Assembly: GCA_030710605.1 (NCBI GenBank)
Contig: CP092880.1
Span: forward strand, 16,715,826 to 16,779,825
DNA length: 64,000 nt
Direction: 5' to 3'
Origin: Cordylochernes scorpioides
Taxonomy: Eukaryota; Arthropoda; Arachnida; Pseudoscorpiones; Chernetidae
Position 1 is the first letter of the stretch; every line of letters starts with the position of its first letter. Made by a program: the position numbers and the translations under genes. Below the pieces are notes generated by a model. The model had not been told where the DNA came from and did no database searches. It worked only from the letters and a program-made list of their open reading frames with translations. Below are positions 1 to 64,000 of the stretch, piece after piece.

Positions 1-217
1 CCCCTTGACACATTGTAAATAGCATTGCTAATTATTGTAACTATTGTTCCTGTATATACCCTCTTCTACGTGGAGAAGTTGTATAAGACCAAAAGGTCAT
101 AACAGGGACTTTTGTTGTGGTTACTACTGTTATTCTTGTATGTACCCTACATTTCTGTGCTTGGAGAATTCGTATAAGACTAAATTGTCTTAATAAAGCT
201 TTTTGTTGTTGTTGTTG
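1..217 (+). mobile_element. 3' tail of a LINE, duplicated
   Basis: Two imperfect copies of a LINE-like 3' end lie in tandem (about 45-120 and 135-217). Each has a GGAGAA block, then TATAAGAC, and the second runs into TCTTAATAAAG and a (TTG)n tail. The same GGAGAA-AAGACTAATGTCTTAATAAAG block ends the better preserved LINE at 7967. No coding part is present, so this is only a tail, cut by the window start. Confidence 0.55.
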
Positions 218-1082
218 TAAATAAACGAATAAAACGCCGCTAAACTATTACAAATATTTTATAATAGCTTAGCATCAGTTTTATCCGTTTATTTATGTTC
301 TCCAGTAGAAGGACAGAGATGCCCGAAAGCTTGAGAATACGTTAATAAAATGAAAAAAAAAAACTCATCTCCAGAAAACTGTGGTGGTATTGTTTAATTA
401 ATGAGAACATATTTACAAATGAACTATATAGCTCTGAATGTATTATAGTAATTATAATCATATATCAAAAGTTATAAAAACGCCATAAAATAATATATAA
501 TCTCTATATTTGAAATATTAAAATCAATCAGAAGGGAAAAGCTGACTGCAGAAGTTATTTGCTCTGAGTGATTTAATGAAATCGTCAATTCGTTTAATCG
601 AAACATCATTTTCCAAAGCAGCCACCTTCAACACGGCTGTAGCTATCCCCACATTCTATAAGACTTCATGTCCCCCCTCAGTGAGCATTTAAAACCTGTT
701 TTATCCTAAATTTTAAATATGATTAAATAAATTCGAATTTTTCATTAAATACACAATGTACAAGAGACGAAAATATAGGACACATTGAATTACAGCCAGT
801 CATATATGTTTTTCATATAACTTAACAGGAAGTTTGAAGAAAATTCATTGAATATAATTTTATTTATTTAACCCAGGTTCTTGGGGGGAGCGCATACAGT
901 TTAATAAAATTATTTAACAAAAGGCGTAAATGAATATGTGATTGAAAAATATTTTTTCGAGATATTTCGAGAGAATGTTCCTCTCTTTAGCTATTTATTG
1001 AACAAAAAATTTTAAACAAAATTTACAAGGTCACGTAGGGATTGTGTCATTTTGGCCTACCTTGTATATCTAAATATATGTA
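218..1082. other. AT-rich stretch, no gene seen
   Basis: I see no open frame, RNA gene or long repeat here. The DNA is AT-rich with short A and T runs. Confidence 0.5.
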
Positions 1083-1285
1083 CACTCATGGATAAACCTT
1101 AAGGAAATGGAATGTTTTGATGTCGTCTGAGGTCTATTTTTTTAAGGAGACAGAGGCAATTTTGTTCACTCTTTGTTATCTCGTGTGTCTTCAATAAAAG
1201 TAACTGTGTATCAAATATCTTTCAGAGTTATTTCCTGATTCCCGATATACATTCTAAAAGGTACAACTTTCTTAAATTTGTGAAG
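1083..1285 (+). mobile_element. Tc1/mariner-type MITE (family M), copy 1
   Basis: The left end CACTCATGGATAAACCTTAAG follows a TA dinucleotide. The interior carries the family blocks GACAGAGGCAATTTTGTTCA, CTTCAATAAAAG and CTTTCAGAGTTAT. The right end is degenerate. Other copies in the window end in near-perfect terminal inverted repeats next to TA, which is the Tc1/mariner target. No transposase is encoded. Confidence 0.7.
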
Positions 1286-1539
1286 ATATAGAAGTGAAGA
1301 TATAAAAATCGTCAATTAAGTTTTCAGAAATGTAAGATGGCCCTCTTCAGGGATCAGGGATTTGTTTCAAGTTGTTTCTGATTCCATTTGTTGGGACACC
1401 TCGTGACCATAATATGCCAAAGTAACCCAGAACACCACCTAACCTAACCATATCCCACCTATGTCCATCTAAGCCACAAACCTCTGGTGATTGCGAGGTG
1501 TCGAGATGGAGCCTGAAGCCACCTTTAGCCTTGGCAGCA

Positions 1540-1950
1540 CTGAGCCAGAGACCGAGATCCCCTTCCTGTAGTCAAGCCACCTGACCTGTGGTGGATGACC
1601 TGGCCCCACCAACACCAGGATAGTCTGAGATGGACTCAGACACCCCTTCCTGGTGGTCGAGCCACATGTCCGATGGTGGCTGACTTGACCACAAGCCAGT
1701 CCAAGATGGACTCAGACACCCCTTCCTGGTGGTCAAGCCACCTGACCTGTGGTGGATGACCTGGCCCCACCGACACCAAGCTAGTCTGAGATGGACTCAG
1801 ACACCCCTTCCTGGTGGTCGAGCCACATGACCGATGGTGGCTGACTTGACCACAAGCCAGTCCAAGATGGACTCAGACACCCCTTCCCTGTAGTCAAGCC
1901 ACCGACCTATGGTGCTTGACCTGGCTCCACCATCTTCATGCAGAGCACCA
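1540..1950. repeat. Dimeric tandem repeat, about 161 bp
   Basis: The block TGGACTCAGACACCCCTTCC recurs at about 1631, 1707, 1792 and 1868. The spacing alternates 76 and 85 bp, so the higher-order unit is 161 bp. A diverged unit starts near 1546. The array is GC-rich compared with its flanks. The 70-residue open frame on the minus strand across it follows from the repeat and is not called. Confidence 0.75.
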
Positions 1951-2732
1951 GCTCCACCACTAGCCCTGAACCTTTTCCAAGCTGACCCCAAGATGCCCAG
2001 AATCAACAATAATAATTATATTTTTTAAATCATTATTTAGTTCAATATTTTCATAATTTTTTTTTGTGAATATATCTTTAATATTTTATATTTAATTTAT
2101 TTTTATCATTTTTTTTAAGATGCCTTTTTAATTTTTTATTTTCATAGAGAGAAGAGTGATGATAGCCTTGGGGGTGAGTTCAGCAACACTGGGGAAAAGG
2201 AAGCGGGATATTTACATCCTTGGATTGGACATTTTTGAGATATTGACATTTTTTTAAACAAGAATTTGATTTTTTTCCTGAGAAGCAAAAAGGACTTGGA
2301 GTTGCGGAGGGCGGAGGCCGCTGGCTGCCCATTTTTTCGAATGATGGACACTGGGTGGCTGGATGACTAGGTAGGTTGGGGATAATGGGACTTTGGCATG
2401 TTAGGCCTTTTGTAAAAAGTATATATAAAGTTTAAAAATCCTCCCTTTTAACCATATAGTTTTTTAATACCTTTTTTTAAAATCTTATATATATCTGTGT
2501 GATGTACATTGAAATATTTTATTAGTCTTAATAAAAAATTGTCTAACCAAAAAAAAATTGATTGGTTAATTTCCCTTTTAACATTTATTGCTAGCCGGCA
2601 CAGCTTTAGGTCTCTACATGTGCCATAGATGAATAAATTTGTGGTCTGCTTTTCTGCAGCCACTGGCGCCCTAATATTTGGACATGTAGAGATCTGGAAA
2701 TAGTTAGTAAGAGTATAAAATCATCACGATTT
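1951..2732. other. AT-rich stretch, no gene seen
   Basis: T-rich and A-rich tracts dominate. Short frames of about 70 residues on the minus strand (2142-2351, 2448-2663) show no family motif and are not called. CTGGCGCCC near 2664 resembles the start of the primer-binding-site motif at 2829. Confidence 0.4.
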
Positions 2733-2905
2733 AAACAATGACGCCCAAAGCAGGGCATAATTATGTTTATAATTTGCTTCTTCCATTATACCTAAAAAAA
2801 TATATGAAATGCTCTCGATTCCTTTACAATGGCGCCCAACGTGGGGCTCGAATTATGTATATAATTTTCTTCTATTATATTTAAAAATATATACATAGTG
2901 AAACG
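2733..2905 (+). repeat. Tandem pair holding a tRNA-Lys-type primer-binding site
   Basis: Two related units of about 90 bp lie head to tail. The second contains TGGCGCCCAACGTGGGGC at about 2829-2846, which is the complement of the 3' 18 bases of tRNA-Lys1,2 used as a primer by many retroelements. The first has a decayed version (TGACGCCCAAAGCAGGGC). Both are followed by AATTATGT. No LTR pair or pol gene is seen nearby, so this is probably the leader of a lost LTR element. Chance similarity is the alternative. Confidence 0.5.
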
Positions 2906-4831
2906 CCATTAGGGTCAAGTAGAACGCGGCCTCTGAGATAAGAATCAATACCCAGGGAAATGAGACTAATAAAATATTTTTCAATGTACACAGAATAATT
3001 ATTTTTAGGTAGATATTTATATATATAACTTGTAATTTTTTTTACAAGCAAGTTTGTGCTTTGAATTATTTAAAGTGATAATAATCATCCAATATCCACT
3101 CTGTAGTAAGTAAACAAATCTAATGCAGCTTCTAAAACTTGGTGAGTTTAAGTTTAATTTTTGTATGTTTTAATAAACATTTATATTTAATACTTTATAC
3201 TTTGATTTACGGTATTATGATAAGTGGGAGTTAGGTAAATATAACAACCGTTATTTTTAATTTACAATATTATAGCTTCGTCAATTGATATATTAAATGC
3301 TGTTTTATAATTTTAAAGAATGTACCACGCTAGGCCTAGACGAAATTCGAGCCATGATTGGCAGCTTAGTTTAAATTTAGGACTCAGTGCAGAAAAACAA
3401 CATCTGGAGTCACCAGATGTGCTGGGATCAAATATAAATTTTGGCGCTAGGAAATGATAACACTGACGTCAGAATTTCTCCCCATTCTTGCTCACGATTG
3501 GTTGAAAATGCCCAAGTGACCCCAGCCAAGTCTTAATTATTAATTAATTAAATTTAATTACCATTTCTATCTTTTTAACAGAAAATACACGTTTATATTT
3601 TCAAATATTATTGAAAATACACTAATAATAAACCTGTTTCATACATTTATTATATACAATATTTTATTTAAATTCTTTTCTGTTTGTAACATTTAGATGT
3701 TTTAAAATATATTTACTTAGAAGAAAATATGATGTTAATAATTTTTAATTTACTTTAATATGGAAACTATGACACAGTGTCATAATAAACATATAACAGA
3801 TGTCAATTTCAAATGACTTACCATTATGTAAGAAATTGGCAGGGAGGTTTTCCTATTATATGGTTACATATATACCCAGATTTAATATTTTAATTCATGA
3901 AATACATTTCATTAAGTTTACCTTTATTTATAAACCAGTTGATAGTTTAAACCAATTAGAAGTTTATTTATTTTTAGGCCTAAATTTCTTTTTTTTTTCA
4001 TCTTTATTGGTTGAAACAATTTTCTAAGGCAATTTATTGAATAAAAAGGCATGTTTTCTTTTCAAGTGTTTGAAACAACAAAAAAAAAAAAAACTAAATT
4101 ATTATTATCAAAATATAAGGTATTTCAGGAATATTGCATATGAGTGTATGAAAAAAAAAGATACATTTCTTGACATTCTTTTTGGTTAATGATTTTCACT
4201 TATAGAAGTGTTAGCATGCCAATGGTCTGCCCTAGGGGTACATGCTGACCTACATGATGAAGCTTTTCATATTATGAAGGAGATATTTACATGGTATGAA
4301 CAAGTTAATTTTAGAGTAAAAGGTTTTATATTTAATTTTTTTAGGGTAATTTCTAGATTTTTTGAACTTTTTTTGTGTGTAAATTTATCAAAATGTAAGA
4401 GCATTTGTGCATCCTTTTTTTTTAAACTCAGCCTTTGTTTTTAGTAATTTTTATAAACTTTTATTTTAGTATAGATTTAAGACTTACTTTTATGAATAAA
4501 GAGATATCCATTTCTTCAACTAGGAGTTAATATTTTGTGTCTCGGACAGTGAAGCACCTAAAAGACGAGATTTAGGCTCTCTTGGTATCCATCACTGTGA
4601 GCAATCTTCATGAAGCAATGTTGAATTAGTTGGATAGTCAGTGTAGTAGTTTTTTTAATAGGATTCTAGGATTTATAATATGGTCTAATTTGAGGATTTT
4701 TCCTTTTTTTGTTGTTTTCTCTTTGTCGCTTATTGTAAACACAGGACGGATGGGATACAGGCCCTCTAGATAGCTTTTACAGTAAATGATAATATTTTTT
4801 AGGTTAAATAGATAGGATTAGATGAATATTT
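2906..4831. other. AT-rich stretch up to the gap, no gene seen
   Basis: No coding signal is supported. Frames of 75-78 residues (3800-4027, 4208-4444) are rich in F, L and I, have no motif, and fit AT-rich noise. Confidence 0.45.
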
Positions 4832-4931
4832 NNNNNNNNNNNNNNNNNNNNNNNNNNNNNNNNNNNNNNNNNNNNNNNNNNNNNNNNNNNNNNNNNNNNN
4901 NNNNNNNNNNNNNNNNNNNNNNNNNNNNNNN
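4832..4931. other. Assembly gap (100 N)
   Basis: Exactly 100 N characters, the usual placeholder for a scaffold gap of unknown size. The sequence to its right is the 3' portion of repeat family B, cut by the gap. Confidence 0.99.
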
Positions 4932-5366
4932 GTGTCCTGGCTATAACGACAAGGCTCGCACGGACGGTGAAAGGGTGACTGCTGACTAACTATGGACTAA
5001 CTGCGGACTAACTGCGCTCGGCTAAAAAGCGAGGTGTTTATACCATTCCCGAGGAGGGGGGAGTTGGACTTTAAACGTCTGCGGCATTCCGCACCCTTTG
5101 GACCAGATGGCAACGGGCTGCCGAATTCCTTTTCAGGGTTGTTGGATTGTAGACGTTTTTGAACTTTTCAATCTTGCTTTAACTCAGCCTTAATCTATTA
5201 CATAGTTTTATTTATTTGTCTTTAGTTTGTACAAAGTACATTACATATGGTGATGCAATGACACAGATTAATCATGCGCATAATTATTTATAGATGTGTT
5301 TCTATATACAACATGACAATCTTGTTATAAGTAATTATACAATATAGGGTTGTTGTTTTAAATTAC
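4932..5366 (+). repeat. Dispersed repeat family B, 3' part
   Basis: From about 5150 this matches the 3' flank of the repeat at 60766-61372: the run from GTTTTTGAACTT through AATCTATTACATAGTTTT to GTACAAAGTACATTAC. Reverse copies are at about 38945-39310 and 41083-41900. It ends in ACCATATATAT, next to a Helitron. The protein-coding part seen in other copies would lie in or beyond the N gap. Confidence 0.65.
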
Positions 5367-6042
5367 CATATATATAATTGAATGTCTGTCTGTCTGTACT
5401 CTATAGATTCAAAACCATACATCCAATCGCCGTGAAATTTTGGGATATTATTAGGTATATCACCGGGAAGGTTTTCGAAAAATAATTTCTTGAATATCCT
5501 TAGAGTTATTCGCAGATTTGTAGATTTAACTCGCAAGCAGCGCCCCCTAGCGGGGGATAACAAGTTTTTTGTCTATAAGTTTTATTATCACTTAGTTTAT
5601 TATCTTAAAGATTATTTATCAAAAGTAAGATTTTCTACCTATTAATTACGCACAAGTAAAAGTTAGTTTTATCATTTATCTACAATATATATATTGGGAG
5701 AATAGATAAATGATGATTTTGTAATGTAGAAAATTAGGAAAGACAAAATTCAGGATGACACGGCAAATTATTTGAGACAAGAATAATGATACAATTCCAA
5801 GGCATGATACTATTCCTTTAACTTCCAATTACCGAAGGAACCAATTAATATTGATTTTATTCAACTTATCGAGTATTTTTCAAGGGACCAGGAAAAAATG
5901 TTCACTTTATCGAGAGATTCAATTTACGAGTTTCAAATAATCAAAATATATCTATTATTATTTTTTATAAGTTTATAGAGAATTGTTTTAACAAATGTTC
6001 GTTAGACAAACCTTTACTCAGGTAAAACCGGGCTACATCCAG
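5367..6042 (+). mobile_element. Non-autonomous Helitron (family H), copy 1
   Basis: It begins with the family 5' end TATATATAATTGAATGTCTG, followed by the conserved block with CCATACATCCAATCGCCGTG. It ends with a decayed 3' end (GGTAAAACCGGGCTACATCCAG) where better copies have a CCCGGGC-GCCGGG hairpin and CTAG. No Rep/helicase frame is present. Related copies: 36388-37089, 46887-47640, 48661-49003, 57420-58118 and 59844-60700. Confidence 0.7.
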
Positions 6043-6289
6043 TTTCAAATAAAATAAAAATATTTTAATTAAACTAAAAATATCTATAGCATAATTTTTA
6101 CAATATATTGAAAATTTTGAAAAATATCGATAAAAGTGAGAATGTTTATTATCAAACTGTAAAAGGTTGTTATATATTAAAGAGTTAAATGTTAATAAAG
6201 TGTTAAATTATGTCTTAAAAGTGCAAAACCTCTTGAGATAAATTATCAATAATTTCTCGAAAAATAGAATTATGTAATTTAAATTAACT

Positions 6290-6560
6290 TTTATAAACTG
6301 AGAAACGTCCACCTGGAGACCATGGTTTAGGGCTAATGGCCTTCCTCGGACTTTATTCCATAAAATCCACAGGGACCCAATGGAATCCTCAAAAACTACC
6401 AAACAGGTGCTTAGTTGATGAGGTGGCTAGGTCAAATTTATAGCCAAAATACTTTACTAAAGATGTTTTTGTGGCTTTTCACTGACCCGAGGCCACTAGT
6501 TTGCGGCGACGGTCAATAGATGGCGTTTAGTTTTGACCCATATTTTAATGGGGGGGAGAT
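6290..6560. repeat. Dispersed repeat family C, copy 1
   Basis: Shared with 9005-9340 and 10228-10430. Common blocks in order are GAGACCATGGTTT, GATCCACAGGGA-type, GGTGGCTAGGTCAAATTTAT and GGCGACGGTCAATAGATGGCG. It has no coding potential and its class is unknown. Confidence 0.6.
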
Positions 6561-6598
6561 GTGACCTTTAATTTATTATAATGTATTCTATATCACTT

Positions 6599-7981
6599 TA
6601 GTAAAATGCATCACACGTATCTGGGTTACCAGCTGACAGCGTCAACTCAACTCAACAGGCGGCAAAGCATTTTAAAAACAAGGCGCTGAATGCTATTAAT
6701 GCGGTCAGGGCAATATCGACTAAAACAAGAATCAATTCTATCAGATCTTCACTCAAGCTTCTAGACTCAATGGCTCTGTCAACCTTGCTCTTCGCAGCTC
6801 CAATTTGGGCAAACAACCAAAAAAACTTGGTTGACAGGGTACAAGACAATTTCTTACGGAGACTTCTAAATTTACCCAGATATACTCCTGGTTTTATTCT
6901 ACGTATGGAGTGCGGAAGAACGTCACTGGGAGTTACGGTGCTGAAAATTACACTCGGTTCTGGTTTAGAATTCTAAAAATGAACAGCAGCCGACTCCCCC
7001 ATATATGCTTAGCTCAACTATATGAGATATCAAGAAATAGAAATATATATATTGGGCTTGCGGAAAGTTTGGCCAACATACTCAACTCAACAGGATTTTC
7101 TTGGTTAATTGACTGCAACGATGCAAGGATTATACGGCAAGAATACCTTTGATAACTAAAATTGCAATAGAACAATCTATTCGAAGTGACCAGGCAAAAA
7201 TAGAGAATTCTAAATTCTACCCTCACTATAAGTATTTACACAGTTCATTCCGAATTGAAAGCTATTTGCTTAGCAACTTTCCATTCCCAGTAAAACGCTA
7301 TATCGCACAACAGAGAATACTATATTCGTTTTTCAAGGAAAACCATACAAACATTTTCAAAGAGGGTGATAAGATTTGTGATCTCTGCAAAGAAAATATG
7401 GAAACTGAACTATCTCATTATATCTATGAATGCCAAGATATTAGTGAGGAGAGAAGGACATTCTTTTTAATGGTAGACACCAGCCAACTTAGGTCAATCC
7501 AAATGATGTTAACCAGTGCCCAAACAAGCAGACTAGTTGCTCAGGCCCTATATAATTTTTACAAGGCAGTAGGTGTAAAGAGGGAGAAAAGAGAACTTGG
7601 AAGCTATTGTTCTTACACCTCAGAATGATGACGAAACATCGAGGGGCCATCGTGTTGGTCGACGATGAGATTGCGGAGCTGGTAATATGGATGGCTGTGC
7701 TGGAGTAAACCTCCTTTTTTGTGTTTGGATGCTATATTTATGGCGAACTAAATAACTTAGTCCCTATTTCTGCTCCGCGCTTATGAAATTGAAGACTTGG
7801 GGCGATGGCGTCGACCTTTCATATTAAATCTTACTTTTCCTTATTACTAATAATTGTATATAGTTGCGGAACTACTGGTTTCCTGTGCTGCTCTTTTCCT
7901 GATATTGCACCTTGTACGGAGAATCTGTTTAAGACTAATGTCTTAATAAAGGCTTTGTGTGTGTGTGTAGTAAAATGCATC
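6599..7981 (+). mobile_element. 5'-truncated LINE with 14-bp target duplication
   Basis: The insertion runs from about 6613 to 7967. It is flanked by the identical 14-mer TAGTAAAATGCATC at 6599-6612 and 7968-7981, a target-site duplication of the size expected for endonuclease-primed LINE insertion. It contains the 3' end of a reverse-transcriptase ORF, a short 3' UTR with the TCTTAATAAAG motif and a (GT)n tail. The 5' end is missing, as is common in LINE copies. A foldback element starts at the right edge. Confidence 0.85.
6613..7628 (+). pseudogene. C-terminal part of LINE reverse transcriptase ORF (broken)
   Basis: The protein is spread over three frames. It begins with YLGYQLTAS, which fits the YLG motif behind the RT palm. 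A frame change follows into AAKHFKNKALNAINAV and the thumb-like stretch around 6770-6976. A further change near 6950 leads to 6950-7152, and another near 7149 to 7149-7628. The last part carries a CCHC knuckle (ICDLCKEN, then H and C in SHYIYEC) typical of the C-terminus of several LINE clades. The clade cannot be fixed from this piece. At least three breaks make it non-functional. Confidence 0.75.
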
Positions 7982-8498
7982 TCCTTATCGTGCAACTGAA
8001 AGTTGCTGATGGCTTGCGCCATCTATCGGAATAAACATCAACTATTCTGTTGATTTTTAAGTTTTCCAGAATTGGCCAGATACCCATTCTTGATTATTCA
8101 ATAAAAGCTAACCACGTAAGTTTCGGGCTGTTGGACCTTGTCAGCATTGTGAAAGCTTTACTCAACGACAAAAAAAAAAACTGGTCATTCAGGCATCCTG
8201 AAAAATCATGAAACCTGGTAGTTAATGCGTTATCACGCATTTCTGGCCTTAACTACCAGGTTTCATGATTTTTCAAGATGTCTGAATGACCAGTTTTTTT
8301 TTGGTCGTTGAGGTAAAGCTTTCACAACGCTGACAACGTCCAACAGCCCGAAACGCGTCCGTGGTTAGCTTTTATTGATTAATCAAGAATGGAATTTGGA
8401 AAATTCTGGAATAATTAAAAATCAAAGATTAGTTTATTCCTACAGATAAGGCAAGCCATCAGCAACTTTTATTTGCACGATCAAGAGATGGATTTTCC
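7972..8498. mobile_element. Large foldback element, arms about 240 bp
   Basis: The left arm (7972-8233) and right arm (8238-8498) are inverted copies. Pairs include GAAAGTTGCTGATGGCTTGC with GCAAGCCATCAGCAACTTTT, GGTTAGCTTTTATTGA with its complement, and CTGGTCATTCAGGCATC with GATGTCTGAATGACCAG. The centre is close to 8235, in TTAATGCGTTATCACGCA. No ORF is present, so it is a foldback or long-TIR MITE. Its outer arm recurs in the tandem array at 43553-44480 and at 10950-11180. Confidence 0.85.
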
Positions 8499-8912
8499 TT
8501 AATATTCTTGAAGGGTGACGTAATGCCTTGCCCTCAAAATCCGCTATGCAAAGCCTGCATTAGCTATACAATTAATTCCTTTTTACAAATGCATATATAA
8601 AACTTATTGTTATTGTTGTCATGTCCAAAGAAGAGTCTCAGATGTCTCCATGCATCTCCATCACAGCAGCAGCAATATCCACTATCATATAAAACTTATT
8701 TTTTATTTAATAAAATGGATTTTATATGCTCTAGATGTTTGTTTTTCTAAATGATAAAAATAGTATTTTTGTTGATGAAAACTTTCTTTTGTAGAGAGGT
8801 TGCCCCTAGCTGGAGTGTTGTGCTGCATTTATTAAATTTATTGGAGCCACTATCACACTTGTATATTCAAATTCAATTTAAAATATTCATTAAAAATAGG
8901 TTAGTAGATATA
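8499..8912. other. No gene seen
   Basis: AT-rich, with a few CAG repeats near 8665. Nothing is supported. Confidence 0.4.
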
Positions 8913-9006
8913 CAATCATGGACAAACTCTAAGGAAGTTGTACCTTTTAGAATGTATATCGGGATTCAGAGAATTTCTCTGAAAGATATTTGATACACAG
9001 TGATGT
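8913..9006 (-). mobile_element. MITE family M, partial copy
   Basis: CAATCATGGACAAACTCTAAGG joins straight to the inverted right-end blocks GGAAGTTGTACCTTTTAGAA, TATCGGGATTCAGA and CTGAAAGATATT. This is an end piece of family M in reverse orientation with the middle lost. Confidence 0.6.
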
Positions 9007-9340
9007 TAATTAGAGACCATGGTTTTGAGGTATTGGCCTTTTCAGTCCAGTGGGGAACTTATTCATGGGATCCACAAGGGATATAATAGAATCTTCACCA
9101 TCTGTCAAAGAGATGTTTAGTTGGCAAAGTGGCTAGGTCAAATCTATGTGCAAAATATATATGGAAATCTCGCTGGAGGAAATTGATGAGATACGAGGAC
9201 CATTAGCCTGGAACAATGGCCTCTAGTTGGACGTTTCTCAGTTCGCCAAAGCTGGTGTTGTGGCTTTGTCATCGACCCAAGGCCGCTGGTTTACGGCGAC
9301 GGTCAAAATGGTGTCTAGTTGCAAGGGCGTCAACTCGATA
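9005..9340. repeat. Dispersed repeat family C, copy 2
   Basis: It shares GAGACCATGGTTT, GATCCACAAGGGATA, GTGGCTAGGTCAAATCTATG and GGCGACGGTCAAAATGG with the copies at 6290 and 10228. It is noncoding. Confidence 0.6.
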
Positions 9341-9484
9341 TTTGAAATATCGAGGAAAAAAGAATTTTGTTGAAACGTCGAGATAATAAAAAGATTTATT
9401 GGCCGAAGTATCTTTAATTATAAGAAATATGAATACCGGCCAGAGGCAAAACCTCTATATTTATCATTATCATTATGTGAAAAA

Positions 9485-9560
9485 ACTAAAAAAATAAAAA
9501 GGTCAGGTGTTGGTATTAAAATAAAAAAGGCATATCCTGACCACGTTCACATGAACTATT
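9485..9560. repeat. Solo end of a foldback family (AAAAAGGCATATCCTGAC)
   Basis: AAAAAAGGCATATCCTGACC matches both outer ends of the foldback element at 58125-58548. Only one end is present here. Confidence 0.5.
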
Positions 9561-10227
9561 GAACTTTTTTCAATATATATAAACATTTTGAAGCCTCACT
9601 GGTTTAATCGACATTTCCTGGGATTGTTCAAACCCTGCAGCAACGATCAATGTAGCGCTAACGTGCCAACGACACACCCCACGTCGTAAACCTTGTAACA
9701 CAATTAGCGGCTATCAGGGCCAATAACGAAGCATGCATATTGGATGGGATCGCCCCCAGGAGAGTAGGGCCCCCCCAAGGTCCCTCAGGACCTGTGTCAT
9801 GGAAAGTCAGAGAGGATTGCATCCATGGCTTGACTTTTATCTTTGTACTTAGGATCGCAAAGACTTTTTGAATGTCTTGAATAACTCAATTATTGAATTT
9901 CTTTATCATGTCATTAAACGCTCGATTTCCACGTTTAAAAGGTTTCTCCAAGTAAACATGATGCAGGCCATGATAATCATGGTGAGTAAGACTGCCTACA
10001 CTGTAAGTACACCAAATTGTCTCCATGTAGAAGTTGTTCCACATTTACAAGTACAAGATACTAAAATCCTGCTTGGTTACTGGTATAAATGGTGAGGCTG
10101 GACTCGTGTAATAAATGGTTATTAGGCTATATTATGTTTTAAATATTTCTTTATTATCTCTCAAAAACTATACGTTATTGGTTGACTGTCTCCGCAATCT
10201 AGCAGACTTGGGTCAGTGACAACACTG
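9561..10227. other. No gene seen
   Basis: Mixed composition with a moderately GC-rich patch at 9640-9790. Short frames (9868-10095) carry no motif. Confidence 0.4.
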
Positions 10228-10430
10228 ATTTTACAAACTCAGAGTCCCCACCTGGGAACAGTGCTATGGCTCTTGTCAGTCCGGAGTGAGCTTTACTGTC
10301 ACGAGATCCACAAGGAATTAATGGAATCTCCAGTAGTTTCAAAGATCTGTTTAATCATCTCTGACCAAAATATGCTATATTGTAGAGACGTTCAATAGAT
10401 GGTACATTGTGTTTTCGCGCCTATTGTGCC
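10228..10430. repeat. Dispersed repeat family C, copy 3
   Basis: It contains GAGATCCACAAGGAATTAATGG and GACGTTCAATAGATGG in the same order as copies 1 and 2. It is diverged and shorter. Confidence 0.5.
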
Positions 10431-10652
10431 ATGATAGGTAGTCATTCTTTTGATAGATCCATTCATCCTTGCAAAGTTTTCTTTATTACACGTTTATGTC
10501 AAGCCCAGGTTCGGATTGTGTAGACCCGCCACGGTCAGATGGCGGGAGAATTGTCACACACTGATTGTATTTCCAAGTTAGCATATGATTGTGCAACAAC
10601 CCATCTTCCTAACAAAAGTGAAAGTATACTAGGAATAGGTGGATAAACTATA

Positions 10653-10854
10653 CTCGTGGACTTGAAACTTAAGTGGAAAGTCTTTGATGATGTCACCGAT
10701 TATCTTTTTTTTTTTTGAGACAGAAGCAATTTTGTCCACATTTGGTTATCCCCGTGTGTCTTCAATAAAGGTCACTATAATATATTTCAGAGTTATTGTC
10801 TGAATCCTAATATACATGTTAAATGGTATAATCCTTAAGTTTTATTCACGAGTG
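10653..10854 (+). mobile_element. MITE family M, copy 3
   Basis: Left end CTCGTGGACTTGAAACTTAAG, interior GACAGAAGCAATTTTGTCCA, CTTCAATAAAGGTCACT and TTTCAGAGTTATTGTCTGAA, right end TTAAGTTTTATTCACGAGTG followed by TA. Noncoding. Confidence 0.75.
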
Positions 10855-10949
10855 TATATATAAGAAAAAGGCATCTTATTACCATCCATCTCTGACATCA
10901 GTATAACCTTCGTTCTATTAGAATCTAACACACTTATGGCCATAAATAC

Positions 10950-11180
10950 CCATTCTTTGATTGTTCAGGAAGTCCCAGGACTAGTTGAGGCCTGCAAGAA
11001 GATGACGATGGCCAGCCGCTTGAGACGTCTACTTAGATTTTCTTGAGTTTTTCAAGAAATTTGAACTTGGACAATATTCTGGAATAAAAAATAAACCATC
11101 GATTATTGATACTTATTCCGAAAGATGGCGCAAGTCATCAGTAACTTTCAGTTTCACGATCAAGAAAATATTTTTCCTAA
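10950..11180. repeat. Diverged relative of the 7972 foldback
   Basis: It holds TACCCATTCTTTGATT, ATATTCTGGAATAA, GATACTTATTCCGAAAGATGGCGC and CAGTAACTTTCAGTTTCACGATCAAGA, which match parts of both arms of the element at 7972-8498. The inverted symmetry is largely lost. Confidence 0.5.
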
Positions 11181-11534
11181 CATTTTTAAACTTTTATTGG
11201 CATTTTTTTCGTTAAATTTTTATTTGTCAATTTTCACCCAGGGGTGTTTCTAGTCCTCCTTACCATTCCCAGAGCTATCCCACCTGGATTCTAAATGAAC
11301 CATCAATTACACCCAAGTGTAGTAATTGTTAGCAGTATTTCGTGTTTTGAAACAAGGAAGCTTCTCTATAATGAGGAGAACAGCAATATTACTCATACTT
11401 CTCAGATCAAGCTATCTTGCAGGTGTCGTTAATGGTTCATTTTCCGTTCCACCGTAAATTTCAAACTTATAAGCATACAACTCCAAATGAATGGCTTAGA
11501 AAACACACCCAGCTTAAGGGATTTATTTGACTAT

Positions 11535-11767
11535 ACACTCATGGACAAAACTTAAGGAAATGGAAGGTCTTTGATATTGACGGTCGTCTCTCTGTTTTTT
11601 ATTATTATTATTATTATTATTTTAAGGAGACAGAGGCAATTTTGTTCACGCTCGGTTATCTTATGTATCTTCAATAAAGATCACTGTAATATCTTTCAGA
11701 GTTATTGTCTGAATCCGAATATACATGCTGAAAGGTACAACTTCCTTAGATTAAGTCCATGAATGTG
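11535..11767 (+). mobile_element. MITE family M, copy 4 (TA target intact)
   Basis: TA flanks CACTCATGGACAAAACTTAAGG on the left. The right end CTTAGATTAAGTCCATGAATGTG is also followed by TA. An (ATT)n run sits at 11598-11622. The interior has GACAGAGGCAATTTTGTTCA and TCTTCAATAAAGATCACTG. One of the best-bounded copies; it encodes nothing. Confidence 0.85.
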
Positions 11768-11935
11768 TAGTGTTTCCAATAATGACATGCGCTTGTTTAT
11801 AAAAATATTTTTTCTTATTCCTTTGGTACAGATATGAATAATCTAAATTTGTTCGATGCTTGGATATAACCGTGATCACTTTAGCCGGCATATATGGCTT
11901 TATAGATGGAAATTTTGCCGGAGGATATTGATCTA

Positions 11936-12062
11936 AAAAAAAAACAAAGGTCATCTCCCGTCAAAATAGACGTCAAAGCCAGTTTTGCGGCAACGGTCAA
12001 TAGATGGCGTCTGGCTTTGACGTCTATTTTGACGGAAGTGGTGACCTTTGTCTTTTTAGATA
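11936..12062. repeat. Short foldback hairpin
   Basis: The left arm AAAGGTCATCTCCCGTCAAA plus TAGACGTCAAAGCCAG pairs with CTGGCTTTGACGTCTA plus TTTTGACGGAAGTGGTGACC. The loop carries GGCAACGGTCAATAGATGGCG, a block shared with family C. Confidence 0.75.
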
Positions 12063-12349
12063 TATGGCTGTGTAGACACCATTGAAATGGATCATTGACG
12101 ATTTTTTCCCCAAAAACGATGACTGATATAAGATGTTTTCACATACTCGCTGCCAACAATGGCCTTGCAAAAATCATCTGTATTCTCAGTATGGAAAACT
12201 GATGTGAATGAAATACACCGATAAACTCTTTCTTATTCCATATCTAGTAATGTGTATCGTTTATCTGGATGAAATTATGTTCAATCTAGTCTTCAACCAT
12301 CCAGTTCAAAACTACTTTATTGGGTGCCGCTCAAAAGAGAGCAACCCAG

Positions 12350-12780
12350 GTCAGTATATTTACAATGAGAAATGGACACATTTAAAGCACGAATGTTTCT
12401 TAATTTATAAAACAAACTTATACTCTCCTTACTGCGATTAAAAATATTGGTAGGGCTTGGCTCATCAGTAGTGAACCCTCCCAGCGGTTTCGCCAATTTA
12501 ATCTACCAGACCACTTCTTAGAGCTCTAATACTGTATTGGACGATTCTGCTTATATATGCTACAATGAAGAATGGAATCTTAGAAATTGTTTTCAAGCAA
12601 ACTATGGACATAAGCTTTTTGGACAGTAGAGTTACATATAAATATTTGCATCGAGCAATGTTCTTCCGCAAACAATAAGTACAAGGCCAGTATTTTTTCA
12701 TCGCAGTAAGGACAGTAGAAGTTTGTTTTATATTTGAAAAGAAACATTCGTGCTTAAATACTTCCATTTCTTATATATAG
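12350..12780. mobile_element. Foldback element of family D, arms about 80 bp
   Basis: TTAAAGCACGAATGTTTCTT and AAAACAAACTTATACT near 12385-12440 pair with AGTAGAAGTTTGTTTT and AAGAAACATTCGTGCTTAA near 12715-12765. Next to the left arm is the family D block GGCTCATCAGTAGTGAACCC. Confidence 0.75.
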
Positions 12781-12910
12781 ATGGCACGACATTGCATTAT
12801 ATTTACAATAACGTGGAGGGTGGGTAATATACAATATAGTTCATTTACAATTTATTATACTTGTATATACAATATATTTGTTATGATTATTTTTTGTTTT
12901 GTTGTTGAAA

Positions 12911-12933
12911 AAGAGAGAGAGAGAGAGAGAGAG
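12911..12933. repeat. (GA)n microsatellite
   Basis: An uninterrupted GA run of about 23 bp inside AT-rich DNA. Confidence 0.9.
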
Positions 12934-13259
12934 TGCAGTCGTGAAAAAATAAAGATAGTTATCTACCTTTCAAGTAGTTTTTATTTTGAATTACTTGAAG
13001 TAAATTTACACATAAAAATTATTTTTCACAGCAATATAGAATTTATAGAATGAATTCTATAATCGTGATTTTAAAAAATAGATAAGGTCAACTATACATA
13101 TTTACAACAATTATTAAAGTGGTATGTTCTAAATCTATGGTCAAAAAATGTAGAACAGTCAATGAATGAAAATAAAATATATGTTTTTTCAAAAATGAAA
13201 TAATTGCATTTTAGAATATACAATATATATATACACAATATGTACGGTAATTTAAACTA

Positions 13260-13462
13260 CACTTTTGAACGAAACTTAATGAAGTCAAAAGTGTTTGTTG
13301 TTGCTAGTCGTCTGTTTTTTAAATAGACAGAGGCAATTTTGTTCACATTTGGCCGTGTGTCTTCAATAAAGGTCACTGTGTTTCAAATATCTTTAAGGGT
13401 TATTGTCTGAATCCCGATATACATGCTGAAAGATACAATTTCCTTAAGTTTTTCATTGAGTG
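13260..13462 (+). mobile_element. MITE family M, copy 5
   Basis: It is flanked by TA on both sides (TA-CACTTTTGAACGAAACTTAA on the left, CATTGAGTG-TA on the right). The interior has GACAGAGGCAATTTTGTTCA and CTTCAATAAAGGTCACTG. Confidence 0.8.
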
Positions 13463-13924
13463 TACATTGTTATTGATGTATATTTAATAGAAAGGTATCC
13501 TATATCTTATTATATCCTATATCACACAAGTACCCTCCGTTAAAATTACAAATAGTTTGTAGTTCTCATCTTGTAAAAATATTGTATTCTGAATAAGAAA
13601 GTTGATATGTTTATTGTGGATTGTAAAATTTGAGTTAAATTAAAAGTTTATTGTAAAATTGATAGAAATGAAGCATCATTTGGAATTATTTCTTTTAGAG
13701 AAAGAGAAATAGTATTTAGTTAATTGAACAAAATTAGTTTAGGAAACAAGGTACTATACATATATTTGTGATAATTTAAGCTATTTTTGAAGCGCCTGTT
13801 TCTTTTTTAATATAAATCTTACTGCTCTTTTGCGATAATAAAATAATGGAAAAGTCTGGCTCATCAGTGGCGCTGTAATGCATCATGATAAATATTTATA
13901 TGTGATAATCTGTATATAGAAATA
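13463..13924. other. No gene; fragment of family D near 13800-13880
   Basis: AT-rich. GGCTCATCAGTGGCGCTG near 13857 resembles the family D core GGCTCATCAGTGGTGAACC. Nothing else is recognised. Confidence 0.4.
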
Positions 13925-14649
13925 TGTAACCCCACCACAATATATTCAATGTATCGTCAAAAGATTTAATAAACGTTAGGCTTCGCGAAAAGGGAATAAC
14001 AATTAACAGGATTGCATCATCCAGGAAATAAAGGGCACTGCTCAGAACACATAAAACTAAAGTTCAAAGACCTTCTTCTTCCTGGAAGATTGCAATCATG
14101 GCGACAATGGAGGTACTAAGCCAATCACAGTTAAGTATGTTAAATCAACAACCAATCACCTTTAAGCATGACCAACTAATAGAAAATCAGAAGAAAACAC
14201 GTGGAAGGATCTCCACCAATGAGAAGCCGAGAGAGTGAATGACTACGATGATCTCGGACAAGAAGTTAGAGAGAAGGTAGGTGACCGGGCTAGAAGCAAG
14301 GTGTGCTCAACATAGGTTCCAACCAAGGTAGTGTCAGGCTCCATCATGTGAAAGGCAAAGTACCTCCTTCAGTCTCATCACTCTACTCTCCTTTCGCAAA
14401 GTCTATTTTCTATCCATCCAGGAGTGCTCGTATTTCCCTTGTGAAAAACCAACAATTCGACCAAGACTGCGCTACCAATCACCAATTCAATATAAATCCG
14501 ACATAGGATTCTCAACCACAATTCACCAGACTCAACAGGATTTCACAGTAAGTCGGTATGATCAATCGAAATATTATAGAGAGTCGAAAGGATCCAATCT
14601 GCATATCACAGTAAGTCGACAGGTTCAACCCGATATTATAGAGAGTCGA
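13925..14649 (+). other. Possible LTR/leader of the Gypsy fragment that follows
   Basis: TGTAACCCCACCAC at 13927 could open an LTR, and AATAAACG near 13968 could be its polyadenylation signal, but no second LTR exists to prove it. At about 14543-14660 a unit of about 63 bp with CACAGTAAGTCG and ATTATAGAGAGTCGA is repeated twice. Frames such as 14303-14506 have no recognisable domain. Confidence 0.3.
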
Positions 14650-15660
14650 CAGGATATGATGGAAAACGAGCCACCACAAGACGCGAAGAGGGAGGTGTAG
14701 AGCGGGCACTCCCGTGCCCGAAATAGAAGCCGACACGCACCCTGGCGGAGATTCTCCTACAGTTGACCGCCGTGCTGCCGCAAGTGGGGTCGACCCAACA
14801 CGCGGGAAGCGGACATCCCCCCCTTCGATGGAACCTACGCCGCATGCCAATTCTTCCAGGCCAACGACCGGAAGATGGACAAAGCCTTCGTGACCACTCG
14901 CCCGAAAAGTTGCTCAGGTTGCCTCGCTACCTGACGCGCCAACCCCTGGAGCTCTTCAGGAAACTCCGGTTGGCCACCCAGACCTACTTCCAGGTGAGGC
15001 AAACCCTCCTGGGACCTCTAACCTGGAGTCAAACAGGGGGTCCTTCGTCCAAGTAATATTCGCCCAGATGTTTGCTGGGCAGGCAAGCCTGGAGGAGTAC
15101 TACAGATGGAAGAACAGCGCTGGGCATGCAACTGGGCCTTCCCACAGGAGGTAATCCTCGAGACGCTGACGAGGGATTGCCGCTCTCCGACCAGCGCCTG
15201 GTCCGCGTAGTTTCCCTCCTGAGAGCATGGGAAAGTGGGTTCTTACTGGTGCAACGGATCCACAGACCCATCGCACCAACTTCGCGTCACCACGAGGAAC
15301 AACCGCCCAACATGTCGGGCCCATACACCAGCACACCAAGAGAACAGGTGCGTGGAATGCACCTGCACCCGCCGTCGAACTGCAAATTCTGCGGCGCTCA
15401 CCACTGGGCATTCTGAGTGCCGCAACAAACCACTCCATCACGCGACCGCGCGGGCAGTGCGTCCCCGCCCAACATCCACCCCAAGCCCAAAGCGGACAAG
15501 CCGCCCGAGACGCCCCAGCCTTTCGTCTACCAGGTAGGAAGGCCCCGACCTTTCGTCAGTCAGCTAACGATAAAACTGTCCATCACCCATGAACTCTCAC
15601 CCCCTTCCTAATTGACACAGGCGCAAGTCTGAACATAGTGCCCAATAACCTCTATAAAAG
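14650..15660 (+). pseudogene. Ty3/Gypsy gag-protease fragment (broken)
   Basis: This GC-rich stretch changes frame several times but keeps gag-pro order. An IPPFDGT-like motif is near 14815. A CCHC zinc knuckle at about 15375-15425 reads CKFCGAHHWAF, then SECRNK after a one-base shift. The retropepsin site LIDTGASLNIVP is at about 15606-15642. Base composition differs sharply from the flanks. The fragment stops abruptly at 15660, where the 122-bp satellite begins, and no RT follows. It is a dead, truncated element unrelated in sequence to the one at 16422. Confidence 0.65.
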
Positions 15661-16421
15661 AAGGAATAATGTAACAACCACCATATATCGACATGATGTT
15701 GAGATGTGCAGTCTTGTGTGGATGATTGTATCATCCAATACCCCATGATAGGCATAGAGTAGCTGATAAGATCAATACTGAATAAGGAATAATGTGTCAA
15801 CCACCATACATCGACATGATGTTGGGATGTGCAGTCTTGTGTGGATGATTATATCACCAATACCCCATCATACACATAGAGTAGCTGATAAGATCAACAT
15901 TGAAGAAGGAAAAATGTATCAACCACCATAAATTTACATAATGTTGGGATGTGCAGTCTTGTGTGGATGATTGTATCACCAATACCCCATGATAGACATA
16001 GAGTGCCTGATAAGACCAACACTGAAGAAGAAAAAATGTAACAACCACCATACATCGACATGATGTTGAAATGTGCAGTCTTGTGTGGATGATTGTATCA
16101 CCAATACCCCATGATAGACATAAAGTAACTGATAAGATCAACACTGAAAAAGGGAATAATGTGACACCCCTATACATTGACATGAGGTTGGAATGTTGCA
16201 GTCTTGTGTGTATGATTGATCACCAATACCCCATGATAGACATAGTGTAGCTGATAAGATCAACACTGAAAAGGAATAACATGACAACCACCATATATTG
16301 ACATGATGTTGGGATATGCAGTCTTGTGTGGATGATTGTATCACCAATACCCCATGATAGACATAGAGTAGCTGATAAGATCAACACTGAAAAAAGAATA
16401 ATGTGATAACCATCATACGAG
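15661..16421. repeat. 122-bp satellite, left block
   Basis: About 6.3 head-to-tail units of roughly 121-122 bp. Landmarks in each unit are AAGGAATAATGTG, CATACATCGACATGATGTTG, GTGCAGTCTTGTGTGGATGA, CACCAATACCCCATGATAGA and TAGCTGATAAGATCAACACT. The block ends at CATCATAC, where the Gypsy element is inserted, and resumes in phase at 20857. Open frames on the minus strand are by-products of the repeat. Confidence 0.9.
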
Positions 16422-17565
16422 GCTTTCGTTCGAACCTTATGTAATGAAAGAAGAACCTTTCGAAAACTATATTCAACGATTCAAACAGTACATTTTTGTG
16501 AATGAAATTGAAGGTAAGAAGATTGTTCCTTTTTTTATTATGTCTATTGGACCAAATACTTATGGAATTCTGAAAGAATTGATCTCACCTAGAGATGTTT
16601 GTGCATTAAAATTTGAAGAAAATTGTTAGTGTTCTACTTACTCATTTTACACCTAAGCTAAATATTATTTTTGAAAGATATGAGTTCAGCCAATTGATTC
16701 AGGAACATGGAGAAAAATAGAAGAATATGTCCTTAAATTAAAAAAACAAGCTAATAAATGTAATTTTGGCTTAAATATTGAAGAACATCTAAGGGATAAA
16801 TTCATTGCAGGCGTCTCTAATCAAGTTATTTTGAAAAGATTACTTCAAGAGCCTGAGCTCACTTTTAATATGGCAGTAAATATTGCTACCACAATAGAAT
16901 CGGTAGATTGTAATGTGTTGAAAATGAAGTCTTATGCTGAAACTAAAGAAATAAACAAATTACATTCTAAATGCAAACATTGTGGAAAGATGAATCATCA
17001 TTCGGACAGATGTTTTTTTAGAAATTCTTTCTGCTATTCTTGTAAACAATTGGGACATATATCGACTGTTTGTCATTCAAAATCTAAGAATGGATATTTT
17101 CAACCAAGAAAGAGCGAAGCATCTGCCCACGGAGAATCATTTTCGGGAAAGAATGGTGAGTCCATCAATAATATAGAATATCTGGCTAATAAATTTGAAA
17201 GTATTTTGTATGTCTTCGACATAAAATTCTTAGCAGAAATTGACACGGGTGCAGCTTTAACAACTATGTCAAAAGATCTATTTTTAAAATATTTTGAACA
17301 TGTTAAATTATTTCCGTCTAAATGTTATTTAACCGATTATCAAGGAAAGGGCATTTCCTCTATTGGAGAATGTAAAGTAAAAGTAAGATATAAAAATAAA
17401 ATAGGCCATTTAAACTTAATAGTAACAAATATTGAAAATAATAAATTTCTCATAGGAAAAGACTGGATAGTATATTTTGATATGGTACAAATTAATGTCC
17501 AACAAAATAATAATTTTGATACTAATTTTATTTTTAATAAATATTGTAAACTTTCAAAGATATAG
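16422..17565 (+). pseudogene. Gag-protease of Gypsy element 1
   Basis: Gag starts within the frame that contains the codons at 16444-16629. One frame change near 16620 leads into the frame running to 17565. Two zinc knuckles are visible: CKHCGKMNHHSDRC (about 16972-17013) and CYSCKQLGHISTVC (about 17032-17073). The retropepsin motif is FLAEIDTGAALTTMS at about 17227-17271. The N-terminus of gag is absent because the insertion begins inside it. The RT frame that follows is shifted by -1. Confidence 0.8.
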
Positions 17566-18890
17566 TCTTGCCAATAAAGGATATTTCCGTACACATTAAT
17601 GTAAAAAATAATTTTGCACCAAAATTTTATAGATTTAGACCTGCTCCCTTTGCTATTAGAAATTTAATTGAGGAAGAACTATTATTTTTATTGAATAATG
17701 ATATTATTGAAAATATAGTGGATAGCCCAATAGCTTCACCGCTAGTATGCGTCCCTAAGAAAAACGGCAAAATTAGAATTTGCGCGGACTTTAAAAGAAC
17801 CTTAAATCCATTTATCGAGGATGTAAAGTATCCGATACCGAACATCGATATTGTTTTACATTCATTTTTTGGTAAAAGTATATTTAGTAAAATTGATCTT
17901 TCAAGCGCATACCATCAGATACTTCTAGACGAGGAATCTCAAAAATTGACAGTTATTTCTACCCATAAAGGCCTTTTTAAATATAAAAGGCTGCCCTTCG
18001 GTATCAAGTCCGGAGCAACTATTTTCCAAAGAACTATGGACAATATTTTTTCCGGTCTTAAAAATGTAATAATATATTTAGACGATATTCTTGTAGCATC
18101 GTCTGATGTAAATGAGCATATTTCAGATATTGAAACAGTCATGAATAAATTATCGGATTTTAATTTTTCAATTAATAAAGAAAAATCTTTGTTTTTTTGT
18201 TGATGAAATCGATTATTTAGGACATAAAATAAATAAAAATGGAATCTATCCCCTTGAGGATAAACTGGACAGTATAAAAAAATGTCCTAAACCGAGTAAC
18301 ATTTCAGAATTGAAATCTTTCTTGGGCATGTTGTCATTCTACAGTAAATTCGTTAGAAATTCATCCATACATGCAAATCCTTTATTCTCTCTATTGAAAA
18401 GAAGTTATAATTGGAATTGGAAAAATGAACATGACCAGGCTTTCGAAAAATGTAAAAATTTGATTAGTACAAAAACTTGTTTGACGCATTATTCGCAAGA
18501 TTTACCTCTTTATGTTACTTGTGATGCATCAAATTATGGTATTGGAGGATATATTTCCCATATTGTAGACGGCACTGAGAAACCAATTACTTTGTTTCAA
18601 GAACACTAAATGACACAGAAAAGAAATATTCCCAAATAGAAAAAGAAGGATTAGCAATATTCTTTACCTTAAACAGGCTAAAACAATTCCTTTACGGAAG
18701 AAAATTTATTATTAATACAGATCACAAACCATTACTAGCCATTTTTGGCGATAAAAATAATTTACCAGCCTTAGTGGCAAATAGATTACATAGATGGTCA
18801 CTCTCAATATCAAATTTTAATTTTGAAATTAAGTATACTAAGGGAAGTGAAATACCTCTTGCAGATTTTCTTTCAAGATTTCCAAATCCT
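17566..18890 (+). pseudogene. Reverse transcriptase and RNase H of Gypsy element 1
   Basis: RT motifs appear in order: SPLVCVPKKNGKIRIC, FSKIDLSSAYHQI, KRLPFGIKSGATIFQ and the catalytic IIYLDDILVASS (about 18070-18105). A T-run near 18190 causes a one-base shift, after which the connection (SFLGMLSFYSKFV) and RNase H (LYVTCDASNYGIGGYI) follow. A second shift near 18600 leads to INTDHKPLLAIFG and KGSEIPLADFLSRFP. Catalytic residues D, YLDD and DAS are all present, so only frame breaks inactivate it. Confidence 0.85.
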
Positions 18891-20210
18891 GAAAAAGGGG
18901 AGAAGGAAGAGGAAATGGGAGAAATATTATTAATAGAAAATTCGATATTAGATTACGTCTTGGTATCGTACAAAACCCAAGAAGATCCAACTCAACTTAG
19001 AAAACTATATAAGTTAGTCAAGTACGATAGGTATGATGTTGACTCAGAGGTAGATATAAAACCTTATAATAGAATTAAAAACGAGATAACAATAGTAAAA
19101 ATTGCCTGTTTTTCGGAAATAGAATGATCATCCCCGATTCCTTAAGAGAATATGTTTTGAAAATCATCCATGAAAATCATATTGGAGTAAATAAAATGAA
19201 AACTCTGGCCAGAAGTTCTGTCTATTGGCCGGGAATGGATGAGCAAATTGAGAAACTGTCTAAAAGCTGTAGCAATTGTATGGAAAACACATCAAAGCTG
19301 CCAAAACAGGAATTTACCGAGTGGACTCCACCAAACAAAGTTTGGAAGAGAATTCATCTTGACTATTTCTATTTTGCGGAAAAACTTTTTTGATATTGGT
19401 GGATGCGCATTCTAATTGGATAGAATGTCAAATGGTTCCAAATACATCGGCGGGATTCTGCATAGACTTTTTGAGAGATGTTTAGCGAGATATGGTATCC
19501 CGGAGGTGGCGGTAATGGATAATGGGCCCCCGTTTAGAAGTTATGAAATAAAGACATTTTTTCGAAAGAAATGGCATACATGCGATGTTCAGCCCCGCTT
19601 ACCATCCGGAGAGCAACGGACTAGCGGAAGTGTCTGTAAGAGAGATAAAAAAAAACTATGAAAAGAATTATTTCGGAGGAAAGGGAATTGCCCCTTGAGT
19701 TTGCTTTGATTAAGGCTTTATATGCATATAGACTGAGTCCTTTGACTAGAACGGAGAAATCCCCGGCTGGAATATTTTTAAATCGCGAGATTAGAACGAA
19801 GATTTCCATGTTGAGCAAGAAATCAGTAAGAGTGGGGAGATTGAAAAATAAAAAACAGAACAATAGATACAAAGTAAATGATAGAGTAAGATACAGATGG
19901 ATGGAAAGAGGAAAACCGAAATGGATGTTTGGGATTGTAAAGAGAATAGTGGGAAGCAACAGCTGTATGATAGAAACTGATGGAATAGAAAGAAAAGTAC
20001 ACACTAACTATATGAGGAGAAGTATGGAGAGAAAGGATGTTTCGTCATCAGAAAAGGAATAAGCTACCCAAGGCCTCAGACGTCAAGTCCCCTGACTCCT
20101 GCTACAATAGTAGCAGAATCTACACCTGGACCACCGACTGAATCTACACCTTCCCGGAGATATCCACTACGAGAGAGGAGACCACCGGATAGATATGTAC
20201 CTTAATGAGT
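18891..20210 (+). pseudogene. Integrase of Gypsy element 1
   Basis: The zinc-binding part shows HENHIGVNK and CSNC (about 19160-19280). The core starts at KRIHLDYF, has VMDNGPPF (second Asp, about 19514), and after a frame change the ESNGLAE-type region holds the Glu. The C-terminal part (19658-20062) ends in a basic stretch. A further shift gives the tail with SRRYPLRERRPPDRYVP, typical of this Gypsy group. At least three frame breaks are present. Confidence 0.8.
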
Positions 20211-20221
20211 ATTGCTATCTT

Positions 20222-20234
20222 AAAAAAGGGGAGT
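20222..20234 (+). promoter_or_regulatory. Polypurine tract
   Basis: AAAAAAGGGGAGT lies directly before the LTR start TGATGTGG. This is the expected plus-strand primer site. Confidence 0.8.
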
Positions 20235-20508
20235 TGATGTGGATGAACTTAAAAAAAAAATTAAATATGAGTGATTGAATATTAATTAATTTATTTTTCT
20301 ATTGTTTTTTGACCAAGAAAAGGTAAAATTCAATCTATCAAAAGATATGTAAATTTTGTTCGTTCAATTTAATATTAATTTTAGTTTTGCTTGAGTTGCA
20401 TGTAAATATACTTAAGGAAGAAAAATAAACTTCTTTTTCTTTTATAAGTGCAGACTTCTTCTGTTTGATATAAATTTCTAGAAAATTAATTAAACATCAA
20501 AGCTAACA
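20235..20508 (+). repeat. 3' LTR of Gypsy element 1
   Basis: It starts TGATGTGGATGAAC, ends AAAGCTAACA and is 274 bp. AATAAACTTC near 20425 is a likely polyadenylation signal. It is about 98% identical to the inverted copy at 20581-20856. Confidence 0.9.
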
Positions 20509-20509
20509 A

Positions 20510-20524
20510 TGGCGACGAGGATGG
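20510..20524 (+). promoter_or_regulatory. Primer-binding site, tRNA-Ser(GCU)
   Basis: TGGCGACGAGGATGG, one base after the LTR, is complementary to the 3' end of tRNA-Ser(GCU) including CCA. A PBS directly after a 3' LTR means this LTR also stands in 5' position for something, which fits a joined or foldback cDNA. Confidence 0.85.
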
Positions 20525-20579
20525 AATGCTAATCCATTGGGCTTTGCCCGCGTGGGTTCGCATCCCATCCTCGTCGCCA
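20520..20579 (+). other. DNA copy of the 3' half of tRNA-Ser(GCU), with CCA
   Basis: From GATGGAATGCTAATCCAT (anticodon arm, anticodon GCT) through the variable arm and T arm (GTGGGTTCGCATCCCAT) to CCTCGTCGCCA, this follows animal tRNA-Ser(GCU) closely. The D arm and 5' half are missing, so it is not a tRNA gene. The terminal CCA is directly fused to an antisense LTR, as in a tRNA-primed minus-strand cDNA. Base 58 of the T loop, invariably A and usually methylated in tRNAs, reads C. Confidence 0.85.
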
Positions 20580-20580
20580 T

Positions 20581-20856
20581 TGTTAGCTTTGATGTTTAAT
20601 TAATTTTCTAGAAATTTATATCAAACAGAAGAAGTCTGCACTTATAAAAGAAAAAGAAGTTTATTTTTCTTCCTTAAGTATATTTACATGCAACTCAAGC
20701 AAAACTAAAATTAAAATTAAAATTGAACGAACAAAATTTACATATCTTTTGATAGATTGAATTTTACCTTTTCTTGGTCAAAAAACATTAGAAAAATAAA
20801 TTAATTAATATTCAATCACTCATATTTAATTATTTTTTTTAAGTTCATCCACATCA
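20581..20856 (-). repeat. Inverted LTR of Gypsy element 1
   Basis: Reverse complement of the LTR at 20235-20508, 276 bp, with about five differences. It ends at the canonical LTR terminus (CATCCACATCA) and satellite starts at the next base. Confidence 0.9.
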
Positions 20857-23592
20857 ATCGACATAATGTTGGGATGTGCAGTCTTGTGTGGATGATTGTA
20901 TCACCAATACCCCATGATAGACATAAAGTAGCTGATAAGATCAACATTGAAGAATGATAAAGCACAATTTGGATAATAGATTATAATAAAAGAAAATAAG
21001 ACAATAAAGGTCTTATTTAGGTTAATTTAGGTCTTATTTTCTTTTATTTTAACATTGAAGAAGGAATAATGTGACAACCACCATACATCAACATGATGTT
21101 GGGATGTGCAGTCTTGTGTGAATGATTATATCACCAAATCACCATCATACACATAGTGTAGCTGATAAGATCAACACTGAAGAAGGAATAATGTGATAAC
21201 CACCATACATCGATATGATGTTGGGATGTGCAGTTTTGTGTGGTGATTGTATCACATATACCCCATGATAGACATAGAGTAACTGATAAGATCAACACTA
21301 AAGAAGCAATAATGTGACAACCACCATACATCGAAATGATGTTGGGATGTGCAGTATTGTGTGAATGAATGTATGACCAATACCCCATGATAGACATATA
21401 GTAGCTGAATAGATCAACACTGAAGAAGAAATAATGTGACAACCACCATACATCGATATGATGTGCAGTTTTGTGTGGATGATTGCATCACCAATACCCC
21501 ATGATAGACATAGAGTAGCTGATAAGATTAACACTGAAAAAGGAATAATGTGATAACCACCATACATCGATATGATGTTGGGATGTGCAGTTTTGTGTGG
21601 AAGATTGTATCACCAATTCCCCATAATAGACATAGAGTATCTGATAAGATCAACACTGAAGAAGGAATAATGTGACAACCCCATACATCGACATGATGTT
21701 GGATGTGCAGTCTTGTGTGGATGATTGTATCACCAATACCCCATGATAGACATAGAGTAGCTGATAAGATCAATACTGAAGAAAGAATAATGTGATAACA
21801 CCCACTATATCGACATAATGTTGGATGTGCAGTCTTGTGTGATGATTGTATCACCAATACACCATGATAGACATAGAGTAGTTGATAAGATCAATACTGA
21901 AGAAGGAATAATAGGACAACCAACATACATCGACATGATTTTGGATGTGCAGTCTTGTGTGGATGATTGTATCACCAATACCCCATGATAGACATAGAGT
22001 AACTGATAATATCAACACTGAAGAAGAAATAATGTGACAAACACCATACATCAACATGATGTTGGGATGTGCAGACTTGTGTGGATGATATATCACCAAA
22101 TCACCATCATACACATAGAGTAGCTGATAAGATCAACACTGAAAAAGGAATAATGTGACATCCACCATACATCGACATGATGTTGGGATGTGCAGTCTTG
22201 TGTGGATGATTGTATCACCAATACCCCATCATAGACATAGAGTAGCTAATAAGATCAACACTGAAGAAGGAATAATGTGACAACCACCATACATCGACTT
22301 GATGTTGGGATGTGCAGTCTTGTGTGGATGATTGTATCACCAACACCCCATGATAGACATAAAGTAACTGATAAAACCAACACTGAAGAAGGAATAATGT
22401 GATAACCACTATATATCGACATGATGTTGGGATGTGCAGTATTGTGTGAATGAATGTATGACCAATACCCCATGATAGATATAAGTAGCTGATAAGATCA
22501 ACACTGAAAAAGAAATAATGTGACAACCACCATACATCGATATGATGTTGGGATGTGCAGTTTTGTGTGGATGATTGTATCACCTATACCCCATGATAGA
22601 CATAAAGTAACTGATAAGATCAACACTGAAGAAGGAATAATGTGATAACCACCATACATCGATATGATGTTGGGATGTGCAGTTTTGTGTGATGATTGTA
22701 TCACCTATACCCCATGATAGACATAAAGTAACTGATAAGATCAACACTGAAGAAGGAATAATGTGATAACCACCATACATCGATATGATGTTGGGATGTG
22801 CAGTTTTGTGTGGAAGATTGTATCACCAATTCCCCATGATAGACATAGAGTAACTGACAAGATCAACACTGAAGAAGCAATAATGTGACAACCACCATAC
22901 ATCGACATGATGTTGGGATGTGCAGTCTTGTGTGGATGATTGTATCACCAATACCCCATGATAGACATTGAGTAGCTAATAAGATCAACACTGAAGTAGA
23001 AATAATGTGACAACCACCATACATCGATATGATGTTGGGATGTGCAGTTTTGTGTGGATGATTGTATCACCTATACCCCATGATAGACATTTAATAGCTG
23101 ATAAGACCAACACTAAAGAAGGAATAATGTGACAACCGCCATATATCGACATGATATTGGAGTGCGGTCTTGTGCGGATAATTGTATCACCAATACCCCA
23201 TGATAGACATAGAGTAACTGATAAGATCATTACTAAAGAAGGAATAATGTGAAAACCACCATACATCGACATGGTGTTGGTATGTGCAGTCTTGTGTGTA
23301 TGATTGTATCACCAATACCCTACGATAAACATAGAGTAGCTGATAAGATCAACACTGAAGAAGGAATAATGTGAAAACCCAATACATCGACATGATGTTG
23401 AGATGTGCAGTCTTGTGTGGATGATTGTATCACCAATACCCCATGAAAGACGTAGAGTAGCTGATAAATTCAACACTGAAGAAGGAATAATGTGACAACC
23501 ACCATACATTGACATGATGTTGGGATATGCAGTCTTGTGCGAATGATTGTATCACCAATACCCCATGATAGACATAGAGTAGCTGATAAGTC
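20857..23592. repeat. 122-bp satellite, right block
   Basis: About 21-22 further units, the first continuing the one broken at 16421. Units differ by point changes and small indels. A 96-bp AT-rich insertion interrupts at 20955-21050. The array ends at GTAGCTGATAAG, followed by unrelated GC-richer DNA. Confidence 0.9.
20955..21050. mobile_element. 96-bp insertion with 12-bp direct repeats
   Basis: AACATTGAAGAA occurs on both sides (20943-20954 and 21051-21062). The insert holds an internal inverted repeat, AAAAGAAAATAAGAC with GTCTTATTTTCTTTT. It could be a tiny mobile element or a local duplication. Confidence 0.55.
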
Positions 23593-23959
23593 CCTTACTT
23601 GTGCTGCTTCTCCCATCCGCCACATAGAGGTGGATTTCTGGGCAGGCTAAAGATGGATAAGTCTACCATTGGATCAACGGTATAAGGGTCTGGAAGACAA
23701 GGAGAAATAACCGCATTATTCCCTCCTACCAAAATCCCCAATGATGGAACAACACTGAACCCCTAGACAATATTGCCATAAGCAGGCCGCAACTATATAG
23801 ATAAAAGATTCTGATTGAATAGATACATCAGTCGTAAGACCGATTCAACTGAAATAACAACTATAAATTATTAAGGTTTGGATAAAATCTTACAAATTAA
23901 CTGAGTATTGTGTATATCACGTGTAAGTTACAAGATCCTTGTTGCCACTGTTTGAGAAC

Positions 23960-24331
23960 CTAATTCTTGACCTCACACCCTTTTCGAGCAGTTCGTTTGA
24001 AAGAGGAATATAGTTGAGAAATTTCTCCCCCTTGCATCTTGAAGTCCACGTGGCGGCACTCAAATGGCATCGCCACGTCTAAAATGGTGACCTTCTCCTC
24101 TGTCACTACTATATCAGGTCGAAGGTTTAAGGAGACTTCAGGGACTTTCTGATGGTTGAACGTTCGTTCCTGTAACCCCGTGGCCTTTTTAGTCATTCTA
24201 CAATGTAGCGGTTCCTCTTGTTGAAGGCGACAGAGAACTTGCGACAGTGTTGTGGAACGTGGGGAAGAGTTTGGTCTGCTTGACCGTATGCTCTGCATCG
24301 TTTGTCGTCGTGTTAAAATCTCTTGGCTCAA
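23960..24331 (-). pseudogene. C-terminus of an R2/NeSL-type LINE protein
   Basis: This 123-residue minus-strand frame contains LRPDIVV, about ten residues, then ILDVAMPFE. That pattern (RPD, then a D inside a hydrophobic strand, then PFE) is typical of the restriction-like endonuclease at the C-terminus of R2/NeSL/CRE-group LINEs, which cut target DNA. The rest of the protein upstream (RT) is not recognisable as one frame. The exact clade is open. Confidence 0.6.
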
Positions 24332-24407
24332 TTTAATAAGAGAACTTCAGTCTCTCCTTGGTCGATGAACGGAGACAGAGCGAAGTGTATGTATCTCCCA
24401 TTACAAA

Positions 24408-24548
24408 ATTCATAAGACGTTTTAACTCATTTTATTCGTCTTATTAAAGGAAGCTTTCAGGTAAGTACTTCTTCAGTTGAAGAAAGGCTTGTCCGTAAGC
24501 TTCCTTTAATCATGTGAATAAAATGAGTTGAGCCGTCTTAAGAATTTT
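24408..24548. repeat. Foldback hairpin, arms about 45 bp
   Basis: ACTCATTTTATTCGTCTTAT plus TAAAGGAAGCTT pairs with AAGCTTCCTTTAATCATG plus TGAATAAAATGAGT. The loop is about 35 bp. Confidence 0.75.
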
Positions 24549-25356
24549 TGTAAATTATCGTAATACGCATTCCTGTAATGATGAATATCTCTCACTGTTG
24601 ATGAAGCCGTTGAAAGACTTGTTCCCGTAGGTGAATTAGAAAACTTTTCCCCGATTATGTTTTTCATATTGGAATCTTTAAGAGTCTGCTGAAGTCTTGC
24701 CATGACTTAGCTGTTGGCGACTGCAGAGAATCTATTTATTGTGTTCAGTTTCTTGCCGATTGTGGAAGTCCCCAATGGTAAGATTGTGCACCCATTAGAG
24801 AAGACGATTCGTTTTGAAAGGCCTCAGGAAGCGTTTCTGGCGTCACTTCAGATTGAGGTGATGTCTCAACCATCTCTGGCAAAGATTTCAAGTTTCACTG
24901 ACAGACACCCTGCTATATCTTCTTTCATTGCAGGCCGTTCCTGCTTCCTCTCCACAACTATTTTGTGAAATTTTTGGCGAATGCGGAGGTTTCAGAATCT
25001 GGGTTCATGAGGACATCTCGGAAGGCATGTTGGATATTGGCTAAATCGGTCCAGTCACCTAAAGGCACATTACGATTCCGCCTATAAAGGAGGGAATAAA
25101 GGGTAACTCATTGCTGGCCCGCTGGGGCAGTTTGAGCTAGTTCTTTCCTAGACTCATGATCAGTAGGTCGACCTCCCTGAATGAAGTCTTTCTGCAACCG
25201 GGAAACTCCGAAGAAATAATTCTAACCTTGGGTAGCTGAAGGTCTTGGTAGCGTCGAACTTCTGCAAAGAGCTAGAAGGACTGTTGTGGATCTTTTCCAT
25301 AACTTCCATGATGATCCTGATGTCTTCATTTAGTATTCTTTGTTTTGCTGTACAAA

Positions 25357-28300
25357 GTGTACTTGGTTTGATTGAAATTATTTGGTTTGATTTGAAGTGG
25401 ACTTGGTAGATTTGAAGGGGACATGGTCGATTTTAGAATGGACTTGGTAGATTTGAAGTGGTCTTGGTTGAATTGAGTGGACTTGGTTGAATTGAGTGGA
25501 CTTGGTTGAATTGTAGTGGACTTGGTTGAATTGAAACGGACTTGGTAGAATTGAAGTGGCCTTGGTTGAATTGTAGTGGAATTGGTTGAATTGAGTGGAC
25601 TTGGTTGAAATGAAGTGGACTTGGTTTGATTGAAGTGGACTTGGTTGATTGAAGTTGGACTTGGTAGTATTGAAGTGGACATGGTTTGATTGAAGTAGAC
25701 TTGGTAGCATTGAAGTGGACTTGGTTGAATTGAAGTGGACTTGGTTGAATTGAAGTGGACTTGGTTGAATTGAGTGGCCTTGGTAGAATTGAAGTGGACC
25801 TTGGTTGTATTGTAAGAGGACTTGGTTGAATTGAAGTGGACTTGGTTGAATTGAAGAGGACTTGGTTGAATTTGAAGTGACTTGGTTTGATTGAAGTGGA
25901 CTTGGTAGATTTGGAGTGGCCTTGTAAGTTTTGAAGTGTACTTGGTAGAATTGAAGTGGAACCTCAGTAGAATTGAAGTGGACTTGGTTGAATTGAAATG
26001 GACTTGGTTGAATTGAAATGGACTTGGTTGAATTGAAGTGGATTTGGTTGAATTGTAGTGGACTTGGTTGAATTGTAGTGGACTTGGTAGTATTGAAGTA
26101 GCCTTGGTAGAATTGAAGTGGACTTGGTTGAATTGAAATGGACTTGGTTGAATTGAAGTGGACTTGGTTGAATTGTAGTGGACTTGGTTGAATTGAGTGG
26201 ACTTGGTTGAATTGAAGTGGACTTGGCTGAATTGAAGTGGACTTGGTTTGATTGAAGAGGCCTTGGTAGATTTGGAGTGGCCTTGGAAGTTTTGAAGTGT
26301 ACTTGGTAGTATTGAAGTGGGGACTCAGTAGAATTGAAGTGGACTTGGTTGAATTGAAATGGACTTGGTTGAATTGAAGTGTACTTGGTAGTATTGAAGT
26401 GGACTCAGTAGAATTGAAGTGGACTTGGTAGTAGTGAAGTAGCCTTGGTAGAATTGAAGTGGACTTGGCTGAATTGAATTGGACTTAGTTTGATTGAAGT
26501 AGACTTGGTAGAATTGAAGTGGACTTGGTTGAATTGAAGTGGACTTGGTTGAATTGAAGTGGCCTTGGTAGAATTGAAGTGGACTTGGTTGAATTGAAGA
26601 GGACTTGGTTGAATTGAAGTGGACTTGGTTGAATTGAGTGGACTTGGTTGAATTGAAGTGGACTTGGCTGAATTGAAGTGGACTTGGTTTGATTGAAGTG
26701 GCCTTGGTAGAATTGAAGTAGACTTAGTAGATTTGAAATGGACTTGGTTGAATTGAAGTGGACTTGGTTGAATTGTAGTGGACTTGGTTGAATTGAAGTG
26801 GACTTGGTTGAATTGTAGTGGACTTGGTTGAATTGAAGTGGTCTTGGCTGAATTGAAGTGGACTTGGTAGATTTGAAGTGGACTTGGTTGAATTGAAGTG
26901 AACTTGGTTTGATTGGAGTGGACTCGGTAGATTTGGAGTGGACTTGGAAATTTTGAAATTGACTTGGTAGTATTGAAGTGGCCTTAGTAGAATTGAAGTG
27001 GTCTTGGTTGAATTGAAATGGACTTGGTTGAATAGAAGTGGACTTGGTAGAATTGAAGTGGACTTGGTTGAATTGAAATGGACTTGGTTGAATTGAAGAG
27101 GACTTGGTTGAATTGAAGTGGACTTGGTTGAATTGAAGAGGACTTGATTGAAGTGGACTTGGTTTGATTGAAGTGGACTTGGTAGATTTGGAGTGGACTT
27201 GGAAGTTTTGAAGTGTACTTGGTAGTATTGAAGTGGACTCAGTAGAATTGAAGTGGACTTGGTTGAATTGAAGTGGACTTGGTTGAATTGAAGAGGACTT
27301 GGTTGACTTGAAGTGGACTTGGTTGAATTGAAGAGGACTTGGTTGAATTGAAGTGGACTTGGTTTGATTGAAGTGGCCTTGGTAGATTTGGAGTGGCCTC
27401 GGAAGTTTTGAAGTGTACTTGGTAGTATTGAAGTGGGGGGACTCAGTAGAATTGAAGTGGACTTGGTTGAATTGAAATGGACTTGGTTGAATTGAAATGG
27501 ACTTGGTTGAATTGAAGTGGACTTGGTTGAATTGTAGTGGACTTGGATGAATTGAAGTGGACTTGGTTGAATTGTAGTGGACTTGGTTGAATTGAAGTGG
27601 ACTTGGCTGAATTGAAGTGGACTTGGTAGATTTGAAGTGGACTTGGTTGAATTGAAGTGACTTGGTTTGATTGAAGTGGACTTGGTTTGATTGAAGTGGA
27701 CTTGGTAGATTTGGAGTGGACTTGGAAGTTTTGAAGTGTACTTGGTAGTATTGAAGTGGACTCAGTAGAATTGAAGAGGACTTGTTGAATTGAAGTGGAC
27801 TTGGTTGAATTGAAGTGGACTTGGTAGAATTGAAGTGGACTTGGTTGAATTGAAGATGGACTTGGTTGAATTGAAGTGGACTTGGTTGAATTGAAGTGGA
27901 CTTGGTTGAATTGAAGTGGACTTGGTAGAATTGAAGTGGACTTGGTTGAATTGAAGTGGACTTGGTTGAAATGAAGTGGACTTGGTTTGATTGAAGTGGA
28001 CTTGGTAGATGAAGTTGACCTTGGTAGATTTGAAGGGACTTGGTAGAATTGAAGATGGACTTGGTAGTATTGAAGTGGACATGGTTGATTGAAGTAGACA
28101 TTGGTAGAATTGAAGTGGACTTGGTTGAATTGAAGTGGACTTGTTGAATTGAAAGTGGACTTGGTTGAATTGAAGTGGCCTTGGTAGAATTGAAGTGGAC
28201 TTGGTTGTATTGAAGAGGACTTGGTTGAATGAAGTGGACTTGGTTGATTGAAGAGGACTTGTTGAATTGAAGTGGACTTGGTTTGATTGAAGTGGACTTG

Positions 28301-31300
28301 GTAGATTTGGAAGTGGCCTTGTAAGTTAGAAGTGTACTTGGTAGTATTGAAGTGGACTCCGTAGAATTGAAGTGGACTTGGTTGAATTGAAAGTGGACTT
28401 GGTTGAATTGAAATGGATCTTGGTAGAATTGAAGTGGATTGGTTGAATTGTAGTGGACTTGGTTGAATTGTAGTGGACTTGGTAGTATAGAAGTAGCCTT
28501 GGTAGAATTGAAGTGGACTTGGTTTGAATTGATATGGACTTGGTTGAATTGAAGTGACTTGGTTGAATTGTAGTGGACTTGGTTGAATTGAGTGGACTTG
28601 GTTGAATTGAAGTGGACTTGGCTGAATTGAAGTGGACTTGGTTTGAGTTGAAGAGGCCTTGGTAGATTTGGAGTGGCCTTGAAGTTTTGACGTGTACTTG
28701 GTAGTATTGAAGTGGGGACTCAGTAGAATTGAAGTGGACTTGTTTGAATTGAAATGGACTTGGTTGAATTGAAGTGTACTTGGTAGTATTTGAAGTGGAC
28801 TCAGTAGAATTGAAGTGGACTTGGTAGTAGTGAGTTGCCTTGGTAGAATTGAAGTGGACTTGGCTGAAATTGAATTGGACTTAGTTTGATTGAAGTAGAC
28901 TTGGTAGAATTGGAAGTGGACTTGGTTGAATTGAGAGTGGACTTGGTTGAATTGAAGTGGCCTTGGTAGAATTTAAGTGGACTTGGTTGAATTGAAGAGG
29001 ACTTGGTTGAATTGAAGTGGACTTGGTTGAATTGAGTGGACTTGGTTGAATTGAAGTGGACTTGGCTGAATTGAAGTGGACTTGGTTTATTGAAGTGGCC
29101 TTGGTAGAATTGAAGTAGACTTGTAGATTTGAATGGACTTGGTTGAATTGAAGTGGACTTGGTTGAATTGTAGTGGACTTGGTTGAATTGAAGTGGACTT
29201 GGTTGAATTGAAGTGGACTTGGTTGAATTGAAGTGGACTTGGCTGAATTGAAGTGGACTTGGTAGATTTGAAGTGGACTTGGTTGAATTGAAGTGGACTT
29301 GGTTGAATTGTAGTGGACTGGTTGAATTGTAGTGGACTTGTTGAATTTGAAATGGACTTGTAGTATTGAAGTGCCTTAGTAGAATTGAAGTGGACTTGGT
29401 TGAATGAAGTGGACTTGGTTGAATAGAAGTGGACTTGGTAGAATGAAGTGGACTTGGTTGAATTGAATGGACTTGGTTGAATTGAAGTGGACTTGGTTGA
29501 ATTGAAGTGGACTTGTTGAATTGAAGGGACTTTGATTGAAGTTGACTTGGTTTGATTGAAGTGGACTTGGTAGATTTGGAGTGGGACTTGGAAGTTTTGA
29601 AGTGTACTTGGTAGTATTGAAGTTGGACTCTGTAGAATTGAGATGAGACTTGGTTGAATTGAAGTGGACTTGGTTGAGATTGAAGAGGACTTGGTTGACC
29701 TTGAAGTGGACTTGGTTGAATTGAAGAGGACATGGTTGAATTGAAGTGGCCTTGGTTTGATTGAAGTGAGCCTTGGTAGATTTGGAGAGTGGCCTCGAAG
29801 TTTTGAGTGTACTTGGTAGTATTGAAGTGGGGGGACTCAGTTGAAGAATTGTAAGTGGACTTGGTGAATAGAAATGGACTTGGTTGAATTGAAATGGACT
29901 TTGGTTTGAATTGAAGTGGACTTGGTTGGAATTGTAGTGGACCTTGGTTGAATTGAAGTGGACTTGGTTGAATTGTAGTGGACTTTGTTGAATTGAAGTG
30001 GACTTGGCTGAATTGAAGTGGACTTGGTAGATTTGAAGTGGAATTGGTTGAATTGAAGTGAACTTGGTTTGATTGAAATGGACTTGGTTTGATTGAAGTG
30101 GACTTGGTAGATTTGGAGTGGATTGGAAGTTTTGAGTGTACTTGGTAGTATTGAAGTGGACTCAGTAGAATTGAAGTGGACTTGGTTGAATGAAGTGGAC
30201 TTGGTTGAATTGAAGTGGACTTGGTAGAATTGAAGTAGACTTGGTTGAATTGAAATGGACTTGGTTGAATTGAAGTGGACTTGGTTGAATTGAAGTGGAC
30301 TTGGTTGAATTGAAGAGGACTTGGTTGAATTGAAGTGGACTTGGTTTGATTGAAGTGGACTTGGTAGATTTGGAGTGGACTTGGAAGTTTTGAAGTGTAC
30401 TTGGTAGTATTGAAGTGGGGGGGACTCAGTAGAATTGAAGTGGCCTTGGTTGAATTGAAATGGACTTGGTTGAATTGAAATGGACTTGGTTGAATTGAAG
30501 TGGACTTGGTTGAATTGTAGTGAACTTGGTTGAATTGTAGTGGACTTGGTAGTATTGAAGTAGCCTTGGTAGAATTGAAGTGGACTTGGTTGAATTGAAA
30601 TGGACTTGGTTGAATTGAAGTGGACTTGGTTGAATTGTAGTGGACTTGGTTGAATTTGAGTGGACTTGGTTGAATTGAAGTGAGCTTGGCTGAATTGAAG
30701 TGGACTTGGTTTGATTGAAGTGGGCTTGGTAGAATTGAAGTAGACTTGGTAGATTTGAAATGCACTTGGTTGAATTGAAGTGGACTTGGTTGAATTGTAG
30801 TGGACTTGGTTGAATTGAAGTGGACTTGGTTGAATTGTAGTGGACTTGGTTGAATTGAAGTGGACTTGGCTGAATTGAAGTGGACTTGGTAGATTTGAAG
30901 TGGACTTGGTTGAATTGAAGTGAACTTGGTTTGATTGAAGTGGCTCGGTAGATTTGGAGTGGACTTGGAAGTTTTGAAATTGACTTGGTAGTATTGAAGT
31001 GGACTTAGTAGAATTGAAATGGACTGGGTTGAATTGAAATGGACTTGGTTGAATTGAAGTGGACTTGGTAGAATTGAAGTGGACTTAGTTGAATTGAAGT
31101 GGAATTGGTAGAATTGAAATGGACTTGGTTGAATTGAAGTGGACTTGGTTGAATTGAAGTGGACTTGGTTTGATTGAAGTGGCCTTTGTAGAATTGAAAT
31201 GGACTTGGTTGAAATGAAGTGGACTTGGTTGAATTGAAGTGGCCTTGGTAGAATTGAAGTGGACTTGGTTGAATTGAAGTGGACTTGGTTGAATTGAGTG

Positions 31301-32752
31301 GACTTGGTTGAATTGAAGTGGACTTGGCTGAATTGAAGTGGACTTGGTTTGATTGAAGTGGCCTTGGTAGAATTGGAGTAGACTTGGTAGATTTGAAATG
31401 GACTTGGTTGAATTGAAGTGGACTTGGTTGAATTGTAGTGGACTTGGTTGAATTTAAATGGACTTGGTTGAATTGTAGTGGACTTGGTTGAATTGAAGTG
31501 GACTTGGCTGATTTGAAGTGGGCTTGGTAGATTTGAAGTGGACTTGGTTGAATTGAAGTGAACTTGGTTAGATTGAAGTGGACTCGTTAGATTTGGAGTG
31601 GACTTGGAAGTTCTGAAATTGACTTGGTAGTATTGAAGTGGACTGAGTAGAATTGAAGTGGACTTGGTTGAATTGAAATGGACTTGGTTGAATTGAAGTG
31701 GACTTGGTAGAATTGAAGGGGACTTGGTTGAATTGAAGTGGCCTGGTTGAATTGAAGAGGACTTGGTTGAATTGAAGTGGGCTTGGTTGAATTGAAGAGG
31801 ACTTGGTTGAATTGAAGTGGACTTGGTTTGATTGAAGTGGCCTTGGTAGATTTGGAGTGGACTTGGAAGTTTGAAGTGTACTTGGTAGTATTGAAGTGGA
31901 CTCAGTAGAATTGAAGTGACTTGGTTGAATTGTAGTGGACTTGGTTGAATTGAAGTGGACTTGGTAGAATTGAAGTCGACTTGGTAGAATTGAAGTGAAC
32001 TTGGTTGAATTGAAGTGGACTTGGCTGAATTGAAGTGGACTTGGTAGATTTGAAGTGGACTTGGTTGAATTGTAGTGGACTTGGTTGAATTGTAGTGGAC
32101 TTGATTGAATTGGAGTGGACTTGGTAGAATTGAAGTGAACTTGGTAGAATTGAAGTGGACTTGGTTGAGTTGTAGTGGACTTGGTTGAATTGAAATGGTT
32201 TTGTTGAATTTTGAAGTGGACTTGGTTTGATTGAAGTGGACTTGTTAAAATTGAAATGGACTGGTTGAATTGTAGTGGACTTGGTTGAATTGAAGTGGAC
32301 TTGGTTGAATTGTAGTGGACTTGGTTGAATTGAAGTGGACTTGGTTGAATTGAAGTGGACTTGGTTGAATTGAAATTGACTTGGTTGAATTGAAATGGAC
32401 TTGGTTGAATTGAAGTGGACTTGGTTGAATTGTAGTTGACTTGGTTGAATTGAAGTGGCCTTGGTTGAATTGTAGTGGACTTGGGATAATTGAAGTGGAC
32501 TTGGTTGAATTGAAGTGGACTTGGTTGAATTGTAGTAGACTTGGTAGCATTGAAGTGGACTTGGTTTGATTGAAGTAGACTTGGTAGAATTGAAGTGGAC
32601 TTGGTTGAATTATAGTTGACTTGGTTGAATTGAAGTGGACTTGGTTGAATTGAAGAGGACTTTGTTGAATTGAAGTGGACTTGTTTGAATTGTAGTGGAC
32701 TTGGTTGAATTGAAGTGGACTTGGTTTGATTGAAGTAGACTTGGTAGATTTG
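25357..32752. repeat. 20-bp minisatellite A, about 370 units
   Basis: The unit is TTGAATTGAAGTGGACTTGG with point variants (GAATTGTAG, GATTTGGAG, GAAGTTTTGAAG). Variant units recur in a fixed order, giving higher-order blocks of several hundred bases. Because 20 is not a multiple of 3 and the minus-strand unit has no stop, all three minus frames stay open for long stretches and give one 20-residue peptide repeat. These frames (up to 654 residues) are not called as genes. Confidence 0.95.
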
Positions 32753-34085
32753 AGTCAGGTTGTGGCAGGCTATGTTTGGTTGAGGCAGGCTATGTTTGTT
32801 TAAAGTGGGCTATGTCTGGTTGAGGCAGGCTATGTTTGGTTGAGGTAGGCTATGTTTGGTTTAGTTAGGCTTTTTGGTTGAGGTAGGCTATGCTTATTTG
32901 AGGTAGGCTATGTCTGGTTAGGTAGGCTATTTCTGTTTGGGGTAGGTTATGTTTGCTTGAGGTAGGCTATGTTTGCTTGAGGGAGGCTATGTTTGGTTGA
33001 GGTAGGATATGTCTAGTGTAGTTATGCTATGTTTTTGTTGAGGTAGGCTATGTCTCGTTGAAATAGGCTATGTTTGGTGAGGTTGGCTATGTTTGGTTGA
33101 GGTACCCTATGTCTGGTTGAGGTAGGCTATGTCGGGTTGAGGCAGGCTATGTTTAGTTTAGGCAGTCTATGTCGGGTTGAGGTAGGCTATTCTTGGTAGA
33201 AGTGGGCTATGTGTGGTTGAGGCAGGATATGTTTGTTTGAGGTAGGCTATGTCGGGTTGAGGCAGGCTATGTTTGGTTTAAGTGGGCTATGTATGGTTGA
33301 GGTAGGCTATGTCGAGTTGAGGTAGGCTATGTTTGGTTGAAGTAGGGTATGTTTGGCTGAGGTCTGCTATTTTTGGTTGTGGAAGGCTATGTTTGGTCGA
33401 AGTTGGCTATGTTAGGTTGTGGTAGAATATGTTTGGTTGAGGTAGGCTATGTTTGGTTGAAGTAGGCTATGTTTGGTTGAGGTCGCTATGTTTGGTTGAG
33501 GTAGGCTATGTTTGGTTAAAGTGTGCTATGTCTGGTTGAGGTGGGCTATGTCTGGTTTAGGTAGTCTATGTTTGGTTGAGGAGGGCTATATTTGGTTGGG
33601 GTAGGCTATGTTTGGTTGAGATAGGCAATGTCTGGTTGGGGTAGGCTATGTTTGGTTGAGGTGGGCTATATTTGGGTGGGGAAGGCTATGTTTGGCTGAG
33701 GTCTGCTATTTTTGGTTGTGGAAGGCTATGTTTGGTTGTGGAAGGCTATGTTTGGTTGAAGTTGGCTATGTTTGGTTGAGGTAGGCTATGTTTGGTTGAG
33801 GTACGCTATGTCTGGTGAGGTAGGCTATGTCGGGTTGAGGTAGGCTATGTTTGGTTGAAGTAGGCTATGTTTGGTTTAGGTGGGTTATGTCTGGTTTAGG
33901 TAGGCTCTGTTTGGTTGAGGAGGGCTAAATCTGGTTGAGGTGGGCTATGTCCTGGTTGAGGTGGACTGTGTCTGGTTGAGGTAGGCTATGTTTGGTTGAG
34001 GTGGGCTATATTGGTGGTATGGTGGGGAAGGCTATGTTTGGTTGTGGTAGGCTATGTTTAGTTGAGGTAGGCTATGTCGGGACGA
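32753..34085. repeat. 20-bp minisatellite B, about 66 units
   Basis: The unit is TTGAGGTAGGCTATGTTTGG with variants (GGTTTAG, GTCGGGTTGAG). It directly follows minisatellite A, has the same period and shares TTGGTTGA at the unit boundary. It ends at GTCGGGACGACATAGAC. Confidence 0.95.
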
Positions 34086-34899
34086 CATAGACAGATCTTA
34101 GTTGTCTCTCATGGTCTTCCTTGTTTTTATTTACAAGGTAATCTTATTTGTCCGCTAATTAGATATTTATGAACTTTTAAAATATATTTTTATGATATTT
34201 TAAATATATTTTATATAATTATATATGAGTAACGTAAGAATAAGGGTAAGATAGATTTATCATTCTAAAAAATAATGAATTTCATTCATTATTTTTCATT
34301 GAAAATAATGAAAATGGAGCATAATATTTTAAAATATATTTAAAACACCGGGTCTAAATATTTTAAAGTATATATATATATATTTTTTTTTATTATTCTT
34401 TACATAATTTTATATATTACCAAAATATTTTTTCCAAAACGCAATGTCTCTAAATATATTTATAGTGTGGTCACTTCAAAAATAAATATTCATTACAATT
34501 TTAAATCTGTGTTAGGTTGATATTGAAACACAATTCAGTTTTAAATGACAAATTATATAAAACACCAAGAATATATATACATCAAGTTGAATTATCGATG
34601 AAACAGAGTTAATCAGTCCTTACAACATATGTGGATACAACACACTCTGCCACCATCAAATTTATACAAAAACCTCGAAAATGATTCAAAATTAAAATCC
34701 TGTCATATTCCAATGTATCACTTCCCAGGTTAAAATCAGAGGCTACGAGGTTGCTGACCAAGTAGACAAAGAACCTTGTAAAAGTCCACTTGAAAATTCA
34801 CAACTAACAAATTGGAAGACTTTCTATTTACCAACAAAAATAACATATTTATTTATTTCTCTGTAAGCCTCAAGGACCAACTTTTGTAGTTGAGATACA
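34086..34899. other. AT-rich stretch, no gene seen
   Basis: Very AT-rich, with TA runs near 34366-34390. Nothing is recognised. Confidence 0.5.
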
Positions 34900-35080
34900 G
34901 CCTAATTACACTGTCAAGGCCAACAGAACGAAATGTGTACGGGTTAGCTTTTATTGATATATTAAGAAAATGGGTTGGCCAAATATTGGGGAACAAGCCT
35001 CAATTAAATTTAGTGTATTTTCGTTCCAGTAGATGGCACTCTGTTATCTAAATTATCATGTGGGCGGCCAGGAAATATGC
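34900..35080. repeat. Single arm of the 58125 foldback family
   Basis: It contains GTTAGCTTTTATTGATATATT, TTGGCCAAATATTGGGGAACA, TTCGTTCCAGTAGATGGC and GCCAGGAAATATGCCATTT in the same order as the right arm at 58395-58548. Confidence 0.6.
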
Positions 35081-35619
35081 CATTTCACTTTTAATATGCG
35101 GTAGAGTCTCTCATGAGCGACCACCTTGTAAGGCAAGATTAATGTTCCTTGTAAACCTATTATCGCGAGATCCAATGAACGACCATTAAAACATTTTTCA
35201 TCATTTTCATCTTGTTTTAATGCCCATTTTAATTACTCTAAATTTTATTTCAATAATATTTCAATATTCTATAAGTTTTAGGGAAAAATATTTATTTGTG
35301 AAAAAAATCGAATTTTTCGATATTGAAAATTTGAATTATTTTCAGGCGTATGAATCATTTAAATCAAACAAGTTTTTAATTTCTTAATGCAATGATAAAT
35401 ATAATAGGAAGACCTTGAGGTTATTGCAGCAGAAATATTGTTTTATTTGAAAGAATGATACAACTTATAAATAGTTCAAATTTCTGATAACAGATGGCGG
35501 GCCAATCCACATTTTCCGTTATGTAGATATGTTTTAAATGTAGTACTCTCTGGATATATTCAATAAAACTTGATATAGAGAAATTCTATATAAATATACA
35601 TTCATGTAATAAAATAGAA
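35081..35619. other. AT-rich stretch, no gene seen
   Basis: Nothing supported beyond AT-rich sequence. Confidence 0.4.
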
Positions 35620-35925
35620 ACCAAAAGACAATTCACTTAAGTCAACTTTATGGACCAAATATCAGCTCGACGGTGGCGCTCGAGTGGCCAAAGTTGGAAC
35701 TAAATTCTCTTTGGAATATTTACACCTCGTTTAAAGTGAAACAATTAAATATAATCAAACTTATGCTCATTTATGAATAACAACACACACATCTAGAAGT
35801 GACTTCATTTTAAACGGGAAATGTAAAACAATTATTAGATTATTCAGTTCCAACTTCTGCCACTCGAGCGCTACCGTCGACCTGATATTTGGTCCATAAA
35901 GTAAATTGAATTAATTAATTTCCAG
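35620..35925. mobile_element. TIR element, arms about 70 bp
   Basis: CTTTATGGACCAAATATCAG, CTCGACGGTGGCGCTCGAGTGG and AAGTTGGAACT on the left (35648-35700) pair with AGTTCCAACTT, CCACTCGAGCGCTACCGTCGA and CTGATATTTGGTCCATAAAG on the right (35847-35902). The interior is noncoding, so it is MITE-like. Confidence 0.8.
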
Positions 35926-36039
35926 TTTTTTGGATTATTTGAATCAATCTTATAGACTATGAAATTGATAGTTACGCTAACTGTTTTTATTATGTTATGT
36001 GTATTCATTATACTAAGTATATTCTATAATGGGTATATA

Positions 36040-36387
36040 ATATATATATGTATGTCGGCTTTACGGCTCACCCTACGTAACTAATCTGACTGATATTTTA
36101 ACGGTATATAAAGTATAATCTGAAAAAACTTATAATGAACATTTCTGGTCTCTATCCCGAATATTGGTCAAGTTATTTGCAAATTTGCTTTGCAATTTGC
36201 CCTTTCGCTCGCGAGCAGCGCCTCTAGCGTTGAAGATGGAAGGTAATAGCAGCTGACCTAATGTACATGTCAAGTTTGGAACGGGATGTTTCACAAGAGT
36301 GACATCCACGGCACCAATTTATAATTGTAACAAATAGTTTTTGAATAAAAACAATTGATCGGGTAAAAACCCGGGTCATTCGGCTAG
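36040..36387 (+). mobile_element. Helitron (second family), ends at CTAG 36384-36387
   Basis: The 3' end has a GGGTAAAAACCC hairpin region, then GGGTCATTCGG and CTAG. The same CATTCGGCTAGT end occurs at 42527-42538. The 5' end is probably near TATATATATGTATGTCGGCTT. The next base after CTAG is the 5' TC of another Helitron. Confidence 0.6.
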
Positions 36388-37089
36388 TCTATATATATAT
36401 ATAAATTAATGTCTGTCTGTGTGTGTGTGTGTACTCTATAGATTCAAAAACCATACATCCAATTGCCGTGAAATTCAGTGATATTATTAGGTATATCCCT
36501 GGAAATGTTTTCGAAAAATAATTATTGAATATCTTGAATATCCTTAGAGTTATTTACAGATTTGTAGCTTTAACTCGCAAGCAGCGCCACCTTGCGACGG
36601 AGATAGGCTTAGGTCTGCCCCACCCCCTGTCGGGAGAATGTAATCGTCCGGCCGCCGGCCAGATGAACAGTCCAATGGCGCGCGGGGGCAGAGTTGGTGA
36701 CACAGCTGTGCCAAGTAGTTAAGAAAAAAGCCTCGCGGGGTCTTGCCCAAGATGACCTCCGGGAATTTCGTCCATCTTCCATAAACGACCATAATTTTAT
36801 TCAACTTATCGAGTATTTTTTCAAGGACCGGGGAAAAAATGTTCACTAGATAAAACGATGATTTTTTAATGTAGAAAATTAGGAAAGACAAAATTCAGGA
36901 TGACACGGCACACAGGGACCGGGAAAAAATGATCACTTTTATCGAGAGATTCCAAATTTACGAGTTTCAAATTATCAAAATATATCTATTATTTTTTTGA
37001 ATAAGTTTATAGAGAATTGTTCTAACAAATGTTCGTTAGACAAACCTTTACTCGGGTAAAACCCGGGCAAAGCCGGGTACATCCGCTAG
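36388..37089 (+). mobile_element. Non-autonomous Helitron (family H), best-bounded copy
   Basis: It starts with TCTATATATATATATAAATT, then GTCTGTCTGTG, and ends with the hairpin CCCGGGCAAAGCCGGG followed by TACATCCG and CTAG before T. TC start, 3' hairpin about 10 bases from CTRR, and insertion before T are the Helitron hallmarks. The interior is noncoding. A GC-rich patch at 36595-36720 is not found in the other copies and may be captured DNA. Confidence 0.8.
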
Positions 37090-37519
37090 TATAAAATAAA
37101 AGTTCAAAAAGGAAATTTTTACACTCTTTCGAATAAAACTACAAATAAAATTATAAATTCAACAAGAGAATATGTTTAGATGAAGAAGTAGTTTAAAAAT
37201 TGGATATACAAAGTCTATCAAATTAAACCTATATAAAATTTACATAATTTGTGATATAAAAATGATATGAAAGGATTTGACATAGAACTTGAAACTATCC
37301 AAATATCAGACTAATTTGCTTATTTTTAAGTCAGAAAATGTGATGCTAATATTGCTGTAGTGACAATTTCTTATAACAATATTAGAACAATGGCCCATTT
37401 TATGAACATATCTAGAACGGCAACCAGTTCACACTACATAATGGCTTGTCAAAATTGTATCTTACTAAAGCTGAAATAAAGCAAGTGTGAGAGAGAGTAT
37501 ATGTTTTTCTATAAATATA

Positions 37520-37735
37520 TTTTGATGCATTAGAGCGCCATCTGTTATGAAATTCGAAACTATTATAGACGCGTATGATTATTTTTTTAAAATTAAACAA
37601 TAACTACTGCCCTTACTGCAATACAAATTAATGGGAGGGCTTGGTTAATTTTTCATTGCAGTAAGGGCAGTTAGAATTGTCTTATTTTTAGAAAAGAATT
37701 TACGCGTCTGTGATAGTTTCGAATATCCATAAATA
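37520..37735. repeat. Family D hairpin copy
   Basis: GAAACTATTATAGACGCGT and CTACTGCCCTTACTGCAAT on the left pair with ATTGCAGTAAGGGCAGTTAG and ACGCGTCTGTGATAGTTTC on the right. The loop has GGGAGGGCTTGG. GAGCGCCATCTGTTATGAA precedes it, as at 42556. Confidence 0.75.
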
Positions 37736-38640
37736 TATTTGTAACTCTCTCTCTCTTATCTACTTGAAACATTATTTCCTGATAATCCTGAATAATGTTT
37801 CGAATAAAGTTTATCTATTTTCAAAATATTTATGTTCACATCTGAAATTACACCCTGTTTTTCAACACAAGTCATATGAAAGAATTTTATATATTTTTAC
37901 TGTTTCAGCATCATTTACTTTCTTACTCACGATGTTACTGTTCAATTATTTGGAATTTTTACAGAGATATCATATTAAAATAAAACCAGGCCTCATTTGA
38001 TTAAAATATACCTAACTAACAGAATGAACAGTGATGGTAAACATCCAGGTTTTATCCGTGTGAATTTTCACCTTCTATCCACAAAATACAGGATATTCAT
38101 TGATACATTATAATGTGTCTCCCCAACATATATTACAAATATATAGTCCAAATATAAAAAAAATATACGTAATGTAACACAATAGGAAAGTTCATTAGCA
38201 TTCTTCTAACAATGGTTCAACAATGAAATACTATTTAAAAAATACTAAGCTTGATTTTACCCTCAAAATACATTTATTGTCAAGTTGTACAATATAGGTG
38301 CTAAGATCAATAAAACAATGGTATAAATAACAACACAATACGAGATTTTATAAGAAACTCTACAACAATGATACAACACTATATATAACAATGTAATCAC
38401 ACTAAACCAGCATTTTTGGCCATGGATAGAAATAGGAAGTTGGTTTCTCGATCAGTTGGGATGGACAGCCTTCTTCCAAGATATAGCCTTGGTCCATCAC
38501 AATCACTCTGTACATACCACATGAACAATGTTCTAAATTCTATAAAATAGCATATATATATATGTAGTAATATATTCCAATATACAATAGATTTTTATAT
38601 GTACTATAATTATAAATATGTAATAGCCCCAATATGTAGA
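37736..38640. other. AT-rich stretch, no gene seen
   Basis: A frame of 96 residues (37710-38000) has no motif and starts inside a repeat. Not supported as a gene. Confidence 0.4.
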
Positions 38641-38944
38641 TACAATTCAACGTTCCAGCTTGGCCATTATGTAATACGAAACATTATAATAAATTTTCAT
38701 TGAAAATCCGCCGCGCCCAAGACAGGAGAAGAGTCTACTAATGCAGAAGTCGTTAGTTTGTTTTACCCTCCTCCCCCTCGACAAAACATACGGCCGGAAA
38801 AACCGAATAGACCTTGTCCGCGTCTTCGGCGCTGGTGAAATCTCGTCTTCTGAGGTGACATTCAATCTGCCTCGTCCTTTGTGTTACCCTTTGACGCCTG
38901 GACCACTGTGATCCCACGACTGCATCAACCTGCCTCTCTGCCAC
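38641..38944 (-). pseudogene. Coding-like fragment shared with 41962-42080
   Basis: On the minus strand the block GGCGTCAAAGGGTAACACAA and AAGACGCGGACAAGG matches GGCGTCAATGGGTAACACAA and AAGACGCGGCAAGG at 41980-42060 on the plus strand. The protein is short, basic and of unknown family. It could be the 5' ORF piece of a retroelement. It abuts the family B end at 38945. Confidence 0.35.
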
Positions 38945-39310
38945 AAATATATATGGTAATTAAACCAACAACCCCATATTGTATATAACTTATTACAATA
39001 TTTTCAGGTTGTATAATATAAACACATCTGTAAATGATTATACGCATTATTGACATGTGTCATTACATCATCATATGTAAGGTACTTTGTACAAACTGAG
39101 GATAAATAAATAAAACTCTGTAATAGGTTAAGAGTTTAGCTAAAGCAAGAGGTCAAAAACGTCCTAAAATCGAGATAGGTTAGAATTCCCCACAACAAAG
39201 TCTAAAGATAGATTGGAAACTGTCAGGATGGCGCCAGTTTAGAATTTCGCCAGACGATCCACACTCTTCACATCTGCTGAAATGCAATACTCTCTTTCTC
39301 GAATCTATCT
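38945..39310 (-). repeat. Dispersed repeat family B, copy 2 (3' part)
   Basis: The minus-strand end begins at ATATATATGGTAAT. It shares GGTACTTTGTACAAACTGAG, GATGGCGCCAGTTTAG and TTCGCCAGACGATCCAC with the copy at 41083-41900. The ORF portion is not present. Confidence 0.7.
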
Positions 39311-41082
39311 TGCATAACTTTCTCCACAAGCCCACAATCTAATTCCCCATAAATTGTTTATTTTCACCTTAATAATTTTAAATCCAATTTTACCTTTTTT
39401 ATACCATTTTCTAATTCAATTTTTGAAACTTTCACATTCTCATTTATCAAATTTACTTTAATTTTATTCAGATTATAAAATTTCAAGTTATTTCTCTCAA
39501 TTTTACTTTGAAAAAAAAATTCGCCCATCACGCATTTTTACCAAATTCCTAATCTACATGCCTTTCTTAAATTTGCCTAAAATATAATTATCCAAATCTA
39601 CAACTAAAAAAAAAAAAAAAATTATTATTTTAAAAATCTCTCATTCATCATAATTCTAAACTTATTTTTGTTTTTCTATTAGTGATCTTTATACCAAAAC
39701 ACCCATTTCTTAATCAAATATTTGAAAATTTAGAAAAATAATTGTCATATTCACCATTTTAAGTAAACGCAACAATTCAAAATATTCTTGTCACTATCAC
39801 GACATTGCCCCTTTTAAAAGAATCATTTTAACTACCATAATCAATGATAGAAAAAATAGACAATTTGTTCAATTTTCCACTACCCAACATTTATTTAATC
39901 ACTATAAAATCTTTAATTATATTCTAATTTTTGTATAAAATCTTGAATAATTATTTTTATTTTTACCTTTCAATTATTTAATCAAATTTTTAATCCGACA
40001 TTATTTTCCAAAAAAAAAAAAACTTTAATCAAATTTTCCTTTATTTTTCATGATATTATTTTAGTATTGCAAAAAATGTAATTGTTTCAAAAATCATTTT
40101 TATTTTCTTAATTATTATATCTTTTATTTATTACATGTTTGATTTTGTCCACTTACACTTTTTTTATCCGCAATCATATTTCTATCTTTTCATTCACAAA
40201 ATTTTATATTTGTTTAAATAGCTTATTATATGACAATGTTTATCATCAACTATCGGGCATCTACAACAATCGTATTCTTTAACTACTTCTCTATACTTTC
40301 ATTACATCTATTTCAGCCATTGCTTCACTTCATAGTAGAAAAACGACAGCACTGCATGGCAATTTTTTATTTCGTAATTCCAATAAACTATTTGAACACA
40401 GTTCCCCAGATTTAAAAATCCCAACCTCTGGTCTGAACACGCCTCAAGAGTTTATTTCAATCATCCGCAGAGCACATCACCAACGCATGCACAAAGCGTT
40501 CACTTTTTCAACTTTCAATTTTTTTTCAGCTCTAGCGGGCCACAATCAACCTTTAATTTCATGTCAATTCAGATCACCTACTGTCGCTACAATTCTACAT
40601 ATCGCATGGCTCTATTTCACTCCCTTCCCAATCGTATTAATGAACAACTATTTCTTCAACTTTTTAACCCAATAACCCTAAAATTGTGACAATGCACGGT
40701 AACCCTTATATAGGATCGTAAGTGAAACATTGCCTAGGAAAAAGTCTATTTCCTCGCTTTGCACCTGGATATAAGTATTTGGTTTACATGTGCACTCCTA
40801 ACAATTGCATATTCTTCAACTATTAACCCTTTCCAACGCCCGCCAATATTCTCTTAGAATGTGAATTTTTATGTCATCATTTTATTTTAATCATCATTTT
40901 TTTTAAAATCAAACAAAAATGTCATTTTTATTTCACTTTTATATATCCAAACAAATTATCTTGTTATAGCCCTTTTTAACCCTCACAGTTTAAATTAATT
41001 AAAATAAATTTTAATTATTTACCTGTGTTAGAGAGGCTTTACCCGCTTAAACCCGGATAAACCCTTTCACTCCCGGGGCCCA
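39311..41082. other. Very AT-rich stretch, no gene seen
   Basis: T- and A-rich with poly-A runs near 39607 and 40011. Frames of about 60 residues (40230-40415, 40487-40675) show no domain. Confidence 0.5.
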
Positions 41083-41900
41083 TCTATGGTAATTTAAACC
41101 AACAACCCCATATTGTATATAACTTATAACAAGATTTTCATGTTGTATAATTGAAACACATCTGTAAATGATTATACGCATTATTGACATGTGTCATTAC
41201 ATCATCATATGTAATGTACTTTGTACAAACTGAGGATTAATAAATAAAATTCTGTAATAGATTAAGAGTTGAGCTAAAGCAAAAGGTCAAAACGTCTAAA
41301 ATCGAGATAGATTTAGAAGTTCAACAACATCTAAAGATAGATTGGAAACTGCCAGGATGGCGCCAGTCTAGAATTTCGCCAGACGATCCACGCCCCTGTC
41401 GCATCTGCAGAAATACAATACTCCCTTTCTCGGAAAATATATAAAAGGCCCCCCCTTAACCAAAATTACAGTCACTGATAGTTACTTCACAGTCACTTCA
41501 CCATCTGCGTGAGCCCTCGTCGGTTGTACCCCAGGTCCACCTCATCGACCATGTAGCCCAGTAAGAACTCTTCTATCTCCCTCTTTCGCTCCTAGGCTCA
41601 ACTTTTATCTGTTCACGAAACTTTCTTAGTGCAACTGTGTCTTCGTTTTTTTTTGTGTATGGACATTCCCAAGCTTTCCACTCTGCCTCGACCACAACTA
41701 CCTGTACTCTGTGAGAACTTTTAAAGGTCTTACAAGGGGCAGAGAGGTACTGGAAAACTCCCCATCCTGACTGTTCCTCTCGGTCAACATAGTATAGCGA
41801 GAGTTGACAGGGACTCACACCATAGTTTAAGTCGACTGGATACTTCACCACAGTTTTAGTCGACAGTATTCTACAAGAGGCTACAGGATCTCATCACATT
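41083..41900 (-). repeat. Dispersed repeat family B, copy 3, with ORF
   Basis: Reverse-orientation counterpart of 60728-61372, including the protein-coding part (41573-41870) and the 3' region with GTACTTTGTACAAACTGAGG. CA-rich DNA flanks it at 41920-41950. Confidence 0.75.
41503..41863 (-). pseudogene. Unknown repeat-borne ORF, frameshifted copy
   Basis: The minus-strand frame 41573-41851 encodes 92 residues nearly identical to residues 8-95 of the ORF at 60766-61134, with motifs YPVDLNYG, GWGVFQYLSAPCKTFKSSHR and TVALRKFREQIKVE. After VE a one-base shift ends the frame early. The C-terminal part (DLGY and RGL matches) is still readable in the next frame down to about 41503. Many differences from the other copy are silent, which suggests past selection on the protein. 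The family is not recognised. Confidence 0.55.
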
Positions 41901-41961
41901 TATATATATGAATATCATACCACACCACACACAACACACACACACACAAGCACTAGCAGTC

Positions 41962-42080
41962 ATGAGGCCTCGTCTTCAGGCGTCAATGGGTAACACAAAG
42001 GGCGAGGCAGGTTGGATAGTACCTAGGAAAGGGGGCCAAGCAGCCAAAGACGCGGCAAGGTCCAGAAGGGGTATCTAACT
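41962..42080 (+). pseudogene. Short coding-like fragment shared with 38641-38944
   Basis: It starts ATGAGGCCTCG. The block with GGCGTCAATGGGTAACACAA is shared with 38860-38905 on the minus strand. It is about 38 residues before a stop. No family is recognised. Confidence 0.3.
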
Positions 42081-42339
42081 TACCCGAGAGGGAGAGATAA
42101 TCTGTTGTTGTCCGGCCCGTTTGTCAGTAGGGTAGAGCGTAAAACTAACTAACGACATATGAAATTTGACCTCGTCCTGTTTTGTGTGCGGCGGACTCTC
42201 AATAACACTTATTTCTTTGTTTATGATTACATGATGGCAAAGCTGACACATTAAATTGTATCTACATTTTGGGGCCGTTATAATATTTATAATTATGGTA
42301 CATATGATATTCGGTGTATATTGAAATATATATCACTAC

Positions 42340-42425
42340 ATTAATGATAAAGGAAGTTGTAGACACGAGTGGTATAAACTGTCGACAGTCACGACCTGGG
42401 ATCGAATCCCGTATTGGATTCTTTT
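42340..42425 (+). repeat. tRNA-like SINE fragment
   Basis: ACACGAGTGGTATAA resembles a Pol III A box and GGGATCGAATCCC is a B box, about 30 bases apart. This matches the arrangement at 45192-45262. There is no clear cloverleaf, so it is more likely a SINE head than a tRNA gene. Confidence 0.45.
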
Positions 42426-42499
42426 TTTCTGAAATCATTATTTAACTCTAAAGATAATTTTATTTATCAAATACACACTTAGAGAGGGAAAAATTCACT

Positions 42500-42537
42500 C
42501 CATTATAACCTAGGCGTTACCCTGTCCATTCGGCTAG
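42500..42537 (+). mobile_element. Helitron 3' end (second family)
   Basis: CATTCGGCTAG followed by T repeats the end seen at 36377-36387. The 5' boundary is not identified. Confidence 0.45.
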
Positions 42538-42544
42538 TATATAT

Positions 42545-42725
42545 AATTTTATGGTGCATTAGAGCGCCATCTGTTATGAAAATTCGAACTATTATAGACG
42601 CGTATGATTCTTTTAAAAATGAAACAATTTCTACTGCCCTTACTGCAATGGAAAAATTAATGGGAGGGCCTGGCTCATCAGTGGTGAACCCTCCCTGCGG
42701 TTTCGCTAGTTTAATATATAATTTT
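42545..42725 (+). repeat. Family D repeat
   Basis: Ordered blocks are GAGCGCCATCTGTTATGAA, TATTATAGACGCGTATGATT, CTACTGCCCTTACTGCAATG, GGGAGGGCCTGGCTCATCAG and GTGAACCCTCCC. GGGAGGG and CCCTCCC can form a hairpin around GGCTCATCAGTGG. Other copies: 12350-12780, 37520-37735, 45880-46015 and 54890-55030. Confidence 0.75.
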
Positions 42726-43322
42726 AATCAAATGGGTCGTGGTTATATTATGTTAAAATGGGTCATATTAAAACAATAATTCCAAATAATCAAATTATAT
42801 CACGGTTATAGGAGTAAGTTGAAAAAATGTCGAAAGAGTCATATTTATATAAATCGCTTTAATATAACTTAAAAATAAATATTGGATATATTTTGAAATG
42901 ATAAATAAAAATGAAAGAACATTGGTTGGCATATGTTAACATATATGTATATTGGAAGAATAGATAAAGAATTATGTTACATTATATCATAAAAATAAGT
43001 ACATTGGTAATTTAAAAATCATTTAGTGAGATATATAAGATTTCACATACTTTATTTTTCAGCTTTAAGAAAAAACTTTAATAAGGCGCCGTACTTGGCT
43101 GTCATTATAGATCTGTTTGTAGAACTTGTTCTAGTATTACAATAATTGTATAAGAATACATTATATTAACAAGGATAATTCAGCGCTATATATTAGAGTA
43201 ACATTTTGTGATCCCAAAATAAACAATTTAGTCTGATATTTGTTTTTTTTTTTCAATTTATCGCTATATCTTCCCATATTCAGAATTCTTATACCATCAG
43301 GAGTACAAGATCCCCAGCCTAC
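42726..43322. other. AT-rich flank of the ABCC exon, no gene seen
   Basis: If the ABCC gene continues, this is intron. No further exon is recognised. Confidence 0.4.
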
Positions 43323-43519
43323 CTTCCCCAGTTCCAGTCTCTCCTCCTCGATGAGCCGAGTGACTTGCTCCAATTCAAAGGCCATGGAGGACCGCCCGTT
43401 CACAAAGCTCATGTAGGATCGCTCCCGACTCCTTCCTGCTCTTCCTTCTCCTCAGCACAGTCTCCTCTCTCTCATCTTCCTCGCTGAGGAGGGTCAGGGC
43501 GCGGCGCCGGACATGCTCG
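43323..43519 (-). CDS. ABCC/MRP transporter, linker exon after NBD1
   Basis: On the minus strand the exon follows an acceptor (GTGTTGTGTGCAG) and ends at a donor GGGAAG-GTAGGC. It joins in phase with the exon at 44624 (AAAG + C). It encodes the charged linker between NBD1 and the second membrane domain: a basic part (VLRRRKSRKES) then EEERLELGK, which matches the conserved segment before TMD2 in MRPs. The two halves are in different frames, with a one-base slip needed near 43425, either a sequencing error or a disabling indel. The TMD2 exons expected at lower coordinates were not found. Confidence 0.7.
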
Positions 43520-43552
43520 CTGCACACAACACACCTTTATCTTAAGACAAAA

Positions 43553-44480
43553 TCCTCTACTGATCGCGAAAGTTGCTGATAGCTTGAGTTATCTGTCAGA
43601 ATAAATATCAATATTATGGATTAAGAAAAGGTATTCAATGCCACAAATACTGTAACTCCGCCATTGCCGGTCCCAAGCCCTGATGTAAAAGGAGGAGGGA
43701 AGCAGTAACAAGCTCGTTAAAAAAACAGGGTTTAGTTAGCCCGACTGATAGCACCCTGTAAGGGCTCCTATCCTTGGGTTACAGGATAATCAGCAGCGTC
43801 TGTTATCCATTGTAAGGAGCGGCTGCACAGGGCGTCTGTTCCTCATGTTAGAGACGGCCATTTAATACCAGGTCAAAGTCCAAGTTACACCTTTCTGTAG
43901 GTGACCTCGTGGAAATACTGGATAAAACCAGCACTTTAATCTAACTGGCATATAACCTATATGGGGTCGTAAAGGATAAGAAAAAAAAAAACAAATACTG
44001 TGGAAGAAATTTGAAAATCAGGTACTGATCGTGAAACTAAAGGTTGTGCTGATGGCTTGCTTCATGTACATGTATATGTCGGAATTAATATCAATATTAT
44101 TGATTAATAAAGGGTATTAGTGGCCAATCATTTTGGAATAATTTAAATATCATAAACTGATCGTGAAACTAAAGGTTGTGTGATGATGGCTTGAGTTATC
44201 TGTCGGAATAAATATCAATATTATTGAATAAGAAAAGGTATTTGTGTAAAATTATTCTGGCATAATTTTGAAAAATGATCTATTTATCGGTAAACTATAG
44301 GTTTCTGATGGCTTGAGTTATATGTCGGCATGAATATCATAAATATTGATTAAGAAAAGGCCTTTAACCCCACAAATATTCTGGAATAATATAAAAAAAA
44401 TATTAGTTGATATTTATTCCGATAGATGGAGCAAGACATCAGCTTCTATTGGTTACATGATCAGGAGATTTTTTTTTTCA
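43553..44480. repeat. Tandem foldback-arm repeats inside the ABCC intron
   Basis: A unit of about 120 bp with GATCGTGAAACTAAAGGTTG, GATGGCTTGAGTTATCTGTC, GGAATAAATATCAATATTAT and AAGAAAAGGTATT occurs about four times (43553, 44025, 44158, 44285), and once inverted at 44400-44465. It is the outer arm of the foldback at 7972-8498. Between the first and second units (43640-43990) lies moderately GC-rich DNA I cannot assign. Confidence 0.7.
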
Positions 44481-44622
44481 AATTAAAGACTTAAAGTGTC
44501 AATATTTGTGTCAAGTTTTTATTGATTTAACGATGAAAGAGGTGAGCTTTCAGCAACCGTTCGAATTTGTCAAAAAGGAGTTTAAGCTGGTGAAGTAGTG
44601 GTGACGATTGTATGTAAACTTA

Positions 44623-45054
<432 letters not shown>

Positions 45055-45191
45055 TCAAATCCTTCAGTTAATTCAAGCTGAAGACTCTATAAACAGTTTT
45101 ATAGAAGTTTATTGTTCTTTTGACGTTTAGAATACCTCCTTTTTTAAGTCTAATATTATGTGTTTATATGAATATAAACAAAAAAAAAAAA

Positions 45192-45262
45192 AAAGGTCGG
45201 TGGACGAGTGGGTAACACCCTCGATTCCCGACAGCCATGAACCGGGATTGAATCCCGCGTTA
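45192..45262 (+). repeat. tRNA-derived SINE-like fragment
   Basis: GTGGACGAGTGGGTAA resembles the A box of tRNA-Ser/Leu types and GGGATTGAATCCC is a good B box. An A-run of about 15 lies just before it. It sits in an ABCC intron. Confidence 0.5.
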
Positions 45263-45325
45263 ACATTTTGTTTAATATGTGAAAAACCTTTACATATTAT
45301 TCATTGTTGTAAATATCATAAACTA

Positions 45326-45403
45326 TTATTAAATAAAAACAAACGATAGCAATGCGTCTCTTTATAAAGAGACGCATTGCTATCGTTTGTTTTTATTTAA
45401 TAA
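45326..45403. repeat. Perfect 78-bp palindrome
   Basis: Two 39-bp arms meet at 45364/45365 (CTCTTTA-TAAAGAG) with no spacer. Arms begin TTATTAAATAAAAACAAACG and contain ATAGCAATGCGTC. It lies in the intron between the Q-loop exon and the signature exon. Confidence 0.95.
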
Positions 45404-45483
45404 TTTATAGCAATTCTTTTGTCTATTGTCATAAACTTTTTGAGCGGTACCTAATAAAGTGATTTTTTGGAACTTAGAATATA

Positions 45484-45690
45484 AACTAAAGGAAGTTGTA
45501 CCTTTTATCATGTATATCGGGATTCAGACAATAACTCTGAGAGATATTACAGTGACCTTTATTGAAGACACACGAGATAACCAAGAGTGAACAAAATTAT
45601 CTCTGCCTCCTTAAAAAAAAATATATATATATACGACTAGCGACAAAAAAAAAAAGACTTTCCACTTCTTCAAGTTTTGTCCATGAGTGT
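45484..45690 (-). mobile_element. MITE family M, reverse copy
   Basis: GGAAGTTGTACC, TATCGGGATTCAGACAATAA, CAGTGACCTTTATTGAAGAC and TTTTGTCCATGAGTGTGA are the family M blocks in reverse order. It sits in an ABCC intron. Confidence 0.8.
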
Positions 45691-45879
45691 GAATATGACT
45701 CTGATAGAACATGAGATGATTCCTTTATTCGCAAAATCGAAAGAAAAAAACGAACCATGAATTCTTCCGATTCCAATATGACGTTCTTATTCTCCAAAAA
45801 TATATAAATTGGAATATATTCCTACATGGATATAACAAAATTTTAACAATAAACTGTCTTTATTGGAAATTAGAACAAC

Positions 45880-46015
45880 ATGTAGACGCGTATGCTTATT
45901 TTAAAATAAAACAATTTCTACTGCCCTCCCTTCTTACTGCAATAATAAATGGGAGGGCCAAGTTCATCAGTGGTGAATCCTCCTAGTTTTTTCATTAGTT
46001 TAATCTATTATACCT
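45880..46015 (+). repeat. Family D repeat in ABCC intron
   Basis: GTAGACGCGTATGCTTATT, CTACTGCCCTCCC, GGGAGGGCCAAGTTCATCAG and TTAGTTTAATCTATTATACC follow the family D order. Confidence 0.65.
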
Positions 46016-46135
46016 ATCTTATATTGTACTGGGATGTTTAGCTTCTATACCGATAATGAAGATAATCTCTTTGAAAGGTATTTTAAATGTACTATGGACA
46101 TACGATTTGAGCCTAGTAGAAATCCATATAGCTAC

Positions 46136-46312
46136 CTTTTCTCCAATCTCCGTCATATCCCATCCAGGAAGAATGGCCAAGTCCGACTTCAGGCTACAAT
46201 TCTGCAGTACTCTTCGGTACAATTTGGAATCGTAGTTCTTCAGGAAGAGAATGTTTTGTTTGACAGTGGCATTCTGGATCCAAGCTTTTTGTGAGGCATA
46301 GGCGATATCTCC
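46136..46312 (-). CDS. ABCC/MRP transporter, NBD1 exon with Q loop
   Basis: A 177-bp exon with clean phase: acceptor GATATCCCAG-GGAGATATC and donor GAGAAAAG-GTAGCT. Its 59 residues read GDIAYASQKAWIQNAT (Q loop with the conserved Gln), then NILFLKNYD, and end TEIGEK, as in MRP-type NBD1. It joins in frame to the exon at 46366 (ends CTCCAG, full codon). No defect is seen in this exon. Confidence 0.9.
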
Positions 46313-46365
46313 CTGGGATATCAAGGTAAGTCTATAGCATTTATACTGAATCTACCGTGTTATAC

Positions 46366-46565
46366 CTGGAGGTCTATGGATCCTGAAACCTTAGTGACTT
46401 CGCCCAAGATGGCTGATAGCAGAGTGGACTTGCCGCTACCCACTCTGCCTATGACACCCACTAAGGATCCTTTGGGAATGTTAAGGGTGAGGTTCTTTAA
46501 CGCAGGAGTGGCTTTGATGTCTTCGGACCAGGAAAAACTGGCTTGATTGATGGGGATTGCATCAC
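46366..46565 (-). CDS. ABCC/MRP transporter, NBD1 exon with Walker A
   Basis: A 200-bp exon after acceptor GGATCCACAG and before donor CTCCAG-GTATAA. It encodes INQASFSW (A-loop aromatic region), LKNLTLNIPKGSLVGVIG and the Walker A loop GRVGSGKST, then LLSAILGEVTKVSG. This opens the first ATP-binding domain of an ABCC exporter, a plasma- or vesicle-membrane pump for conjugated organic anions in known relatives. The TMD exons that must precede it (higher coordinates) were not recognised up to 64000. Confidence 0.9.
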
Positions 46566-46886
46566 CTGTGGATCCATAATATGGGACATTATAAAACAAC
46601 ATGGAGGAGTATGGTAAATGTCTAGCTATGGAGTCCCACATCTTTAAGGAAAAGAAAGATCCTACCTAGCGCCTCCATGTGGCGGACAACGCCTTAGAGA
46701 GGCTAAGCTAGGACGAGTCCGTGAAGAGACTGGAATAATTCCATTCCAATTCCATCTTGAACAGAAGAAGAGCATATTCATTTGCTCTTAAATTTGGAAT
46801 CATCTTCTAAAGGCAGATTATCTACTATTAGGTCAACGTCATATGAATGAGGAAGGCAAGGACGTGCTACCGACTTATATTTTAAA

Positions 46887-47640
46887 CTAGCGGACCCGCC
46901 CGGCTTCGCCCGGGTTTTACCCGAGTGAATGTTTGTCTAACGAACATTTGTTAGAACAATTCTCTTTAAACTTATAAAACGTACTCGGCTTCGCCCGGGG
47001 TTTTACCCGAGTAAAGGTTGTCTAGCGAACATTTGTTAAAACAATTCTCTAAAAACTTATTAAAAAATAAAAAAGATATATTTTGATAATTTGAAACTCG
47101 TAAATTTGAATCTCTCGATAAAGTGAACATTTTTTCCCGGTCCCTGTGTGCCTTGTCATCCTGAATTTTGTCTTTCCTAATTTCTACATTAGAAAATCAT
47201 AGTTTTATCTAGTGAACATTTTTTCCCGGTCCCTTGAGAAATACTCGATAAGTTGAATAAAATCAATATTAATTGGTTCCCTCGGTAATTGGAAGTTAAA
47301 GGAATAGTATCTTCGCCTTGGAATTGTATCATTATTCTTGTCGCAAATAAATTGCCGTGTCATCCTGAGATAATCTTACTTTTGATAAATAATATTTAAG
47401 ATAACAAACTTAATGATAAGAAAACTTGTTATCATCGTCACAATGGGGGGCGCTGCTTGCGAGTTAAATCTACAAATCTGCAAATAACTCTAAGGATATT
47501 CAAGATATTCATGAAATTATTTTTCAAAAACCTTCCCGGTGATATACCTAATAATATTCCAAAATTTCACGGCGATTGGATGTATGGTTTTTGAATCTAT
47601 AGAGTACAGACAGACAGACATTCAATTTTATATATATAGA
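46887..47640 (-). mobile_element. Non-autonomous Helitron (family H) with two 3' ends
   Basis: The minus-strand 5' end is TCTATATATATAAAATTG at 47640. The 3' end CTAG is at 46887 with the hairpin CCCGGGCGAAGCCGGGCGGG. About 90 bp further in, at 46977-47060, a second version of the last 90 bases (ACTCGGCTTCGCCCGGGG, TTACCCGAGTAAAGG) occurs in tandem. The interior is noncoding. Confidence 0.85.
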
Positions 47641-48180
47641 TTAGCAGTAATTAAACGTAACAGTAAGAAAATGTTGATTTTAATATATGTAAATAGAGTC
47701 TCTTAAGAAAGACCACCTAAAACATGACTCAACTTGTTTCTCCTGTAGGTGGTCTCTCATTGGAGGTTCTAATTGATATTAAAGAATCTCTAATAGACCT
47801 TTAATAAGAGACTGCCTCTCGGAGAGACGGTTTAAGCTACGATTTTAGGCATCCTCTCAATGGAAGCTCTACTGTATCTACTTTTTCACACTGTTTGGCT
47901 TAATAAATGCCATTTTAACTATTTTAAATGTGTATCAATCGAGTTTTTTTTTTATATTTTATATCCAAAATCACTTCATTTCAATTCATAGGGAATTCTT
48001 AACATTTTTTTTGTCTTCATTCAGCTCACTTTCTATTATATTTTAAGCCATTGTTCCATTATACATATTTAATTACCGTTTACACTGTTTTAACTTTCAA
48101 AAATGTCGATGAAATGAGTAGTTTGGTCCGGCATAAAGAAGAGGCATATAATCATTTTTTTCTATATGCATGATAATATT
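47641..48180. other. No gene; imperfect inverted repeats near 47695-47880
   Basis: GAGTCTCTTAAGAAAGACCACC and GTAGGTGGTCTCTCATTGGAGG pair in part. No class is recognised. Confidence 0.4.
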
Positions 48181-48205
48181 ATTTCAATTTTATATATATA
48201 GATAG
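48180..48205 (-). mobile_element. Helitron family H 5' end fragment
   Basis: TTTCAATTTTATATATATAGA is the complement of the Helitron 5' terminus. It is followed after a few GATA bases by the 32-bp minisatellite. Confidence 0.6.
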
Positions 48206-48660
48206 ATAGAGATTTACTCTTCATTGTTGGCTTTTTATCTTACATTCATTCTTCATTGTTGGCTTTTTATATTACATTCACTCTTCATTGTTGGCTTTTT
48301 ATCTTACATTCACTCTTCATTGTTGGCTTTTTATATTATATTTACTCTTCATTGTTGGCTTTTTATCTTACATTCATTCTTCATTGTTGGCTTTTTATAT
48401 TATATTTACTCTTCATTGTTGGCTTTTTATCTTACATTCATTCTTCATTGTTGGCTTTTTATATTACATTTACTATTCATTGTTGGCTTTTTATCTTACA
48501 TTCACTCTTTATTGTTGGCTTTTTATCTTACATTCATTCTTCATTGTTGGCTTTTTATCTTACATTCACTCTTCATTGTTGGCTTTTTATCTTACATTCA
48601 TTCTTCATTGTTGGCTTTTTATATTACATTCACTCTTCATTGTTGGCTTTTTATATCATA
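48206..48660. repeat. 32-bp minisatellite, copy 1 (about 14 units)
   Basis: The unit contains TTCATTGTTGGCTTTTTATC and TTACATTCACTC. Because 32 is not a multiple of 3 and no stop occurs, all three plus frames are open and give the same hydrophobic peptide. These are not genes. Helitron sequence lies on both sides. Confidence 0.95.
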
Positions 48661-49003
48661 TAAAAAATCATAGTTTTATCTAGTGAACATTTTTTTCCCG
48701 TGTCACATTGCCGTGTCATCCTGAGATAATCTTACTTTTGATAAATAATGTTTAAGATAACAAACTTAGTGATAAGAAAACTTGTTATCATCGTCACAAT
48801 GGGGGCGCTGCTTGCGAGTTAAATCTACAAATCTGCAAATAACTCTAAGGATATTCAAGATATTCATGAAATTATTTTTCTAAAACCTTCCCGGTGATAT
48901 ACCTAATAATATCCCAAAATTTCACGGCGATTGGATGTATGATTTTTGAATCTATAGAGTACAAACAAACAGACAGACAGACATTCAATTTTATATATAT
49001 AGA
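48661..49003 (-). mobile_element. Helitron family H, 5' half
   Basis: It starts inside the element (AATCATAGTTTTATCTAGTG) directly at the minisatellite end and runs to the complement of TCTATATATATAAAA at 49003. The 3' hairpin half is missing or replaced by the minisatellite. Confidence 0.8.
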
Positions 49004-49480
49004 CTAGTGAATATACCCGGCTTCGCCCGGTTTGTTTTAACCGAGTCATATAAACTCAATACACATATTATTGGACCCATCTCTGCCTCCCCCTTAACTC
49101 CGCGGATCACCACCCTGATCCTCCTCTACATCCCCGCTCTCCTGGCGATGATCCCCTGGCCACCCAGGCCCTCCAACTGTGCAATGTATATAGTGCTTTG
49201 TATATATTCCTCTTTATGCGTCCATCGGGGAAAAATAATCATCCATTCTGGTTAGCAGTCCCGTGAATAAAGATATTTCCTTTAACCGATTGAAAATTTG
49301 CCTAACGAATATTTCAATAAATCAATTAATCACTTGTATTAATATTGAGTAAATTCAATCAGACCCAATGACCCAGGAGACTTGATTAATTTTACTCAAT
49401 AAGGAAAATTTGATAAATAATATTTACATCTACTCCCTACTGAATACATTATTGTCAAGATAAATTGTAATTTGAAAATA
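49004..49480 (-). mobile_element. Helitron relative with GC-rich interior
   Basis: It begins with CTAG at 49004-49007 (3' end on the minus strand), then the hairpin CCCGGCTTCGCCCGG. It abuts the previous Helitron base to base. TTGCCTAACGAATATTT and CTCCCTACTGAAT-ATTGTCAAGATAA are shared with 57460-57545. A GC-rich patch at 49085-49195 looks foreign to the rest. Confidence 0.6.
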
Positions 49481-49664
49481 GAGCAATCCATGAATATATC
49501 TTTAATTAAAAAGGCATATTATATGATGCACTATATTATGATTTATATATTTATAAATGTATGTAATTCTTCTGTCCTCAAGGTTTATGTCCATAGTTCA
49601 ACTAAAATACCCATTCAAAGAGTCTAGCATCAGGATCACTATAAAAGGAAGTTCGAAAAATGCA
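49481..49664. other. No gene seen
   Basis: AT-rich sequence up to the target duplication of the Gypsy element. Confidence 0.5.
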
Positions 49665-49668
49665 ATAT

Positions 49669-49865
49669 TGTAGCGTTATTTGTTGTATTGTTTTACATAA
49701 TTAGGTTTTGGATTTTGTTTGTGTTTGTTTTGCATGTATTGAGTTAATGATTGGTGTATATGTGTGTTCGTGTATTCTTTGATTTGAGTAGTCTGCTCGT
49801 TGGCAGCAATAAACGTTTATCGTTCGATTTATCTACGCCTGTTGCTTGCAATTCTTACCGCCACA
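49669..49865 (+). repeat. 5' LTR of Gypsy element 2
   Basis: Starts TGTAGCGTTATTTG, ends TTACCGCCACA. AATAAACG at 49808 is the likely polyadenylation signal. Confidence 0.95.
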
Positions 49866-49867
49866 AG

Positions 49868-49890
49868 TGGTGGAGATGCTGGGTACCGAT
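49868..49890 (+). promoter_or_regulatory. Probable primer-binding site
   Basis: TGGTGGAGATGCTGGGTACC begins two bases after the LTR. TGG fits a CCA-ending tRNA, but I cannot assign the tRNA with confidence. Confidence 0.5.
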
Positions 49891-50009
49891 ACCATCACGG
49901 ATACCTCTGTCAGAAGAAGCCGTCCGCCTAGAAGGCCTGGAACCACGTTTTGATTTCGACGAAAAGAATAAGCCAATCAGAAAAATGTCAATATCGGCTG
50001 GAGTTAACA

Positions 50010-51129
50010 CGGGTGTTAATACTTGCAAACATTTGACAAGAAACCCAACTGTGTTAGCGGCAATGGAACGGAGGATTGTGGCAAATGGATGAAGGATACG
50101 AACGTATTGCGAGATCGAACTGCTGGGATGCCACGATGAAATTGGCGAACGCACCATTCTTTTTGGAAGGGACCGCTGGCCAATGGTATGATAACAACGA
50201 AGAAGGGAATGGATTCGTGGGATATGTTTAAGGAGATGTTTAGCCGGACATTCGACAATAGCGGTGTCCTTCTCAGACGCGCTAAGGACAACCTTCAGAG
50301 TCGAGCTCAGAAGAGTACAGAATCCTGTGAATCCTATATCCAAGACGTTCTGAGCTTGTGTAGGCAGGTGAATCCCGATATGAGTAAAGAAGAGAAAGTG
50401 GCACATCTAATGAAAGGTGTGGTAGAAGATGTCTATCAGGTCATCTTGATAAAGGAAATTGATACTGTTGAAGCCTTGTCGATTGGTGCCGAAAGGTGGA
50501 GGCTTGCAAGCAGCGACGCATCGGGGAAACCAAGGTTTGAGCGACTCCCTAACGTCGCAAGTATAGAGCAACCAAACTCCTCGTCCCTGGAAGATCTGAT
50601 TCGACGAATCGTGAGAGAAGAAATTAAAAGTGCCCTACATTCGAGCCTATAGTGCCGGAGGTGAACTCCCTGAAGAAAATGATTCATGAAGAGGTTGAGA
50701 GAAAATCTGACCCCAATTGCGCAGCAGGGTCCATACTACCAAGAACAACGCCGCCAATTTGAAGGACCGGCGAAACCACCCCCGTATTACCAGCAGCAAA
50801 GTCCTACAAGGCTGACAACTGCCCGAAGAAAGACTGACGAATGGAGGACGGTGGATAATATTCCCGTTTGTTTCCAATGCGGACGCCCAGGTCACGTCGC
50901 CAGGTACTGCCGAGAGCGGCGAGGGATGATGGATCGACAGCCACCGGGGAGATACCACCCTTTCCAGAACGGCCCGCGAACGATCTATAATAGCAATGAA
51001 ACCCCAGGCCGCGCAAGTTACCGAAGCCCGTCGCCCTATCCAGGTCGTGGCCGATCCCCAGCTGAACGTCGCCCCTCGATATCGCCAAGCCGACGATCTG
51101 GCCGATCACCTTATCGTGAGGAAAACTAG
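50010..51129 (+). pseudogene. Gag of Gypsy element 2
   Basis: The capsid region shows FFLEGTAGQWYDNN (about 50155-50200), then after a frame change SWDMFKEMFSRTF (50209-50250), the usual W-F pattern of Gypsy capsids, and ends at a stop near 50652. The nucleocapsid frame 50686-51129 has the zinc knuckle CFQCGRPGHVARYC (about 50870-50911) and an RS-rich basic tail. Gag ends at TAG 51127-51129; the protease frame overlaps at -1. Confidence 0.85.
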
Positions 51130-51593
51130 AGCAAGCGCCCTTCGCTGGAGGTAAGGTCGCTGAGGAGATTATAAATCCTCCGCCGCTCATAGCCGCTAAA
51201 CTATCACAGAATATAGTTGACGTTACTATTGACGATAAAACTTTTCCTGCCCTTGTCGACTGCGGCGCTTCGTTTTCGGTTATTTCGGACCACTTTAGAC
51301 AACAACACAAAAAGACTATGTTCAGTGACGCTGGCATGACACTTAGAGTTGCCGACGGGAAATATATCGTTTCCAGGGGCCGATGTACGTTACGTTTAGA
51401 AATAAACGGATTAGTACAGCCGTTTGAATTCATTGTTTTACCAAGTTGTAGCCACGACATCATTCTCGGTTGGGACTTTCTGGAGGCGTCAAGGGCTATA
51501 ATCGATTGTGGTAGCGCCGAGATTCTGTTAGAAAAAGCAGAACTACCAGAGGATTCTTCGAGCATATTCCAAACTGTGGCCGCCGACGGATAG
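51130..51593 (+). CDS. Retropepsin of Gypsy element 2 (active site DCGA)
   Basis: The frame is -1 relative to gag and open from before the gag stop. The active-site loop reads ALVDCGASFSVIS at about 51249-51287, where the family has DT/SGA, so the catalytic Asp (51258-51260) is kept but the next residue is Cys. The second conserved region is HDIILGWDFL (about 51456-51485), as in Gypsy proteases. It releases gag and pol proteins in the particle. It ends at a stop at 51593. Confidence 0.75.
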
Positions 51594-51859
51594 CTTTATA
51601 ATCCCCGCTGGATCAACCAAGGCAGATAAACGTAATCAGCGAAGCTATACTCGGTGTGAGTGATGTCGTAATGGAGCCTTCGAGGATCCTCTTTCTAGAA
51701 CGTGATCTGATGGTTCTCCGCCTCGATCTTCGCTGTCCAGCATGGAAAAGGGAGATTTTGGATAACCAACATCGGCACATGTGATCGAACTGTCCCCAAA
51801 GGAATGTGTATTGGAGAGATACAGGTACTGGAAGAGGGTCAGCTGGCGGTCATCGGTGA

Positions 51860-53330
51860 GCTTCGGACACCAATCGGCAGGGGATTCTTGGACAAGAAAA
51901 CTCTCCAAACATTGACTCGATGATAAGCCCTGATCTATCCATGCTTGAAAGGACCAGGATATGTTCGATACTTGGGAGTTTCAGCGGCTTATTTGAATTT
52001 AATAAGTTTCCGTCTAATCTGACGAGCACAGCCAAGCACAAGATAAATACAGAGGACCATCCCCCGATTAAACGCCGTCCATATCGAGTGTCGCAGGTCG
52101 AACGTCAAACCATTCAGAATGAGGTCGACAAAATGTTGAAAGGAGGTATAGTTCAGCTTTCCGAAAGTCCTTGGTCCTCTCCTGTGGTATTAGTGAAAAA
52201 GAAAAATGGTAGTTGGCGTTTTCCGTGTCGATTACAGACACCTGAATAAAATCACAAAAAAGGATGTATATCCACTACCAAGGATTGACGATACACTCGA
52301 TTGCTTAAGAGGGGCGAGTTATTATTCTTCCATGGACCTCCGTTCTGGTTACTGGCAGATTGAGGTGGATGAGACAGATCGCGAAAAGACCGCCTTCATT
52401 ACACCCGACGGATTGTACGAGTTTAAAGTTATGCCTTTCGGGCTGTGTAACGCCCCAGCGACATTTGAAAGAATGATGGATACCTTGCTGAGGGGGTTGA
52501 AGTGGTCAATGTGCCTTTGCTATCTGGACGATATTATTGTGTTTTCACCCACCTTTGACGAACATTTTCGACGGCCTTGAATTAGTTCTCAGGTGTCTCT
52601 CAAAGGCTGGACTTGTGTTTAAATCCAGACAAGTGCTTGTTCGGAACAAAACGACTAAGCATTTTTGGGCATCTGGTGGATGGAGAGGGCGTGCACACCC
52701 GACCCGGGTAAAGTTGATGCTATGTCCAAATTCCCTACTCCCAAATCCCTTACTGATGTAAGAAGTTTCATTGGAATGTGCTCATATTATCGTCGTTTCA
52801 TTAAGAATTTTGCTCAAAAAGCTGAACCAACTACACAGGTTGTTGAGAAAGGACACCAGATTCGAATGGGGACCAGATCAACGGCAGGCCTATGAATCCT
52901 TGAAGTTGGCACTCGCGTCGGAACCCGTCTTGGCCCACTTTGACGAAAAGTATGCGACCGAACTGCACACCGACGCCAGTGGGTTTGGAATTGGTGCGGT
53001 TTTGGTCCAGGTCCAGGGAGGAAGTGAAAAACCGATTGGATATGCATCAAGAACGCTGTCAACAGCTGAAAAAAATTATTCAACAACGGAGCGGGAGTGT
53101 CTTGCCGCAATTTGGGCGATCGGCAAGTTCCGTCCATACCTATTTGGTCGCTCGTTTACAATTGTGACGGATCATCACTCGCTCTGTTGGCTTTCGGGAC
53201 TGAAGGACCCGTCCGGGAAGACTGGCCAGGTGGGCCTTAAGACTTCAGGAGTACAATGTGAACGTGGTATATAAAACGGCAGAAAACATCAAGATGCCGA
53301 TTGTCTCTCACGCAATCCAATCGAAGCGAA
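51860..53330 (+). pseudogene. RT-RNase H of Gypsy element 2
   Basis: RT in order: RRPYRVSQVER, SPWSSPVVLVKKKNGSWRF, a one-base shift at about 52220, VDYRHLNKITKKDVYPLP, SSMDLRSGYWQIEVD, MPFGLCNAPATFERMMD and the catalytic CYLDDIIVFS (about 52518-52548). Shifts follow near 52575, 52665 and 52830. The connection has SFIGMCSYYRRFI. RNase H shows ELHTDASGFGIGAVL (about 52960), ERECLAAIWA and IVTDHHSLCWL. All catalytic Asp residues are present; only frame breaks disable it. Confidence 0.9.
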
Positions 53331-54650
53331 TAACCCAGGGGAATCCGAAGATGACATACCAACATTAGCTGCTTTAACTGATATCGTCGCGGAACAGCGG
53401 AAAGATCCGGTAATTGTGAGAATATCGGAAGAATGTTCGAGGAACGATCAAAACCGCTTCAAAATAATCAATGGAGCTCTTTACAAGCGGAATTTCGACC
53501 CAGTGGGGCAACCGTGGCTATTGGTGATCCCCAGGCATTTGCGCCCTGACGTCCTCAGAAGTCTCCACGATAATCCAACTGCCGGTCATTTAGGGTTGGC
53601 TAAAACCCACGATAGAATTAGGAGGAAGTAATTTTGGCCAGGTCTTCTGAGGAGCATAAGAAAATATGTCGGTCACTGTAGGGAGTGCCAGCGTCGTAAA
53701 CATGCTCCCTTGCGACCGCCCGGATTGCTGCAACCGATGCCACCCACCTCTGTTCCGTTCCAAAGAGTCGGAATTGATCTCCTCGGAAGATTCCCAATAT
53801 CCCATTTAGGAAATAAATGGATAATAGTTTGCACAGACTATCTGACGCGATACGCTATCACCCGAGCCTTACCATCGGCAGACGCTCAGCAAGTGGCCAA
53901 GTTCGTCCTGGAGGACGTAGTGCTTAAACATGGAGCACCACGAGAAATAATTACTGACCGGGGTAGGGTTTTTCAGTCTAAACTAATATCCGAGCTGACG
54001 GGACTTTGCTCTTCGGCTCAGAGATTTACCACGGCGTACCATCCTCAGACGAATGGTCTCACTGAGAGACTTAATAAAACCCTGGCCGACATGATGTCAA
54101 TGTATGTGGACGTCGAACAAAAGGAGTGGGACGTTATTCTTCCGTTCATCACGTTTGCTTACAATACGGCGAAGCAGGACACCACCGGATTCACCCCATT
54201 CAGCCTCATCCATGGACGAGAAGCTGAAACTACGTTGGATACATTGTTTCCTCTTTTAAAAGATGAAGATCAAGAGGACTATAATCGAGAGATAGTGACT
54301 CGAGCAGAGGAGACGCGACAATTGGCTCGGCTACATACACTGAGAGCGCAAGAGGGCAATAAACGACTCTACGACGCCAAACATCGAGAAGTGAGCTATC
54401 AGCCAGGCGATAAAGTATGGATATTTATACCCGTTCGGAAATAGGGATATCCGAAAAATTAATAAAACGATATTTCGGCCCTTATAAGGTGACGAGACGC
54501 ATTTCGGATGTGACGTACGAAGTTGAAAGTCTAGACACTACTAACCGCCGTCGTAAGCCAAAGGAAATTGTGCACGTAGTGAGAATGAAGAACTACCGTG
54601 ACCCGGACGAACAACTGGACCTACCCGAGGATGAGCCTGCCGTCTGACAG
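53331..54650 (+). pseudogene. Integrase of Gypsy element 2 with GPY/F module
   Basis: The zinc-binding domain has H-N-AGHLGLAKT (53575-53610) and GHCRECQRR (about 53670-53700), with one in-frame stop at 53629-53631. The core has VGIDLLGRF (first Asp, 53770), IITDRGRVF (second Asp, about 53950) and TNGLTERLNK (Glu, about 54050). After a shift near 54435 the C-terminus has LIKRYFGPYKVTRRI, the GPY/F motif of this integrase type. It ends at a stop at 54647. One stop and one frameshift are the only visible lesions. Confidence 0.9.
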
Positions 54651-54670
54651 CGAGGACGCTGTCCTTTTGG

Positions 54671-54682
54671 AGAGGAGGGCAT
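54671..54682 (+). promoter_or_regulatory. Polypurine tract of Gypsy element 2
   Basis: AGAGGAGGGCAT lies just before the 3' LTR start. Confidence 0.75.
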
Positions 54683-54877
54683 TGTAGCGTTATTTGTTGT
54701 ATTGTTTTACATAATTAGGTTTTGGATTTTGTTTGTGTTTGTTTTGCATGTATTGAGTTAATGATTGATGTATATGTGTTCGTGTATTCTTTGATTTGAG
54801 TAGTCTGCTCGTTGGCAGCAATAAACGTTTATCGTTCGATTTATCTACGCCTGTTGCTTGCAATTCTTACCGCCACA
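54683..54877 (+). repeat. 3' LTR of Gypsy element 2
   Basis: Almost identical to the 5' LTR; it differs at GATTGATG versus GATTGGTG and by one GT dinucleotide. Confidence 0.95.
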
Positions 54878-54889
54878 ATATAAAAGCGG

Positions 54890-55030
54890 TATGGTAGATT
54901 AAACTGGCGTAACCGCTGGGAGGGTTCACCAATGATGAGCCAGGCCCTCCCATTAATTTTCCATTGCAGAAAGGACATTATAAATTGTTTATTTTCAAAA
55001 AGAATCATACGCGTCTATAATAGTTTCGAA
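54890..55030 (-). repeat. Family D repeat, reverse copy
   Basis: GGTAGATTAAACTGGCG, GGGAGGGTTCACCAATGATG, GCCAGGCCCTCCCATTAA and ATCATACGCGTCTATAATAG mirror 42545-42725. Confidence 0.75.
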
Positions 55031-55033
55031 TTT

Positions 55034-55354
55034 TGAATTAAAAAGGCATATATTGGATCAAAATCATTTATTTTACCAATATTTCAGTTGGCTGAACGCC
55101 AACCTTTATCAAGGTATTATAACATATTTTAATGTGGTCAACAACAAACCCAGCGCCACATAACGTCAAGAGAATTAATTCTATAAGCATAATAAGAACT
55201 TTATTCTGTTGAAGCTATGTGGCGCTGAGTTTTGTTGTTGACACACATTATAATATGTTATAATACATTGATAAAGGTTGGCGTTCAGCCAACTGAAATA
55301 TTGGTAAAATAAATGATATTTTGATCCAATATATGCCTTTTTAATTGAATATAA
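55034..55354. mobile_element. Foldback element, arms about 130 bp
   Basis: AATTAAAAAGGCATATATTGG, TTCAGTTGGCTGAACGCCAA and AGCGCCACATA on the left match inverted TATGTGGCGCT, TTGGCGTTCAGCCAACTGAA and CCAATATATGCCTTTTTAATT on the right. The loop is about 50 bp (55165-55215). Noncoding. Confidence 0.9.
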
Positions 55355-55399
55355 ATTGTAATATTTGTTATTCTTCTCCATTGAGAAATTTTGAATGTA

Positions 55400-55850
55400 G
55401 AGAGGTAGCTGAATATATAGATTAACATATAATAGATGGTATATGCATTACGATATTATATCATTAAGACTCTTACCAGTAGTCATCATGATTCCAATTA
55501 TCATTATTACTATCATCATCGTCATTTTGGGTGTTTTTTAACATTTTAAAATTTTTACTATTTACCAACTCTTTTCTGATAAGAGGACACCTTTCTGTGT
55601 CAAAGAACACTTTGACTCTGAAATTCGATGTTGTCCTTTTTAGGGAGGTAGTTCTACTGTATAGGTTTTGAATACAAATGATTATCATAGATTTGTGGCC
55701 GTAGCTGAATGACAAGAAGCAGTAAGGAATAATGACCACATCTGGAGAACACACTTTGAAATCTTAGGTCCATCATGGTAAAATATTTAAACGATTTTAG
55801 ATGTGCAAAATGATATATCTTCTTAGTTTCAAAAGGCCCGGTTTGAAACT
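55400..55850. other. No gene seen
   Basis: A minus-strand frame of 93 residues (55473-55754) ends in an Asp/Asn-rich tail from an (ATC/ATT) repeat and has no recognisable domain. I do not call it. Confidence 0.35.
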
Positions 55851-55851
55851 A

Positions 55852-56031
55852 TACAGTTAAACCTGTCTATAGCGCCCCCTCTTGGGACTCACCAAAATAG
55901 GGTACTATAGAGAGGGGGTACTACAGACAGGTCACTATTAATGTAAATCGCATCGTACTACATATTCAAAATCGGGCACTATAGAGAGAAAGGCGCTATT
56001 TAGAGAGGCGCTATAAAAAGGTTTAACTGTA
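55852..56031. mobile_element. Pogo-like MITE, TA target
   Basis: TA, then CAGTTAAACCTGTCTATAGC at the left end (55854) and GCTATAAAAAGGTTTAACTG, then TA at the right (56029). The element is 176 bp with TIRs of about 25 bp. Internal copies of CACTATAGAGAG suggest sub-terminal repeats. CAGT-RAACC ends with a TA duplication fit pogo/Tigger-type MITEs. Confidence 0.8.
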
Positions 56032-56418
56032 TAAAAATTATTACGATAGGTCGCTTGTAAAATGAAGTTGTTTCAACCCGCAGGTTTTTACTTCTTAGTG
56101 TAGATGATGTTTATTTGAAATTGTCAATAATTCTGACTTTGTATCTGGATATGATCTTTTTTAGCACAGCAAGGAAGTTGGTAAGAACGCATTGAGTTAT
56201 TCTTCAAATCATCGTGCAATTCAGCTCACAATGGTAATATCAAAATATTTTATAATTACGCGTGAAAAAATAATGGGTTCAAGACTTGATAACGATTATA
56301 TTTTATGCTCAACACAATTTTTATTATTAAATGATTATTATATGAAAGTGTTTTATTTTTATTTTTCAGACGCATAATAAAAATAGAAAACTTTTTATTG
56401 TTTGTAGGCCTAGATTTA
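56032..56418. other. No gene seen
   Basis: AT-rich. The 61-residue frame at 56192 has no motif. Confidence 0.4.
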
Positions 56419-56850
56419 CATTTATGGCCAAAAATTAAGGAAGTTTCATATTTTAATGTCGCGCCAGTGTCGTTTTTATTTTATTTTTTTTAAGGAACCA
56501 GAGACAATTTTGTTATCTAGTGTATCTTCAATAAAGTTCACTGTAATATCTTTCAGAGTTATTGTCTGAATCCCGATATATACATGGTAAAAGGTACAAC
56601 TTCCTTAAGTTTTGTCCATGAGTATGTTGGTTTTCTCGTGTGTCTTCAATTAAAGTCACTAATATCTTTCAGAGTTATTGTCTGAATTCCGATATATACA
56701 TGGTGAAAAGTACAACTTCCTTAAGTTTTGTCCATGAGGGAATTTGTTTATCTCGTGTGTCTTCAATAAAGGTCATTGTAATATCTTTCAGAATTATTGC
56801 CTGAATCCCGATATAGGTAGTAAAAGGTACAACTTCCTTGAGTTTTCTCT
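56419..56850 (+). mobile_element. MITE family M plus two tandem end pieces
   Basis: A full copy (56419-56626) is followed by two repeats of its right half (about 56633-56738 and 56740-56850), each with GTGTCTTCAATAAAG- or TTAAAG-type, CTTTCAGAGTTATTGTCTGAA and GTACAACTTCCTTAAGTTTT. Confidence 0.8.
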
Positions 56851-57172
56851 TTACATATATAAACTGAAAGAAATACGTTATACGTAGAAAATTTAAATCA
56901 TATTTTATCATCGACTATTATTACAAAAACCCCTCAAATATATATAAATATATTTTTTTAACGATAGAGGGCAGTACAAAAAAAGAAATTGTCATTTATT
57001 TCGAATATTTAAAATAAAAATGAAAATACGTTAAACTATTACAAACTTTGCTTACATTTGAAATATCAATAAAGTAATGTCAAGTATTCGATAGTTTTAA
57101 AGAAATGTTAAATGCCGTTTTGATAAAATATAAAAATGTGGGTGACGTCGGTTTTTTTAACTTGAGCAGGTT
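56851..57172. other. Upstream region of the U3 gene
   Basis: AT-rich. TATAAAAATG at about 57128 lies some 45 bases before the U3 start and may belong to its promoter; a proximal sequence element cannot be named without the species consensus. Confidence 0.3.
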
Positions 57173-57345
57173 GAATGACCTTACTTCAAGGGATCATTTC
57201 TAAAGTTTCGTACGCAGTTCGATAACCGAACTTCGACGGGACGCCACCCGCGATGAGGAGGTGGGGGGCCTTTCCCTGAGCGTGAAGTTGGATCCTTGTG
57301 GTCTTTTGATGATCGCTCAATACTGGGAACTGCCCGCTCTGAGCG
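57173..57345 (+). ncRNA. U3 small nucleolar RNA gene
   Basis: U3 guides early pre-rRNA cleavage in the small-subunit processome in the nucleolus. The boxes appear in the right order: A region AGGGATCATTTCTAAAGT (57189-57206), hinge with hairpin CAGTTCGATAACCGAACT, C' GATGAGGA (57252), B CTGAGCGTGAAG (57276-57287), C TTGATGATCG (57306-57315) and D CTGA (57339-57342). Box B and box C match vertebrate U3 exactly. At about 173 nt it is shorter than human U3 (217), as in many invertebrates. A T-run of eight or nine follows directly. No poly-A tail is seen, so a retropseudogene is less likely. Confidence 0.88.
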
Positions 57346-57354
57346 TTTTTTTTT
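57346..57354 (+). terminator. T-run after U3
   Basis: GAGCG is followed by TTTTTTTTT. This would end Pol III transcription, though animal U3 genes known to date use Pol II, so its role is uncertain. Confidence 0.35.
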
Positions 57355-57419
57355 ATTAAATAAATAATAGTGAGAAAGGAAATTTGGGAAACCTATTTCC
57401 TGTGCATTTTTATATTCTA

Positions 57420-58118
57420 CTAACGAATGTACCCGGCTTCGCCCGGTTTTTACCCGGATAAAAGTTTGCCTAACGAAAAATTGTTAACACGACTCTAGCA
57501 AACATCCAATCCCTACTGAATCTATACTTGTCAAGATAACTTTATGTTTGATACTCTGCTCCACCTGGCTGTACCTGTTCACACGTTGCTGTGTTTGAAC
57601 AAAGGTTTTGATATCTCAAACAATTTATTAATGATCAAATGTATACAATACATCAAAATTAAAAATAACAATAAAATTATCCCTACATATATCTCATTTG
57701 AATATAACATATGTACAAAACATAGATATACATAAATGAATAAAACAAAGCATCAAGGGCTGCGTATCTTTATTAGAACAAATATATACGAGCTTTCGGG
57801 CACATTTATAAATCGTACAGGGCTTATTCAATTGATAGATATACATAGTTGATGGTAGAATAAACATACTGATATTAAACAATATTGCAAACGATTTTCA
57901 ATTGAACAATAATTTTTTGTAATTATTAAATATCATCATTAAATGAATGATATTTGATGAGATTGATGGTTAACTTTATCTTAGTAGTGCTAGAACCCTA
58001 ACTCTGATTTTTTTAATGTTTCAAAAACCTTCCCGGGGATATACCTAAAAATTTCACGGCGATTGGATGTATGGTTTTTGACTCTATCGAGTACAGATAG
58101 ACACACATTCATATATAT
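57420..58118 (-). mobile_element. Helitron family H with a different interior
   Basis: The left end ACTAACGAATGTACCCGGCTTCGCCCGG is the complement of a 3' hairpin end. The right end has CCTTCCCGGGGATATACC, ATTTCACGGCGATTGGATG and a TATATATATATA terminus, matching the family 5' region. The middle (about 57545-58010) is unrelated to other copies. It begins about 75 bp after the U3 gene. Confidence 0.65.
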
Positions 58119-58124
58119 ATATAT

Positions 58125-58548
58125 ATCAAAAATAAAAAAGGCATATCCTGACAAGGAGCACATGTTCTTTACAGAAGGCAGAGCGTCATCTGGTGGAAGC
58201 AGAAATCAACTAAACATTGATTTAGCCTGTTCCCTGATATTTGACCAACCTAATTTCTTGATAAATCAAGAAAAGCCATCCCGAACGCGTTTCGCGCTTT
58301 TGGCGCTCGTCAGCGTGGAGTAGGCTGTACCACTGCGACCAAAAATATTTTTTGGTCCCAGAGGCTTCTTGAAAAACCAAGAAATGGGAATGGCTTTTCT
58401 TGATTTATCAAGAAATTGGTTTGCCAAATATCAGGGAACAGGTTAAATCAATGTTTAGTTGATTTCTGTTCCACCAGATGGCGCTCTGCCTTCTGTAAAG
58501 CACATGTGCTCCTGGTCAGGATATGCCATTTTTATTTTGATTTTAACA
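58125..58548. mobile_element. Foldback element, arms about 150 bp
   Basis: AAAAAGGCATATCCTGAC, GCAGAGCGTCATCTGG, AACTAAACATTGATTTA and TTTCTTGATAAATCAAGAAAAG at left face GTCAGGATATGCCATTTTT, CAGATGGCGCTCTGC, TAAATCAATGTTTAGTT and CTTTTCTTGATTTATCAAGAAA at right. The loop is about 110 bp (58282-58390). The 86-residue frame here is not a gene. Confidence 0.9.
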
Positions 58549-59134
58549 TCTGACCTTTTTTCTTTCATTTTTTCATATATATATGTGACAATATAAGGTG
58601 GAAAGAGAAATAAGGACACCACAAGTTAGAGAAGGAACCCAGGAAACCAGAGAGAGACGGGCGGCCGTTCGTGTCGCACACAATCCCCAATTGTCTTAAA
58701 AGTCCCGAGGTGTTAATTGACGGACCCCCAGGGGTCGCTCCTTGGAATGTCGCTGGTATCTTAAGTGACCCTCCCGTCTCTCTCTGGGTTGTCTGTAACT
58801 TGGCTTTATTATTCCTGGAAGAGTATATATTATGACATATACATAAATATATATATCTATATTAATAAAATGCAAATTTCATAAGTGGTGTTCGCTAAAA
58901 ACCTTCGTTACAATGCATCAATTTCGACCAAATTTTCAACATTTATGTAAACGAGATGGAGCAGGTTTTGCTTAACATCAAAATATATTTTCTAACATTA
59001 ACATGCGTAACTTCGCTGTTATCGATTAAATACAAAAAAAAAAATCAACAGAGTTAATTTTATTTATATATAAATACAAAATTAAATTTCAACAGAGTTA
59101 ATTTTTTTACATACTAGCTAATAGTCACAATCTA
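58549..59134. other. No gene; short inverted repeats at 58640-58790
   Basis: A GC-rich patch has AGAGAGAGACGGG and CCCGTCTCTCTCTGG facing each other. TCTATATTAATAAAATGCAAAT at 58857 could be the 5' end of another Helitron-like family. Nothing further is supported. Confidence 0.4.
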
Positions 59135-59843
59135 AAAATATAATATAAAAAGCCAACAATGAAGAGTGAATGTAAGATAAAAAGCCAACAATGAAGAGTA
59201 AATGTAATATAAAAAGCCAACAATGAAAAATGAATGTAAGATAAAAAGATAAAAATGAAGAGTGAATGTAATATAAAAAAGCCAACAATGAAGAATGAAT
59301 GTAAGATAAAAAGCCAACAATGAAGAGTGAATGTAAGATAAAAAGCCAACAATGAATAGTAAATGTAATATAAAAAGCCAACAATGAAGAGTAAATATAA
59401 TATAAAAAGCCAACAATGAAGAGTGAATGTAAAATAAAAAGCCAACAATGAAGAGTGAATGTAATATAAAAAGCCAACAATGAAGAATGAATGTAAGATA
59501 AAAAGCCAACAATGAAGAATGAATGTAAGATAAAAAGCCAACAATGAAGAATGAATGTAAGATAAAAAGCCAACAATGAAGAGTAAATGTAATATAAAAA
59601 GCCAACAATGAAGAGTAAATATAATATAAAAAGCCAACAATGAAGAGTGAATGTAAAATAAAAAGCCAACAATGAAGAGTGAATGTAATATAAAAAGCCA
59701 ACAATGAAGAATGAATGTAAGATAAAAAGCCAACAATGAAGAGTGAATGTAAGATAAAAAGCCAACAATGAATAGTTAATGTAATATAAAAAGCCAACAA
59801 TGAAGAATGAATGTAAGATAAAAAGCCAACAATGAAGAGTAAA
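59135..59843. repeat. 32-bp minisatellite, copy 2, inverted (about 22 units)
   Basis: The same unit as 48206-48660 in the other orientation (GATAAAAAGCCAACAATGAA, GAGTGAATGTAA). It abuts the TC 5' terminus of a Helitron at 59844. Three long minus-strand frames are repeat artefacts. Confidence 0.95.
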
Positions 59844-60700
59844 TCTATATATATAAAATTGAATGTCTGTCTGTCTGTCTGTACTCTATAGATTCAAAAA
59901 CCATACATCCAATCGCCGTGAAATTTTGGGATATTATTAGGTATATCACCGGGAGGGTTTTTGAAAAATAATTTCATGAATATCTTGAATATCCTTAGAG
60001 TTATTTGCAGATTTGTAGATTTAACTCGCAAGCAGCGCCCCCATTGTGACGATGATAACAAGTTTTCTTATCACTAAGTTTGTTATCTATATATATAAAA
60101 ATGAATGTATGTGTGTGTGTGTGGTCTGTTTGTCCTTTATGCCTGACCAAACCACTCATTGGAACGCCATGAAACTTTGGGAAGTTATTTAGTATAGTAC
60201 TGGGAAGGTTTCTATCAAATAAAATTTTTGAAATAACTTTTCGCTTTAAAATAATCAAGATAAATATTCAAATTTATCTGTTAGAATTCAACAATCTGCT
60301 CTAAATATTATCATGATGATACGATGAATTTGTAATGTAGAAAATTAGGAAAGACAAAATTCAGGATGACACGGCAATTTATTTGAGACAAGAATAATGA
60401 TACAATTCCAAGGCAAGATACTATTCCTTTAACTTCCAATTACCGAGAGAACCAATTAATATTGATTTTATTCAACTTATCGAGTATTTTTCAAGGGACC
60501 GGGAAAAAATGTTCACTAGATAAAACTATGATTTTCTAATGTAGAAAATTAGGAAAGACAAAATTCAGGATGACACGGCACACAGGGACCGGGAAAAAAT
60601 GTTCACTTTATCGAGAGATTCAAATTTACGAGTTTCAAATTATCAAAATATATCTTTTTTTATAAGTTTTTAGAGAATTGTTTTAACAAATGTTCGCTAG
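59844..60700 (+). mobile_element. Helitron family H with two 5' ends
   Basis: The first 5' end TCTATATATATAAAATTG is at 59844. A second one, TCTATATATATAAAAATG, is at 60086, followed by its own GTGTGTGTG and GCCATGAAACTTTGGGAAG block. The 3' end is cut short: TGTTCG runs straight into CTAG (60697-60700), with the hairpin deleted. Noncoding. Confidence 0.8.
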
Positions 60701-60727
60701 TATATTATATAATCTGATATGCAAATA

Positions 60728-61372
60728 TATATATGTGGTGAGGTCTGGTAGCCTCTTGTAAAATCTTGTCGACTAAATATGTGATGAGGTATCCAGTCGA
60801 CTTAAACTATGGTGCGAGTCCCTGTCAACTCTCGCTATACTTTGTTGACCGAGAGGACCAGTCAGGATGGGGAGTTTTCCAGTACCTCTCTGCACCTTGT
60901 AAGACCTTTAAAAGTTCTCACAGAGTACAGGCAGTAGTGGTCGAGGCAGAGTGGAAATCTTGGGGAACTCCATACACAAAAAACGAAGACACAGTTGCAT
61001 TAAGAAAGTTCCGCGAACAGATCAAAGTTGAGCTTGGAGCGAAAGATGGAGAGATAGATTTCTTACTGGTCTACATGATGGATGAGGAGGACCTGGGATA
61101 CAAACGACAAGGGCTCGCGCTGATGCTGAACTGACTGTATTTTTAGCTAGGACGGGGGCTTTATATACCTTTTCTGAGAAAGGGGGTTTTGCATTTCACC
61201 AGATGTGAAGAGTGTGGGTCGTCTGGTGACATTCTAAACTGGCGCTGTCCTGACAGCTTCCAATCTATCTTTAGATGTTGTTTGTGACTTCCATCTATCT
61301 CGAATTTAGATGTTTTTGACTTCTATCTCTCTAGCTCAACTCTTAATCTATTACACAGTTTTGTTTATATTA
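60728..61372 (+). repeat. Dispersed repeat family B, copy 4, with ORF
   Basis: Most complete copy: a 5' part (GTGGTGAGGTCTGGTAGCCTC), an ORF, and a 3' part with TCGTCTGGTGACATTCTAAA and AATCTATTACACAGTTTT. It is cut at 61372/61373 by the LTR of Gypsy element 3. Confidence 0.75.
60766..61134 (+). CDS. Unknown protein of repeat family B, 122 aa
   Basis: The frame runs from ATG 60766 to TGA 61134. I chose this start only because it opens the frame; similarity to the copy at 41503-41863 starts around residue 8-9 (YPVDLNYG). Visible features are GWGVFQYLSAPCKTFKSSHR, VVVEAEWKSWG, TVALRKFREQIKVE and an acidic C-terminal part with MMDEEDLGY. No signal peptide, membrane segment or known domain is recognised. 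It is soluble-looking and charged. It could be a transposon accessory protein or a host gene spread by transposition. Confidence 0.5.
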   Translation: MSTKYVMRYPVDLNYGASPCQLSLYFVDREDQSGWGVFQYLSAPCKTFKSSHRVQAVVVEAEWKSWGTPYTKNEDTVALRKFREQIKVELGAKDGEIDFLLVYMMDEEDLGYKRQGLALMLN

Positions 61373-61498
61373 TGTATCTAATTAAAAATATAAGACGCAA
61401 CGCAAGTTATTTTTGCATACCACTATTTTAATTAAAAACAAAGTAGTTATACAGCAAACGATGATGATAAACAATCTCAATGAAAATATGAATATATA
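61373..61498 (-). repeat. Probable 3' LTR of Gypsy element 3
   Basis: On the minus strand a purine tract TGGGGAGAAG precedes TTGTTATATATTC. The LTR-like piece ends in GATACA next to interrupted family B sequence. No second LTR is inside the window, so the bounds are tentative. Confidence 0.5.
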
Positions 61499-62172
61499 AC
61501 AACTTCTCCCCACAACAAAAATTTACATTTCAAAAAATTCGAAGGCCTTCTTAATCTTGAGGACCTTCTCAAAATAGGACCCGATGCTTCACCAGTAGGG
61601 ACTATTTCCTGACCAGCTTGGGGGTCTTCAATTTTAGTTGACTCTTGTGGAGTTGACGATGTAGACGGAGTTGCTTCACTTTCCCCACAACCTCTGACTT
61701 GATCTAAATGCCGGTTTAAAATTTCTCCGTCATCTGTCTCTACCTTAATAGAAACAGGACCAGTTTTTTCTTGCACTACACCTGGTAGCCATCTGGGGCC
61801 ATGGTACCCTCGTGCTATAACTGCCTGTCCTTCATTTACTACTCTATGAGGTTTCCAATTTCTTATAAACCTGTCTTCCTGTCGTATCCTTCCCTCAGAC
61901 ACACTTTCAGGATGAAATTTATTTATGAGACTCTTCAAGGTTCTGTTCATCAACAACTGAGCTGGGGATTTTTGCGTCGTGCTGTTTATCGCTATTCTCA
62001 TCGATACTAAAGATCTAGATAACCTAGTCGTCCAATTTCCCGAGCTGTTTTTTCTTAGCAGATTTTTAAGCGTCTGAATAGCTCTCTCCACCTGCTCATT
62101 TGACGCCGCATGATAAGGCGCACACAAGATGTGCCTTACGCCATTTCTTTTTAAGAAAGTCTTGAAAAGTTC
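61477..62172 (-). pseudogene. Integrase C-terminal part of Gypsy element 3
   Basis: It follows the previous frame after a break near 62172. It starts APYHAASNEQVERAIQ, where the Glu of the DDE triad sits, then NRTLKSLINKFHPES, GYHGPRWLPGVVQEKTG (the GPRW-type C-terminal module) and a Ser/Thr/Pro-rich tail with RRSSRLRRPSNF. Confidence 0.8.
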
Positions 62173-63384
62173 CTATGTGAAGGACGTATCATTATCTGAA
62201 ACTATCACATCCGGCAACCCGTGAGTCGCAAATATTTCTTTTAGACTATTGATGGTAGTTTCAGTAGATGTGGTAGATACGATTTTAGCCTCAATCCACT
62301 TAGAATAGGCATCTACTACAACCAGAAAAAGTTTTCCTTGAAAGGGACCCGCATGATCAATTTGTAGTCTCGACCAAGGTCTTGATGGCCAAATCCAAGG
62401 ATATACGTCAGTTTTTGGCGGATCGTGACCACACGACAAACAAACTGCGCAACTGGATATCATCCGTTCAATATCTTTATCCATCTTGGGCCACCAGCAT
62501 AATACTCGAGCTAGCGCTTTTGTCCCCACTATGCTAATATGAGTATCATGTAACAGATTTAAAATATCTTTTCTTAATCTTTCAGGTATAATCACTTTGC
62601 TCCCCCACAATAAACAATCCTTATGAACTGATATTTCATTAGATTTAGAGACAAAATGTTTAAATTTATCATCAACCTTCCTTTCAGGCCACCCATTTAT
62701 TGCCCAGAATTTAATCTTAGAAAGGATTGGATCTTTACTAGTTAGTTTTGCCACTTCCGAAGAATTAATTGCAGCATGCTCCAATTCTATAAAAAATACC
62801 TCTGAAGGGTTCGGAACTACACTTGGACATTCATTTAAAGGAAGTCTACTTAATGCATCGGCATTACAATTTACTTTTCCCGGTTTATACTCTATAGTAT
62901 AAGTATACGCAGCCAGAATCAAACACAATCTCAACATGCGCGGCGATAGCACTTGAGGTATCGGCTTTTTTGGGTTGAACATTCCAACTAGGGGTTTATG
63001 ATCAGTTAATATTTTAAATTTTCTCCCTAGAAGATACTGCGAAAATTTTGATACTCCAAAAATGACTGCTAACGTCTCTTTATCAATTACTGCATATCTT
63101 CTTTCGGTTTTATTTAAAGTCCGGGAGGCGAACATAACTGGGTTTTCCACTCCATGGTGTATTTGAGACAAAATGGCGGCAATGCCATACTCTGATGCGT
63201 CACAGTTGATTAAAATAGGTAAATTGTCATCAAAAAGAGCCAACACCGATTCAGAACTAATCAAATCTTTAGCCTTATCAAAAGATCTTTGGTGTTCTCT
63301 TTTCCATTTCCAAGGTGAATTACTATCCAACAGTCTATGAAGCAGTTCAACCACTGTGGACTTGTTTTTTTTAAAACCTTTCAT
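62173..63384 (-). CDS. RNase H and integrase of Gypsy element 3
   Basis: A 403-residue open frame. RNase H shows ILINCDASEYGIAAIL (about residues 56-71), RYAVIDKETLAVIFG and ILTDHKPLVGMF. Integrase shows the zinc-binding part (HDTHISIVGTKAL, then CAVCLSC), the core start LQIDHAGPF (first Asp) and DVIVSDNDTSFT (second Asp) at the frame end. It is long and clean, so this element may be recent. The third catalytic residue is in the next frame. Confidence 0.85.
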   Translation of the reverse strand: MKGFKKNKSTVVELLHRLLDSNSPWKWKREHQRSFDKAKDLISSESVLALFDDNLPILINCDASEYGIAAILSQIHHGVENPVMFASRTLNKTERRYAVIDKETLAVIFGVSKFSQYLLGRKFKILTDHKPLVGMFNPKKPIPQVLSPRMLRLCLILAAYTYTIEYKPGKVNCNADALSRLPLNECPSVVPNPSEVFFIELEHAAINSSEVAKLTSKDPILSKIKFWAINGWPERKVDDKFKHFVSKSNEISVHKDCLLWGSKVIIPERLRKDILNLLHDTHISIVGTKALARVLCWWPKMDKDIERMISSCAVCLSCGHDPPKTDVYPWIWPSRPWSRLQIDHAGPFQGKLFLVVVDAYSKWIEAKIVSTTSTETTINSLKEIFATHGLPDVIVSDNDTSFT

Positions 63385-64000
63385 AGTAATTCAAAAGTCC
63401 AAGGAAAGACATTAACTCTTTTTTATTACATGGCGGTCTAGCATCTTTAATAGCTCTTAGCTTTTCATCAGATGGATGAACTCCTCTATAGTCAATTTTC
63501 AGTCCTAAAAAATCGATTTCAGACACGAAGAATTTGCATTTGTCTCTTTTAAGCCGAAGTCCTGCTTCTTTGAAACGCAAAGGAACTTTTTCAGGTTTTT
63601 TTTTTAAGTCTTCACAATTACTTCCTGCGATAAGGACATCATCCAAATATACCGCTACTCCATCAATTCCACTCAAAAGAGTGTCCATAAACCTCTGAAA
63701 AGTTCCAACGGCAGAATTAAACCAAAAGGTAGACGTTTCATCTTATATAAGCCTCTATGTGTATTAATAACCAGGACTTCTGAAGATTCCTCATCAACTT
63801 TCAACTGCTGGTACGCTTGAGCCATATCTACTTTAGTAAACAATTTGCCTCCTCTCAACTTATCTAATAGTTGCGGAATTGTAGGCAACGGATATTTATC
63901 AGGATTATAATATAAATTAACTGTTGATTTATAATCGTGGCAAATTCTTATGGAACCATCATTCTTCAGAACCGTAACAATTGGAGAAGCCCATTTAGTA
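63371..64000 (-). pseudogene. Reverse transcriptase of Gypsy element 3 (partial)
   Basis: From the window edge: TKWASPIVTVLKNDGSIRIC, YPLPTIPQLLDKL, FTKVDMAQAYQQL and KMKRLPFG. After a shift near 63700 the frame 63371-63688 has the catalytic VAVYLDDVLIAGS and SFLGLLNYY. Another shift near 63375 joins the next frame. The N-terminal part of RT is outside the window. Confidence 0.85.

Follow-up and report, generated by a model that had tools for sequence, protein, structure and literature searches.

A palindrome of a Ty3/gypsy long terminal repeat and its tRNA-Ser(GCU) primer: a probable fossil of failed reverse transcription

Plus-strand strong-stop DNA normally ends at the m1A58 of the primer tRNA, runs on past A58 if the methyltransferase that makes m1A58 is mutated; the next step of synthesis can be served by no products other than those ending at positions 58, 55 or 54 (PMC13191261). 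HIV-1 reverse transcribed without m1A58 is among the described cases that come closest to the locus reported here, since synthesis likewise proceeds into the primer tRNA past A58 and yields a product unfit for the second strand transfer. That case was, however, experimental and arose from loss of the methyltransferase, and the extract of the report describes neither a fold-back nor a chromosomal copy (PMC13191261), whereas here we find a genomic insertion that has an inverted LTR and letters that differ where methylation is known.

Three further systems share single traits with the locus. An unintegrated, cloned circle of the Moloney virus carries a tRNA copy between two LTRs (Colicelli and Goff 1986, via PMC12220202), but its tRNA-Gly was a spurious primer, while the tRNA described below matches the primer-binding site (PBS) and lies between inverted LTRs in a chromosomal insertion. 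In an HIV provirus a reverse-transcribed, mature tRNA-Gly is likewise joined to the 3' LTR without direct repeats (PMC12220202); that tRNA, reported to match perfectly over 67 of 72 nt, is not the primer and is thought to have been inserted after the provirus, in contrast to the present copy of the primer itself next to an inverted LTR. Finally, templated inverted insertions in yeast arise, as extracted from PMC11724301, by foldback at a 3' end and create inverted duplications, yet they mostly measure about 5–34 bp and sit at chromosome breaks, whereas the duplication considered here spans about 290 bp and has ends set by reverse transcription. Literature searches, with subscription journals mostly outside their reach, returned no element in which its own primer tRNA lies between inverted LTRs.

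Anatomy of the palindrome and of its insertion site

The window, that is, the whole stretch of 64,000 nucleotides that was analysed, contains at 20234–20857 a palindrome that is evident both from reading the sequence of 19900–21300 and from a repeat search. It is composed, in this order, of an LTR, a PBS, tRNA-Ser(GCU) from the anticodon arm onwards, an inverted PBS and an inverted LTR, as had been stated in an earlier note made from the letters alone. The arms, 20234–20524 and 20565–20857, each comprise an LTR with TG...CA ends and the 15-base PBS TGGCGACGAGGATGG; according to their alignment they are 4 differences apart (2 substitutions and two 1-nt indels), and they are separated by 40 bases at 20525–20564. 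Sequence and arm alignment place the left LTR on the forward strand at 20234–20509, including one extra base on each side of TG...CA (20235–20508), while arm and empty-site alignments place the right, inverted LTR on the reverse strand at 20580–20857, where a single additional base likewise flanks TG...CA (20856–20581) at either end; base 20857 can be assigned either to this LTR or to the satellite that follows. The mirrored arm ends exactly at the border of polypurine tract and U3, the next base being different.

Between the LTRs, the forward-strand PBS at 20510–20524 is, by comparison with human letters, the complement of the 3' end of tRNA-Ser(GCU), and its last five bases, GATGG, coincide with tRNA positions 26–30 and constitute the homology at the junction. 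Within the window this 15-mer is found at only two places when up to 2 mismatches are allowed, with 0.06 matches expected in shuffled sequence. The same human-letter comparison identifies the forward strand of 20525–20564 as tRNA positions 31–61, i.e., the anticodon arm from 31, the variable arm and the T arm to 61, carrying A32 (20526), T at e2 (20544) and C58 (20561). The inverted PBS on the reverse strand at 20565–20579, CCATCCTCGTCGCCA, doubles as tRNA positions 62–76 with CCA. The earlier note had taken this CCA as evidence for a tRNA in its own right; since an inverted PBS always carries CCA as the reverse complement of its TGG (here 20577–20579), that argument has to be dropped, and it is the 40-nt core that provides independent evidence.

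A nuclear tRNA gene is not what the locus contains, as only positions 26/31–76 are present and a complete fold with both acceptor-stem arms is lacking. Consistently, ARAGORN reports no tRNA in the whole window, and Rfam at gathering scores yields no match in the window except the U3 small nucleolar RNA at 57175–57347 (91.6 bits versus a gathering score of 34, full model length). With E values up to 10 allowed, 20480–20620 attracts 26 Rfam matches, all below the gathering score, one of them to tRNA-Sec and 19 to microRNA hairpin models, which a palindrome fits.

The palindrome constitutes the 3' end of a 4.44-kb Ty3/gypsy insertion at 16419–20856/7, so that the earlier note, which had given the feature as 20235–20856, was right about the palindrome but set bounds that leave out most of the insertion. 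Its internal region (16419–20233, forward strand; Pfam and reading of open reading frames) is truncated, the start at 16419 looking like the first part of gag. Pfam detects RVT_1, RT_RNaseH_2 and RT_RNaseH in 3 of the 5 open-reading-frame pieces scanned, while gag, zinc knuckle, protease and integrase were read by eye, rather than by family search, in separate pieces; the integrase-like readings follow RNase H, which is the reverse transcriptase/RNase H/integrase order of Ty3/gypsy elements. Also as in such elements, a PBS follows an LTR and a polypurine tract precedes one: directly before the left arm, at 20222–20233 on the forward strand, lies the purine run AAAAAAGGGGAG, which from its position and its resemblance to such tracts we take to be the polypurine tract. 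Ty3/gypsy elements, however, have two direct LTRs around the internal region, and here the 5' LTR is missing: no second LTR in direct orientation is present in the window, where blastn with the LTR returns only itself and the inverted copy. The description of the locus as two inverted LTRs holds for the arms but overlooks that the left one, with gag-pol and a polypurine tract upstream of it, is a 3' LTR. A pattern built from the LTR end and the PBS gave 0 matches in a viral contig collection, and the reverse transcriptase piece gave 8 pattern-matching stretches with 0 relatives by tblastn.

On both sides the insertion is flanked by an array of a 122-bp satellite. The left flank (15658–16418; 6.2 copies by Tandem Repeats Finder) ends in ...CATAC at 16418, and the right flank (20857–23590; blastn and empty-site alignment) resumes with ATCGACAT at 20857, with 21.0 copies counted by Tandem Repeats Finder at 21051–23590 and a break at about 20981–21052. 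This break coincides with a short foldback, having 22-nt arms with 28 nt between them, that interrupts the first right-hand unit. At its left edge the satellite adjoins a protease-like reading, LIDTGASLNIVPNNLY, at 15585–15658, as if the array had perhaps begun inside another retroelement. When ...CATAC is joined to ATCGACAT, the 122-bp unit is restored with no gap and no duplication (assigning the A at 20857 to the LTR would leave the satellite one base short), and 16419–20856/7 therefore reads as one insertion without target duplication. The joined flanks thus lack the short duplication of the integrase type that is seen, in contrast, at an ordinary LTR element of the same window (49669–54877), which has ATAT on both sides, direct LTRs at 49669–49865 and 54683–54877 that are 98.5% alike over a 200-bp match, and an integrase piece detected by Pfam.

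Letters differing from human tRNA-Ser(GCU) at reported modification sites

The reference for the tRNA core consists of human tRNA-Ser(GCU) letters only, and the gene of the host, probably an animal to judge from its tRNA and repeats, may read otherwise; two intervening letters of the assembled reference are those that we take to stand there. It further draws on ATGGACTGCTAATCCATTGTGCTCT, a row of a tRNA-fragment table that bears no isoacceptor name and is identified as tRNA-Ser(GCU) because it overlaps the next published sequence (PMC12025293), on an antisense probe for human tRNA-Ser(GCU) spanning the anticodon stem (PMC4132733), and on the antisense primer TGGCGACGAGGATGGGATTCGAACCCACGCGT for tRNA-Ser(GCT) (PMC9072684); C32 is also found in a second human probe (PMC7969016). 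Over positions 26–76 (60 bases, 20520–20579) the locus differs from the human letters at five positions, all of which are located in the 40-base core, so that the core match is 35/40. The differences are C to A at 32, T to G at e11, C to T at e2, A to C at e21 and A to C at 58, where the e positions are assigned by the numbering system as we understand it to run. Positions e11 and e21 form one pair of the variable stem and have changed together, a compensated change such as a genuine tRNA from a different species would show. Searching the literature for this form of the variable arm turned up one unrelated paper on a plant virus, and patterns for tRNA-Ser(GCU) genes gave 0 matches in collections of viral and genome contigs.

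The other three differences, at 32, e2 and 58, fall on sites for which m3C, m3C and m1A, respectively, have been reported. To our knowledge, A58 is nearly universal in tRNAs, and the C58 to which the earlier note drew attention is indeed present; A32 and the T at e2, each in place of C, depart from the human letters in the same manner. Human tRNA-Ser-GCT carries m3C at 32 (PMC11233606, PMC7969016) and at e2, equivalent to 47d (PMC7969016), m3C at e2 is reported for all nuclear Ser clusters of zebrafish (PMC11417395), and tRNA-Ser is among the primers listed as carrying m1A58 (PMC13191261). Reverse transcription is said to halt or to misincorporate at m3C (PMC7969016). Judged by the comparison with human letters, the modified bases at 32, e2 and 58 were probably misread by reverse transcriptase. 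We grade this misreading as probable and not as firm, because C58, A32 and T(e2) could be native to the tRNA-Ser gene of the host.

The latter is the alternative that survives best: the read-through and snapback proposed below would be real, with the letters at 32, e2 and 58 being native to a host or variant tRNA-Ser(GCU) gene. The human letters are the sole comparison, and the compensated pair of the variable arm, by differing from them, implies that this tRNA has diverged. Yet three random differences would all fall on the three sites named in the literature with a chance of 1.2e-4, and the human letters have A58, so that we consider native letters unlikely, though by no means negligible. 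Change by mutation after insertion can be assessed from the 2 substitutions between the arms, which lead one to expect 0.14 substitutions in the 40-base core and a chance of about 1.2e-5, or 1.5e-4 if the upper 95% rate is used, that substitutions struck 32 as well as 58, figures which assume that the host tRNA gene equals the human letters at those sites.

Prediction of single-strand DNA structure for the minus strand of 20520–20594 yields a fold-back in which the terminal base of the copy is paired, with a 10-bp stem and further pairs above it (z −2.41; 3 of 200 shuffles were at least as stable). GATGG, the homology by which the earlier note had explained the junction, is indeed present both in the PBS and in the anticodon stem, but turns out to terminate a more extended, imperfect pairing of the T-arm copy with the anticodon-arm copy. 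That a stop at a given position should match the PBS somewhere over 5 bases has a chance of about 0.01, and a hybrid tRNA string of 78 bases shares two 5-mers with the PBS, GATGG and GGCGA; GATGG is thus not the sole possible homology. For each of the 16 letter pairs that positions 32 and 58 can take, we calculated the probability that the terminal base lies on its PBS partner. The observed pair attains 0.93, the highest of the 16 (a rank reached by chance in 1 of 16 cases), versus 0.006 for C32/A58; for ends at 27 or 28 the observed pair attains 0.81 and 0.76 versus 0.0005 and 0.0004. C58 alone, with C32 kept, gives 0.74, 0.23 and 0.20 for the three ends and hence contributes most of the gain.

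This top rank in the predictions would fit a selection of misread molecules, and it would fit equally a later correction of an imperfect hairpin. In the second case the letters at 32 and 58 would derive from quasi-palindrome correction or mismatch repair after insertion, and both changes do create new pairs of the palindrome (32 with 60, 34 with 58), which two random changes would achieve with a chance of 1 in 9. However, columns 31/61 and 36/56, which adjoin these pairs or lie among them, are still mismatched in the palindrome pairing, and the difference at e2 lies outside it. We consider such correction less likely than native letters, although still to be reckoned with.

A failed second strand transfer as the likely origin

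Read on the minus strand, 20525–20857 begins with its 5' end at the border of polypurine tract and U3 and continues through the LTR and the PBS, after which it follows the primer tRNA in antisense to beyond position 58; it has the make-up of tRNA-extended plus-strand strong-stop DNA. The end of the right arm at this border points to a strong-stop origin, the border being the start of plus-strand strong-stop DNA. With the anatomy and the flanks shown, we suggest, with a probability of roughly 0.7, that cDNA of a Ty3/gypsy element did not achieve its second strand transfer, folded back to prime its own extension and came to lie in the chromosome through end joining.

In the first three steps of this proposal, for which the inference is strong, plus-strand strong-stop DNA started from the polypurine tract would have copied the LTR and then the tRNA-Ser(GCU) primer still attached to it. 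Synthesis would have passed m1A58, pairing it with G, m3C32 with T and perhaps the m3C of e2 with A, and halted at or just before position 26, which is m2,2G in many eukaryotic tRNAs; on this reading the copy of the tRNA begins at 76 and reaches a point in the range 30 to 26. Stopping at 26 is plausible because m2,2G26 is reported in many zebrafish tRNA clusters, among which the extract does not name Ser (PMC11417395). The 3' end of the copy (...GCATTCCATC) would then have folded onto its own PBS region (GATGGGATGC) and been elongated as far as the U3 border, where the same strand has its 5' end, producing the inverted LTR. Read-through past 58 followed by snapback at GATGG had already been proposed in the earlier note, and it is the best supported course of events in view of the exact end at the U3 border, the missing 5' LTR, the seamless flanks and the predicted fold-back. 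The note's observation is confirmed and its interpretation supported in part.

Since the left LTR runs into the polypurine tract and pol, a further step, absent from the earlier note, is required that joins the snapped-back strand to the rest of the cDNA (polypurine tract, pol, gag). This may have occurred by strand-displacement synthesis to the U3 border, flap removal and ligation to the minus strand; by transfer of the snapback 3' end to the 3' part of a second genomic RNA; or by a switch of the upstream plus strand at GATGG onto the displaced strong-stop strand, which it would copy to that strand's 5' end. All three routes use the same read-through and GATGG and would fit equally, the sequence bearing no mark that distinguishes them. 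In the last step the second transfer would fail, leaving the molecule without a 5' LTR, as a strand lengthened by some 30 to 45 bases copied from the tRNA should be unable to prime at the minus-strand PBS, and the molecule would enter a break in satellite DNA by end joining.

It is then conceivable, although we advance this tentatively and with less confidence than the reading as a whole, that a single insertion preserves how one molecule of primer tRNA was modified, with m1A58, m3C e2 and m3C32 misread and m2,2G26 acting as the stop, and that misreading at 32 and 58 allowed the fold-back; methylations that act as hard stops would thus guard retroelements against a suicidal self-priming that leaves LTR palindromes. 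If tRNA-Ser of the host reads C32 and A58, the locus would offer evidence in DNA that in a living lineage a reverse transcriptase of the Ty3 type overran the stop at m1A58, and, if the proposal is true, it would reveal the fate of such molecules, namely failed second transfer, self-priming and capture by end joining. The combination of LTR, PBS, tRNA and inverted LTR with a missing 5' LTR and no target duplication moreover constitutes a searchable signature that could guide genome surveys for traces left by tRNA modification and by reverse transcription that failed. The present account concerns one locus, a second palindrome of this kind not having been found.

Other origins of the inverted arm and further features of the window

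Three alternatives place the origin of the inverted arm elsewhere. It might have formed once the element had integrated, if a chromosome broke at an LTR-PBS-tRNA piece and the broken end was repaired by fold-back, and inverted insertions at breaks are indeed known from yeast (PMC11724301). Such repair offers no reason why the inverted arm should stop exactly at the border of polypurine tract and U3, the satellite resumes in phase, and a tRNA copy would still be needed beforehand; we therefore regard it as improbable.

Long inverted repeats are a known class of artefact, and the palindrome could in principle be a fold-back chimera of assembly or amplification. A chimera would mirror the sequence past the U3 border, where the mirroring here stops, and the arms carry 4 differences while the unrelated satellite continues in phase; this candidate was accordingly rejected as very improbable.

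Least probable of all are a separate nested insertion of the right LTR, which the earlier note had named as a ground for abandoning its reading and which we reject for want of a target duplication, the right LTR being joined via tRNA positions 62–76 and its outer edge continuing the satellite unit, and priming by a tRNA half, which the note had also considered and which has precedents in Drosophila copia and in Ty5, primed from an internal cleavage in the anticodon loop (PMC5371799), but is rejected because the PBS matches the 3' CCA end, unlike the copia type, whose PBS matches an internal site in the anticodon region at which the primer ends, and because the copy spans the whole anticodon loop to position 26–30. 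The structure is real, and the fossil of a failed reverse transcription is its best explanation.

Elsewhere in the window, a 20-bp satellite of about 370 units occupies 25355–32753 and is open in several minus-strand frames, the longest having 1147 codons, and a further LTR-retroelement fragment with RNase H and integrase domains (Pfam) lies on the minus strand at 62173–63387.
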